Assembly (NCBI GenBank): GCA_963921195.1
Contig: OY992537.1
Span: 68,626,040 to 68,690,039 of the forward strand
Reading direction: 5' to 3'
DNA length: 64,000 nucleotides
Source of the DNA: Pegoplata infirma
Taxonomy: Eukaryota; Arthropoda; Insecta; Diptera; Anthomyiidae
This document shows positions 1 through 64,000 of this stretch, piece after piece. The position numbers were made by a program, and so were the translations under genes. The notes beneath the pieces are model-generated. The model was not told the DNA's origin, did not search any database, and saw only the letters and a list, made by a program, of their open reading frames with translations. Every line of letters begins with the position of its first letter. Within the stretch, counting starts at the first letter, position 1.

Positions 1-206
1 AAGACATGGTAATTTTTTTTAGATCCTAAAATATAATTTAAGGATGATTATCTACATAATCGGGTTGTTTAAAACCATGCCCACCAATTTTTCTAAGGCA
101 AGAAATTCATGACTTTTTTGCAGGGCTATATGTCTGAATCGAGACGAAATATAACACTGATCTTATATTTGGGCCAGCAACGCGGACCGGGCCAGCTAGT
201 AGCAAA
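1..206. other. Unique flank left of the satellite
   Basis: Non-repetitive sequence before the first recognisable satellite unit. The last 40 bases are unusually G+C-rich for this window (cgcggaccgggccagct) and end exactly where the satellite starts, so they may be the edge of another element. No coding region is seen. Confidence 0.4.
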
Positions 207-595
207 TAAAGATTTTATAAAAAATTTCATACGGAAATAGATTTTGCTCTATCTCTTATATTTAAGGAAATAATGGCAAATAAAGATTTTATAAAATATA
301 TCATAAGAAAATTGATTTTTTGAAATTTTTTTTAGCGATCCTGAAATTTCGTCTATTTTGCTCTATCTCTTATATTAAAGGAAATAATGGCAAATAAAGA
401 TTTTATAAAAAATTTTCTACAAAAATAGATTTTTTTAATTTTTTTTTAGTGATCCCCAAATTTCGTCTATTTTGCTCTATCTCTTATATTTAAGGAAATA
501 ATGGCAAATAAAAATTTTATAAAAAATTTCATACGAAAATAGATTTTTTAATTTTTTTTTTAGTGATCCCCAAATTTCGACTATTTTGCTCTATC

Positions 596-2772
596 TCTTA
601 TACTTAAAGAAATAATAGCAAATAAAGATTTTATAAAAAATTTCATACGGAAATAGATTTTGCTCTAACTCTTATATTTAAGGAAATAATGGCAAATAAA
701 GATTTTATAAAAAATTTCATACAAAAATAGATTTTTTGATTTTTTTTTAGTGATCCTGAAATTTCGTCTATTTTGCTCTATCTCTTATATTTAAGGAAAA
801 TGTGGCAAATAAAGATTTTATAAAAATATAGATTTTTTGATTCTTTTTTAGTGATCCCCACATTTCGTCTATTTTGCTCTATCTCTTATATTTAAGGAAA
901 TAATGGCGAATAAAGATTTTAAAAAAATTTCCATACGAAAATAGATTTTTTAAAATTTTTTTTAGTGATACTAAAATTTCGTCTATTTTTCTCTATCTCT
1001 TATATTTAAGGAAATAATAGCAAATAAAGATTTTATAAAAAATTTCATACAAAAATAGATTTTTTGAAATTTTGTTAGTGATCCTGAAGTTTCGTCCATT
1101 TTGCTCTCTCTCTTATATTTAAGGAAATAATGGCAAATAAAGATTTTAAAAAAAAATTTCATACAAAATAGAAAAATTTTAAGGAAATAATGGCGACTAA
1201 AGATTTTATAAAAAATTTCATACATAAATAGAAAAAATTTTAAATTTTTTTAGTGATCCTGAAATTTCGTCTATTTAGTTCTATCTCTTATATTTAAGGA
1301 AATAATGGCAAATAAAGATTTTATAAAAAATTTCATACGAAAATAGATTTTTTTAAATTTTTTTTTAGTGATCCCCAAATTTCGTCTTTTTTGCTCTATC
1401 TCTTATACTTAAGGAAATAATAGCAAATAAAGATTTAAATTTATAAAAAATTTCATACGGAAATAGATTTTGCTCTATCTCTTATATTTAAGGAAATAAT
1501 GGCAAATAAAGATTTTATAAAAAATTTCATACAAAAACAGATTTTTTGAAATTTTTTTTAGTGATCCCAAAATTTCGTCTATTTTTTTCTATCTTTTATA
1601 TTTAAGGAAAAATGGCGAATAAAAATTTTATAAAAAATTTCATACGAAAACAGATTTTTTAAAATTTTTTTAGTGATCCTGAAATTTCGTCTATTTTGCT
1701 CTATCTCTTATATTTAAGGAAAAATGGCGAATAAAAATTTTATAAAAAATTTCATACAAAAATAAATTTTTTAATTTTTTTTAGTGATCCCCAAATTTCG
1801 TCTATTTTGCTCTATCTCTTATATTTAAGGAAATAATGGCAAATAAAGATTTTATAAAAAATTTCATACATACATAAATAGAAAAATTTTTAAATTTTTT
1901 TAGTGATCCTGAAATTTCGTCTATTTAGTTCTATCTCTTATATTTAAGGAAATAATGGCAAATAAAGATTTTATAAAAAATTTCATACGAAAATAGATTT
2001 TTTAATTTTTTTTTAGTGATCCCCAAATTTCGTCTATTTTGCTCTATCTCTTATACTTAAGGAAATAATAGCAAATAAAGATTTTATAAAAAATTTCATA
2101 CGGAAATAGATTTTGCTCTATCTCTTATATTTAAGGAAATAATGGCAAATAAAGATTTTATAAAAAATTTCATACAAAAATTGATTTTTTAGTGATCCTG
2201 AAATTTCGTCTATTTTGCTCTATCTCTTATATTTAAGGAAATAATAGCAAATAAAGATTTTATAAAAAATTTCATACAAAAACAGATTTTTTGATTTTTT
2301 TTTTTTTTATCTCTTATACTTAAGTGCTCTATCTCTTATACTTAAGTACATAATAGCAAATAAAGATTTTATAAAAAATTTCATACAAAAATAGGTTTTT
2401 TGAAATTTTTGATAGTGATCCTGAAGTTTCGTCTATTTTGCTCTATATCTTATATTTAAGGAAATAATGGCAAATAAAGATTTTATAAAAAATTTCATAC
2501 GAAAACAGATTTTTTAAAATTTTTTTTAGTGATCCTGAAATTTCGCCTATTTTGCTTTATCCTCATATTTTAAGAAATAATGGCAAATAAAGATTTTATA
2601 CAAAATTTCATACATAAATAGAAAAATTTTGAAATTTTTTTAGTGATCCTGAAATTTCGTCTATTTTGCTCTTACTCTTATATTTAAGGAAATAATGTCA
2701 AATACAGATTGTATAAAAAATTTTATACAAAAATAGATTTTTTGAATTTTTTTTTAGTGATCCCAAAATTTC
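596..2772. repeat. Higher-order repeat block A, copy 1
   Basis: About 2.2 kb of the satellite is present again at 5396-7570, offset about 4800 bp, nearly base for base; even irregular units are shared. One visible difference is a lost AA near 6128. This is a segmental duplication of many satellite units at once, not unit-by-unit amplification. Confidence 0.9.
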
Positions 2773-3228
2773 GTCTATTTTTTTCTATCTTTTATATTTA
2801 AGGAAAAATGGCGAATAAAAATTTTATAAAAAATTTCATACGAAAACAGATTTTTTAAAATTTTTTTAGTGATCCTGAAATTTCGTCTATTTTGCTCTAT
2901 CTCTTATATTTAAGGAAAAATGGCGAATAAAAATTTTATAAAAAATTTCATACAAAAATAAATTTTTTAATTTTTTTTAGTGATCCCCAAATTTCGTCTA
3001 TTTTGCTCTATCTCTTATATTTAAGGAAATAATGGCAAATAAAGATTTTATAAAAAATTTCATACATACATAAATAGAAAAATTTTTAAATTTTTTTAGT
3101 GATCCTGAAATTTCGTCTATTTAGTTCTATCTCTTATATTTAAGGAAATAATGGCAAATAAAGATTTTATAAAAAATTTCATACGAAAATAGATTTTTTA
3201 ATTTTTTTTTAGTGATCCCCAAATTTCG

Positions 3229-5218
3229 TCTATTTTGCTCTATCTCTTATACTTAAGAAAATAATAGCTAATAAAGATTTTAAAAAATAAAAAAAATTTC
3301 ATACAAAAAATAGGTTTTTTTTAAATTTTTGATAGTGATCCCCAAATTTCGTCTATTTTGCTCTTATATTTAAGGAAATAATGGCAAATAAAGATTTTAT
3401 AAAAAATTTCATACGAAAATACTCACGCCCCAAATTTCGTCTATTTTGCTTTATCTCTTATATTTAAGGAAATAATAGCAAATAAAGATTTTATAAAAAA
3501 TTTCATACAAAAATAGGTTTTTTGAAATTTTTTTTAGTGATCCTGAAGTTTCGTCCATTTTGCTCTCTCTCTAATATTTAAGGAAATAATGGCAAATAAA
3601 GATTTTATAAAAAATTTCATACAAAAATAGATTTTTTAAAATTTTTTTTAGTGATCCTGAAATTTCGTCTATTTTGCTCTTTCTCTTATATTTTAGGAAA
3701 TAATGGCAAATAAAGATTTAAAAAAAAATTCATACATAAATAGAAAAATTTTGAAATTTTTTTAGTGATCCCAAAATTTCGTCTATTATGCTCTATCTCT
3801 TATATTTAAGGAAATAATTGCGAATAAAGATTTTATAAAAAATTTCATACGAAAATAGATTTTTTAAAATTTTTTTTAGTGATCCTGAAATTTCGTCTAT
3901 TTTGCTCTATCTCTTATATTTAAGGAAATAATTGCGAATAAAGATTTTATAAAAAATTTCATACAAAAATAGATTTTTTAAAATTTTTTTTAGTGATCCT
4001 GAAATTTCGTCTATTTTGCTCTAGATCTAATTAAAAAATTTCATACAAAAAACAGATTTTTTGAAATTTTTTTAGTGATCCCAAAATTTCGTCTATTTTG
4101 CTCTATCTCTTATACTTAAGGAAATAATGGCAAATAAGGATTTTATAAAAAATTTCATACAAAAATTGATTTTTTGAAATTTTTTTTAGTGATCCTGAAA
4201 TTTTGTCTATTTTGCTCTATCTCTTATATTTAAGGAAATAATGGCAAATAAAGATTTTATAAAAAATTTCATACAAAAACAGATTTTTTTAATTTTTTTT
4301 AGTGATCCCAAAATTTTGTCTATTTTGATCTATCTCTTATACTTAAGTAAATAATAGCAAATAAAGATTTTATAAAAAATTTCATACAAAAATAGGTTTT
4401 TTGAAATTTTTGATAGTGATCCTGAAGTTTCGTCTATTTTGCTCTATATCTTATATTTAAGGAAATAATGGCAAATAAAGATTTTATAAAAAATTTCATA
4501 CAAAAATATATTATTTGAATTTTTTTTCGTCTATTTTGCTCTATCTCTTATACTTAAGAAAATAATAGCAAATAAAGATTTTAAAAAATAAAAAAAATTT
4601 CATACAAAAATAGGTTTTTTGAAATTTTTGATAGTGATCCCCATTTTTCGTCTATTTTGCTCTATCTCTTATATTTAAGGAAATAATTGCGAATAAAGAT
4701 TTTTTAAAAAATTTCATACGAAAATAGATTTTTTAAAATTTTTGTTAGTGATCCTGAAATTTCGTCTATTTTGCTCTTATATTTAAGGAAATAATGGCAA
4801 ATAAAGATTTTATAAAAATTTTCATACGAAAATAGATTTTTTAAAATTTTTTTTAGTGATCCTGAAGTTTCGTCCATTGTGCTCTCTCTCTAATATTTAA
4901 GGAAATAATGGCGAATAAAGATTTTATAAAAAATTTCATACAAAAATAAATTTTTTGAAATTTTTTTTAGTGATCCTGAAATTTCGTCTATTTTGCTCTA
5001 TTTCTTATATTTAAGGAAATAATGGCAAATAAAGATTTTATAAAAAATTTCATACAAAAACAGATTTTTTTTTAGTGATCCCAAAATTTCGTCTATTTTG
5101 CTCTATATCTTATATTTAAGGAAATAATTCCGAATAAAGATTTTATAAAAAATTTCATACAAAAATATTTTTTTTAAAATTTTTTTTAGTGATCCTGAAA
5201 TTTCGTCTATTTTGCTCT
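3229..5218. repeat. Higher-order repeat block B, undivided copy
   Basis: This stretch matches 7575-8458 (offset about 4344) and continues in 11954-13059 (offset 7841). The landmark 'actcacgcccc' occurs at about 3421 and again at about 7765. Position 4113-4114 (TA in cttatacttaagg) is the empty version of the site into which the 8459-11953 element inserted in the other copy. Confidence 0.9.
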
Positions 5219-5395
5219 TATATTTAAGGAAATAATGGCAAATAAAGATTTTATAAAAATTTTCATACGAAAATAGATTTTTTAAAATTTTTTTTAGTGA
5301 TCCTGAAGTTTCGTCCATTGTGCTCTCTCTCTAATATTTAAGGAAATAATGGCGAATAAAGATTTTATAAAAAATTTCATACAAAAATAAATAAA

Positions 5396-7570
5396 TCTTA
5401 TACTTAAAGAAATAATAGCAAATAAAGATTTTATAAAAAATTTCATACGGAAATAGATTTTGCTCTAACTCTTATATTTAAGGAAATAATGGCAAATAAA
5501 GATTTTATAAAAAATTTCATACAAAAATAGATTTTTTGATTTTTTTTTAGTGATCCTGAAATTTCGTCTATTTTGCTCTATCTCTTATATTTAAGGAAAA
5601 TGTGGCAAATAAAGATTTTATAAAAATATAGATTTTTTGATTCTTTTTTAGTGATCCCCACATTTCGTCTATTTTGCTCTATCTCTTATATTTAAGGAAA
5701 TAATGGCGAATAAAGATTTTAAAAAAATTTCCATACGAAAATAGATTTTTTAAAATTTTTTTTAGTGATACTAAAATTTCGTCTATTTTTCTCTATCTCT
5801 TATATTTAAGGAAATAATAGCAAATAAAGATTTTATAAAAAATTTCATACAAAAATAGATTTTTTGAAATTTTGTTAGTGATCCTGAAGTTTCGTCCATT
5901 TTGCTCTCTCTCTTATATTTAAGGAAATAATGGCAAATAAAGATTTTAAAAAAAAATTTCATACAAAATAGAAAAATTTTAAGGAAATAATGGCGACTAA
6001 AGATTTTATAAAAAATTTCATACATAAATAGAAAAAATTTTAAATTTTTTTAGTGATCCTGAAATTTCGTCTATTTAGTTCTATCTCTTATATTTAAGGA
6101 AATAATGGCAAATAAAGATTTTATAAAAATTTCATACGAAAATAGATTTTTTAAATTTTTTTTTAGTGATCCCCAAATTTCGTCTTTTTTGCTCTATCTC
6201 TTATACTTAAGGAAATAATAGCAAATAAAGATTTAAATTTATAAAAAATTTCATACGGAAATAGATTTTGCTCTATCTCTTATATTTAAGGAAATAATGG
6301 CAAATAAAGATTTTATAAAAAATTTCATACAAAAACAGATTTTTTGAAATTTTTTTTAGTGATCCCAAAATTTCGTCTATTTTTTTCTATCTTTTATATT
6401 TAAGGAAAAATGGCGAATAAAAATTTTATAAAAAATTTCATACGAAAACAGATTTTTTAAAATTTTTTTAGTGATCCTGAAATTTTGTCTATTTTGCTCT
6501 ATCTCTTATATTTAAGGAAAAATGGCGAATAAAAATTTTATAAAAAATTTCATACAAAAATAAATTTTTTAATTTTTTTTAGTGATCCCCAAATTTCGTC
6601 TATTTTGCTCTATCTCTTATATTTAAGGAAATAATGGCAAATAAAGATTTTATAAAAAATTTCATACATACATAAATAGAAAAATTTTTAAATTTTTTTA
6701 GTGATCCTGAAATTTCGTCTATTTAGTTCTATCTCTTATATTTAAGGAAATAATGGCAAATAAAGATTTTATAAAAAATTTCATACGAAAATAGATTTTT
6801 TAATTTTTTTTTAGTGATCCCCAAATTTCGTCTATTTTGCTCTATCTCTTATACTTAAGGAAATAATAGCAAATAAAGATTTTATAAAAAATTTCATACG
6901 GAAATAGATTTTGCTCTATCTCTTATATTTAAGGAAATAATGGCAAATAAAGATTTTATAAAAAATTTCATACAAAAATTGATTTTTTAGTGATCCTGAA
7001 ATTTCGTCTATTTTGCTCTATCTCTTATATTTAAGGAAATAATAGCAAATAAAGATTTTATAAAAAATTTCATACAAAAACAGATTTTTTGATTTTTTTT
7101 TTTTTTATCTCTTATACTTAAGTGCTCTATCTCTTATACTTAAGTACATAATAGCAAATAAAGATTTTATAAAAAATTTCATACAAAAATAGGTTTTTTG
7201 AAATTTTTGATAGTGATCCTGAAGTTTCGTCTATTTTGCTCTATATCTTATATTTAAGGAAATAATGGCAAATAAAGATTTTATAAAAAATTTCATACGA
7301 AAACAGATTTTTTAAAATTTTTTTTAGTGATCCTGAAATTTCGCCTATTTTGCTTTATCCTCATATTTTAAGAAATAATGGCAAATAAAGATTTTATACA
7401 AAATTTCATACATAAATAGAAAAATTTTGAAATTTTTTTAGTGATCCTGAAATTTCGTCTATTTTGCTCTTACTCTTATATTTAAGGAAATAATGTCAAA
7501 TACAGATTGTATAAAAAATTTTATACAAAAATAGATTTTTTGAATTTTTTTTTAGTGATCCCAAAATTTC
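5396..7570. repeat. Higher-order repeat block A, copy 2
   Basis: Partner of 596-2772. At its right end the match jumps from the copy-1 equivalent of 2772 to that of about 3229, so this copy lacks about 455 bp present in copy 1. The extra piece (2773-3228) is itself a near copy of about 1578-2035, so copy 1 gained a local duplication or copy 2 lost it. Confidence 0.85.
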
Positions 7571-9397
7571 GTCAATTTTGCTCTATCTCTTATACTTAAG
7601 AAAATAATAGCTAATAAAGATTTTAAAAAATAAAAAAAATTTCATACAAAAAATAGGTTTTTTTTAAATTTTTGATAGTGATCCCCAAATTTCGTCTATT
7701 TTGCTCTTATATTTAAGGAAATAATGGCAAATAAAGATTTTATAAAAAATTTCATACGAAAATACTCACGCCCCAAATTTCGTCTATTTTGCTTTATCTC
7801 TTATATTTAAGGAAATAATAGCAAATAAAGATTTTATAAAAAATTTCATACAAAAATAGGTTTTTTGAAATTTTTTTTAGTGATCCTGAAGTTTCGTCCA
7901 TTTTGCTCTCTCTCTAATATTTAAGGAAATAATGGCAAATAAAGATTTTATAAAAAATTTCATACAAAAATAGATTTTTTAAAATTTTTTTTAGTGATCC
8001 TGAAATTTCGTCTATTTTGCTCTTTCTCTTATATTTTAGGAAATAATGGCAAATAAAGATTTAAAAAAAAAATTCATACATAAATAGAAAAATTTTGAAA
8101 TTTTTTTAGTGATCCCAAAATTTCGTCTATTATGCTCTATCTCTTATATTTAAGGAAATAATTGCGAATAAAGATTTTATAAAAAATTTCATACGAAAAT
8201 AGATTTTTTAAAATTTTTTTTAGTGATCCTGAAATTTCGTCTATTTTGCTCTATCTCTTATATTTAAGGAAATAATTGCGAATAAAGATTTTATAAAAAA
8301 TTTCATACAAAAATAGATTTTTTAAAATTTTTTTAAGTGATCCTGAAATTTCGTCTATTTTGCTCTAGATCTAATTAAAAAATTTCATACAAAAAACAGA
8401 TTTTTTGAAATTTTTTTAGTGATCCCAAAATTTCGTCTATTTTGCTCTATCTCTTATACACTCTAAAAAATGCATGTAACTTTACTATTATTAAGTTAGT
8501 AAATTTTCATGTATATTTACAGAAAAGGCGCATATATAAACACGTAGTGTGTAAACTAAATAGTTACATATTTATTTGCAAAGAATTACACACAAAGTAT
8601 AGTATATCGTGTTTTGTGAAACATGTTTATAAGATCATAAACACTTCCACTTTAAATATAAAGTTTTTCTATGTAAAATTTGTTTCAAACACAAAATATG
8701 TAATCGTACATAATTTAACATAGTATTAAGGAAATTGTCAAAACTGTATTAAAAAAAAAAAACATTTTAGAAAAATTATTAAAATTAAAAAATTCAATAA
8801 AGCCCAAAACAGCTTGCAACTGAGGATTTAAATACAATAATATCAGCTTCTCTTGGTAAGTAAATGCATTTTTTTTGATAGTTTCGCACATGATGGAGTT
8901 GTGGTTTCTATGAAGACCCTGTTTTACGTGGGAGGACCTTATTTAGTTCAAATTTTTAATCTAAAAATTAGCATTGTATAATTTTATTAAATTTCTTATT
9001 TTTTTTAGGAAACCATTATTAAAGTCAAAATATGGAGCAACAATTTACATCAAAATTTTCTTAAAAATTTGGAACCAATAGGAAAACATTCATCCATTGC
9101 TATATCTCTATCTGAAAGGAAGAAATAACTTATAAGCTGTTACTCAGAGGGCTTTCCAGTATTCGGCAGCATTATGGATCAAAAAGTTCAACAAGTGAGA
9201 GCTCTAAATTCTGATGTGCGTAATCTTCAATACCTCTCAAAAAAAATCATACAGAAAAATAAAATTAAATTGCCATGGGTGTTTTGTTGTATGAAGAACG
9301 GCGGCGACATTGGGTGGGTCATCTTCTTAATCACACAGCCAAAAGGGGGACAAGCTGAAAAATCCTAATCCCCTAGAACCAAGTGTAGGGCAATGTA

Positions 9398-11345
9398 CTT
9401 CATTTGAAAAAATTATCAGATTCTGAGAAATTGTTTCTATCGAAATTCTCAGATTCTGAGACTATTTTTCTATAGAAAAATTTTCAGATTCTGAGACTAT
9501 TTTTCTATCGAAAAAATCTCAGATTCTGAGACTATTTTTCTAAAAGAAAATACTCAGATTCTGAGACTTTTTTTCTACAGAAAAATTTTCGAATTCTAAG
9601 ACTATTTTTCTATAGAAAAATTCTCAGATTCTGCGACTATTTTTCTATAGAAAAATTCTCAGATTCTGAGACTATATTTCTATAGAAAAATTCTCAGATT
9701 CTAAGACTATTTTTCTAAAGAAAAATTCTCAGATTCTGAAATTATTTTTCTATAGAAAAATTCTCAGATTGTGAGAATATTTTTATATAGAAAAATTGTA
9801 TGATTCTGCGACTATTTTTCTATAAAAAAATTCTCAGATTCTGAGACTATATTTCTATAGAAAAATTCTCAGATTCTAAGACTATTTTTCTGTAGAAAAA
9901 TTCTCAGAATCTAAAATTATTTTTTTATAGAAAAATTCTCAGATTTTGAGAATATTTCTCTAAAGAAAAATTCTCAGATTCTGATACTATTTTTCTATAG
10001 AAAAATTCTCAGATTCTGAGACTATTTTTATATAAAAAAGTTCTCAGATTCTGAGACTATTTTTCTATAGAAAAATTCTCAAATTCTGAGACTATTTTTC
10101 TATAGAAAAATTCTTAGATTCTGACACTATTTTTCTACAGAAAAATTCTCAGATTCTGAAATTATTTTTCTACAGAAAAATTCTCAGATTCTGAAACTAT
10201 TTTTCAATAGAAAAATTCTTACGTTCTGAGACATTTTTTCTATAGACAAATTCTCAGATTCTGAGACATTTTTTTATAGAAAAATTCTCAGATTCTTAGA
10301 GATATTTTTATAGAAAAATTCTCAGATTCTGAGATATTTTTTCTATAGAAAAATCTTCAGATTCTGAGACATTTTGTTTATAGAAAAATTCTCAGATTCT
10401 GAAACATTTTTACCATAGAAAAATTCTCATATTCTGAGATATTTTTTCTATAGAAAATTTCTCACATTCTGAGACATTTTTTCTATAGAAAAATTCTTAG
10501 ATTCTGTGAAATTTTTTCTATAGAAATTTTTTTAGATTCTGAAACATTTTTTCTATAGAAAAATTCTCACATTCTTCCACACTTTTTCTATAGAAAAATT
10601 CTTACATTCTTCCACATTTTTTCTATAGAAAAATTCTTACATTCTAAAACATTTTTTCTATTGAAAAATTTTCAGCTTCTGAGACTTTTTTTCTCTAGAA
10701 AAATTCTCAAATACTGAGACATTTTTTTCTATAGAAAAATTCTCATATTCTGAAACATTTTTTCTGCAGAAAAATTCTCAGATTCTGAGACATTTTTTCT
10801 GGAGGAGAACTCTCAGATTCTGAGAGATTTTTTCTATAGAAATGTTCTCGGATTTTGGGACAATTTTTCTATAGAAAAATTATTAGATTCTAAGACATTT
10901 TTTCTATAGAAAAATTCTCAGATTCTTAGAAATTTTTTTTCTATAGAAAAATTTTTAGATTTTTTGACATTTTTCTAAAGAAAAATTCTCAGACTCAGTG
11001 TAATTTTTTCTATAGAAAGATTCTCAGATTCTAAGACATTTTTTGTACAGAAAAATTTTCAGATTTTTAAAAATTTTTTTCATTAAAATTCTGAGAAATT
11101 TTGTCTCAAATTCCGAGACATTTTTTCAAAATTTGAGAATTTTTCTATAGAAAAAATATCTCAGAATCTGTGAAATCCTCTATAGAAAAAAATGTTTCAG
11201 AATTTAAATATTTTTCTATAAATTTTTTTTTTCAAAATTTGAGAATTTTTCTGTAGAAAAAATGTATCAGAATACGAGAATTTTTCTATAGAAAAATGTG
11301 TCAGAATCTAAGAGGTTTTTCTATAAAAAAAATGTTTCAGAATCT
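9398..11345. repeat. ~34-bp minisatellite inside the TIR element
   Basis: Tandem units of roughly 33-35 bp alternate two palindromes: TTTTCTATAGAAAA (perfect dyad) and TCTCAGATTCTGAGA (dyad around a central T). More than fifty diverged units. From about 11090 the asymmetric parts of the unit appear in the opposite orientation (AATGTxTCAGAATCTGAG), so the array ends as an inverted copy of itself. Confidence 0.9.
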
Positions 11346-11953
11346 GCATGGTATAAAAGATTCGGCACAGCCAAATTTAACACTCTTGTTGATATTAAAA
11401 AAGGTTTAAAAACAAATTTCGGACTCTGGGACATTTTTTATAGAAAAGTTGTTAGATCTTAGCAAGAGTTAGTTAAAAGATAAAATTATTTCAGCAACAT
11501 TGGTAATTTAATTGTTTATTTGTTTAATATAATTTTTTATGTAGTTTTAGCGTTTTTATTAAATTTTAAATTTTGTTTTAAGCCTTTATTAAAATTTTTA
11601 TTTTAAATAAAACATCATTTAAAAATAAATTTCTTGTTTTTTAATATTTGAATTTTGAAGAGTTAGTGTGATTTTATAAAAAGCATTTTCAATGTATATG
11701 CACATAATTTTCATGTATGTTCAGGCATTTGTATTTTAAGTTTACTAAATTAAAATTTATATTTACACACACACACCGTAAAATTTATTGAAACATTTTT
11801 TGTTCCGAAACATTTTGTAGACACATGAATATGTACATTTACATACTTTGTGTCTATCACTTTAAACACAATATGTATTTCTATACGGTTTATAGTAGGA
11901 GACAAGTTACCTACTATAAACAGGGTAAATTTACATGAAAATTGATTAGAGTG
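11346..11953. other. Right subterminal region of the TIR element
   Basis: A+T-rich non-coding DNA. It contains TATAAAAGATTCGGCAC at about 11352, a phrase that occurs again at about 40621 (gtataaaagattcggcac), a (CA)n run at about 11767, and a short inverted pair (tatagtagg / cctactata) near 11890-11925 close to the terminus. Confidence 0.5.
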
Positions 11954-13577
11954 TACTTAAGGAAATAATGGCAAATAAGGATTTTATAAAAAATTTCATA
12001 CAAAAATTGATTTTTTGAAATTTTTTTTAGTGATCCTGAAATTTTGTCTATTTTGCTCTATCTCTTATATTTAAGGAAATAATGGCAAATAAAGATTTTA
12101 TAAAAAATTTCATACAAAAACAGATTTTTTTAATTTTTTTTAGTGATCCCAAAATTTCGTCTATTTTGATCTATCTCTTATACTTAAGTAAATAATAGCA
12201 AATAAAGATTTTATAAAAAATTTCATACAAAAATAGGTTTTTTGAAATTTTTGATAGTGATCCTGAAGTTTCGTCTATTTTGCTCTATATCTTATATTTA
12301 AGGAAATAATGGCAAATAAAGATTTTATAAAAAATTTCATACAAAAATATATTATTTGAATTTTTTTTCGTCTATTTTGCTCTATCTCTTATACTTAAGA
12401 AAATAATAGCAAATAAAGATTTTAAAAAATAAAAAAAATTTCATACAAAAATAGGTTTTTTGAAATTTTTGATAGTGATCCCCATTTTTCGTCTATTTTG
12501 CTCTATCTCTTATATTTAAGGAAATAATTGCGAATAAAGATTTTTTAAAAAATTTCATACGAAAATAGATTTTTTAAAATTTTTGTTAGTGATCCTGAAA
12601 TTTCGTCTATTTTGCTCTTATATTTAAGGAAATAATGGCAAATAAAGATTTTATAAAAATTTTCATACGAAAATAGATTTTTTAAAATTTTTTTTAGTGA
12701 TCCTGAAGTTTCGTCCATTGTGCTCTCTCTCTAATATTTAAGGAAATAATGGCGAATAAAGATTTTATAAAAAATTTCATACAAAAATAAATTTTTTGAA
12801 ATTTTTTTTAGTGATCCTGAAATTTCGTCTATTTTGCTCTATTTCTTATATTTAAGGAAATAATGGCAAATAAAGATTTTATAAAAAATTTCATACAAAA
12901 ACAGATTTTTTTTTAGTGATCCCAAAATTTCGTCTATTTTGCTCTATATCTTATATTTAAGGAAATAATTCCGAATAAAGATTTTATAAAAAATTTCATA
13001 CAAAAATATTTTTTTTAAAATTTTTTTTAGTGATCCTGAAATTTCGTCTATTTTGCTCTAGATCTAATTAAAAAATTTCATACAAAAACAGATTTTTTGA
13101 AATTTTTTTTAGTGATCCCAAAATTTCGTCTATTTTGCTCTATCTCTTATACTTAAGCAAATAATAGCAAATAAAGATTTTATGAAAAATTTCATCCAAA
13201 AATAGGGTTTTTGAAATTTTTGATAGTGATCCCCAAATTTCGTCTATTTTGCTCTATCTCTTATATTTAAGGAAATAATGGCGAATAAAGATTTTATAAA
13301 AAATTTCATACGAAAATAGATTTTTTTAAATGTTTTTTAGTGATCCTGAAATTTCGTCTATTTTGCTCTATCTCGTATATTTAAGGAAATAATAGCAAAT
13401 AAAGATTTTATAAAAAATTTCATACAAAAATAGGTTTTTTGAATTTTTTTTTAGTGATCCTGAAGTTTCGTCCATTGTGCTCTCTCTCTAATATTTAAGG
13501 AAATAATGGCGAATAAAGATTTTATAAAAAATTTCATACAAAAATAGATTTTTTGAAATTTTTTTTAGTGATCCTGA
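11954..13577. repeat. ~114-bp satellite array, right block
   Basis: Continuation of the same array after the insertion. 11954-13059 matches 4113-5218 nearly base for base (offset 7841). It ends abruptly in the middle of an AGTGATCCTGA motif where the next element begins. Confidence 0.93.
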
Positions 13578-13801
13578 GTGGCAACCACAATTTAAAGCGT
13601 CATATTATGATTGAACATTTTATCATAACTTGTTTGTAGCAACCATAACATTTTTGCAATAATCATGTTATGATCCTAAATATTCGAAAATTTATAATTT
13701 ATGATCATAATATGATTGCAACAACAATTTTATGATTGCTTTAAACATATTATGATAAAATTTGCAATCATAATATGAAGCTCTTAAATTGTGATTGCCA
13801 C
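13578..13801. mobile_element. MITE with ~36-bp terminal inverted repeats
   Basis: 224 bp. The left end begins GTGGCAACCACAATTTAAAG and the reverse complement of the right end begins GTGGCAATCACAATTTAAGA; both continue through TCATATTATGATTG. The interior is rich in ATCATAA/TTATGAT words. No clear target duplication is visible (flanks atcctga and aatcatat). Non-coding, mobilised in trans if at all. Confidence 0.75.
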
Positions 13802-15129
13802 AATCATATCTCTTCTCTAAGTGTTCTTTGAGACCGATCAGTTTCAAGCTTAATCCCAATGGTTTTCCAATGTGTATTTACTTCAAGTATTTACCGCCAT
13901 AAATTTAAATTTTTTAAGGCAAATCGTTGTATAAAGTTTGAAATAGTTCCCTTGTTAATGTGTTTCATTACTAGATTCTTTAAGAAAATTTATCTAATTT
14001 ACACCTTTGTCCTCTTTTCATGTTTCTTTGTACTCATAGTCCAGACAACAAATTTCTAAAGAATACCAGACAAGTACACGAAAAGTTTTCAATCAAATTA
14101 ACTGTAATTTGTTAAATTACATTAGACACGTTAAACTTTATCCTTTATTCAATACAAAACAATACTTCCGAAAATGACATCAAACAGCAAAAACCGAACG
14201 AAATCCTAAACAATAAAGGACAGTAAGTTAAATAAAGAAAAAGCATACAATTTTCTACGCCAGATGTCAACCTTGTATACAAACTTATAAAAAAAAGGAT
14301 GTCCTTTGTAATGATTTGAGTTAATTTAAACGCTATTGTGTTAAATCTTTGTAAAGATATTAAAAGAAATCAGCATTAATGTTGTCCTTGACTTTAATGT
14401 TATTGTATGGTTATATTCTTCTTCATTTTTTTTTCGGTTTTTAAATTTTGAATCTATTTAAAAAGTTTGTCAACGATGATTGTGTTGATGTTAATGTTGA
14501 TATTATGATGAGCTACAGTTAATTTTTTACCGGCACTGTTATTTAGAGATTATTTATGTTATCAAGTAAAAGTAAACAATTTTTCAAGTGGTAATAGGCT
14601 AGTTGAGCTCGGAAACGGGCACTTACAATTGGAGCCATGAATAGACCGCTGAAGTCAAAAAAGTATTACACAAGGGTGTTAAAGGATCGCTGATCATGGT
14701 TGTAAAAAAAAAAATCAAAACTCAAAATAGCGGATTTATTTTTTAATTGTTAACTTATTGTATTTCAATTAATGATTGTCGATAAATTTGGGGTCTTTAA
14801 TAACGAATATAAAAGCTCACATGGAAGGTCTTTTACAGGGCACCCACCGATTGTCCTGAATCTTGATTATGTGACTAAGGGGGAAAAATAAGAGTTACCT
14901 GTTTTTTGCCCAATCTCAAACGATTGCAAATATGTATTTTTTATGTATTTTAACATTTTACCAATAGTAAATTGCCAAAAAAATCTGTAAAAGTTAAATT
15001 TTTACAATTTTTTTTGCTAACGTTTGTTTGACGTAAATTACAACACCTTTTACTAATATTTTGACTAAGTTATTTTTTTTTTTTGAGTGTAGCTAAGCCG
15101 ATAAACTAATTTATGGAGTTTGTAATCCC
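13802..15129. other. Low-copy DNA with an orphan element end
   Basis: No gene recognised. The open frame at 13859-14059 has no recognisable features. At 15061-15089 a T-run followed by GAGTG and then TA looks like the right end of the CACTCAAAA-terminated family described below; its left end is not found. Otherwise unremarkable A+T-rich sequence. Confidence 0.4.
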
Positions 15130-17047
15130 TGAGCCCCTGAAAAAAATATTGATAAAAAAATATTGATGAAATAAAAAATATTGATGAAAAAAAAAAAAAT
15201 ATTGATGAAAAAAAAAAAATATTGATGAAAAAAATAATTTTGATGAATAAAAATATTGATAAAAAAAAATTGATGAAAAAAAAATATTGATGAAAAAAAA
15301 AATATTGATGAAAAAAAATATTGATGAAAAAAAAAAAAATAACAATGAAAAAAACATATTGATGGAAAATATATTGATTGAAAAAAAAATATTGATTAAA
15401 AAAAATATTGATGAAAAAAATATTGATGAAAAAAAATATTGATGAAAAAAAATATTGATAAAAAAAAATATTGATAAAAAAAAATATTGATGAAAAAAAT
15501 ATTGATAAAAAAATATTGATGAAAAAAAAATATTGATGAAAAAAAAATAATGATGAAAAAAATATTGATGGAGTAAAATATTGATAAAAAAATATTGATG
15601 AAAAAAAATATTGATGAAAAAAAAATATTGATAAAAAAAAATATTGAAAAAAAAAAAATTATTGATTAAAAAAAAATATTGATGAAAAAAAAGTATTGAT
15701 GAAAAAAAAATATTGATAAAAAAAATATTGATGAAAAAAAAAACAGTGATGAAAAAAATATTGATAAAAAAAAAATATTGATGAAAAAAAATGTTAATGA
15801 AAAAAAATATTGATAAAAAAAAAAATATTGATGAAAAAAAAAATAATGATGAAAAAATTATTGATAAAATAAAATATTGATAAAAAAAATATTGATGGAA
15901 AAAAAATATTGACAAAAATAAATATTGATGAAATAAAAAATATTGATGAAAAAAAAAATATTGATAAACAAAAAAAAAATTTTATAAAAAAAAAATATGA
16001 AAAAAAATATTGATGAAAAAAAAAATATTTATAAAAAAACTATTGATGAAAAATATTGATGAAAAATAATATTGATGAAAAAAAATATTGATGAAAAAAA
16101 TTTTAATAAAAAAAATATTGATGAAAAAAAGGATATTGATGAAAAAAACAAAAATATTGATGGAAAAAAAATATTGATGCAAAATAATTATGTTACGTTT
16201 TATTCACCAGCTGGTGAATATTTGTATATGAAAAAAAATATTGATGAAAAAAATATTGATGAAAAAAAAATATTGATAAAAAAAATATTATTGAAAAAAA
16301 AAATATTGATGAAAAAAAATATTGATAAAAAAAAAAAATATTGATGAAAAAAATATTGATGAAAAAAAAATATTGATAACAAAAATATTGATGAACAAAA
16401 AATATTGATGAAAAAAATATTGATGAAAAAAAAATAATGATGAAAAAAATATTGATGGAATAAAATATTGATGAAAAAAAATATTGATGGAAAAAAATAT
16501 TGATGAAAAAAAATATTGATGAAAAAAAATATTGATGAAAAAAATATTGTTGAAAAAAAATATTGATGAAAAAAAAATATTGATAAAAAAAATATTGATG
16601 AAAAAATAAACATTGATGAAAAAAAAATATTGATGAAAAAAAATGTTGATTAAAAAAAAATAATGATGAAATGAGGAAAAAAATATTGATGAAATAAAAT
16701 ATTGATAGAAAAAAATGTTGATGAAAAAAAAATATTGATGGAAAAAAATATTGACAAAAATAAATATTGATGAAATAAAAAATATTGATGAAAAAATATA
16801 GAAAAAAATATATTGATGAAAAAAAAATATTGATGAAAAACAAATATTGATAAACAAAAAAAAAAAATTGATAAAAAAAAATATGAAAAAAAAAATATTG
16901 ATGAAAAAAAAAATTATTTATAAAAAAAATATTGATGAAAAATATTGATGAAAAATAATATTGATGAAAAAAAATATTGATGAAAAAAATATTGATAAAA
17001 AAAATATTGATGAAAAAAAGGATATTGATGAAAAAAAAAATATTGAT
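15130..17047. repeat. TATTGATGAAAAAAA minisatellite array
   Basis: Tandem units of about 14-18 bp, consensus TATTGATGAAAAAAA, the A-run varying. Because A-run length varies, all frames of the minus strand stay open for long stretches, giving low-complexity FFINIFF/HQYFF strings that are not proteins. The array is interrupted at about 16183-16230 by one copy of the ATTCACCAGCTGGTGAAT module and ends at 17048 with a second. Related arrays lie at 21214-21283, 27441-27476, 28637-28798 and, degenerate, 40760-41400. Confidence 0.93.
16202..16219. other. Perfect 18-bp palindrome, copy 1
   Basis: ATTCACCAGCTGGTGAAT inside a longer conserved block that begins aaataattatgttacg. Here it lies within the array, and array units resume about 20 bp later. 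Confidence 0.85.
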
Positions 17048-17070
17048 GCAAAATAATTATGTTACGTTTT

Positions 17071-17088
17071 ATTCACCAGCTGGTGAAT
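17071..17088. other. Perfect 18-bp palindrome, copy 2
   Basis: Same palindrome and upstream block as at 16202. Here it marks the exact right end of the array and is followed by a tail (ttttactacaattttcgg) conserved at 28837 and, diverged, at about 41470. Confidence 0.85.
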
Positions 17089-17167
17089 ATTTGTTTTACT
17101 ACAATTTTCGGTTTTAAGAAAATGAAAACAGTAATTCCTATTTTCTTTTTTGTTAATCATTAGCTTA

Positions 17168-17375
17168 GACGGTATTTATACACTGCCTTTTTTTGCTTGA
17201 AATAAAGTCTTGCAACTTTTTTTTGTTGGCAAACGGGGGTGAAAAGAAAACGGGGTAGAAAAAAATCACGAATTCTGTTTTCCTTCTTCTATGCTTCTCA
17301 CCCCCGATTGCCATCAAAAAAATTCAGATAAAAAATGCGTTCAAGAAAAAACGCAGTGTGTAAATAAATACCGTC
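17168..17375. mobile_element. Foldback MITE with 3-bp TTA duplication
   Basis: 208 bp with inverted arms: left GACGGTATTTATACACTGC, right (reverse-complemented) GACGGTATTTATTTACACAC; further in, GGCAAACGGGGGTGAAAAG pairs with GGCAATCGGGGGTGAGAAG, so nearly the whole element folds back. TTA flanks both sides (17165-17167, 17376-17378). The paralogue at about 41533 reads gttagcTTAtatagtc with a single TTA and no element, and the copy at 28915 keeps only the left part. A 3-bp TTA duplication is typical of PIF/Harbinger-type transposition (family knowledge). Confidence 0.88.
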
Positions 17376-17439
17376 TTATATAGTCAAACTGAGGTGGTGT
17401 CCTGCAACTTTTTTAAAATTAGACACCAGCCTAAAAACA

Positions 17440-18040
17440 TTATCATGTTAAAAAACCTTGTCAAATTACTAGAAAAAGTCTCGTAATCCCATTTTACAAA
17501 TATTTGACAGTTTTCCTTGTTCTTTAAAAAATAATTTTCGATCGAAATTTACATTTTTTTGTAATTTTACAATTTTTCTTGTAATTTTACAAATTTCCAA
17601 GATTTTTTCCAAAAAAAAAATTAGTAAATTTACGAGAATTTCTTGTAAGCTTTATTTCGTCAAAAAAGTTGTAAATTTACAATTTTATTGGTAAAAATCT
17701 TGTCAAATTACAAAAAAGCTCGTAATTTTTACTAGGAATTCTCGTAAAATAGGAGGTAGCAAAAAATCTAGAAAAGTTACGAAACCTCCTTGTAAATTTT
17801 ATCGCGTCAAAAAAATTTTAAATTTACTATTTTATTGGTAAAAAGCTTGCAAAATTACAAAATTATTGGTAAAAAGCTTGTAAAATTATTAGGAATTCTC
17901 GTTAAATAGGAGGTAGCAAAAAATCTAGTAAAATTACGAAACCTCTTTGTAAATTTTATCGTGTCGAAAAATTTGTACATTTACAATTTTATTGGTAAAA
18001 ACCTTGTTAAATTACAAATTGCAAAATTGCACTTTTCGCA
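17440..18040. repeat. TTACAAAA/GGAATTCTCG dispersed repeat core
   Basis: Contains two spaced copies (about 157 bp apart, near 17731 and 17889) of aGGAATTCTCGT(A/T)AAATAGGAGG followed by TAGCAAAAAATCTAG. The same words recur at 56480-56870, 60290-61050 and 63440-63625, where they are bounded by CACT(C/A)AAAA termini. Here the termini are missing. Confidence 0.7.
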
Positions 18041-18468
18041 CGCACTTTTGACAACCCCCAGCAAAATTTTATGCTAAAAATTTTTGAAGAACATTTTTGA
18101 AATAAAGACCAAAATTAACCCTAAAAATGAGAGATAGAGGGTTAATATGTTCTAAGAAAAGAACCGCCATCAAATGTCACTTAAAGCATATTTTAACATT
18201 ATAATCTCAGAATTAGATTTTATACTTTTTTTGGTCTTATTTACAATGCCTTTGAAAAAAAATTTTAAAATTTCAGTGGGCCATTAAAAAATAACTGCAG
18301 CTAAGTTTTAAAACCACTTCAGGGGTTTTAGTATACTATTGGCATACTTTCATATTTTTTGGGACCCATCCATGATACAAAATCGTGTTGCACAGTGTTA
18401 CATTTGTATAGTTTTGAATAACTTCACTAGGAAGTGGATTTGACTTTTTTGCAAGTGATTTTACTTTT

Positions 18469-19790
18469 GAGTTAAAACACCTCAATTCAACCAAAAATAG
18501 TAGCATTTTTGACCTTACCCCTTTCGAATTTGATGAAACTTGGAATATAGTTGGGCCCTTACAAAAAAATCATAGTGCCAAAATTTTGTACTTCTGGTAG
18601 TTTTTCTTCCGGAGACATGGGGTCTTGAAAATTGGCAAAATCGTATATATTTGACAAAAGTGTTCTGAGATAAATAAAGATAACTCAAAAAGTAATAACA
18701 ATACAGGACTCAGTCAGGTTGCAAAAAATGTGTAATGAGACAACATTAAAAATGGCGTTCCCCAAGATTTTTTTTGAAAAAGGTCAAAGGTCATTGGCTT
18801 TAACCTTAATTTTTTGAGAGCTATTTCTCAAAAAAAAATATTTTTAAAATTTTGGAAAAAATATATTTTGTTAAGAATCACCTACACTACTTAAGTTTAA
18901 ATTTTCGGGATGGAGACTTCATTGGAACTTTTTATATTAATAGAAACATTGTGACAGGAAAGAAAAAGCGGTGCAATTTCCCTTAAAAAAAAAAATATTT
19001 TTTTTTGTCTTTGAAATTCTATTTAATTTTTCTGAATGTTTTTGACGTTCTGAGTCCAAATATGACCTTTGAACTGGTCTATCGCTATTACTTTTCAAGA
19101 TATCTGCACATAAATGTGTAAAAATTGCTAAAATGCTATTGCTGTGTTTTTTGAACATTTAGGTGCATATATCTTGAAAAGTAATAGCGATAGACAAGTT
19201 CAAAGGTCATATTTGGACTCAGCACGTCAAAAACATTCAGAAAAATGAAATAGAATTTCAAAGACAAAAAAAATATTTTTTTTCTAAGGGAAATTACACA
19301 GCTTTTTCTTTCCTGTCACAATGTTTCTATTAATATAAAATGTTCCAATGAAGTCTCCATCCTGAAAATTTAAACTTAAGTAGTATAGGTGATTCTTAAC
19401 AACATATATTTTTTCCAAAATTTTAAAAATATCGTTTTTTGAGATATAGCTCTCCAAAAATAAAGGATAAAATCAATGACCTTTGACCTTTTTCAAAAAA
19501 AATCTTGGGGAATGCCATTTTAAAGGCTGTCTCATTACCTATTATTTGCAACCTGACTGAGACCCGTATTGTTATTACTTTTCCAGTTATCTTTATTTAT
19601 CTCAGAACACTTTTGTCAAATATATATGATTTTGATAATTTTCGAAACCGCATATCTCGAATACTGGAATGACAAGAAACCTGAAAAATTGGCAAAATCT
19701 CTTTTTGGTAAAATTAAACTCCAGCACTTAATTTCATTAAATTTGGAGGGGTGCGGTCAACTCCTCGGTTGAATTGAGGTGTTTTAGCTC
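18469..19790. mobile_element. 1.3-kb foldback element, empty site available
   Basis: Two arms of roughly 640 bp fold on a centre near 19130. Ends are GAGTTAAAACACCTCAATTC and its inverted partner GAGCTAAAACACCTCAATTC. Interior pairs include AGTAATAGCGATAGAC and its complement, and a pair containing GGTCAAAGGTCA. TTTT lies on both sides (18465-18468, 19791-19794); the paralogue at 29886-29889 has a single TTTT joining tttac to ccggaattgg, so the insertion postdates the D1/D2 duplication. Open frames at 18937-19158 and 19569-19772 are arm shadows. Superfamily unknown. Confidence 0.85.
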
Positions 19791-21013
19791 TTTTCCGGAA
19801 TTGGCATCCCCTTGACTTTAAATCATAACAGATTAAGAAACAAAACTATATTTTCAGTAACCCTCTTAAGTTTCTATAGAGTGTTTAATGTTTCCAGTTG
19901 GACGACTGTATTTTTTATCAACTTGTTATTTTCTATATACTTTATACTTGATATTTAGTTAATGGTTAGTGATTCTTATAAAGATTTCAATTTTGTTTTA
20001 AAATGGTGGTTGATTTAATGATGATTCAATATTGAAAGTTTTTATTTTGAAAAGGGGACACTTTTAAAAATGTATGAAGGGTTTTTTATGGTATTTAGGG
20101 TGCAATTTTTGTAGATATTCTATTGTTATTTTTGCAAAATAAAGTAATATTAAAATATTATAAATCATGTTAATGGACCATAAAATATTTTTGATCTATG
20201 GCATGTATTTAGCAGAGACACTCTTATTAATATATTCATAAAAAAATATTTTAAACCAGCTTCTGAAATAAAACGGAACAGAAAACAGGCTATTAACATT
20301 ATTTTTCTCATAAGTATATTTAATAAATTTGTTTGACTTATTTCATACTTCTTTTGTGACACACAATAAACAAAATATTTTTTGTTTAATATTTTTTGTT
20401 TATTTTTATCGAAAAACGCGACTGGAGTGAACTTTTTCTATAGCGCAAAAAAAAAATTTTTTTCATGTTTCGTGAAATCGCGAATTGCTCTAGAAAACCT
20501 GGGAAACACAGGTATTTTATTTTTGGCCCTACTCTCAGAATTTTTTGGTCCACTTCATATGTACAGTAGCGCGTCCCGAATTCGGCTTTTTTTCGAATTT
20601 GAAAATGCTTGCCCCCCCAAAAGATGGGGACTTAGGAGCCATTTAGGGAAAAAATAACAAAAAAAGTTTTGGACAAAAAACCAGTTTGCTACCTGCGGCT
20701 AAAGATTGCAATCTCAGTGCATTTTGAAATTTTTTTTTTTTTTTTGTTTTTTAAAAAATTATGCCAAAAGTTGCGCAATATAGAGTACATTCCGGGAAAA
20801 ATATTAATAAAATTTCCATGGAGTAATTTTGGTGCAGAGTTGCATTTTAAAGATCAAATCGATTATACTTTTATAATGAGCTAAATAAGGTGGTTGGTCT
20901 CGTCGAAATGGTCACAAAAATGCTCATCCAACTTGGCAAAAACCCTCAAATTTTAAAGTTATCGTCAACAAACTTTTTTTGGGACTTTTCTCACTAAACC
21001 ACGTGTAACTCAG
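19791..21013. repeat. Duplicated segment D1, second part
   Basis: 19791-20575 matches 29886-30640. From about 20865 to the gap the sequence matches the left inverted repeat of the element at 30907 (phrases ggtctcgtcgaaatg and gggacttttctcactaaacc), so a related element probably begins here and runs into the gap. Small open frames here have no recognisable content. Confidence 0.65.
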
Positions 21014-21213
21014 NNNNNNNNNNNNNNNNNNNNNNNNNNNNNNNNNNNNNNNNNNNNNNNNNNNNNNNNNNNNNNNNNNNNNNNNNNNNNNNNNNNNNNN
21101 NNNNNNNNNNNNNNNNNNNNNNNNNNNNNNNNNNNNNNNNNNNNNNNNNNNNNNNNNNNNNNNNNNNNNNNNNNNNNNNNNNNNNNNNNNNNNNNNNNNN
21201 NNNNNNNNNNNNN
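21014..21213. other. Assembly gap (200 N)
   Basis: A run of exactly 200 N between an element related to 30907 and a TATTGATGAAAA array. The true length is unknown, and any frame spanning it is meaningless. Confidence 1.
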
Positions 21214-21283
21214 AAAAAAATATTGATGAAAAGAAATATTGATGAAATAAAATATTGATGAAATAAAATATTGATAAAAAAAA
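21214..21283. repeat. TATTGATGAAAA array fragment
   Basis: Four or five units of the array. The LINE was inserted within this array, because the same units resume at about 27441 on its other side. Confidence 0.85.
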
Positions 21284-21319
21284 TATAATAATAATAATAA
21301 TAACAAATTCCCGTGGATC

Positions 21320-21452
21320 CTATAAGGAGCATAGGGCCATAACATATCTATTCCATTCAATTCTGTCCAACGCAAGTGCCTTAATCTCGTTCCAGCTCTT
21401 GTTCATTCCGGCAGCTTCCAATTCAATTTGGCGACGCCATGTGTGTGATGGT
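21320..21452 (-). pseudogene. RTE C-terminal end, separated by the hAT-like insertion
   Basis: If the inserted element and one copy of the 8-bp duplication are ignored, the frame continues without shift from GRPS into HTWRRQIELEAAG, then NKSWNEIKALALDR and WNRYVMALCSL, ending in TAG at 21320-21322. TWRR and the W-rich ending are typical of RTE C-termini. This shows that the hAT-like element landed inside the LINE and that this part of the LINE was still in frame when it did. Confidence 0.88.
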
Positions 21453-21904
21453 CAGTGTTGCCAGATAAGGGGATTTGTCCCCAAAATGGGGATTTCGAGT
21501 TTGGTTTGGGGACAAGATTTCCAGGGGAGGGATTTGTGGATTTCGCAAATTTTTGGGGATTTTCTCTAAAATTTGGGGATTTTTTTATTTCAAAAATTAA
21601 AAATTTAATTTTTAAAACTGTTAAGACTATTACCAATCAATGAGATTGACATTGGTACAGAATGCTGTCAAAAATTACAACTACATTCATTTGTTAATGT
21701 CAAAGTAGTTAAATTGGAATAACAATGCTTTAATTATTTTTTGACGTTTTTTGAAAAACAAAAATATTGTTTTTAAATTCTCCGTAAAACTGTCCTTAAT
21801 CCCATCATTTAGATTGGGCAAGATAAAATAATGTAGGTCGGGACTAATTTTAGTAAATAATAAATGTTTTACGAGGGTCGAACAAAGTTATTTATTTTCA
21901 AACT

Positions 21905-22215
21905 CGGAATAGTTTATATTCAGTTGTCAAATAATTTTTTCTAACGACAAACAAAAATACTAAAAGTCAATCAATACAGCTAAAGAAACCATTATTTTTT
22001 GACCTCCAATACTTTTGACCACCAATTTATTTGGGAACAATAAAAAAATATTTTGTTTATTTATTTTAAAACATCTACTTAAGTGCAAAGTAATGAGATA
22101 TCAAAATAAAAAAATATTTCTTTGTTTACAAAAAAAAATGGTGGTCAAAAGTATTGGTGGCCAAAAAATAGGCACTGGTGTCGTTTAAAAAATAATTTGA
22201 CAACCGAATAGAAAT
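21905..22215. repeat. Inverted-repeat module, mariner-like MITE
   Basis: Arms pair across a centre near 22080: CCAATACTTTTGACCACCA on one side and TGGTGGTCAAAAGTATTGG on the other, extending out to GTTGTCAAATAATTTTTT and its complement. Repeats of this type often derive from Tc1/mariner elements, but no target duplication was identified. Confidence 0.6.
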
Positions 22216-22784
22216 TTTGGAGTATTACCTCTTAGCACGAATCTGTCATCAGAAAAGTTTTATCAATTAGCCTTCTCGAGATATAGGCATTTTAATATTT
22301 TGTGGACCAAGCCTTCAAAACCAACAATTCTTTTAATAATGGAAAAGCGTCTGTTAAAGGAATATATTTTTTTTATTCAAATTTCTTATAAAAATCCTAA
22401 CATATCCAAGATATCCGGACTCGATACGATCAGGGATACCATCAGGTAATGTCAAGGAAGTTGACAACGTCCTTTTTGCAATAAATATCCAAATTTTGCA
22501 AGAAATTTCCTGTTCAAACCAGATATGTATGTAAAGTGGACACTCCAATAAAGAGAACCTGAGTTTAAAATTTAAAATCCATTGATTGTATCCAAAAATG
22601 TTTGCCAATTTTAATAGTTTTTTTTTGGTAATATTGAGGAAAAAAAATTAAAATACATTTGCTTTAGTATACCTGCCTCCTGGATACGAATCAGTCATCA
22701 GAAAAATTTAATTTCTTAATATTGGAAAAGTGTGTGTTAAAGTTATATAAAAATAAAATTTTTTGAATAACAAACTACAAAAAC

Positions 22785-22995
22785 CGTACTTCTGTAAAAT
22801 TATACGGAATAATCCAGTCACAAATAATTTAAGTGATAAAAATATTTTTCCGTAACTTTTGTAGTTTATTGCTTTTACAACTGTATAAATCATTCAATAT
22901 TTTATTTTCCTTGAAAAACAAACGATAAAACGTTTAAAACAACTTTAACTAAAAACTTTTGGAATAACCGTAAATAGTTACTGTAAAACTTTTCT
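22785..22995. repeat. Dispersed repeat, inverted relative to 45245-45440
   Basis: The reverse complement of this block matches 45245-45440 closely, including GTTTTATCGTTTGTTTTTC and GTTACTGTAAAACTTTTC at the outer end. The shared edge (a CACCC(A/G)GAAAAGTTTTAC phrase) suggests an element terminus. Confidence 0.75.
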
Positions 22996-23048
22996 GGGTG
23001 AAATATCTAATTTGAACAGATTTTTTTTTCAAAATTCGAATAGTTATA

Positions 23049-23971
23049 GGGCAAGTACTTTCATGAAAATGCATATTTTTACTCAGCATTGTAAACATAA
23101 CATAAATTAAATATCTATCCGAATCAAAGAATTTGCAATAAAATGGCATTGATTTGTAGTTGCATGTTTTTGCATATTTTGGTATAAATGCATATTTTTG
23201 CATATTTTGATATAAATTAGACTTTTTTAAAATTCATCAATATTTTTTCAAAAGTTTCTTAGGAAAATTCAAACCCTATCCCCTGTTTCTTATAGAAAAA
23301 TGTATTTATTTATCGAAATCATATTCTTATGCATATTTTAAAGAAAATGTATTCTGGAAGTATAATTTTTAGATTCTGAAAAATTTTTCCTATTTAAAAT
23401 GTTCCTATTATAAGATATTTATAAATATCTCTTCACTAATCTTAAAGAAAAAAATGTTTTCGAACTTAAGATTTTTTAAAGGAAAATTTAATTTTTACTT
23501 TGATTAAACTTAGGGTGGGGTCTTTTGTCTTTAAGTTAATTTTTTGACTTGAAAATCGGAAAATTCCGAAAAATAGTAAAAAAAAAAGTATTTTCAAAAT
23601 AAATATTTTTTTTTAGAATAAGTGTTGAAAAATAACTTGTTTTAGAAAAATATTGTATTTTAATATTTTTTTTTTCTCTTAGAAACTTTTTTAATTCAGA
23701 AATATTTAGTGACTCAAAGAAAAAACTTCTCAAGTAAAAAAAAATATTTTACTAACTAAAAATTGTTTCCACTTAATAAAACATTTTTAAGAATTGTCAA
23801 GGGCCTTAAAATATTTGACAAATTCTTATTTATGTTGACAAATTATTTTTTTTAGTAAAAACAATAATTTTTAGATGCATATTTTTAAAGTTTTTAGTGC
23901 ATATTTTGGATTTTTAGACGCATATTATAGGCACATATTTTTGTTTTTTAGATGCATGAAAGTACTTGCCC
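23049..23971. mobile_element. hAT-like MITE nested in a hAT-like element
   Basis: 923 bp. Ends GGGCAAGTACTTTCATG and, reverse-complemented, GGGCAAGTACTTTCATGC. An 8-bp TAGTTATA is present at 23041-23048 and 23972-23979; if the true ends include the preceding TA the duplication would be shorter, so the exact border is ambiguous. Both subterminal regions carry repeated ATGCATATTTTTG words, as does the element at 59494. No coding frame of note. Confidence 0.82.
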
Positions 23972-24428
23972 TAGTTATAAGGATAAAACCAAAAAAATTA
24001 CATTTTAAACTTCCTTACAATGTTCTGATGGTATTCCTGATCTTATCGAGGCTGAATTTTTTTCAAAAGTTATGTAATTTTGTTGGGAAAAGGAATAAAA
24101 AGACAACATTAACGCTTCTTTTAATATCAACAGAATTCTTGGATTTGGGGGCTTGATTCACAAAAAATTCAAATTCCCATATCTCGAGAAGGCGATTTAT
24201 TACAACTTTTTTATTTAAAATTTAATATTTAAATATCATAAAAAGGTCTAACCTTAAAATTAATATAAAAATATGGTTTAATAAACACCATTTCTTTAAT
24301 TAAAAAAGAGTTTATATTTGAATATACATAAATTTTTTTTTGGGGGATTTTATATAATTTGTAGGGTATTTTTGGGGATTTCATTTTTCAAATTGGGGAC
24401 AAGAGCCAAATATTTTCTGGCAACACTG

Positions 24429-25176
24429 GTGATGGTCTTCCTCTTCTTCGGCTACCTTGAGGATTCCATTCAATAGCATTTCTTGTAGTATCACTCAGTG
24501 GCCTTCGCAAGGCATGACCAATCCAGCGCCATTTTCTTCTAAGAATTTCATTACTAATGGGGGTTTGATTTGTTTCTCTCCATAGCCTTTCGTTTGAAAT
24601 TGTTTGAGGCCAGAATATTCTTAGGATTCTTCGTAGACATCGATTTATAAACACTTGCAGTGAGTTTATATCACGAGCTGCTGCGTTCCAAGATTCGCAT
24701 CCATAAAGAAGCACGGATTTAATGCAAGAATTGAAAATGTTAATTTTTGTTCTTTTTGACATGTGAGGAGATCGCCAAATGGGATTTAAGAGGCCAAATG
24801 ATCGCTTACGAAAATTAATGCGATTCTGTACATCATTACTGGAACCACCCGTTGTTGTTAATAAACTACCCAGGTAGATGAATTTGGAAACATCTTCTAA
24901 CACTATATCATTTATGGAAAACGTTCTGTTGTTTGAAGAGTTGATGCGCATTACCTTGGTCTTTGCTATGTTTATTTTCATACCGGCTTTTTCTGCTTCT
25001 TTCTGTACTGCTGTGATCTTTGCCGCCATGTCGTTGTAGTTATGTGAAAGCAGACAAATGTCATTAGCATAGTCGAGATCTTCAAGCCTTCTATGAAATC
25101 CCCATGAAATTCCTCTTTCTTCTCGGGTTGCTTTATTCATGATGTTGTCTAAGAAAGCAGGGGGGATAAAATGCAA
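24429..25176 (-). pseudogene. RTE reverse transcriptase, C-terminal part, with altered YxDD box
   Basis: Follows the frameshift at 25165. The catalytic motif C reads LDYANDICLLSH, where the family normally has a second Asp (YADD); Asn at that position should abolish polymerase activity. Downstream are the typical RTE thumb and C-terminal signatures LLYGCESWNAAA, FINRCLRRILRIFWP and RRKWRWIGHALRRPL, then a GRP motif. The open frame runs on to 24388 only because it reads into the inserted hAT-like element; the LINE part ends at the duplicated GTGATGGT (24429-24436). Confidence 0.9.
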
Positions 25177-26105
25177 CCTTGCCTCACGCCAGTGTTTACC
25201 GTAAATCTATCACTCACGCAACCTTCATGCATCACTCTGCAGCATACATTATCATAGAGGGCTTGAATCAATGATATAATCTTGGTGGGTGTGCCTTTAA
25301 TTGCAAGGGCATTCCAAATAGCCGAGTGTGAGAGGGTATCAAAGGCCTTCTCGAAGTCTATGAAAACGAGGTACAAAGGGGATCTCCACTCGACGGACTG
25401 TTCTATTATAATCCGGAGGCTGTTCACATGGTCTATGCAGGATTTTTGGGGTCGAAAGCCAGCTTGTTCGTTGCGAAGATTTGAATCGAATGCGGCTGAA
25501 AGTCGTTTGTTTATAATCTGTGTTATAACTTTGTTTGCTATGTTGATGAGTGTGATACCACGCCAGTTTATACATTGAGATAAATCTCCTTTTTTTGGGA
25601 TGTTAATGATTAAACCTTCCTTAAGTCCTCCAAAATTCCTCAATAATTTTATACATAAAACGGGCGCTTGTTTGTTATCTTTACCTGGGGACTTGTTGTT
25701 CTTAAGGGCAATTATGGATTCTATAATTTCGGGTATATCAGGGCATTCTATAGGTATATCATTCCTTAGATTGTGGTGGTCGCAGTCACAAGGATCGTGC
25801 TGCATGGTTTCTGTATCTGACAACATAGTAGAATAATGTTGCAACCATAATTCCATCTGGCCACTTTTTGATGTAATTATTTCGCCGTTGTTGGATTTAA
25901 GAGGTTTTGCCGTTGTAAAGTTCTTCTGAGTAAGTTTCCTGGTTATATTATATAGATCCTTAGTACGGTTATTTACAGATGCGATTTCGGCTTCTCTAGC
26001 AAGATCATTAAACCATCTGCGTTTGTCATTACGTGCATTTCTTTTTACACTCTTATCAATAGTCCGGTATATTGCGCGTAACCTTAGTTTTTCATCGTGC
26101 GTCAC
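25149..26105 (-). pseudogene. RTE reverse transcriptase, N-terminal part
   Basis: Continuation of the LINE polyprotein in another frame after the break at 26105-26114. Visible: a linker rich in basic residues (KRNARNDKRRWFNDLAREAE), the palm motif A region (VFIDFEKAFDTLSH, with the catalytic Asp) and motif B (GVRQGCILSPLL). A frameshift at the C-run near 25165 ends this frame; the rest of the palm continues in the frame 25176-24429. No start is expected here because it is internal to one polyprotein. Confidence 0.88.
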
Positions 26106-26113
26106 TGCAGTAT

Positions 26114-27112
26114 TCAGTATTCAGAAATCAAGTCCCAGGTAGTATCTGAAATCCACTGTTTCCTATTGTTGGTTTTGAATCCTATATGCTCTTTAGCAGC
26201 CGATGTAAAACATTCTTCTACCTTCTTCCAGCCAAATGTGGAATTTGTTTGTGAGGCTTCTAGAGAGGTTCTTAATGCTTCAGAATAGTTGTTAAGTATG
26301 GTTGGATTTTTTAGTTTTTTTACATCAAATTTTCGTTGTACTTTTTTGATACTCTTGACGGCAGCAACTTTCAGACGAATTGTGCCTATTAGAAGATGAT
26401 GGTCGCTATTGCAGTCGGCGCCTCGTTTATTGCGAACATCGAGCAGAGATCCTCTCCATTTTCTTCTGATTGCAATGTGGTCTATTTGGTTTTCTGTTTT
26501 GTTGTCTGGAGAAACCCAAGTAATTTTATGTACCCGTTTATGGGGAAAAAGCGTACCACCGATCACCAGGTTGTTGTTGATGCATAACTCGGCGAAAAGT
26601 TCACCATTTTCGGTCATTCTACCAATACCGTGGCGGCCCATAACACTTTCCAAGCCGCTGTTGTCAGATCCAACTTGAGCGTTAAAATCCCCAGTCATCA
26701 ACATTATATCACCACGATTAACAGAGGCTGTTACTCTTGTTAAGTGCTCATAGAACTCTTCCTTCACAGACAATTCTGAGGTTTCAGTGGGTGCATAGCA
26801 GTGCACACATGTAATGTTTCTGGCGCGGGTTCTAAATCTTGCTGTGATGATTCTGTCAGAATGTGGTTTCCAATCTATTAATGCATTTCGGGCATCTTTA
26901 GACAGCAGTAGCCCAACGCCGCTCGATCTTGGTTCTTCAGGTGGTTTACCGGAATAAATCAAAGTAAGTCCATTAGATGTAGCAAACTCACCAGAGTCAG
27001 GCCACCTGGTTTCACAGAGACCCATGAATAATAGGTTGTAACGGAGTAGTTCGTTGCATACTTGAGCAAGACAAGTGCTATCTAAAAGCGTATGGACGTT
27101 CCATATTCCAAA
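26114..27112 (-). pseudogene. RTE endonuclease domain (broken ORF)
   Basis: The endonuclease of the LINE, which would nick target DNA to prime reverse transcription. The conserved frame starts with GIWNVHTLLD at about 27110; a TGA precedes it directly, and the first Met is at 27025 (MGLCETRWPD). Metal-binding and catalytic motifs of the exonuclease/endonuclease/phosphatase fold are all visible: ETRW near the start, GDFNAQVG in the middle, and SDHHLL near residue 200 of the Met-initiated frame. It stops at 26114 where the sequence carries a tandem AATACTG AATACTG, which breaks the frame to the reverse transcriptase. The endonuclease residues look intact; the gene as a whole is not. Confidence 0.88.
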
Positions 27113-27440
27113 TCATGTCCATTTTTTAAAGCTAAAAGTCGTCATCGGGTTAATCGTTTGGTTTTCATTTTGACTAGTTACAGTTTCTGTAATCATTGTA
27201 GTTTAAGATGAGTAACTGATTGGGCTAAACATCCGATCCTGGAGCTGGGGCTGCCAGCAACGCATCCAGGCATGCAGTGGGCAAGGTATTTAGTCATTGC
27301 GGTTCTTAGGGTTATACCGCCCAACTTCGGTCGACAGAGCCTCGTCTGTTATCGGCAGGGTGCGCCACGTGCAGGAGAGGTTGCCATTTGAGTAGGAGAG
27401 GCTATAGTCACTACGCTTTACTACCCCTTTAACAACACCT
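27113..27440 (-). other. LINE 5' region
   Basis: The most G+C-rich stretch in the neighbourhood, upstream of the endonuclease on the minus strand. It holds no long frame. It ends at about 27440 (acaacacct on the plus strand) where array units resume. It presumably carries the internal promoter of the LINE, but I see no motif that proves this. Confidence 0.6.
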
Positions 27441-27476
27441 AAAAAAAAATATTGATGAAAAAAAAAATTTTTTTTT
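27441..27476. repeat. Array fragment right of the LINE
   Basis: One or two TATTGATGAAAA units followed by an A/T run. It is the continuation of 21214-21283 across the LINE. Confidence 0.7.
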
Positions 27477-28633
27477 TTTTTTATATGAGGTAGTTAAGGT
27501 TGTAGGTCTCGTCGAAAATATCACAAAAATGCCCATCAAACTTGCCAGACACTCTCAAATTTTAAAGTTATTGTCAAAAAACGTTTTTTTTTGGGACTTT
27601 TCTCACTAAACCACGTGTACCTTAAACATTTTTCAACCGATTTTAAATTTTTCAACTGTTTTGGATAGAAAAAAGATAGGGCTTTTCATGTGTGTGAATT
27701 GGTCTTTACATTCAAGAAAGATATGTATTTATTTTTTCAACAACATCTAAGGAAAATTTAATTGTGAATACGATGAGCTTTATGCCAAAAAAAATCGGAT
27801 AACAATTGACAGAGTTGTGATAATTTTTCTAAAAATGAAAATTATGATTTTGTATGAAATTGCCGTGCGGATAACCCAAGCAAAAAAAATACATAAATAA
27901 ACGAACATACTGAAAGGTCGCGTATAATTATTTTAAAGGTTTTAGACCTCCTGAATTCGAATTTGACCTTGTAATTGTGCTTTTGACATATCAATTTATG
28001 TTAAATATCTCAAAAACCTGACGAGATAGAGCAATTTAAAGACCAGATTCGGATTCAGCGCGCCAAAAATCTTTAAAAATATTGTACATGACCATTTATG
28101 ATAAATTTATTTTTTGCCTGGGTTATCTGCAAGGCGATTTCCTGCAAAATCTTAATTTTCTTTTTTAGAAAAATTATCACAACTCTGTCAATTATTATCC
28201 GATTTTTTCACGATAAAGCTTATCGTATTAAGAATTAAATTATCTTTAAATAAACGCTCATAAATAAGAAGGTTGTTAAACGAACTATAGCAGAAAAAAA
28301 TCGATAAACTCGAAAAATTTTCAAAAAATAACAAACAAATTTGATTTTATAGAAAAAATCAATAGATATCTTTCTTTTACGTATTGACCAATTCACACAC
28401 ATGGAAAGCCCTATCCCTTTCTATCCAAAACAGTTTAAAAATTTAAAATCGGTTGAAAATTTTCTGAATTACACAAGGTTTAGTGAGAAAAGTCCCAAAA
28501 AAACGTTTTTTGACAATACCTCTAAAATCTGAGGGTGTCTGGCAAGTTTAATGGTCATTTTTGTAATCTACTCAACAAGACCAACAACCTATACTATGTC
28601 ACATCAGAAGTATTTTTTCACTGTAGCACAGTG
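27477..28633. mobile_element. Foldback element of the 30907 family, left end truncated
   Basis: The inverted arms share ACTTGCCAGACA(C)CCTC-type phrases, GGGACTTTTCTCACTAAACC and GATAGAGCAATTTAAAG with the element at 30907-34361. The right end is intact (GTAGCACAGTG followed by TTA at 28634). The left terminus CACTGTGC is missing: the sequence starts abruptly at TATATGAGGTAG after array units. It lacks the 31280-33430 insert of the longer copy, so it shows the basic palindromic form. Confidence 0.8.
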
Positions 28634-28636
28634 TTA

Positions 28637-28798
28637 TTTATAAAAAAAATATTGATGAAAAATAATATTGATGAAAAAAAATATTGATGAAAAAAAATAT
28701 TGATGAAAATAATATTGATGAAAAAAAATATTGATGAAAAAAATATTGATGAAATATTGATGAAAAAAATATTGATGAAAAAAAAAATTTTTGATGCA
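28637..28798. repeat. TATTGATGAAAA array fragment
   Basis: About ten units, again ending directly at the palindrome module, as at 17048. Confidence 0.88.
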
Positions 28799-28818
28799 AA
28801 ATAATTATGTTACGTTTT

Positions 28819-28836
28819 ATTCACCAGCTGGTGAAT
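28819..28836. other. Perfect 18-bp palindrome, copy 3
   Basis: ATTCACCAGCTGGTGAAT with the same upstream block (aaataattatgttacg) and downstream tail as copy 2. Confidence 0.85.
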
Positions 28837-30640
28837 ATTTGTTTTACTACAATTTTTGATTTTAAGAAAATGAAAACAGTAATTCCTATTTTCTTGTTTG
28901 TTAATCATTAGCTTAGACGTTATTTATACACAGCCTTTTTTTGCTTGCAATAAAGTCTTGCAACTTTTTTTTTCCTTGTTCTTTAAAAAATAATTTTCGA
29001 TCGAAATTATTTTTTTTTTTGTAATTTTACAAATTTCCAAGATTTTTTTCAAAAAAAAAAATAGTGAATTTACGAGAATTTCTTGAAAGCTTTATTTCGT
29101 CAAAAAAGTAGTAAATTTACAATTTTATTGGTAAAAATCTTGTCAAATTACAAAAAAGCTCGTAATTTTTACTAGGAATTCTCGTAAAATAGGAGGTAGC
29201 AAAAAATCTAGAAAAGTTACGAAACCTCCTTGTAAATTTTATCGCGTTAAAAAAATTGTAAATTTACTATTTTTTTGGTAAAAAGCTTGTAAAATTACAA
29301 AATTATTGGTAAAAAGCTTGTAATATTATTAGGAATTCTCGTTAAATAGGAGGTAGCAAAAAATCTAGTAAAATTACGAAACCTCTTTGTAAATTTTATC
29401 GTGTCGAAAAATTTATACATTTACAATTTTATTGGTAAAAACCTTGTAAAATTACAAATTGCAAAATTGCATTTTTCGCACGCACTTTGGACAACCCCCA
29501 GCAAAATTTTATGCTAAAAATTTTTAAAGAACATTTTTGAAATAAAGACCAAAATTAACCCTAAAAATGAGAGATATGTTCTAAGAAAAGAACCGCCATC
29601 AAATGTCACTTAAAGCATATTTTAACATTATAATCTCAGAATTAGATTTTATATTTTTTTTGGTCTTATTTACAACGCCTTTTTTAAAATTTCAGTGGGC
29701 CATTGAAAATTAACTGCAGCTAAGTTTCAAAACCACTTCAGGGGTTTTAGTATACTATTGGCATACTTTCATATTTTTTGGGACCCATCCATGATACAAA
29801 ATCGTGTTGCACAGTGTTACATTTGTTATAGGTTTGAATAACTTCACTAGGAAGTGGATACGACTTTTTTTGAAAGTGACTTTACTTTTCCGGAATTGGC
29901 ATCCACTTGACTTTAAATCATAACAGATTAAGAAACAAAAATATATTTTCAGTAACCCTCTTAAGTTTCCATAGAGTGTTATATGTTTCCAGTTGACCGA
30001 CTGTATTTTTTATCAACTTGTTATTTTCTATATACTTTATACTTATTATTTAGTTAATGGTTAGTGATTCTTATAAAGACTTCAATTGTGTTTTAAAATG
30101 GTGGTTGATTTAATGATGATTCAATATTGAAAGTTTTTATTTTGAAAAGGGGACACTTTTAAAAATGTATGAAGGGTTTTTATGGTATTTAGGGTGCAAT
30201 TTTTGTAGATATTCTATTGTTATTTTAGCAAAATAAAGTAATATTAAAATATTATAAATCATGTTAATGGACCATAAAATATTTTTGATCTATGGCATGT
30301 ATTTAGCAGAGACACTCTTATTAATATATTCATAAAAAAATATTTTTAACAAGCTTCTGAAATAAAACGGAACAGAAAACAGGCTATTAACATTATTTTT
30401 CTCATAAGTATATTTAATAAATTTGTTCGACTTATTTCATACTTCTTTTGTGACACACAATAAACAAATATTTTTTTTTTTATCGAAAAACGCGACTGGT
30501 GTAAACTTTTTCCATAGTGCCAAAAAATTTTTTTTTTCATTTTTGGCGAAAACGCGAATTGCTCTAGAAAACCTGTAAAACACAGGTATTTTATTTTTGG
30601 CCCTACTCTCAGAATTTTTTGGTCCACTTCATATGTACAG
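28837..30640. repeat. Duplicated segment D2
   Basis: Second copy of D1. It contains only the left part of the 17168 MITE (a deletion joins ttgcaact to ttccttgttc, the equivalents of about 17218 and 17512) and none of the 18469-19790 foldback (intact site at 29886-29889). Elsewhere the copies differ by scattered substitutions and small indels. Non-coding. Confidence 0.88.
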
Positions 30641-30906
30641 GCAAGTTTTGAAATTTGTCAGGCTATGTTATTACTAAGTCCCTTTTTAGTCAAACAAATT
30701 TTTAAGTAATAAAAATATTTTTATTGCACGACTTTTTCAACACATTTTTTTGATACTTAAAGTCCAATATTCGAAAAAAAAATCAATAAAATATAGGACT
30801 TTTTTACATGTTTACTTCATGAAATGTTTTAGATGTGGAGACATTTTTACTAACTCTGTTAAATTACAGAAAAACTCTGCTAATTTAACAGAGTACACCA
30901 TAATTA
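30641..30906. other. Host DNA with CTCTGTTAAATTAC words
   Basis: Unique sequence up to about 30840, then repeated aactctgttaaattacag-type words that continue on the far side of the next two insertions (34365-34435 and 37452-37980), so these pieces were once contiguous. Confidence 0.55.
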
Positions 30907-33900
30907 CACTGTGCTACAAAAAACACAAAATCGAATATACTTTTGAAATGAGGTAGTTAAGGTTGTAGGTCTCGTCGAAATGATCACAAAAATGCCCATC
31001 AAACTTGCCAGACACCCTCAAATTTTAAAGTTATTGTCAGAAAACTTTTTTTTGGGACTTTTCTCACTAAACCACGTGTAACTTAAAAAGTTTTTCACCG
31101 ATTTTCAGTTTTTTAACTGTTTTGGATAGAAGAAATATGGGGCTTTTTAGGTGTGTGAATTAGTCTATACATTTAAGAAAGATATGTATTGATTTTTTCA
31201 ACAATATCAAATTTTTTTGTTATTTTTTGTAAAATTTTTGAGTTTATCGATTTTTTCCTGCTATAGTTCGTTCAACAATATATATGGACATTTCCATTTA
31301 ACTTTTCATTTGTTTGAAATTTTGTTTTTTTGGCAAAAACTTTTTTTATTTGCATTGAAATGGCTATCTACTGATAGAAATGCATAAAGGACTTCTAATG
31401 CAATTAGCTTACAAGCTTTTAAGGCAAAAAATCTTAATTTGCGGTAGTTAGCGACAATCAAACTTCAGAAATGTGGAAAAGTCGATTGAAATTTCATAAA
31501 AATTATGTACTCTTTGGCCTATTGTACTTGCGCCGTCCAACGTATTCTTCGAAGATTTAAAGTATATGGTCCCTACACTTGTTCAAAAAAGATGTATTTA
31601 TGAATTTGATGTGCCATCAATATTAAAAAAGTTATTTAGTGGTAACGGTTTGAAATTAAAATTTCTTCATTTTCAATTTTTCGTCGTTTTTTGATCAGGA
31701 AATTTGCGCCGCTTCATACTTTTTAAAATCTGATACGCAAAATGATAGCTGTCGTAATTCCCTACAATTTAAAACCGGTCCCATGAATGTGCCCTCAATG
31801 GGAGTGGAGTACTAGCTAGACAAAAGTTGAGAGACAAAACGTGAAAGTCATCAAAAATCCACTTTTTTGCGAGGCAAATTCGCAATATTATTTAAAAGTG
31901 CCCAGCACTTCGCGTGATCCAAATATTTTTTGAGTTTTTATAATAAAATCGATATAGCGTGTTAAAATTTTGATTAGCAAAAATTTTGCAAAAATCTGAC
32001 ATTTCACGATTTTAAAGTTTTGCTTGTATTTTCACGTGAAAAGAATTTAGATTTAAAATATACTTGTCAGACGATTGCTTGTTATGCGTATTATGGATCG
32101 TGTGCAAAAATTGGGACTTAATGTAACTGTACGCTGAAGACGCGCCAATTTTGTCTCCAGATAAACCGCCAGGGCACACCCAAACCGCTAATAGAAATTA
32201 ACTTCTATAAATGGTAATTGATAGTACTTATGAAGCTTTATCCCAAAACTGAGCGGCATTCATAAATTTTGAAGATTGTGGATTTTATGCATCTCTCAAA
32301 ATTTCATTAATCAGAAATTTCATCTCTTTAAAAAATTTACAATTTTGCATAATGCACAAGCTTTTTAACTAATTTGAAGGTGCTAAACCTGAATATGGCC
32401 TTTAATTTGGTCCATCATCTTTAATTTTCACGTAAATCGCTGAAAACGCCCCAATTTTGTCTCCAGATAAACCGCCAGGGCACACCCAAACCGCTAATAG
32501 AAATTAACTTCTATAAATGCTAATTGATAGTACTTACGAAGCTTTATCCCAAAACTGAGCGGCATTCATAAATGTTCAAGATTGTGGATTTTATGCATCT
32601 CTCAAAATTTCATTAATCAGAAATTTCATCTCTTTAAAAAATTTACAATTTTGCATAATGCACAAGCTTTTTAACTAATTTTAAGGTGCTAAACCTGAAT
32701 ATGGCCTTTAATTTGGTCCATCATCTTTAGTTTTCACGTAAATCGCTGAAAACGCGCCAATTTTGTCTCTACATAAACCGCCAGGGCACACCCAAACCGC
32801 TAATAGAAATTAATTTATATAAATGGCAAGTGCTAGTGCCTATGAAGCTTAATCACAAAACTGAGCGGCATTCATAAATTTTGAAGATTTGGGATTTTAT
32901 GTTCTTTAAAAAATCAACACTTTGTTTTATTGTGAAATATAATATTGAGAAACATTAATTTTTAAACTACTGTAATTTTTGCACTATTGGAGAAAATTTC
33001 ATAAAGTTTTCTTAACTACATAGCAAATTCTTTACAGAATTCAGAAAATAATTTCCTAAAATGTTTAAACTACATAGAACTTAAATTTACGCAAAATAGT
33101 GGAAATGAAGATATTAAAATATACTTTAACCGCTAATATTTTGATATATACCACCAAAATATATATAATTAAATAAATTTTAATAAGGGTTAGTATGCAA
33201 CATTTATAAACGTTAAGATTATTAAATTCTGATAAAAATTGTAATTTTGAGATTTTTTTTAAAATTGAAATTTCAAACCGCCATAACTTTTGCGCCGTTA
33301 AGTGAAAGTTCTTCACGCGAACGGATTTGAACTCACTAAATGTATGTTAATACGTGTACAAAACGATTTTGATGTGCCTTCAAAAAAAATTTTTATTTTT
33401 TTTAAATCCAAAAATCAAAAGTTAAATGGAAATGTTCATATATTTATAAACGAATTCCTTAATAAAATTTAATTGTGAATACGATGAGCTCTATGCCGAA
33501 AAAATCGAATAACAATTGACAGAGTTGTGATAATTTTTCTAAAAAATAAAATTAAGATTTTGCATGAAATTGCCATTCGGACAACCCAGGAAAAAAAAAA
33601 TAAAAAAATAAACGAACATACTGAGAGGTCGCGTATCATTATTTTAAAGGTTTTTGGCCCCCTGAATTCGAATTTGACCTTGAAATTGCGCTATCTTATT
33701 AAGTTTTTGATGTATCAATTTATGTTTAATATCTCAAAAACCTGACACGATAGAGCAATTTAAAGGCCAGATTCGGATTCAGCGCGCCAAAAACCTTTAA
33801 AATTATTGTACATGACCTCTTCTGATAAATTTATTTTTTTTACCTGGGTTGTCTGAACGGCGATTTCCTGAAAAATCTTAATTTTCTTTTTTAGAAAAAT

Positions 33901-34361
33901 TATCACAACTCTGTCAATTCTTATCTGATTTTTACAGGATAAAGCTCATCGAATTCAGAACTAAATTTTCTTGAAAAATATGTTTATAAATATCAAGGTT
34001 ATTAAACGAACTATAGCAGAAAAAAATCGATAAACTCGAAAATTTTTCAAAAAATAACAAAAAAAATTAGATATTATAGAAAAAATCAATAGATATCTTT
34101 CTTATATGTGTAGACCAATTCACACACATGGAAAGCCCTATCCTTCTTCTATCCAAAACAGTTAAAAAATTTTAAATCGGTTGAAAATTTTCTGAATTAC
34201 ACAAGGTTTAGTGAGCAAAGTCCCAAAAAAACGATTTTTGACAATAACTCTAAAATTTGAGGGTGTCTGGCAAGTTTAATGGGCATTTTTGTGATCTACT
34301 CGACAAAACCAACAACCTATACCATGTCACATTAGAAGTATTTTTTCACTGTAGCACAGTG
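30907..34361. mobile_element. 3.5-kb foldback element with TTA duplication
   Basis: Ends CACTGTGCTACAAAAAACAC and, reverse-complemented, CACTGTGCTACAGTGAAAAA, flanked by TTA on both sides (30904-30906, 34362-34364). The arms (about 30907-31275 and 33440-34361) are inverted copies. Between them lies a further stretch (about 31280-33430), bounded by another inverted pair (ATGGACATTTCCATTTAAC and its partner near 33425) and containing the 306-bp tandem repeat. A CACTG terminus with a 3-bp duplication fits CACTA/EnSpm-like elements, but no transposase supports this. Confidence 0.85.
32132..32895. repeat. 306-bp tandem repeat, about 2.5 copies
   Basis: CGCTGAAGACGCGCCAATTTTG at 32132 recurs at 32438 and 32744, exactly 306 bp apart each time, with GGGCACACCCAAACCGC in every copy. 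The third copy is truncated near 32895. Very high similarity between copies indicates recent expansion. No frame crosses the units. Confidence 0.92.
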
Positions 34362-34816
34362 TTATCCAGCTAGCAACATAACTTGATAATTTTACTATAA
34401 AACTCTGTAAAATGATTTCGGCAAAACAAACACTGCACTCAAAAAATTATGTCATTAACTGTTTGTAGTTTATATAAAAAGTTTTCCGCTTAGTCGTTTT
34501 TAAAAGAAAAAACATTTGTTTGATGTTCAGTTTTTATTAATGACTACTTCAGTCCCTTGTTTCAAAAATAACACACTAAAAAATAAAGACTTTCATTAAC
34601 ATTTAATTTTTAAAGTCATTTATTTTTGTTCTCTAAGTAAAAACTACTGATTATTCTTTTGATTTTTAATGATTTGTGTAAGTAATTTGTTTTTTAAATT
34701 GTTGGTATTTTTTAATGAAATATCATTAGTTTTTACCTACACAAGTCAGTTATTTTTTTGTAGAAAAAAAAATCAAAAATAAATTTATAGAAATATAAAA
34801 ACATGTTTGTATCAAG

Positions 34817-34873
34817 TGACTTTGGCACGGAGTGTCTGGCCAGAATGTAGTTGATTGCGGGATCGATTCCCCA
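34817..34873 (+). pseudogene. tRNA-like segment, 5' part damaged
   Basis: Contains GGATCGATTCC at 34860-34870, a near match to the RNA polymerase III B box (GGTTCGANTCC), preceded by GGCACGGAGTGTCTGGCC. The copy at 59243-59306 (minus strand) keeps GGCACGATGGGTAGAG, which resembles an A box; here four bases are lost. It looks like a degenerate tRNA-derived passenger rather than a working tRNA. Confidence 0.5.
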
Positions 34874-35193
34874 AAAATTTTATTAAAAGTTTTTAAAAAA
34901 ATATTTCAATAAAGAATTGTAAAAAATTACCTACGAAATCATTAATTTTTATTGTTTTCGTAGGTTATTTTTTTGAAATTTGTTGGTAAAAATAACAGAA
35001 CTATCATTAATTTTTAATGTTTTCGTTGGTTATTTTTTTCAAATTTGTTGGTAAAAAAGAGTGAAAAAAACGTAATTTTTAAATGTATAGAAGGATTCCA
35101 AAATTTTTGAAAACAAAAAAAACACTTTTTCGACCTTACCTATTTTAATTTGCATAAAAATTGGCATATCAATTCTCGAGATCTGTGTCGAAT

Positions 35194-37206
35194 TTCGGTT
35201 TTTGTTATTTAGTCAAAATTGTGAATGGTTCGCGTTTTATCGCTGTTCAAAGTTGGTATTTTGCAACAATTTAATGAAAAATACATGATGTTTAAATGAT
35301 CGTATCTTTGGAACGCATCATCCGATTGTCACGAAATAAAGCGCAAAATAATGGTTATGTCCTGGTCTTAAAATAGAATTTTGAAAAAGGATAGGATGCT
35401 TTGCAAAAAGGATATTGAAATTAAAAAAATGTCCTTAATTTGCAAATATCTCAAAATGCGTATCTTTAATTTTCCTATATTTTTTTGCACATATAGCCCT
35501 AAATATACTTAACAACATATGCAAATCCCAAATTGGGATGGTAAGCGGTTTAATTGTAAACGCGGTTTCATGAAACGCCTTATTGATTTTTGTTAATAAC
35601 TCTCGTTTACAAATGAAAAACAATTTCTGCGCACTAACCGCGAATAATTTTTTTATATGTATTTTTGATCGCTAAACTCAAAAATTTCATCAAAAGAACA
35701 TTTCGCGAATAACTTTTTGTTTAATGAATTTTTTAGCGTTTTTTGGATGTATTTTGACTATTTTTCTTATATCTTAAGTTCTGTTTATCTGATTCTCTCG
35801 CAATAAAAACCAAATTAAAGACAATCAAATTTCCAACAAATCCTACATTCATCATTTTTTCATAAGTTCATAGCTTTACGCGCAAATAATTTTTTTAGCG
35901 TTATTTGGAGGTATTTTGACTATTTTTCTTATATCTTGAGTTCCGTTCATCTGATCTTTTCGCAATAAGAACCAAATTAAAGACAATCAAATTTCCAACA
36001 AATCCTTCATTCGTTATTTTTATATCAGTTCATAACTTTACGCGCAATAGGCAAACAAGGAAAAACTATTTTTTATTAACAAAGCTCATTTTTTAAAAAT
36101 TTTAAAAACAGAAATTGTAAAAAAATATCATTTTTTTTTGTATTTTATCATGTATATTCATAAAATTTGTGATAACTTCGGAGTAAACCTATAGATTTTC
36201 ATCAAATCAACTTTATTATATTTCTCAATGTTCAGGCTTTGCAGATAAATAAAAAGATGCAATTAATTGCAAAGATTTCTATTTCTTAAACTTTTTTTAA
36301 ATGATTTGTTAATCAAAAAACTTATTTTAGTCATATGTTTGCCTATTGCGCGTAAAGTTATGAACTGATATAAAAATAATGGATGAAGAATTTGTTGGAA
36401 ATTTGATTGTCTTTAATTTGGTTCTTATTGCGAAAAGATCAGATGAACGGAACTCAAGATATAAGAAAAATAGTCAAAATACCTCCAAATAACGCTAAAA
36501 AAATTATTTGCGCGTAAAGCTATGAACTTATGAAAAAATGATGAATGTAGGATTTGTTGGAAATTTGATTATCTTTAGTTTGGTTTTTATTGCGAGAAGA
36601 TCAGATAAACAGAACTTAAGATATAAGAAAAATAGTCAAAATACCTCCAAAAAACGCTAAAAAATTCATTAAACAAAAAGTTATTCGCGAAATGTTCTTT
36701 TGATGAAATTTTTGAGTTTAGCGATCAAAAATACATATAAAAAAATTATTCGCGGTTAGTGCGCAGAAATTGTTTTTCATTTGTAAACGAGAGTTATTAA
36801 CAAAAATCAATAAGGCGTTTCATGAAACCGCGTTTACAATTAAACCGCTTACCATCCCAATTTGGGATTTGCATATGTTGTTAAGTATATTTAGGGCTAT
36901 ATGTGCAAAAAAATATAGGAAAATTAAAGATACGCATTTTGAGATATTTGCAAATTAAGGACATTTTTTTAATTTCAATATCCTTTTTGCAAAGCATCCT
37001 ATCCTTTTTCAAAATTCTATTTTAAGACCAGGACATAACCATTATTTTGCGCTTTATTTCGTGACAATCGGATGATGCGTTCCAAAGATACGATCATTTA
37101 AACATTATGTATTTTTCATAAAATTGTTGCAAAATACCAACTTTGAACAGCGATAAAACGCGAACCATTCACAATTTCGACTAAATAACAAAAACCGAAA
37201 TTCAAT
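35194..37206. repeat. Near-perfect ~2-kb inverted repeat
   Basis: Arms of about 870 bp (35194-36062 and 36345-37206) around a spacer centred at about 36197. Arm identity is so high that a 62-codon frame at 35435-35623 (minus) and its mirror at 36770-36958 (plus) translate identically. Each arm holds two direct ~165-bp repeats containing AGACAATCAAATTTCCAAC. Such a structure would extrude a cruciform or make a long hairpin RNA if transcribed. The 62-codon frames are not credible genes. Confidence 0.92.
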
Positions 37207-37451
37207 AAAAATCAGAAGAATGGATATATTAATTTTTGGATAAATTGAACCACCATCGGCTGATTGCCTATGCTATTTAAAATGGAACCAGTCTATAATG
37301 TTATTTATTTTAGAAAATTTTGTCAACAGTAAAAAATAAATGTTGATGTTTGTTAAAACAAATGAATAATTACTGGGGTGGTTTTCAATTGTTTATTCAC
37401 TGGTTTAACGTGTGTTTTTCATTTGTTTTTGCCTACAAAATATTTTGAGTG

Positions 37452-38000
37452 TGTTAATTTACAGAGTTTACAGTAAAATGTTGGTTAAATATGACAGCAT
37501 ATTGACAGAGAAAACTCTTTAACTTTACTTTAAAACTCTGGAAAACGATTTCGACAAAAAAAAAAACTGTTAATTTACAGAGTTTCTAGTAAAATATTGG
37601 TTAACTAAAGTACAATTTAGCAAAGAAAAACTCTGTAAATTTACATATATTTGTAACATGCTTTTGATGCAACCAATATTTTACAAAAAAACTCTAAATT
37701 TATAGAGTTTATTTAAATTGATGTTATTTGGAATTTTTTTTTTTTTTTTTTGTTACAAAAAAATACAAAGTATTTTGCTTGAATCTGTATTTTAGCAGAA
37801 AACTCTGTTATTAATCTGTTAAATAAAGATTACAAAGTTAAAAGTAATACAACAGAAAAAAAACTTTGTTTTTTTGTTACAACAATATACAAAGTATTTT
37901 CTTTAAATCTGTATTTTGACAGAAAACTCTGTAAAATATCTGTTGAATTGAGATTACAGTCATTTTACAATGTTATTATTTTGAGTGTACAGAAAAAATC
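37452..38000. repeat. CTCTGTAAATTTACAGAG-rich host repeat
   Basis: Diverged repeats of words such as TTTACAGAGTTT, AACTCTGTAAA and TACAAAGTATTTT. It ends with TTATTTTGAGTG plus TA at 37979-37989, which looks like a right terminus of the CACTCAAAA family. Its left terminus was not found. Confidence 0.55.
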
Positions 38001-39009
38001 TTTGCAAATTTTTACCCTTTTCGTATAAAAGTTTTTTTCATAAAAAAATTATTTAAAACTATTCATGAAATCACTTCTAGACAATACATTATAATTGGTG
38101 GAAATTTTATTGCTAACATGGTTGAAAACGGAACGGACAAAATGTTTAGATCAAAATCTAAGGTTAGCCTTAAAGGACCAAACGAGGTCTCGAGTTAACA
38201 GGGTCAGGACCCATGGGGTCCGAAGCCAATGGGGTTCATCGGCGACAGGACATTTTATCATAAGGATGTGAAAAAATTCCTTAGGGAGTGGAAAAATTAA
38301 CTAATTGTTAGTTAAGTCACAATGAGTTCACAAACCCTTTGCAAATGTCTGAAGTTGCTAAGTAAGTGCTAATAAAAAGGTAAAATTGTTCAATTATATG
38401 ATAAAAAAAATTGATGAAGGAGACGAAGAAGAATAATGATTACTAAATATAAGTTTGTTTACATATAATTACAATAACAAAGTCTTCTGTTAGAAAAAAC
38501 AACAGCAACAACCACGCTCGAATTGAAAAAATCAGATTTAGTTGATACTTGCTTAACAGCCTACTTGGCGTATCGATCTAGAGTGATTGTACGTTACAAG
38601 CAGTTAATAGCAAAGTATTACAGATGATGACGAGTTCAATCCTTGTCGGCTGCGATCTGTTAATAATTTTCACATATAGAGTTTTATTGACTATTAACTA
38701 AATAAACTTGACATTAAAAGTTTTTCTGAAGATTATTATAACTGGATAATATGAAACTAGTAAGAAACAAACCAGGATGTCTAAATTTTTAGAAAAATTA
38801 AAATTTTTCTTTCACACTTTTCTCAATTCAAAACCATATAAAAATATGTTATTTCGTTGCTTCATAACTCAAAAACTTAAGCCTGCACAATAAAACTAAT
38901 AGAATTTTTGAAATCTGCGTGTCCTCAAACTCTGGTGAAATGATAAACGTGCTCATATTTAAAAAGGACATGCATAACAATTTTTAAAATTTAATTTTAG
39001 CTTTTGTGA
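38001..39009. other. Non-coding, low-copy DNA
   Basis: A short stretch rich in GGGGTCC/CCATGGGG words at about 38190-38250 recalls 63780-63845. The rest shows no element ends and no frame of interest. Confidence 0.35.
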
Positions 39010-39185
39010 GTAAATAGTCAAGCTCGAGGTCTTGGTTTATATTTTATTATTTATTTGTTGCCAATGGGGAAGTGATAAACATTAAATATTCCCCCCTGAT
39101 GATGGTTTTCAAAGAAAACCGAAATATTGGAAATAAATAAATATTAAAATAAAAACCAAGACCTCGAGCTCGACTATTTATTTAC
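39010..39185. mobile_element. Short MITE-like hairpin with LINE-tail-like interior
   Basis: 176 bp bounded by inverted repeats containing AGCTCGAGGTCTTGGTTT on both sides. The interior reads CCTGATGATGG then GAAAACCGAAATATTGG, resembling the conserved 3' hairpin of L2/CR1-type LINE and SINE tails. No target duplication seen. Non-coding. Confidence 0.6.
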
Positions 39186-40447
39186 AAAATATGTTTACAA
39201 AAAGGTCGAAATAAAAATCTAAATATTAGTTTTATTTAAGCGATATCTCAAAAACTAAAGATGTCTCAAAAAAAAAGGAAGAACATTTTTAGAATCAGCA
39301 TATCCAACATACGTTAAATCCTCATTTACTTTTTGGATGCAAGACCAGTTTTGGTAAATATAGTCCCACAAACAAGCCAAAAATAGCCTATTTTCAAAGT
39401 TTCCTTGGGGTATATCTCAAAAACTAGAGCTGACTTAAAAAAAAGGGTAGCTAGATTTAAAATCAGCGTACCCCAATTACCCAAAACTAGCTATCAGAAC
39501 CCGGGCAAAAAAAAATAGTGTTGCACTGTGTTATTGTTAACTGCACACAAAAAATTATTGGCTAAAAATTAAATCTATTGATAAACAAATTATAAATGAG
39601 TCAATCAATGTTTTGATTTTCAACATACCAGATTTTGTTTCGCTTTAATTTATTTGTTCAAAAGTATACAAAATAATCGGGTTTTACTATTTTTATTGTT
39701 GGCAATATATTGGAAAGCTAAAAATATGTAATTTTTCATAATTTCGTCATAAGCTTACAATTCATTTGTTAAATCAATCATTATTTTGATTGACTATAAA
39801 TAAGAAATTGATCAAATTTGTAATCAAAATCGAGAAAATGTTTAATTGAAAAAATATTCAATTAATCATCTACAATTTGATGATTGGTATAACAATTTTC
39901 TTTATTGTATGCATTTCAATAAAACAATTGATTGAATCTGCCTTTTTGTTGATTGAAATTCGTTTCAAATTCTTTCTTTGTGTATAAAAATATAATGGAA
40001 TTTTAAATAAAAATTTAATTTGACATATGATAAATTAAACATCAAGAAAACACAATAAGACACAATGTTCTTATTACATTTATCACCTATTATAACAAAG
40101 TAATAACAACAATAATAAACAGACAAAATTACAACCAAACAAAGAAATCATAAGTGTAACAAATATACAAGACAAAACAAGATATAAAAATATCTTCAGT
40201 TCATAAAAACACCCAGGACATACAAAAACGCTAGAGTAGGTTGACATCATTTTAAATTTATTTTCGAAAGGTCTAATATTTGCAATTTTACTATTACTCA
40301 AACAATTTTTTTTTACATTAACGCCCACAAATAAGGCGGGTCAAAAATAACATTTTGTTTTCTTTAAGTTTAAGTGTAGGACTTTTAAATTTTTCTGACA
40401 TAAAAATGTATTATTTGTTTAACAAAAGTACAAAAGATTTTTTTCAC
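39186..40447. other. A+T-rich DNA, no clear gene
   Basis: Contains GTTGCACTGTGTTA at about 39521 (compare gttgcacagtgtta at 18389 and 29808, possible element ends), and a stretch at 39550-39980 of ATTGATTTTG/CAATCAATC words starting with ACACAAAAAATTATTGG and ending TTTCTTTGTGT, perhaps a weak MITE. The frame at 40083-40328 (minus) has no recognisable features. Confidence 0.35.
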
Positions 40448-41400
40448 ACACACAAAAAAAATGCCTTCGAATTTTGTACTCTTGCCCAAAACATTAAATT
40501 ATGATAATGTTTTGCGGAAGATCTGTGGAAAGCAATATGCAGTCCAAACCAAAAAAGCTTTACATTTGGTAAATGAGTGCAAAAGTAAGTGCAAAAAAGT
40601 ATTTTTACGTTTTGGAGAGTATAAAAGATTCGGCACCGAAGAATTTTACAGTCTCAATTGTTTTATGTACATTTGATAAACAAATGGAACATTTTTATGT
40701 GAAAAGTTTAGACATGTTAAAAAGTAATTTTGGTAAAAAAAAGGGGATATATGATTTTTGGTGAAAAAAAATGTTTGATGGATGAAAAAAAGTTTTTGAT
40801 CAAGAAAAAAATTTTTTATAAAAAAAAAAAAAAAATTATGAAAACAATTTTTTTTTTTGAAAAAAAAATTTGAGAAAGAAAAACAAATTTGACGAAAAAA
40901 AAACTTGGATGAAAAACTTTTTTGATGAAAAAAAAAGTTTGATAAAAAAAAAAAAATTAATGAAAAAAAAAATAAATTGATAAAAAAAAAATTTGACAAA
41001 AAAAGATTTGATGAAAAAAAAAAATTAATAAAAAAAATTGACGAAAAAAAATTTGATGAAAAAAAAATTTGATGAAAAAAAATTTGATGAAAAAGATAAA
41101 TTTAATAAAAAAAAAACAAAAAGTTCAATGAAAAAAAAAATTTTGATGAAAAAAAAAAATTGACGAAAAACAAATTGATGAAAAAATAAATTTGATGAAA
41201 AAAAAACAAAATTAATGAAAAATAAAGTTTTATGAAAAAAAAAAATTTGATAAAAAAAAAAATTTCCATCAAAAAAAAATTATGAAAAAATTTGATGAAA
41301 AAAAAATTAATGAAAAAAAAAGAATTTTATGAAAAAAAAAAAAAAAAAAATGATGAAAAAAAAATTTGATGAAAAAATAACTTGGATGAAAAACTTTTTT
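40448..41400. repeat. Degenerate TTTGATGAAAAA array with unique lead
   Basis: 40448-40760 is low-copy and contains gtataaaagattcggcac at about 40620 (also at 11351). From about 40760 to 41400 a heavily diverged array of TTTGATGAAAAAAA units follows, related to the TATTGATGAAAA arrays. It ends at another copy of the palindrome module. The minus-strand FFF-rich frame at 40646-40999 is low-complexity shadow. Confidence 0.75.
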
Positions 41401-41613
41401 TGTTGAACAATAATTATGTTACTTTTTATTCACCAGCTGGTGAAAAAAAGTTTATTCACCACGAGATGATTTATTATTTTTGGTTTTAAGAAAAAGAAAA
41501 TAGTAATTCTTATTTTCTTTTTCGTTAATTGTTAGCTTATATAGTCAAACTGAGGTGGCATCCTGCAATTTTTTTAAAATTAGACACCAGCCTAAAAACA
41601 TTATCATGTTAAA
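41401..41613. repeat. Third, diverged copy of the D1 head
   Basis: Matches 17049-17167 and 17376-17455. The palindrome at 41428-41444 keeps CACCAGCTGGTG but its last base differs. It has gttagcttatatagtc with a single TTA at 41533, which is the empty site of the 17168 MITE. Confidence 0.85.
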
Positions 41614-41618
41614 AAAAT

Positions 41619-41844
41619 CCAGTGAACGACTTTCATAGTATTTATGATCAAATTCATACAATTTATTAACTTTTTCTCACTATTTATAAACTTTTTCATA
41701 GTATTTATGAATAAATCAAAATATGTGAAATTTAAGAACTATTTAACATTTTTCATAAATACAATGAAAAAGTTTATAAACATTATGAAAAAGTTAATAA
41801 ATTGTATGAATTTGTTCATAAATACTATGAAAATAGTTCATTGG
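41619..41844. mobile_element. Foldback MITE
   Basis: 226 bp. Left CCAGTGAACGACTTTCATAG, right (reverse-complemented) CCAATGAACTATTTTCATAG; the arms stay paired for about 90 bp through TTCATACAATTTATTAAC. It begins exactly where similarity to D1 ends. No certain target duplication. The frame at 41644-41895 is only the arms being read through. Confidence 0.75.
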
Positions 41845-42955
41845 AAAAAAATGTTTTTGTGTGCATTATTTTACAAAATTTATTGCAGGTTGTAAAGTTA
41901 TGATTTTTTAATTAAATTCATTTTCAGTCTACTTTAATAAACAAAATCTTGAAATAAAATGGCATTAAAAAGTAGACATAGAGCAGTAGATTTTTGTTCT
42001 TTCAGAGTCATAGAATCACTAGAGGAAAACAAATATATTTTTTTATACAAAATTATGTTGTCAAAAATAAAATCCTTATGATTGTGTCGGAATAATATTT
42101 CTATGATGCACAACATGTGTGCCTTTGGATTATAATGCGTAACTTTATAAATGCCTGAGGGTGTCTCCTAAATTTGCTTGTTTCTTGGTATGACTTTACG
42201 GAATATTTGAATATTCATATCGAGGGGTTATTTTCAAAACTTGACATCTTCGGTGTTGTAATTTTGCAGATAGGAAGTTTTAAATATAAGCACTCGATAT
42301 ATCGTCCATTCCATGAGACATTTTAAAAAATCTGACCGAGCGTCTTCCGATTTTTGTTATATTTTTTATACAGATTCTCTATGGAGCCAATTTCAAATTT
42401 CATCCATCAGATCGAAAATAATCGAAAAACTCGCTATTTTATTCACGATTTTCGTTTTTAAAAAAGTAAAAAAATGCAAAATCTGTGTAACTTTGAGCAG
42501 CTGTACTTTCTAAACTACCCCAGCAAAACTTTGGTAATGGGTGGTGATTATATAACACGTTACCAGGTAAAGTATATAACTTATTTGTAGCATTATTTTA
42601 TGATGTCTTACCAAACATTTGCTCCACAACGTATTATTTTCAAGTGAAAAATAATGCATTACTAATAATTTGCTACGCAATGCATGATTATTGGAAAAAA
42701 TGTATTTCATATTTATTATTTCTAAACATTAAATCATGGATGACTTATATTTGGTTACATTATGTATTATTTGAAAGTTTGAAATAATGCATTATTTATA
42801 ATTGGATGCATAATGCATTACAATAACATAAAAAATAATTATTTTATAAAAAAATGCATAAGTTTAAACTTGAGATGGGCTCACGACAGGAAATTTCTAA
42901 CGACACACACTCACGACCATATTTTATCTACTTACACTCACTTACGATCACATGA
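41845..42955. other. A+T-rich DNA without a recognised gene
   Basis: 42522-42880 starts with CCCCAGCAAAACTTTGG and contains several ATAATGCATTATT-like words, so it may be another foldback element, but no right terminus was found. The small frames here lack recognisable content. Confidence 0.3.
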
Positions 42956-43559
42956 CCCGAGTAAAAAGGAATTTATATAAATGTATATTATTTTATATGT
43001 TTTCATAAAACCATATACAACTATATGAGTCAAAGTATAAAATTATATCTCATTTTGAAATTTTCCAATTTTTTTAAATGATGTCATATAAAATCATATC
43101 TAATTATATTGTTCATAATATATTAATATAAATGGTAGATGTAATCATACGTTGCACATAAAACTTAATCCGATTTCATACATTATTATACGTGACTTTA
43201 TATCTAATTATGTATAGGACTTTACTAAACAAAAAATCCAGTATCAATTTATGTATAATTATATATGACTAATATAATACCATTTAAAACTATATATGGT
43301 TCCATACTAAAAAAATTTTCAACAAAAATAATAGATATAATTATATGTGTCTTAAACGATAACATATCTGTGTTTGTATGGCACTATATATACGTAAATT
43401 TCGTCTAAACTCAATATATATTTATAAATGGTCGCATATGTAATGGAATATATATTTTGATATAATCATGTATAAAAAAAATATTTTTTTGACCAAACAA
43501 CTAGCCATATATAATTATATATGCCTGTATTTCAAAATTAATTTTTGTGTGTCAACATA

Positions 43560-44250
43560 TATGGTTATACAAAACTTTTTATTGTATCATATAAGATTAC
43601 ATATGATTTTTGGGAACCCGAGTTCGATTCCCGGCCCAGTCGAGAAAAAAAAAGTTTTTTTTTATTTTTTTTAAATAGAAAACACTTTTTTATTTCGTTT
43701 AATTTTTTTAGAACTAAAAAATTTTTATTTTTGGAATTTTTGCAATCATTTTTAAAAAATTATTTTTCTTTTATATAGTTATATATAACTATATTTGATT
43801 TATTATAAAATTATCTATAATTTTTTGGAACCCGAGTTCGATTCCAGAAAAAAAAATATATTTTTTTTATTTTTTTTAAATAGAAAACACTTTTTTATTG
43901 CATTTATTTTTTTAGAACTAAAAATTTTTCTTTTTTTTAATTTTTGCAATCATTTTTAAAAAATTATATTGCTTTTATATAGTTATATATAACAATATTT
44001 AATTTATTATGAAATTATCTATCATTTTTGGGAACCCGAGTTCGATTCCAGAAAAAAATATATTTTTTTATTTTTTTTTTTTAAATAGAAAACACTTTTT
44101 TATTGCATTTGTTTTTTTAGAACTTAAAAAATTTTATTTTTTGAATTTTTGCAATCATTTTTAAAAATTTATATTGCATTTATATAGTTAATAATAGCTA
44201 TATTTGGTTTAAATTATCAAATTATCAATGATTTTTGGAACCCGATCTCA
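43560..44250. repeat. ~205-bp direct repeats with a B-box-like motif
   Basis: Units start near 43612, 43827 and 44029, with a decayed unit near 44238. Each has GGAACCCGAGTTCGATTCC, whose GTTCGATTCC resembles the polymerase III B box, then a T-run and AAATAGAAAACACTTTTTTA. The first unit continues as CGGCCCAGTCGAG, like a tRNA 3' half. The copy in element 2 is at about 48195-48840. Confidence 0.8.
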
Positions 44251-44600
44251 AATCTAATTCTTATTTCCTGATTCCATGAAAAATTTCAAACTTATAAGCC
44301 AAAGTCTTATTTCATTTTGGAAGCCTATGACTTGGAAATAAGGCATACCGCTACATTAAAATTATTCTTTAAGCTTACCATGGAAGCCCCTAAAAGCGCT
44401 GTACGTCATTCCAATTTTTTTTTTTTTTTCAAATTTTATCAAAAATTTTCTAAGTCTTTTTGAAAATTGTGTACAAGTGAATAACACACATATTTAATTG
44501 GATGTAATCATATATTACTATATGTTAGATCAATTTGATATAATTAGATACGATCAATTTATTTAAAACTAAGTCTTTTAAAGTTGTTATTTGCTAACAA

Positions 44601-44676
44601 CGTCCGCTGGTCTAGAGGGTAGAGATTGCGATTACAAAACGGAAGACTTGTGGTTCTAATCCCCGTCCGTTCGAAG
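44601..44676 (+). pseudogene. tRNA-like segment in element copy 1
   Basis: TGGTCTAGAGG at 44608-44618 fits the A box consensus and GGTTCTAATCC at 44652-44662 fits the B box at all but one base, with 33 bp between them. The layout and the ATTGCGATTACAAAACGGAAG centre resemble a tRNA, and a long T-run follows directly, as a polymerase III terminator would. Acceptor pairing (GTCCG ... CCGTCC) is imperfect. Probably a tRNA-derived passenger, possibly still transcribed. Confidence 0.6.
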
Positions 44677-44810
44677 TTTTTTTTTTTTTTATTTATTTTC
44701 AGTTTGACATTATTATATCTAAAAATAAATCTAAAAACAGAAACATTTATTGGATAAAAATGTATCCAATAATTTTTTTATAAAATCAAGATATCAGATA
44801 TTATAAGATA

Positions 44811-45090
44811 ACTTTGGCGCGGCCAAATTTCGGATGAAATTACATTATATAATATCCAATTTAATATAAAATCATTATAATGGATATTTTAAGATAACTT
44901 TGGCGCGGCCAATTTCCGGATGAAATTACATCTTATCATATCATATTTAATACAAAATCATGATAATAGATAATTTGGGATAACTTTGGCGCGGCCAATT
45001 TCCGGATGAAATCACATACAATCAAATATTAAACTGTAACTTCATATATTATAAGATGTTAGGAGATAACTTTGGCGCGGCCAATTTTCG
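44811..45090. repeat. Four repeats with TTTGGCGCGGCC
   Basis: AGATAACTTTGGCGCGGCCA followed by ATTTCGGATGAAATTACAT-like sequence occurs four times about 80-90 bp apart. GGCGCGGCC is a G+C island in an otherwise extremely A+T-rich element and is conserved in all eight copies of the two elements (the second set is at 49395-49680). Confidence 0.85.
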
Positions 45091-45177
45091 GATGAAATTT
45101 AGCAAAATCATATCCAATAAATTATATATAATTTTATAAGATAACATGTTTTACCATACAATTTTTTTTTACTCGGG

Positions 45178-45721
45178 GAGTAAATTTAACACAAAATTAC
45201 TTTTTCACGTAACACCTTATATATTATCTTCTGGTATGCTACACCCGGAAAAGTTTTACAGTAACTTTTTACGGTTATTCAAAAAGTTTTTAGTTAAAGT
45301 TGTTTTAAACGTTTTATCGTTTGTTTTTCAAGGAAATAAAATATTGAATGATTCATACAGTTGTAAAAACAATGAACTACAAAAGTTACGGAAAAATAAT
45401 TTTATCAGTTAAATTATTTGTGACTGATTATTCCGTTATATATAACAACAGCAAATTTAAATAATTAGATATAATTATATAAAAAAATATAAAATTGTAT
45501 AAAACTGTATAAAACTATATAAAGTTACATAAAATTATATATAATTATATATAATTAAAACAAAATTTTATGATTTATATAAAACTTGATATAATTTTAT
45601 GTAACTTTATATAGTTTTATACAGTTTTATACAATTTTATATATTTTTATATAATTATATCTAATTATATAATTTTGCTATTATTATATAAAAATAGGGG
45701 TCCAAATTTCGCATAAAGTTA
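45178..45721. other. Spacer between the two CCCGAG elements
   Basis: Contains the reverse-oriented copy of the 22785-22995 repeat (45245-45440; its frame 45146-45412 is not conserved as a protein) and a near-perfect inverted repeat at about 45455-45690 whose arms contain AATTAGATATAATTATATA and AAACTGTATAAAACTATATA. Confidence 0.7.
45455..45690. repeat. Near-perfect A+T inverted repeat
   Basis: Arms of about 100 bp around a short centre near 45570; both sides carry TTAGATATAATTATATA, TATAAAATTGTATAAAAC and TATAAAGTTACATAAAAT or their complements in mirrored order. Confidence 0.85.
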
Positions 45722-46527
45722 CCCGAGTAAAAAGGAATTTATATAAATGTATATTATTTTATATGTTTTCATAAAATCATATACAACTATATGAGTCAAA
45801 GTATAAAATTATATCTCACTTTGAAATTTTCCAATTTTTTTAAATGATGTCATATAAAATCATATCTAATTATATTGTTCATAATATATTAATATAAATG
45901 GTAGATGTAATCATACGTTGCACATAAAACTTAATCCGATTTCATACATTATTATACGTGACTTTATATCTAATTATCCATAGGACTTTACTAAACAAAA
46001 AATCCAGTATCAATTTATGTATAATTATATATGACTAATATAATACCATTTAAAACTATATATGGTTCCATACTAAAAAAATTTCCAACAAAAATAATAG
46101 ATATAATTATATGTGTCTTAAAAGATAACATATCTGTGTTTGTATGTTACTATATATACGCAAATTTCGTGTAAACTCAATATATATTTATAAATGGTCG
46201 CATATGTAATGGAATATATATTTTGATATAATTATGTATAAAAAAAATATTTTTTTTAACAAACAACTAGCCATATATAATTACCCAGGCAGAAACTGCC
46301 AACCGTTCTAAAGAAAAAGTCTCGGCAAAGCACTTTATTTTTTGTGTAGAAGGTAGTATGAATTAAAAAGTGCTTTCCAAGCGCTTTGCCAATGTTTTTC
46401 TATTTAAATCCGTTCAAAATATACATTTTTTATTAAAATTTTAATTTTTATAACAATTGGAACATTTTTTATTTCCCTGCAGAATAAGTGGCCGGTCCTT
46501 GATAGTTCTCATGATATGTCACTTATA

Positions 46528-47049
46528 CCCTGTTCTCACTTACACTTAAAAAACATTTTTAGCAACATTTTTCGTTTTATGCTTAAAAACCATTTTTATG
46601 ACTCGTTTTACCATACATTTTTTTGTTGTAATATGTCAAAATAAAAATGTTTTTAGCTCGTTTTAAAATTAAAACGATTTAAAACGAGCGGAATTCCAGG
46701 GGTTGAATTGAGTATTTTTGAATGTTCAGCGTTTTTAAAGCATTTTATTAATATTGGCAACATTGTTTATTACTAAAATGTAAATAATACAAAAAAAAAT
46801 CGTGCTATTTTCATCTTTAAACAATTCTTGAACATTATAAATAGTTATATGTATAATTAATGAATATAATTTCAATATTTTAATATCGTTTGTTGTTAAA
46901 ATGTGTACATGTTTATCAGCTGATAATGCAAATGTCAAAATAAAAACATAAAAACCAAAATAAAACGAGTGAAATTACGTGTGAACACTTTTTTTTTAAT
47001 TAAAACAAATGTCGTTTAAAACCGTTTTTAGATGCTCGTGAGAACAGGG
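46528..47049. mobile_element. CCCTGTTCTCAC-ended MITE nested in 46284
   Basis: 522 bp. CCCTGTTCTCACTTACAC at the left and CCCTGTTCTCACGAGCATC at the right (reverse-complemented); TA on both sides (46526-46527, 47050-47051). ACATTTTTAGC/ACGTTTTAAA-like words are repeated inside. The minus frame 46735-46938 is not recognisable as a protein. Confidence 0.88.
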
Positions 47050-47063
47050 TATTAGGCAAAATT

Positions 47064-47492
47064 GCAGTTTATGGGGCACACTGAAATCGAAAAAACTAAA
47101 AACGCCATCCGCTTTAGAATTAAAAAAAAACAAAATTATTGATTAGTGGCGCCGGGAACTTTTTTTGGGGTCCTCTTTAATAGGGACATCCAGGGAAGGG
47201 ACATCTTAAAAAAAAAAATTTTTTTGTTTTAAAATTTTTTTCTGCGTAGCCGGCCTTCGGCCGGGCTTAGGGATTACAAAATCCATGCATTAAACCCACC
47301 CTCTCCGCAAAGTAAAGTTTTCTAGGGTATCAGGCCGGTTAAAATCAGTGCTAAATTCGCAACTTTATGCGGGGCTTAGAGGTGCTTCCCGAGTCCGGCG
47401 CCACTAATCATTAATTTCGGTTTTTTTCTTTTTTAATTCTTGGTCGGGTGGCGTTTTTAGTTTTTTTAATTTCCGTGTGCCCCATAAACTGC
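47064..47492. mobile_element. Long-TIR foldback element with G+C hairpin
   Basis: 429 bp. Inverted arms of about 100 bp begin GCAGTTTATGGGGCACAC on both sides and run through AAAAACGCCA and GATTAGTGGCGCCGG. AATT lies at both borders (47060-47063, 47493-47496) but, being palindromic, could be target duplication or part of the TIR. The middle contains the perfect hairpin CCGGCCTTCGGCCGG at about 47250 and is far richer in G+C than its surroundings. Confidence 0.85.
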
Positions 47493-49190
47493 AATTCAGC
47501 CGTCACTTATACAGAATGACCTACATATTACAAACTTGACACCTTTTATATAAAAACACCTCTTTCTTTCGCGAGGAAGTGTCTTAAACTCCGGATACAT
47601 CACCCTTAAACTCCGGATTCATACCCGTTTCGGTTCAATACACCACTTTTTTCGGGACTTTTCTAAATTTTTTCCTAAAAGCATTTTTAATAAATTTTTT
47701 ATTCCAAAACGCAAAGAAAACTGCAAACAAATTTTTTCCGGGACTTAGAAAATTGTTCAAAGTTTGTTCAACATTTTTTTATCCTAATAAATGAGTCAAT
47801 AAATTATCCTAATTTAATAAATTTCTTTGTTCAAATAAACAACAAAAAAGTAGTGTCTTATGGACTTATGTATACAATTTAGATACGTCCCATTTTTTTG
47901 TTCTAAAAGTGCTATAATAGTACCATATTTTTTGTTTTTAAAGCGCTTTCCAAGCGCTTTAAAATAGCAACGGCATACCGTTTACCGTGGTTATCATTTT
48001 GGACGCTGGGAGAGTACTAAACTGTGATGCTTTCCCAGCACACAAGCGACCATAAAAGGTACTTTGCCAGCGCTCTCCCGTTCGTATTTTTCTGCCTGGG
48101 TATATATACCAGTATTTCAAAATTTATTTTTGTGTGTCAACATATATGGTTATACAAAACTTTTTATTGTATCATATAAGATTACATATGATTTTTGGGA
48201 ACCCGAGTTCGATTCCCGGCCCAGTCGAGAAAAAAAAGTTTTTTTTTATTTTTTTTTAAATAGAAAACACTTTTTTATTGCGTTTAATTTTTTTAGAACT
48301 AAAAAATTTTCATTTTTGGAATTTTTGCAATCATTTTTAAAAAATTATTTTTCTTTTATACAGTTATATATATGTAACTATATTTGATTTATTATAAAAT
48401 TATCTATAATTTTTGGGAACCCGAGTTCGATTCCAGAAAAAAAATATATTTTTTTTATTTTTTTTTAAATAGAAAACACTTTTTTATTGCATTTATTTTT
48501 TTAGAACTAAAAATTTTTCTTTTTTTGAATTTTTGCAATCATTTTTAAAAAATCATATTGCTGTTATATAGTTATATATAACTATATTTAATTTATTATA
48601 AAATTATCTATCATTTTTGGGAACCCGAGTTCGATTCCAGAAAAAAATATATTTTTTTATTTTTTTTTATATAGAAAACACTTTTTTATTGCATTTGTTT
48701 TTTTTAGAATTTAAAAAATTTTACTTTTTGAATTTTTGCAATCATTTTTAAAAATTTATATTGCATTTATATAGTTAATAATAGCTATATTTGGTTTAAA
48801 TTATCAAATTATCAATGATTTTTGGAACCCGATCTCAAATCTTATTCTGATTTCCTGATTCCATGAAAAATTTCAAACTTATAAGCCAAAGTCTTGGAAA
48901 TATGACTTGGAAATAAGGCATATGACTTGGAAATAAGGCATACCGCTACATTAAAATTATTGTTTAAGCTTACCATGGAAGCCCCTAATAGCGCTGTACG
49001 TCATTCCAATTTTTTTTTTTTTTGCAAATTTTATCAAAAATTTTCTAAGTCTTTTTGAAAATTGTGTACAAGTGAATAACATATTTAATTGGATGTAATC
49101 ATATATTACTATATGTTAGATCAATTTGATATAATTAGATACGATCAATTTATTTAAAACTAAGTCATTTAAAGTTGTTATTTGCTAACA

Positions 49191-49266
49191 ACGGCCGCTG
49201 GTCTAGAGGGTAGAGATTGCGATTACAAAACGGAAGTCTTGTGGTTCTAATCCCCGTCCGTTCGAA
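49191..49266 (+). pseudogene. tRNA-like segment in element copy 2
   Basis: Same as 44601-44676 with the A box TGGTCTAGAGG and B box GGTTCTAATCC unchanged; the flanking stem base differs (ACGGCCGC here, ACGTCCGC there). Conservation of both boxes in two copies is consistent with either recent duplication or retained polymerase III promoter function. Confidence 0.6.
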
Positions 49267-49766
49267 GTTTTTTTTTTTTATTTATTTTCAGTTTGACATT
49301 ATTATTTCTAAAAATAAATCTAAAAACAGAAACATTTTTTGGATAAAAATGTATCCAATAATTTTTTTATAAAATCAAGATATCAGATATTATAAGATAA
49401 CTATGGCGCGGCCAAATTTCGGATGAAATTACATTATATAATATCCAATTTAATATAAAATCATGATATTGGATATTTTAAGATAACTTTGGCGCGGCCA
49501 ATTTCCGGATGAAATTACATCATATTATACCATATTTAATACAAAATCATGATAATAGATAATTTGGGATAACTTTGGCGCGGCCAATTTCCGGATGAAA
49601 TCACATACAATCAAATATTAAACTGTAACTTAATATATTATATGATGTTATGAGATAACTTTGGCGCGGCCAATTTTCGGATGAAATTTAGCAAAATCAG
49701 ATCCAATAAATTATATATAATTTTATAAGATAATATGTTTTACCATACAATTTTTTTTTACTCGGG

Positions 49767-49888
49767 TACATAAAAAATTTATCAAAATATATGAAACATT
49801 GATCAAATTTTATATAGTTTTATCGACTCATTTTTCGCATCAAATTCTATATAATTCTATTTAATCATATATGATGTTTATAAAATTA
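49767..49888. other. Host DNA between two element insertions
   Basis: Short A+T-rich stretch between the copy-2 element and the gene-bearing element; together with 52119-52152 it is probably the remainder of an older CCCGAG-type element whose right terminus (TTTTTTACTCGGG) is at 52140-52152. Confidence 0.5.
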
Positions 49889-52118
49889 CCCAGTCAGAAA
49901 AATGCAATCAGAACAACGTCGGTACGGTGTTGGAGCCGATGTTACAATGTACCAGAGACATCCGATATACTAATTTTATGGTGTTGGTAGGATACATAAA
50001 TGATAACGTCAGAAGATTGTTCTCCGACTTTAAATTTTAACATTGTCAGAATGTTATAATACCAAAAATTTGGTATTAATATAATACCCCGAATATAAAA
50101 TTATGACGTTAAAATTATGTTGGTTAACGAATTTTATGACGTTAAAACGGAGTTGGTCATACCAAAAATATGGTGCTACTAGAATACATTACAAATAAAA
50201 AATGAATTAAAGAAATTAAAATATATTTTTTATATATTTCATATTAATTTTATTTTAAAAATTTTTGTTTTGTTTAAAATCAATTAATTACACCATTAAT
50301 TTTTTTACGTCCCAAGTGTCGTTCCTTTGCGTTTGCAAACCAGCGGCTGGTCTTTGAAAGTATTTCGCCTTCAGTTTGAGCTGGAAAATTATTGAGAAGT
50401 TGTTCTGAAACCAAAAAAAAATATAAGTCAATAAATATTTTATTATAACAATATTAATTTATTTCAAATAGAACTTACCTTTAAACATAGTGTAAATTTT
50501 GGTTGCACTGAAATTTTCTTTAGCTAAACCATTATGTAATCTCCCACATCCACTAAACAATACTTGGAGTTGTGGTTCCAACAGCATTGTGAGAAAGTTG
50601 TTAATTCCCTCGCTTAAAGATTTTCCTCGTGCTTTAGTTTTTAGAATTTCTTGCTGATTAAAGGAAAAATAATAGAAATATGTAGATAAACGTACAACTT
50701 TAAAAAACATTCACTAAAATAATACCAAAGCAGCCATGTGAGCATTGTCTGTATTTATTTTATTTTCCAAATCTTGAAAAGCCGCCATATCATTTAAAGG
50801 CTCGTCCAAGTTCAAAGACTTTTTATATTCAGACAATGATTTGGATTTGTTATTCGCAGCAAAGTGGAGGGATAGGTTGTCATTTAACTTCTTAAATTCG
50901 TACATAAAATTTCTACGAAGAGCTACCATGTCTTTATTTATTTGTGACACCATTCCTCTTATCTCGTTTTTAAATTCTACAAATTCTAAAAAGAAATACG
51001 TTTTTAATTAAATTTTTTTTAAAAGGATTCACGTAGAAACTTAAAAAAAATAGCTGCTACATACCATTTACTTCTACTGAAATCTGTTCTCTTCCAGCAG
51101 TTGCATTTGAAGTCAGTGGCTCAGCTGGAGAATGAGGACAAGTATCGGTTGGAATTGTTAGGTCATCAATTGCATCTTTGAAGGAAAAAAATAATAGTAG
51201 TAATAGAAATAAATAAATTATATATAACACATAAAAATATACTTACTTCTTCGGATCATACTTCTTTTTTGGATTTTCTCCGCTTGGGAAGACGTACTAG
51301 CACAGTCCATATTTAAAACCGAATCAAGCAAATTTTGAACATCTAAAGAAAATAAATTAATATTGTTTCAAAATTATTTAAATTTTATAAAAAAAAACAC
51401 TTACTTGTATTGTCATTTGTTTTTTCAACTGCTTGGCCAATAGCTTTACGTTTCGGCATTTTTATTTTCACTTTATAAATTTTGGACGCTTTTTAATTTA
51501 CAGTTATTTTTGTGTTGAATACAATAGCATTTCCAAAAAAAACAGTGTTGCCTTAAACTTTTTTAAGTTTGTATGAGATGGGGTTGCCAGTTATCTGAAT
51601 TATGCGTAATCACAATCAGGGCTTAACTACAACTTTAATTTATTTTTAACATACATACTAAAAACATAATGGGAATTCAGAAAATAATATTAAATTAGTG
51701 CAATTAAACCATATCCTTTTGGAAATATTAAAGAATTTTTGATATTTAATTAAAACAAAATAGAAAATAATGATTTACTATTAAAGTTTTTTTTGTGAAA
51801 GCTAAAAATACGGTAGCCAAATTTACGATAACTATTTGCCATAAAAATCTAAAATTTTAGTTACAAAATTGTTTTCTTTAATATTGTATTATCTTTAATT
51901 CAGCTAAAAAGTTGTGGGTAGTTATTTTAAACGAAGTTCTTGCGTCGTATTTTTTGATATCCAATGTTATTGTGGTGCTAAATTCATACGTTAATATAAG
52001 GCCACATTTTTAGATCTCCGATGTTATGGCAGCGTTAAATTTTTAGAGAGTCGTATTTTTGGATTTCCTGTGTTATGGGGGTGTTATATTTTTGGAAGAG
52101 TTGGAATTTCTGACTGGG
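49889..52118. mobile_element. CCCAGTCAGAAA-ended element carrying a spliced gene
   Basis: 2230 bp. Ends CCCAGTCAGAAAAATGC and, reverse-complemented, CCCAGTCAGAAATTCCAAC, one base different from the 46284 element over the first 12. TA flanks both sides (49887-49888, 52119-52120). Both subterminal regions contain repeated ATAACRTYRG/ATGTTAY-like words next to ATTTTTGG or CCAAAAAT, possible binding sites for a mobilising protein. The only gene inside is the six-exon minus-strand gene at 50280-51459. No DDE-type transposase is visible, so it is either non-autonomous with a passenger gene or the gene product is part of an unrecognised mobilisation system. Confidence 0.9.
50280..51459 (-). CDS. Six-exon gene, DUF4806-like protein, 273 aa
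   Basis: Exons on the minus strand: 51459-51405, 51342-51247, 51175-51065, 50985-50726, 50653-50479 and 50404-50280; 822 nt including TGA. All five introns are 61-78 nt, begin GT, end AG after a pyrimidine tract, and keep the frame. The start is ATG at 51459 (aaaataaaaATGCCG). The N-terminus MPKRKAIGQAVEK is basic and could be a nuclear signal. Residues about 95-130 (FVEFKNEIRGMVSQINKDM onwards) look like a helix or coiled coil. Residues about 142-235 (PLNDMAAFQDLENKI; FLTMLLEPQLQVLFSGCGR) and the ending RWFANAKERHLGRKK resemble DUF4806 proteins, a family of unknown biochemical function common in insects. AATAAA lies about 35 bp past the stop. DUF4806 is assigned by eye; the exon structure is much surer. 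Confidence 0.82.
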
Positions 52119-53529
52119 TATATACAACTATATAGGAACTTTTTTACTCGGGCAGTTAAAATAACTGAAATATCGTTTGTTTTTACGGAATGTCTAGTCA
52201 GTTATTAACGTTTAAAAATAACTGAAAAATTATGTTGTTTTAAATGAAATATAAGTAGTCCGTTTTTTAAAAGGAAAACGATTGTTTTAAACTTTTTTCA
52301 GTTGAATTTACTTACAAAATATTTTGAGTGTATATTACTTCATTTCTCGTAACCTATAAAATATCATATATTTTACACTTAACTCGTATTCTTCGTTATA
52401 AATTTATGACTTATTTTATACCTTACTGGTACTTTGAGTCTCATCGCCTGTTAAAATCATCAATGCTGCAATGTATAAAATAAGAGATCCTATACCTTAT
52501 TTTATACCTTATTTGGTAATCTAAGTTTTGCTGCAACAAATAGACAAAAATCTGAAAAAAAAATCTCAAAAATCTTTTTGGCCATAAAATTTCATATTCC
52601 ACTGTAAGATTTGCAAAAAAACGTTCTTGGTGAAACGCCCTAAAGTTTTAGCTTAATCGAATTTAAATTCAGCAAGCAATTTCAACCAGGTTTTTACACT
52701 GTCACACCATACGAATAATTGATATTCAAATTTATCATACGCCACAGTATGAAAGTTATTATTGACAAAGCACAATTATCGCATGCGTATGAGCAACATT
52801 ATTTCACAAAACAGCATAAATAAATCATAGGTTTTATTAGAAAATTTATTAATATTCAACATAGACTACAAAACAAGTAAAAATTAACGCGAACCAAAAA
52901 ATCTTTAACAATTCTTTTCTAAAAATAAAATTATAAAATTAGGGTCATGATACTTTAAAATTTAATTTATTTTATAAAAAAAAATTTCAGCACCAACAAA
53001 ATACCTTTCTAAATGTTTTAGTTTAAAATCGCTTTATCATGTAATTACCAATTGTATTTATTCATTGGTAATTTAAGGATTTTTTCTTTACATTTTTTTT
53101 TTTCTTTTTTGTGTTTAAATTTGTTAATGATCTCTAATAACAACCAAACTGCCATGCAAACATGTTAAATACAAATCAAAAAAAAAAATGTTAAGTACTT
53201 GTACTTTACAATATATTTTTTTTGTTGCTTTTCATGATGAATTGCTAAAAATTCAAAAGATAATTAGTGATTTGCTAAATATTTAGCAATGCGAAGTTAG
53301 TGGTTGAAATCTGAGGTCATTAAATAAATGATTTGCACAATAAGAACTTTGATTTTTTTTTTGGATTCCAAGATTTTTTTTCGTTTTGTTGTTTAAAATA
53401 AATCATGTTTTTAAAATGAAAATTTAAAAGAAAGATATTTATCATATTCTTAGCACTTGTAAAAAAGAAAAAAAAAAAATGTAACGGAAGAAAGAGGACG
53501 AAATTTAAGAACAAAAACGATAACAAACT
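52119..53529. other. Element remnants and low-copy DNA
   Basis: An orphan CCCGAGTAAAAAAG right end (52140-52152) and an orphan CACTCAAAATATTTTG right end followed by TA (52322-52339). After that no clear structure up to the minisatellite; the frame at 53320-53526 is a homopolymer-rich shadow. Confidence 0.45.
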
Positions 53530-55438
53530 TTTCTTTAGAAAATAACATATCGATGTAACGATAACAAACTTAACTATAGGAATTATGGATTAAAAACTTT
53601 TATCGATGAAAAAGTTTCTATAGAAAATTAGTTATCGGTAAGAACCTTTTCTATAGAAAATAAGTTATTAATAAAAAAATTTTCTATAGCAAACTTTTCT
53701 ATAGCAAATTAGTTATTGAGGTATCGATTGTATCAGTAACAAAATTTTCTGTAGAAAATCACTTATCGATGTATCGAAAACAAACTTTTCTATAAAAAAA
53801 TTTAGTTAAAAAATTAGTTATCGATAATAAACTTTTCTATACATAAAAAGTTATCGATGTATCGATAGCAAACTTTTCTTTAGATATCGAATATCGATAA
53901 CAAACTATTCAATAGAAAATTAGTTATTGGTAAAAAAAATTTTCTATCGAAAATTAGTTATCGATAACAAACTTTTGTATAGAAAATTAAATGTCGATGT
54001 TGCGATAACAAAATTTTTTATAGAAAATTACAAAATTTTTTTTAGAAAATTACAAAATTTTCTATAGAAATTTGTTATCGATAACAAAATTTTTAATGGA
54101 AAATTAGGTATCGATGAAACGATAACAAACTTTTTTGTAGCAAATTAGTTATCGATGTATCGATAACGAACTTTTCTATAGAAAATTAGATATCGATAAC
54201 AAACTTTTTTACAGAATATAAGTTATCGATAGCAAACTTTTGCTATAAAAATATTCACATAAAATGTTACTTATCTATTAAAAAATTGTCAATACACAAA
54301 AAGTTATAGATGTATCGATAGCAAATTTTTTTTTTTAGAAAATTAGTTACAGAAATCACATTTTTTTATAGAAAATTAGTTATCGATAGCAAACTTTTCT
54401 AAAAAAAATTAGTTATCGATAACAAACTTTTCTATAGAAAATTATTTATCGATAAAAAACAAATTTTAAATAGAAAATTAGTTATCGATATATTGATAAC
54501 AAACTTTTCTATAGAACATTAGATATCGATAACAAACTTTTCTATAAAAAAATAATTATCGATAACAATATTTTCTATAGAAAATTATTTATCGATGTCA
54601 CGATAAGTAACTTTTCTATAGGAAATCGGTTATTGAGATATAGATTGTACCAATAACAAAATTGTTTATAGAAAATTAGTTAACGATCCATCAAGAATTA
54701 GTCATCGAAAAATTTTTTATAAAAAATTAGTTTCAAAATTAGTTATCGATACTAAACTTTTCTATGCATTCAAAATTTATTGAAGTATCGACAGCAAACT
54801 TTTCTTTAGAAAATAAGTTAATAAGATATCGATAACAAACTTTTCTATAGAAAATTAGTTATCGATGTATTGATAAAAAACTTTTCTATTGAAAATTAGT
54901 TATCGGTAACAAGCTTTTGTATAGAAAATGAATTGTCGATGTATCGATAACACAATTTTCTAGGGAAAATTAGTTATCGATGTATCGAAATCAAACTTTT
55001 CTTTAGTTAATTAGTTATCGATAACAAACTTTTCTATAGAAAATTATTTATCGATAACAAGCTATTGTATAGAATATTAGTTATCGATAGCAAACTTTTC
55101 TATATAAATAGTCACCTAAAAAATTAGTTACAAAATTAATTATTAATAATAAACTTTTCGAAACATAAAAAGTTATCGATGTATCGACAACAAAATTTCT
55201 ATAGAAAATTAGTTATCGATGTATAGATATAAAACCTTTCTATGGAAAATAAGTTATCTATGAAACGATAACAAAGTTTTCTGTAGTAAATTAGTTATCG
55301 ATAAATCGATAACAAACTTTTCTATAGAAAATTCGTTATCGATAACAAACTGATAATTAGAATGTTAGTTATCGATAACAAACTGTTGTTTAGAATGTAA
55401 GTTATCGGTAGCAAACTTTTCTATAAAAATAGTCACCT
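53530..55438. repeat. ~33-bp minisatellite with ATCGAT and CTATAG dyads
   Basis: Tandem units of about 33-45 bp, consensus AACTTTTCTATAGAAAATTAG followed by TTATCGATAACA, some with an extra TGTATCG. Two palindromes alternate, TTTTCTATAGAAAA and GTTATCGATAAC. The first is identical to the core dyad of the 9398-11345 array. Non-coding. Confidence 0.92.
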
Positions 55439-55440
55439 AC

Positions 55441-55518
55441 GTGGGTGCCCCCGTAGGCTAGTTGGTAGCGAGCTAGCCTTTCAACGTGGAGGTCGTGGGT
55501 TCGATTCCCACCAGAACC
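55441..55518 (+). pseudogene. tRNA-like head of a SINE-like insertion
   Basis: GTAGGCTAGTTGGTAGCG resembles a D arm and A box; GGTTCGATTCC at 55498-55508 is a perfect B box, inside an intact T arm (GTGGG loop CCCAC). The 5' GGGT pairs with the 3' ACCC, but the rest of the acceptor stem and the anticodon stem do not pair well, so this is not a working tRNA. It interrupts the minisatellite. Confidence 0.7.
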
Positions 55519-55630
55519 CTTGGCTTTTTCGCTACAACAAGACGACGGTCATTGTTACCAGTTCTCGGTTAGGCTGAATTTATTAAAAATGAGTTGTAAA
55601 TAAATACAAAGAATAAATAAAAACAACAGA
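55519..55630 (+). mobile_element. Body and A-rich tail of the SINE-like insertion
   Basis: A tRNA-unrelated body (gacgacggtcattgttacc and so on) follows the head, and the segment ends in AAATAAATACAAAGAATAAATAAAAAC. Head, body and A-rich tail are the SINE layout. Target-site repeats were not identified with confidence. Confidence 0.55.
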
Positions 55631-56277
55631 GGGCAACATTTTTTTTTTTTAACTTAAATATAGTTAAAAAAATAGTTAAGCCAAAAAATTAACAAACTTT
55701 TCTTTGAAAAATTAGCCATCAATTACAAATTTTTCTTAAGAAAATTAGATATCGTTAACAACATTTTCTATAGAAAATTAGAAATTGATATTAATCATTT
55801 CTATAGAAAATTAGTAATGGAATGTATGTTTATTGTTTTTTTTTTTTGTAAATACGAAGCTTTCCTTAACTTCCTCTTTAAAAAAAAAATCATATATTTG
55901 TTTATTTGTACAAATATTAAAATTGATTTGTGTTAATTCCCCATTGTGATTTTCTTATTCAACATCAAAAAACGTTTAACATAAATTATCGCTTAATAAC
56001 GGTATGTTATAAATCTTAACTTTGGCAATTTGGCAAAAACTGTGCATTGAATACCAACACATGTACTAACTCACGTACATTTAAGCAAACGGAAAGATTC
56101 CCGAAATACACACTTAACTTAAGTTTGTACCTGTCTATAACCAATTTTCATAATATTTTCCCATTTTAAACGTATTTGAAAACGGAAAATGTTGTCAGCA
56201 TATGTTACCTTATAGATAAGCTATTATCATATTTTAAGTTGAAATCTTTTGCTGAAATTGTAATCCACCATGCCATG
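55631..56277. other. End of the minisatellite and unique DNA
   Basis: A few decayed minisatellite units at 55680-55815 show that the array once continued past the SINE-like insertion. 55816-56277 is A+T-rich unique sequence with no frame of interest. Confidence 0.5.
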
Positions 56278-56478
56278 TAGGGTTGCCAGACGGCCTGGAA
56301 TGGCCTGGATTTTCCAGTTATTTTGGGTCTGGTCCAGTTTCCAGTTAAGTGTATAATTTTTCCAGTTAATAAATAATTTCTTAAATTTTAAAAATATTTT
56401 TTTTATTAAATAAATTTTACAATTTTTTTTAATAAAACATTAATCAAAAAGCTGCCACTTTTTGCTGCATTTTCATTA

Positions 56479-56876
56479 CACTAAAAAAAACCTGGTCAAA
56501 TTACTAGAAAAAGTCTCGAAATCCAATTTTATTAATATTTGACAGTTTTCCTTGTTTTTTAACAGACAATTTTACAAAAAAAAATCCGGTAAATTCACGA
56601 GAATTCCATGTAAGTTTTATTTTACCAAAACAGTTGTAAACTTGCAATTATATTGGCAAACAGCTAATCATTTTTATTAGGAATTCTCGTAAAATATAAG
56701 GATGCCAAAAATATAGAAAATTCAAAAGAATTCCTTGTAAGTTTTATTGCGTCAAAAAATTTGTAAATTTACAAAATTAATAGTAAAAATCTTGTTAAAT
56801 TACAAAATTATTGGTGAAAATTACTAGGAATTCTCGCCAAATAGAGGGTAGCAAAAAATAAGCTTTTTTTTTAGTG
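56479..56876. mobile_element. CACTAAAA-ended MITE in the hAT-like element
   Basis: 398 bp, ends CACTAAAAAAAACCTGG and, reverse-complemented, CACTAAAAAAAAAGC. TA on both sides (56477-56478, 56877-56878). The interior has the GGAATTCTCGTAAAATA words found at 17440-18040 and 60288. Confidence 0.88.
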
Positions 56877-56892
56877 TACTTTTGTTTATTAC

Positions 56893-57020
56893 TTACGAGC
56901 ATATCGGCAGTCTAGTTCTTGACGAATGGTTTCCTTCACCTCGTAGATGATCAAAGGATTGTTGGCGTACATTTTGCTTTACAAATAACCCCACAAAAAT
57001 AAGTCCGGAGAGGTAAAATC
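56893..57020 (-). pseudogene. Mariner-like transposase C-terminal fragment (minus)
   Basis: Conceptual reading DFTSPDLFLWGYL, stop, SKMYANNPLIIYEVKETIRQ, then ELDCRYARK and TAA. The PDLFLWGYL...K.YANNP...I.E.K..I pattern is the C-terminal catalytic region seen in insect mariner-like DDE transposases. One in-frame stop; the N-terminal domains are absent. It faces the plus-strand fragment at 57412. Confidence 0.7.
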
Positions 57021-57072
57021 TGTAGATAAGGGCCAGTTATTGTCGCTTTTTGACATCGCACGTCCAGGGAAC

Positions 57073-57400
57073 TTTAGGTTAGGTTAGGGGTGGTGGAGCC
57101 TAAAGTTCAGACTCCTCGCATAGACCGGCTGGTCCATAGCGATACCACAATTTCCTTCAGCGACGAGGATAAAACGCGTTAGTCCATGTTGCGAACAGTT
57201 TTAGTTGCGTAAGGTCCGTAGCGGCGATATCATCCAGATTCTCGATTTCTGCTTTACCTAGTATTCGCTCGCGGTGTCTGGCCAATGCGGGGCATTTGCA
57301 CAGAATATGTTCAACTGTTTCATCTGTATTAGGTTCATCACATTTTCTACAATTGGCATCCGAGATAAGTCCCATAGTTTTCGCGTGAAACAGGAAACTT
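57073..57400 (-). pseudogene. LINE C-terminal fragment with CCHC-like knuckle
   Basis: Reads ASFLFHAKTMGLISDANCRK, with C..C...H...C spacing in CRKCDEPNTDETVEHILCKC, then PALARHRERILG, ending near ATWTNAFYPRR at 57157. This Cys/His motif after RNase H is typical of R1/I/Jockey-type LINEs. The 3' end runs into CCACCCCTAACCTAACC at about 57075-57100. AACTT at each border may be a target duplication; the inverted copy at 62870-63431 lacks this insert. Confidence 0.7.
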
Positions 57401-57411
57401 GCCACAAATAT

Positions 57412-57590
57412 TTCCTGATCCGATTTCTACTCCGGACTTATTTCTGTGGGGTTATTTGAATAGAAAAATATACGCCAGCAATCCTCAAACTATTGATGAG
57501 GTCAACATCAACATTCCGAGACGCTCAAAAGTAATAAATATGCTTAAAAAAGTACAAATTTTGCCATGGCCAATAGAGGCGACCATTTGA
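57412..57590 (+). pseudogene. Mariner-like transposase C-terminal fragment (plus)
   Basis: Reads DPISTPDLFLWGYLNRKIYA then SNPQTIDEVNINIPRRSKVI and ends at a stop near 57590. Same pattern as the minus-strand fragment at 56893 but clearly diverged from it, so the element carries two opposed, unequal fragments. The catalytic residues upstream are absent. Confidence 0.7.
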
Positions 57591-57767
57591 TTGATTTTAT
57601 ATTGGAATAGTAGTCCAAAATAAAGATATTTCACATTTGAAAATCGGTTGTTTTTTTTAAGTTATTAAAAAAATATGTATGTGTCCAGTTATTTTCTGAA
57701 AATCCAGCTGAATTTTTGCCATATTCCAGTTATTGGACTTATAGTATCTGGCAACCCTAATGCCATG

Positions 57768-58154
57768 CCACCTACCCAGTTACAAACATTTCAAAATCAA
57801 CATTTTGGGTTTTCAGACGATTCAAACAAAAAAAAAAACATATGAATATAATGGGAAAAATATTATTTTCATATTATGCAAATTTTTATTGTTTTAAACA
57901 TAAAATGTTAGAACGAAAAAAAAAAAAAAGAAAAAAGCAACAAACGTGTTGGATTGAAGGATTTTCTTTACCAAACATTTTAAAAGGATTTTTTTTTGTT
58001 GTTCTTAAAGATTTTCATTTTTGTGTCAATTTATTTTGATGATTTTTTGTTTGTTGTTAGACTTAAATCGATTTAAGTTTTTTTTTTTGTATGTTAAATT
58101 ATTGTTTAAGTTTAGAAACAAGTAAACACCATTTCTAAATGTATTTCTAAGGTG
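57768..58154. other. Low-copy A+T-rich DNA
   Basis: No element ends or credible gene. Open frames 57842-58039 and 58026-58256 are A/T-homopolymer-rich and unsupported. Confidence 0.35.
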
Positions 58155-58368
58155 CACTAAAAATATTTTGTAGGGAAAAACAAATGAAAAACACATTAAC
58201 AACAAGTGACAAAACAATTGAAAACCATCCCAGTAATTATTAATTTTTTTTAACAAACATTAAAAAATTTTTTTTTACTGTTAATAAAATTTTCTAAAAT
58301 AAATAACATTAAACATTAAAAAATAACGTCATTTCATTTTTTATTACCAGCAAATTCGAAAAAAATAA

Positions 58369-59086
58369 CCCAGCAAAAATAAATCGAGATTTCGGCGATA
58401 CAGCATCTTTTTATAGTATACCGAAGCGCATCCAAAAAGCGCTCTTGAGGATGCAGTGAAAGTAAGGGGAAAAAATTAAAATTTTTTCTTCAGATTTTTT
58501 AAATAAAATAAAAATTTACACTTGCTTTCCTTTTTAATATATTCAGCACTTTTTGATTGAAAAACCATGAGTTTTGGACAAAGACACATGATTTGACTGC
58601 ATCATTATTGCGCAAATATCGGCGCTGCAAAAAGTGCTTCAATCATAACATCTTTAACACAATTTGAATGAAAAAATAGGTCCGATTTTAAAATATTTTT
58701 TAGTATTTAAAAAACAATTTGAGTACCTACACCATTTCCACTTTATATTTTAAGATTTTCCAACTGTATTTCAGATATAGTCAATTTTATTTCAGATTTT
58801 CCTATTGTTTTTCAGAAATAGTTAAATGTGTTTCATTTTTATTCTGCTTAAATCAGCTCTAAAAAGGTACATGAATTCACTGCATCTTTATAGCGCTTTT
58901 ATCAGCGCTCTAAATAGACGTGGTTTCAGAGCATCTTAAGAGCGCTTTTTCGGTGTATCCAACTAGCGCTCTAAAGTGTGACATCGGCTTAGAGAATCAT
59001 GCATGAATTCAGCAGGTTTTGATGCGCTCCTTGAATCAAGTTTCCTTTCCAAAAGCTGCTGCCAGTTCAGCAAAATTTCTGCTGGG
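58369..59086. mobile_element. CCCAGCA-ended element with AA duplication
   Basis: 718 bp. CCCAGCAAAAATAAATCG at the left and CCCAGCAGAAATTTTGC at the right (reverse-complemented). AA on both sides (58367-58368, 59087-59088). The reverse-complement of 34960-34985 (aaaaaaataacctacg) is the empty site with one AA. The interior has AGCGCTC and GCATC repeats. Related to the CCCAGTCAGAAA and CCCAGGCAGAAA elements. Confidence 0.82.
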
Positions 59087-59242
59087 AACCTACGAAAACA
59101 TTAAAAACTATTGATTGTTGTGTTATTTTTTACAAAAAATTCAAAAAAAACTACCTACGAAAACATTAAAAATTAATGATTTTGTAGGTTATTTTTACAA
59201 TTTTTCTATTGAATTATATTTTAACAAACATTTAATAAAATT

Positions 59243-59306
59243 TTGGGGAATCGATCCCGCAATCAACTACATTCTGGCCAGACACTCTACCCATCGTGCC
59301 AAAGTC
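59243..59306 (-). pseudogene. tRNA-like segment, less damaged copy
   Basis: On the minus strand: GGCACGATGGGTAGAG (A-box-like), then GGATCGATTCC (59247-59257, one or two mismatches from a B box). It lies at the equivalent place in the reverse-oriented copy as 34817-34873 in the other, so it is part of the transposon family. Confidence 0.55.
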
Positions 59307-59493
59307 ACTTGATACAAACATGTTTTTATATTTGTATAAATAATTTTTTTAATCTTTTTTCTACAAAAAAATAACCTACAAAAACATAAAAACTTATGAT
59401 TTATCTTTAAAAATGCCAACAATTCAAAAACAAAAAAACGTATACATATCATTAAAAATTAGAGAAGAATCACTTATATTGAATACTAATGAA

Positions 59494-60070
59494 TAGGGAT
59501 GAGACTTCCATGCAAATGCATGTTTTTTGTCGATAGTCTAAAAACGATATCGACCAATTATCTTTCCGAACAAAGAAATTTGCGATAAAATGGCATCGAT
59601 TTGTTTTTGCATATATTTGCATATTTTGGTAAAAATGCATATTTTTGCATATTTTTGTTTTACATGCATATTTTGTGCATATTTCTAACTTTTAAGTGCA
59701 TATTTTTGCATATTTTCGCATAAGTGAGCAAAAACATAAATTAAAATTTAAATGTTTCAAAAACTTTTTTAAATTTTCAAAATTTTTTTTTAAAATGATA
59801 AAAATTATTTTTTTTTTTTTAAATTTTTTTTCAAAGATTGTCTTAATTTCTAAAAAATCTTGCTTATATAAAGTTTTAAATGTAACTATTTAAACCCGGC
59901 ATTACTTTTTGTTTTTTAGAAGGTTTTTTTCTATGAAAACAAGACTTTCATTGCACACATTTTATTTTTTAGTGCATATTTTTAGGTTTTTTAGTGCATA
60001 TTTTGAATTTTTTAGCGCATATTTTAAGCTCATATTTTCGATTTTTTAGTGCATGAATCTCTCATCCCTA
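59494..60070. mobile_element. hAT-like MITE with TTTTGCATA subterminal repeats
   Basis: 577 bp. TAGGGATGAGACTTCCATGC at the left, TAGGGATGAGAGATTCATGC at the right (reverse-complemented). The 8-bp CTAATGAA is duplicated at 59486-59493 and 60071-60078. Many TTTTGCATATTTT / GTGCATATTTT words lie near both ends, typical of clustered hAT transposase binding sites. No transposase frame. Confidence 0.92.
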
Positions 60071-60287
60071 CTAATGAAAGTCTTTATTTTTCATGTTGTT
60101 ATTTTTGAAATTTTCAAAATTGATTAATCTATTTTTCAAAATGGCGATTTTTTCAAAAAAAAAATAAAAATTAAAATTTTTAATTTATTCTTACCAGTAT
60201 GAAATATCTATATCTTGCAAAAAATTGGAGAACATTTTGTTGGTATTTAAGTGTAGCTTTATAAAAAATTACCAAAAAATTATTATG

Positions 60288-61051
60288 CACTCAAAAAAAA
60301 AAACCTTGTAAAGTTACCAAAAAATTTCGTGATTTTACGAGGCTATTCTCGTAAAATAGGAGGTAGGTAAAATTCTCATAAAATTACGAGGATTTCCTTG
60401 TAATTTTGAATGCGCCAAAAATTGGTAAAATCACCAATTTTATTGGTAAAAATATTGTTTTAAAACCGGAAAAACAAAAAAAACAATGGTAAACTTACAA
60501 GAAAAAATGGTAAATATGTTTTAAAAAATGATAAATTTACAAACCAAAATGGTAAATTTACAAAAAAAAAAAAATGTTTGTTAAACAACATAAATCCTCG
60601 TAATAAAATCATTTTTGTAAAATAACTGTTTTTTTTTTTAAATTAATTTATTTTATTTAATAAATTAATTTATTTTATTTAATTGTAAATTATTTTTTTA
60701 ATAAAAAGAAAAAAAAATACAAACAAAAAAAAAATATTTTTTTTGTTAAACAACATAAATTCTCGTATAACATAATTTTTGTAAAATAGCTGTTTTTTGT
60801 AACTCAACTAGAATCCTCGTAATAAAAACTTTGTTGCAAAATTACAGTTTTTTTTGTAAAATAAACTTTCAAAATGGTAGAATACAATTACGAAAATAAA
60901 CTTGTAAAATTACCAATAAAACTGTAGTTCTCGTTTGAGCAAAGTACAAGATTTTTTGTTAAAAAACAAGGAAAATTGGTAAATATTGGTAGAACGGGAT
61001 TACAAAGCATTTTACCAGGCGTTTTACCAGTTTATTTTTTTTTTTTGAGTG
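60288..61051. mobile_element. CACTCAAAA-ended MITE
   Basis: 764 bp. CACTCAAAAAAAAAAACC left, CACTCAAAAAAAAAAAAT right (reverse-complemented). Interior words CTATTCTCGTAAAATAGGAG and ACCAATAAAAT as in the 17440 and 56479 repeats. The flanking dinucleotides do not match (TG and AA), so the target duplication is lost or the borders are slightly off. Confidence 0.7.
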
Positions 61052-62180
61052 AAGGTAACCATCACTAATTTTTTAATTAAAATCGACTTTTTGAAAAAGT
61101 CCGAAAGCTTCGATTTTTTTAACTCTAACAATTCGACTCTCAATTACGCAACTTTTAAGCCATAGGATCTGATCACAACTCATTCAATTTTTTTTTTTTT
61201 TTTAATTTTGAAAATTGTACCTTTTTATCGATCCTTTTTATTTTGACTACGATTTATATAATATAGTACTCCAAAAAAAAATAACTTCCTAGATATTGAC
61301 CGCAAATCCAATTAGATATATTTACTTGGATGTAGAAATACGTCACACAAAATTTTAGGATAATCGGACATGTGTAAGATGTGCCGCATCGGTAATGGAT
61401 TTTAAAAACGAATTACACGGGGAAAACATGTGTTTTATTTATTTTCTCAAGTTTTTTTTTTTTTTTGATATTTTGAGTTAAGTTTGAATTCAAATAGACA
61501 TCTTTAGTAAAATGTCTCTCTATTTAGGTACTAAAAACTAAAATCGGTTGAAAATTAGCCAAGTTATTACAACTTCTCCAAGCATCTAAAGTGTGTCATG
61601 CCACTTGATTAAGGAATACGAGTCCTATTTTTGAAATTTATTGAAATTATCTTCTGTAATAACATTTTTTTAATCTTCATGTTCCAAAATGGAAATTAAA
61701 TCAAAATTAAAAAAAAAAAAAAAAAAAAAATTAAATTGGAGATTTTAAAACAGTGTTGAAAAATGCAACAATTTTTGATTGTCATCTAATTACATTTGAA
61801 CTTGAAGAACAAACAAATTTTTTATTTTTAAAATGGAACTCGTATTCCTAAATCAAGTGGTCTGCAACACGTTAGATGCCTGGGGAAGTTGTAATAACTT
61901 GACTGATTTTAAACCGATTTTGGTTTATATTACATTATTAAAGAAACATTTTATTCCCAATTACAATTATGGGGCATGTCAAATACTCAATTTCGTTTAG
62001 ATTTAGAATAAGTGGTTTCCTAATAAAAAGCAAAACGATTTTTTTTTTTCGGAATGTAACACTTTTAAAAAGCAATGTGGTATTTCATTCCGAAAAAAAA
62101 TATTAGCTTCTGTTTTGCGAATAAACCACTTTTTCCAACTTCCGTACGGAATGGAGTTTGTGACATGCCTCTATGGTACC
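61052..62180. other. Two foldback segments in low-copy DNA
   Basis: About 61540-61940 is an imperfect inverted repeat: AAGTTATTACAACTTC and CACTTGATTAAGGAATACG on the left pair with their complements at 61850-61905. About 61972-62173 is a second one with GGGGCATGTCAAATACTC and GAGGCATGTCACAAACTCC as ends and AAGTGGTTT paired inside. No frame of interest and no certain target duplications. Confidence 0.65.
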
Positions 62181-62182
62181 TA

Positions 62183-62869
62183 CACTCAAAAAAATACGTC
62201 AGTAAAAAAGTTTGTAAAATGGTTTGTAACCCAACTTTACAGGTTTTTTACTAATTCTTACTAAAAATTATTTTTTAGTAGTTCTTTTTTGTAAACTCGC
62301 GTTACAAACTATTGATTTTTTACTGATTTTTTAATAATTTTTTCAGTTAATTTTTTAAAAATTATCCTACAAAATTTTGATATTTTTTTTGTAAATTTTA
62401 CAAAATTAGTTTGTAAATTTCGTATTTTTTTCTAGAAAAAAAGAAATTATAATTAAATATTATTTTTTTTCTTTTTTTTACTCACCTATTTGGCATTTAA
62501 AAAATTAATGTTTAATTTATATTTGTAACTTTAAGAAATAGCATAACAAGGAGAAGAATATACGTACAACAAAGGCTTTGGATTTTAATTTTTTTTTACA
62601 CATACATTATGATATGCAAAATTCAAAAGCAAGGCGCCAGCGAGCTGGTATTTTTATTAATTTTTACAACCGGGTTTTAAAATTTATTTTACAGAAATTG
62701 TACAGAAAACTTTAGTAATACTAATTTTTTTAGTATTTTAAAGATTACTAATTTTTGAAAACCAAAGTTTGTAATGGTAACTGAAAAAGTTATCGGGCAC
62801 AAATTGAAAACTTTATTAGTAATGGTAACAGACTTTTTTGTAAGGAATACTAACATATTTTTATGAGTG
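62183..62869. mobile_element. CACTCAAAA-ended element with TA duplication
   Basis: 687 bp. CACTCAAAAAAATACGTC left, CACTCATAAAAATATGTTAG right (reverse-complemented). TA at 62181-62182 and 62870-62871; the right TA is also the first two bases of the hAT-like remnant that follows. Interior words TTTGTAAAATGGTTTGTAA and GTAATGGTAAC. The frame 62689-62895 is unsupported. Confidence 0.88.
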
Positions 62870-63431
62870 TAGGGTTGCCAGATACTAGAAGTCAAATAAC
62901 TGGAAAATGGAAAAAATTCAGCTGGATTTTCAGAAAATAACTGGACACATACATAATTTTTTTTTTAATAACTTAAAAAAACAACTGATTTTCATGAGTA
63001 GATATCTTTATTTTGGACTAATTTTCGAATACAACATCAATCAAATGGTCGCCTCTATTGGTCATTGCAAAATGTGCACTTGTTTAACATATTTATTACT
63101 TTTGAGCATCTCGGAATGTTGATGTTGACCTCATCAATAGTTTAAGGATTGCTGGCGTATACTCTTCTATTCTAATAACCCCACAAAAATAGGTCCGGTG
63201 TGGAAATCGGACCTGGAAATCTATGTGGCTGGTTAAGGTTCCCTGGACATGCGATGTCAAAAAAGCGACAATAACTGGCCCTCACCTACAGATTTGACCC
63301 CCGGACTTATTTTTGTGGTGTTGTTTGAAAAGCAAAATGTAGCCAACAATACTGAGATCATCGACGAGGTCAAGGAAAACTTTCTACACGAACTAGACTG
63401 CCGATATGCTCGTAAGTAATGAACAAAAGTA
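62870..63431. mobile_element. Reverse-oriented copy of the 56278 hAT-like element, right part
   Basis: Starts TAGGGTTGCCAGATACTAG and follows the reverse complement of 57759 down to 56877, without the LINE fragment, which shows the pre-LINE state of the family. It contains both transposase fragments and breaks off at the next CACTAAAA element, whose TA (63430-63431) matches the site at 56877-56878. Confidence 0.85.
63291..63419 (+). pseudogene. Mariner-like transposase C-terminal fragment
   Basis: Reads DLTPGLIFVVLFEKQN then VANNTEIIDEVKENF and LHELDCRYARK, stop. It is the counterpart of 56893-57020. The usual FLWGYL has become IFVVLF by a local shift, so it is decayed, although the frame is open for 42 codons. 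Confidence 0.65.
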
Positions 63432-63627
63432 CACTAAAAAAAACGTATTTTTTTGCTACCTTCTATTTGACGAGAATTCCTAGTAATTTTACAAGGTTTT
63501 TTACCAATAATTTTGTAATTTTACATGCTTTTTAACATAAACTTTGTAAATTTACAAATTTTTTGACGCGATAAAACAAGGAATTCTCGTGAATTTACTT
63601 GATTTTTTGCTACCTCCTATTTTACGA
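63432..63627. mobile_element. CACTAAAA-ended MITE, interrupted
   Basis: The left terminus CACTAAAAAAAACG is at the same place in the hAT-like family as the 56479 element (inverted). Interior words GAGAATTCCTAGTAATTTTAC match that family. No right terminus is reached before the next CACTCAAAA terminus at 63628. Confidence 0.65.
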
Positions 63628-64000
63628 CACTCAAAAAAAAAAACTGTAATGTTAGCAAAAAAAGCTTGTAAACCTACAAGAAAATTTGCTGATTTTGAAC
63701 CCACAATTTTTTTGCTAAAGTTAGCAAAAATGTTTTGCCAATAATTAGTTAAACAATTTTTTTTTTTTTTGACACATTTGAGGACCCCATTGGGTTCGGT
63801 TCCGATAGGTCCAGACCCCGATGGGCCTAGGCCTAGTTGGGTTCCTTAAAAATCGTCATAGTTTTTGATCCAAAATTTGTGTCCGTTTCGCTCTACCTTG
63901 CTTAGTTTTTGAGATACGTGATTATAGGGGACCACTGGGGTCTTAAGAATTAAAAAACTCTATAACTTCAAAAATGTTACTCGGAGAGCTTTTGACTATT
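63628..64000. other. Partial element and window edge
   Basis: Begins CACTCAAAAAAAAAAACTG, probably the left end of another element, with no right end identified. 63780-63845 is a locally G+C-richer stretch of GGGTTCGGTTCCGATAGG and CCCCGATGGGCC words, similar in style to 38190-38250. No gene seen up to the edge. Confidence 0.4.

Follow-up and report, generated by a model that had tools for sequence, protein, structure and literature searches.

The window analysed here is a 64,000-nucleotide stretch of the Pegoplata infirma assembly GCA_963921195.1 (contig OY992537.1, positions 68,626,040 to 68,690,039). It contains an element with terminal inverted repeats (TIRs) that encloses a minus-strand gene model of six exons, running from 51459 to 50280 and comprising 273 codons with a TGA that ends at 50280 (Table 1). 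The TIRs are identical over 14 bp when the TA on each side is counted in, and thus the TA-flanked TIR element proposed in a first-pass annotation of this DNA was recovered with perfect ends. TACCCAGKCAGAAA has four exact matches within the window, compared with a mean of 0.00 in 100 shuffles. A perfect inverted pair of 14-mers with at least 6 G/C and a spacing of 1.5–3 kb occurred in 3 of 100 shuffled windows; the real window holds 84 such pairs, contributed by several elements. Few subterminal words are common to the left and right ends of the gene-bearing element: direct sharing was matched by 37–38 of 500 shuffles and is marginal, and inverted sharing showed no excess over chance in the shuffle test. 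No second copy of the DUF4806-like gene was found within the window, and an Rfam scan of positions 40000-60000 returned nothing at gathering score.

Table 1. Coordinates, in window positions, of the gene-bearing element, its gene model and the sister element.
Feature	Position	Strand	Remark
Gene-bearing TIR element	49889-52118		~2.2 kb, TA on both flanks
Left terminal inverted repeat with flanking TA	49887-49900	+	TACCCAGTCAGAAA
AATAAA polyadenylation-type signal	50249-50254	-	starts 26 nt 3' of the stop
Exon 6 through TGA	50280-50404	-	
Exon 5	50479-50653	-	bulk of DUF4806 match
Intron 4	50654-50725	-	weak donor GTATTA, strong acceptor
Exon 4	50726-50985	-	helical segment and beginning of DUF4806 match
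Exon 3	51065-51175	-	
Exon 2	51247-51342	-	
Exon 1	51405-51459	-	start codon
Three direct 41-bp subterminal repeats, right end	51944, 52001, 52050 (span 51944-52090)	+	
Right terminal inverted repeat with flanking TA	52107-52120	-	TACCCAGTCAGAAA in inverse orientation
End type of the gene-bearing element, in the form for relatives			CCCAGKCAGAAA
Sister element	46284-48100	+	CCCAGGCAGAAA ends, TA flanks

Introns 1 to 5 measure 62, 71, 79, 72 and 74 nt, and all five are bounded by GT and AG. The gene model of the first-pass annotation, with its six exons, five GT-AG introns and 273 codons to the TGA at 50280, was thereby reproduced; only the lengths given for the short introns, 61–78 nt, had to be adjusted to 62–79 nt. 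The exons have a GC content of 0.33–0.41, compared with 0.11–0.22 in the introns and 0.25 in the flanks. The donor of intron 4, TTG/GTATTA, scores -4.4 versus 3.7 to 8.0 in the other four introns. Among the 15 listed frame-consistent donor-acceptor pairs for intron 4, defined as those that leave the rest of the gene model unchanged, the pair used in the model is the sole GT-AG combination with the acceptor at 50653. The gene had also been termed intact: all six exons are indeed open, but the poor intron 4 donor leaves this attribute uncertain. The gene is real in form, and its intactness is unproven owing to that donor.

Whether such a spliced frame may arise by chance was assessed with a spliced-ORF finder that accepted introns of 50–100 nt, required at least 30 nt of exon ahead of each donor and used generic splice-site weights. 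At a permissive donor threshold, which admits all five introns, no spliced ORF in the element is longer than the 273-aa model, which the finder returned exactly. None of 200 dinucleotide shuffles reached this length (mean 55, maximum 175), in agreement with the earlier assertion that chance does not give such a chain of introns. Longer products were obtained from 3 of 100 other window stretches, all of them over the LINE open frames at ~23.5–28 kb. Restricting the search to consensus-like donors shortens the best model to 177 aa, with three introns and a stop within exon 4, because intron 4 starts with TTG/GTATTA; the shuffle maximum under this setting is 120 (n=200). When splice signals are ignored, the element yields 335 aa, 4 of 200 shuffles attain 273 aa, and products above 273 aa come from at least 6 of 100 other window stretches, some of them far from the LINE. 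Since this splice-free control yields long frames by chance, length alone does not carry the case, which depends on the splice signals too.

A Pfam search with the spliced product identified DUF4806 (PF16064) at an E value of 5.8e-4 and 20.6 bits, below the curated cut-off of 25. The assignment as DUF4806-like made in the first-pass annotation is therefore supported by the E value but not by the family threshold. The match extends over residues 147-227 and spans the exon 4/5 junction. Like DUF4806 proteins, the product covers nearly the full length of the profile (5-82 of 90) with its C-terminal half; unlike them, it stays under the cut-off and its gene sits inside a TIR element. C-terminal pieces scored 15.8 to 21.1 bits (E 3.9e-4 to 0.018). 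DUF4806 was retrieved with none of eight shuffled versions of the product, but chance matches to other families reached an E value of 0.0047, and the DUF4806 match is therefore good, not overwhelming. The product also hit ANC1_spectrin at E 0.16 and HAS-barrel at E 0.17 in Pfam, weak matches dismissed as chance level. Without splicing, none of the element's six frames gave a Pfam family at E ≤ 1; DUF4806 thus becomes visible only after splicing and no transposase can be recognised, consistent with its previously noted absence.

A DUF4806 consensus sequence, which Pfam recognises as DUF4806 with an E value of 2.2e-17, is identical to the 273-aa product at 31 of 114 positions, and the alignment runs through the 4/5 and 5/6 junctions to near the C terminus. 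As this consensus was written after the product was known, the alignment is a lead only. In the protein library, neither the whole product (1246 candidates) nor its residues 146-265 (43 candidates) had a match at E ≤ 10. The same library returned nothing for the DUF4806 consensus at E ≤ 0.001 (97 candidates); the family is therefore probably absent there, and the homolog negatives are weak. No PDB entry matched the product at E ≤ 10. Searches with the C-terminal 187 aa gave five pattern matches in viral contigs and 79 in prokaryote contigs, none of which was confirmed.

The basic N terminus claimed at first amounts to a slight excess of charge, with 9 K/R versus 7 D/E in residues 1-60, and short basic clusters occur in the product. 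The proposed helical segment is partly supported by the single-sequence structure model of exon 4, which is mainly helical and predicts a helix over residues 2-43 of that exon, but the coiled-coil heptad score of the product is reached by 63% of 1000 shuffles. Exon 5 is modelled as one long helix, which does not by itself indicate a BEN fold; the mean pLDDT values of the exon 4 and exon 5 models are 78 and 79, respectively. DUF4806 is described as a BEN-domain subtype (PMC11075544, citing Pan et al. 2023). Two further papers report a beetle gene set enriched in DUF4806 (PMC13270666) and, for two Hydra genomes, 69 and 54 copies of the domain, tabulated together with transposase domains (PMC7642931). 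None of the retrieved passages on DUF4806 describes it as transposon-encoded or as lying within a TIR element, and in the literature listings for the BEN domain together with DNA transposon, transposase or Harbinger no such element is apparent.

Evidence for mobility comes from a sister element whose CCCAGGCAGAAA ends differ by one base from those of the gene-bearing element. Of the two copies of a duplicated unit, copy 1 (42955-45177) and copy 2 (45722-49766), the latter contains the sister element; after computational excision of this element the copies are 97.0% identical, gap columns not counted. Copy 1 is uninterrupted at 43516/43517, where it reads AATTATATAT, whereas copy 2 reads AATTA, then the element, then TATATA. 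Copy 1 thus shows a clean empty site, with the TA duplicated around the element in copy 2; the difference arose either by insertion into copy 2 or by precise loss from copy 1, and elements with such ends have therefore moved. The TA duplication is seen at the empty site of the sister element, and by analogy the gene-bearing element probably duplicated TA as well. For the latter, no empty site was found within the window, and its joined flanks compared with the neighbouring repeat family gave a match that 33 of 500 shuffles equalled, which is not significant. The subterminal sequence of the sister element differs from that of the gene-bearing element; no gene was seen in it, and the spliced ORFs from stretches over it do not exceed 121 aa.

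Judged from these sequence features, the element appears to be a non-autonomous TIR transposon whose sole cargo is a spliced DUF4806-like gene. A TA target duplication suits Tc1/mariner-type MITEs, with which the gene-bearing element would share this feature. The DDE/D transposase that defines Tc1/mariner was not found in the Pfam search of the six unspliced frames, but a non-autonomous member would also be without one. Plant Pack-TYPE elements are likewise non-autonomous TIR elements with gene cargo (PMC8903248); the element described here differs in holding a complete-looking six-exon gene, for which the homolog searches gave no parent. Transposons with two ORFs and a DNA-binding second protein are represented by Harbinger with a Myb/SANT protein and by ISL2EU with YqaJ (PMC4482050). 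The gene-bearing element resembles these in that a TIR element codes for a probable DNA-binding protein other than a transposase, but its protein is of another type and it lacks the transposase. PIF/Harbinger and ISL2EU elements are characterized by a TWA or AT duplication and by ends beginning with A/G or GG (PMC4482050). Membership of either group was rejected for the gene-bearing element, which has TA flanks and CCC...GGG ends.

On the basis of these results, we tentatively favour, at somewhat less than even likelihood, a transposase-less, TA-inserting transposon with a gene for a BEN-like DNA-binding accessory factor of its own. The 2.2-kb element would be a non-autonomous DNA transposon of the cut-and-paste kind, with TA as its insertion site and as the sequence duplicated there. 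Its 273-aa protein, with a helical segment and a C-terminal BEN-like DUF4806 domain, may serve as an element-encoded DNA-binding accessory factor that attaches to the ends of the element or to its subterminal repeats; cutting would fall to a transposase from another genomic locus. The element could then have arisen by deletion, or be one part of a two-component system, and would have kept the accessory gene but lost the transposase. Expression of the gene, DNA binding and helper function of its product, and the gene's origin are what we infer. We favour an accessory factor because two-ORF transposons are known, the protein fits a BEN-like binder and the DUF4806 copy pattern in Hydra looks mobile. 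Counted against it is that no relative was seen in which the gene is paired with a transposase; the small number of common subterminal words, the sister element with its different subterminal sequence and no gene seen in it, the poor donor, the DUF4806 score under the cut-off, the splice-free control and the single long helix modelled for exon 5 are further points on this side.

Should the gene indeed encode a factor of the element itself, a domain of unknown function would gain a mechanistic role, and BEN-like DNA-binding domains would have a possible route for spreading between genomes. The wider proposition that DUF4806 (BEN-like) proteins are, at least partly, transposon-encoded DNA-binding accessory factors of TA-inserting, CCC-ended transposons is more doubtful and on balance unlikely; if true, it would explain the patchy, high-copy DUF4806 expansions in Hydra and others.

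Nearly as likely as an element-encoded accessory factor is the capture of a host gene, in which a DUF4806/BEN-like gene, together with its introns, promoter and poly-A signal, came to lie between two TIRs as cargo with no role in transposition; nothing here separates the two. To our knowledge, capture of a whole six-exon gene is rare in animals, which counts against this possibility, as does the lack of a host source gene among the sequences searched. The gene looks complete, has an AATAAA of its own and ~0.66 kb of sequence on its 5' side, and fills the element, as would be expected of captured cargo. Capture is also compatible with the lack of a recognisable transposase in the element and with a sister element that has near-identical ends and no long spliced ORF. 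Precedents are found in plant Pack-TYPE elements, non-autonomous DNA transposons that capture coding DNA (PMC8903248), and in the TET/JBP dioxygenase captured by fungal DNA transposons (PMC12730594). The mobile-element-like DUF4806 copy pattern in Hydra (PMC7642931) argues against a captured host gene. Should capture nevertheless apply, the locus would exemplify the uptake of a whole gene, introns included, by a small TIR element.

Rather improbable is a dying gene, that is, a formerly working gene of which this copy became a pseudogene through decay of the intron 4 donor to GTATTA while the frame stayed open. The score of this donor relative to those of the other four introns points in that direction, as does the consensus-donor model, which stops at the end of exon 4 and thus before most of DUF4806. 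However, the six exons are all open, the other four introns have consensus-like sites, and the pair used for intron 4 is the only listed GT-AG pair with the strong acceptor at 50653. Weak donors are, moreover, functional in some genes.

A coincidence, in which a resident host gene lies between inverted repeats that do not belong to one element, is very improbable. The missing empty site of the gene-bearing element and the non-significant in-silico flank join would be in keeping with it, but perfect 14-bp ends including TA, with a comparable pair in few shuffled windows, and the demonstrated mobility of the sister element with TA duplication speak against it. Least probable of all is that the exon chain is an artefact of after-the-fact splice-site choice: the lengths reached with splice signals ignored, the sub-threshold DUF4806 score and the lack of a homolog in the protein library would allow it, but no shuffle matched the model at the threshold that admits all five introns, exons and introns contrast in GC, the DUF4806 match crosses the 4/5 junction, and the library, being silent for the DUF4806 consensus as well, says little.

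The duplicated unit that harbours the sister element has ends of its own, CCCGAGTAAAAA...TTTTTACTCGGG, with five matches of CCCGAGTAAAAA in the window versus 0.34 expected, and the region is therefore a nest of insertions. The unit contains internal tandem repeats of 86 bp and ~203 bp. Its copies are flanked by GA/GA and TA/TA, indicating 2-bp duplications, perhaps of sequences other than TA in some cases, and a lone third end of this type is present at 52141-52152. Other repeats are nested within the sister element. One of them, at 46528-47049, has inverted ends CCCTGTTCTCAC...GTGAGAACAGGG with TA flanks and represents a third CCC...GGG end type; at 47060-47496, imperfect inverted repeats of ~100 bp are 83% identical.

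Farther from the gene-bearing element, endonuclease and reverse transcriptase matches (Exo_endo_phos, RVT_1 and DUF6451) are distributed over three open frames on the minus strand at 24391-27112 and mark a broken LINE-type retroelement. The earlier statement that every other coding match in the window is broken holds for these LINE matches, split as they are over three frames; its scope is the eight open frames scanned in all. Long inverted repeats of ~190 nt per side, with runs of common 14-mers, bracket ~2 kb at 35219-37174, and sparser inverted-repeat cases occur at 28280-31271 and 22270-24193. Two open frames at 986-1249 and 5786-6049, 4.8 kb apart, have identical 88-aa translations, which points to a tandem or segmental duplication.
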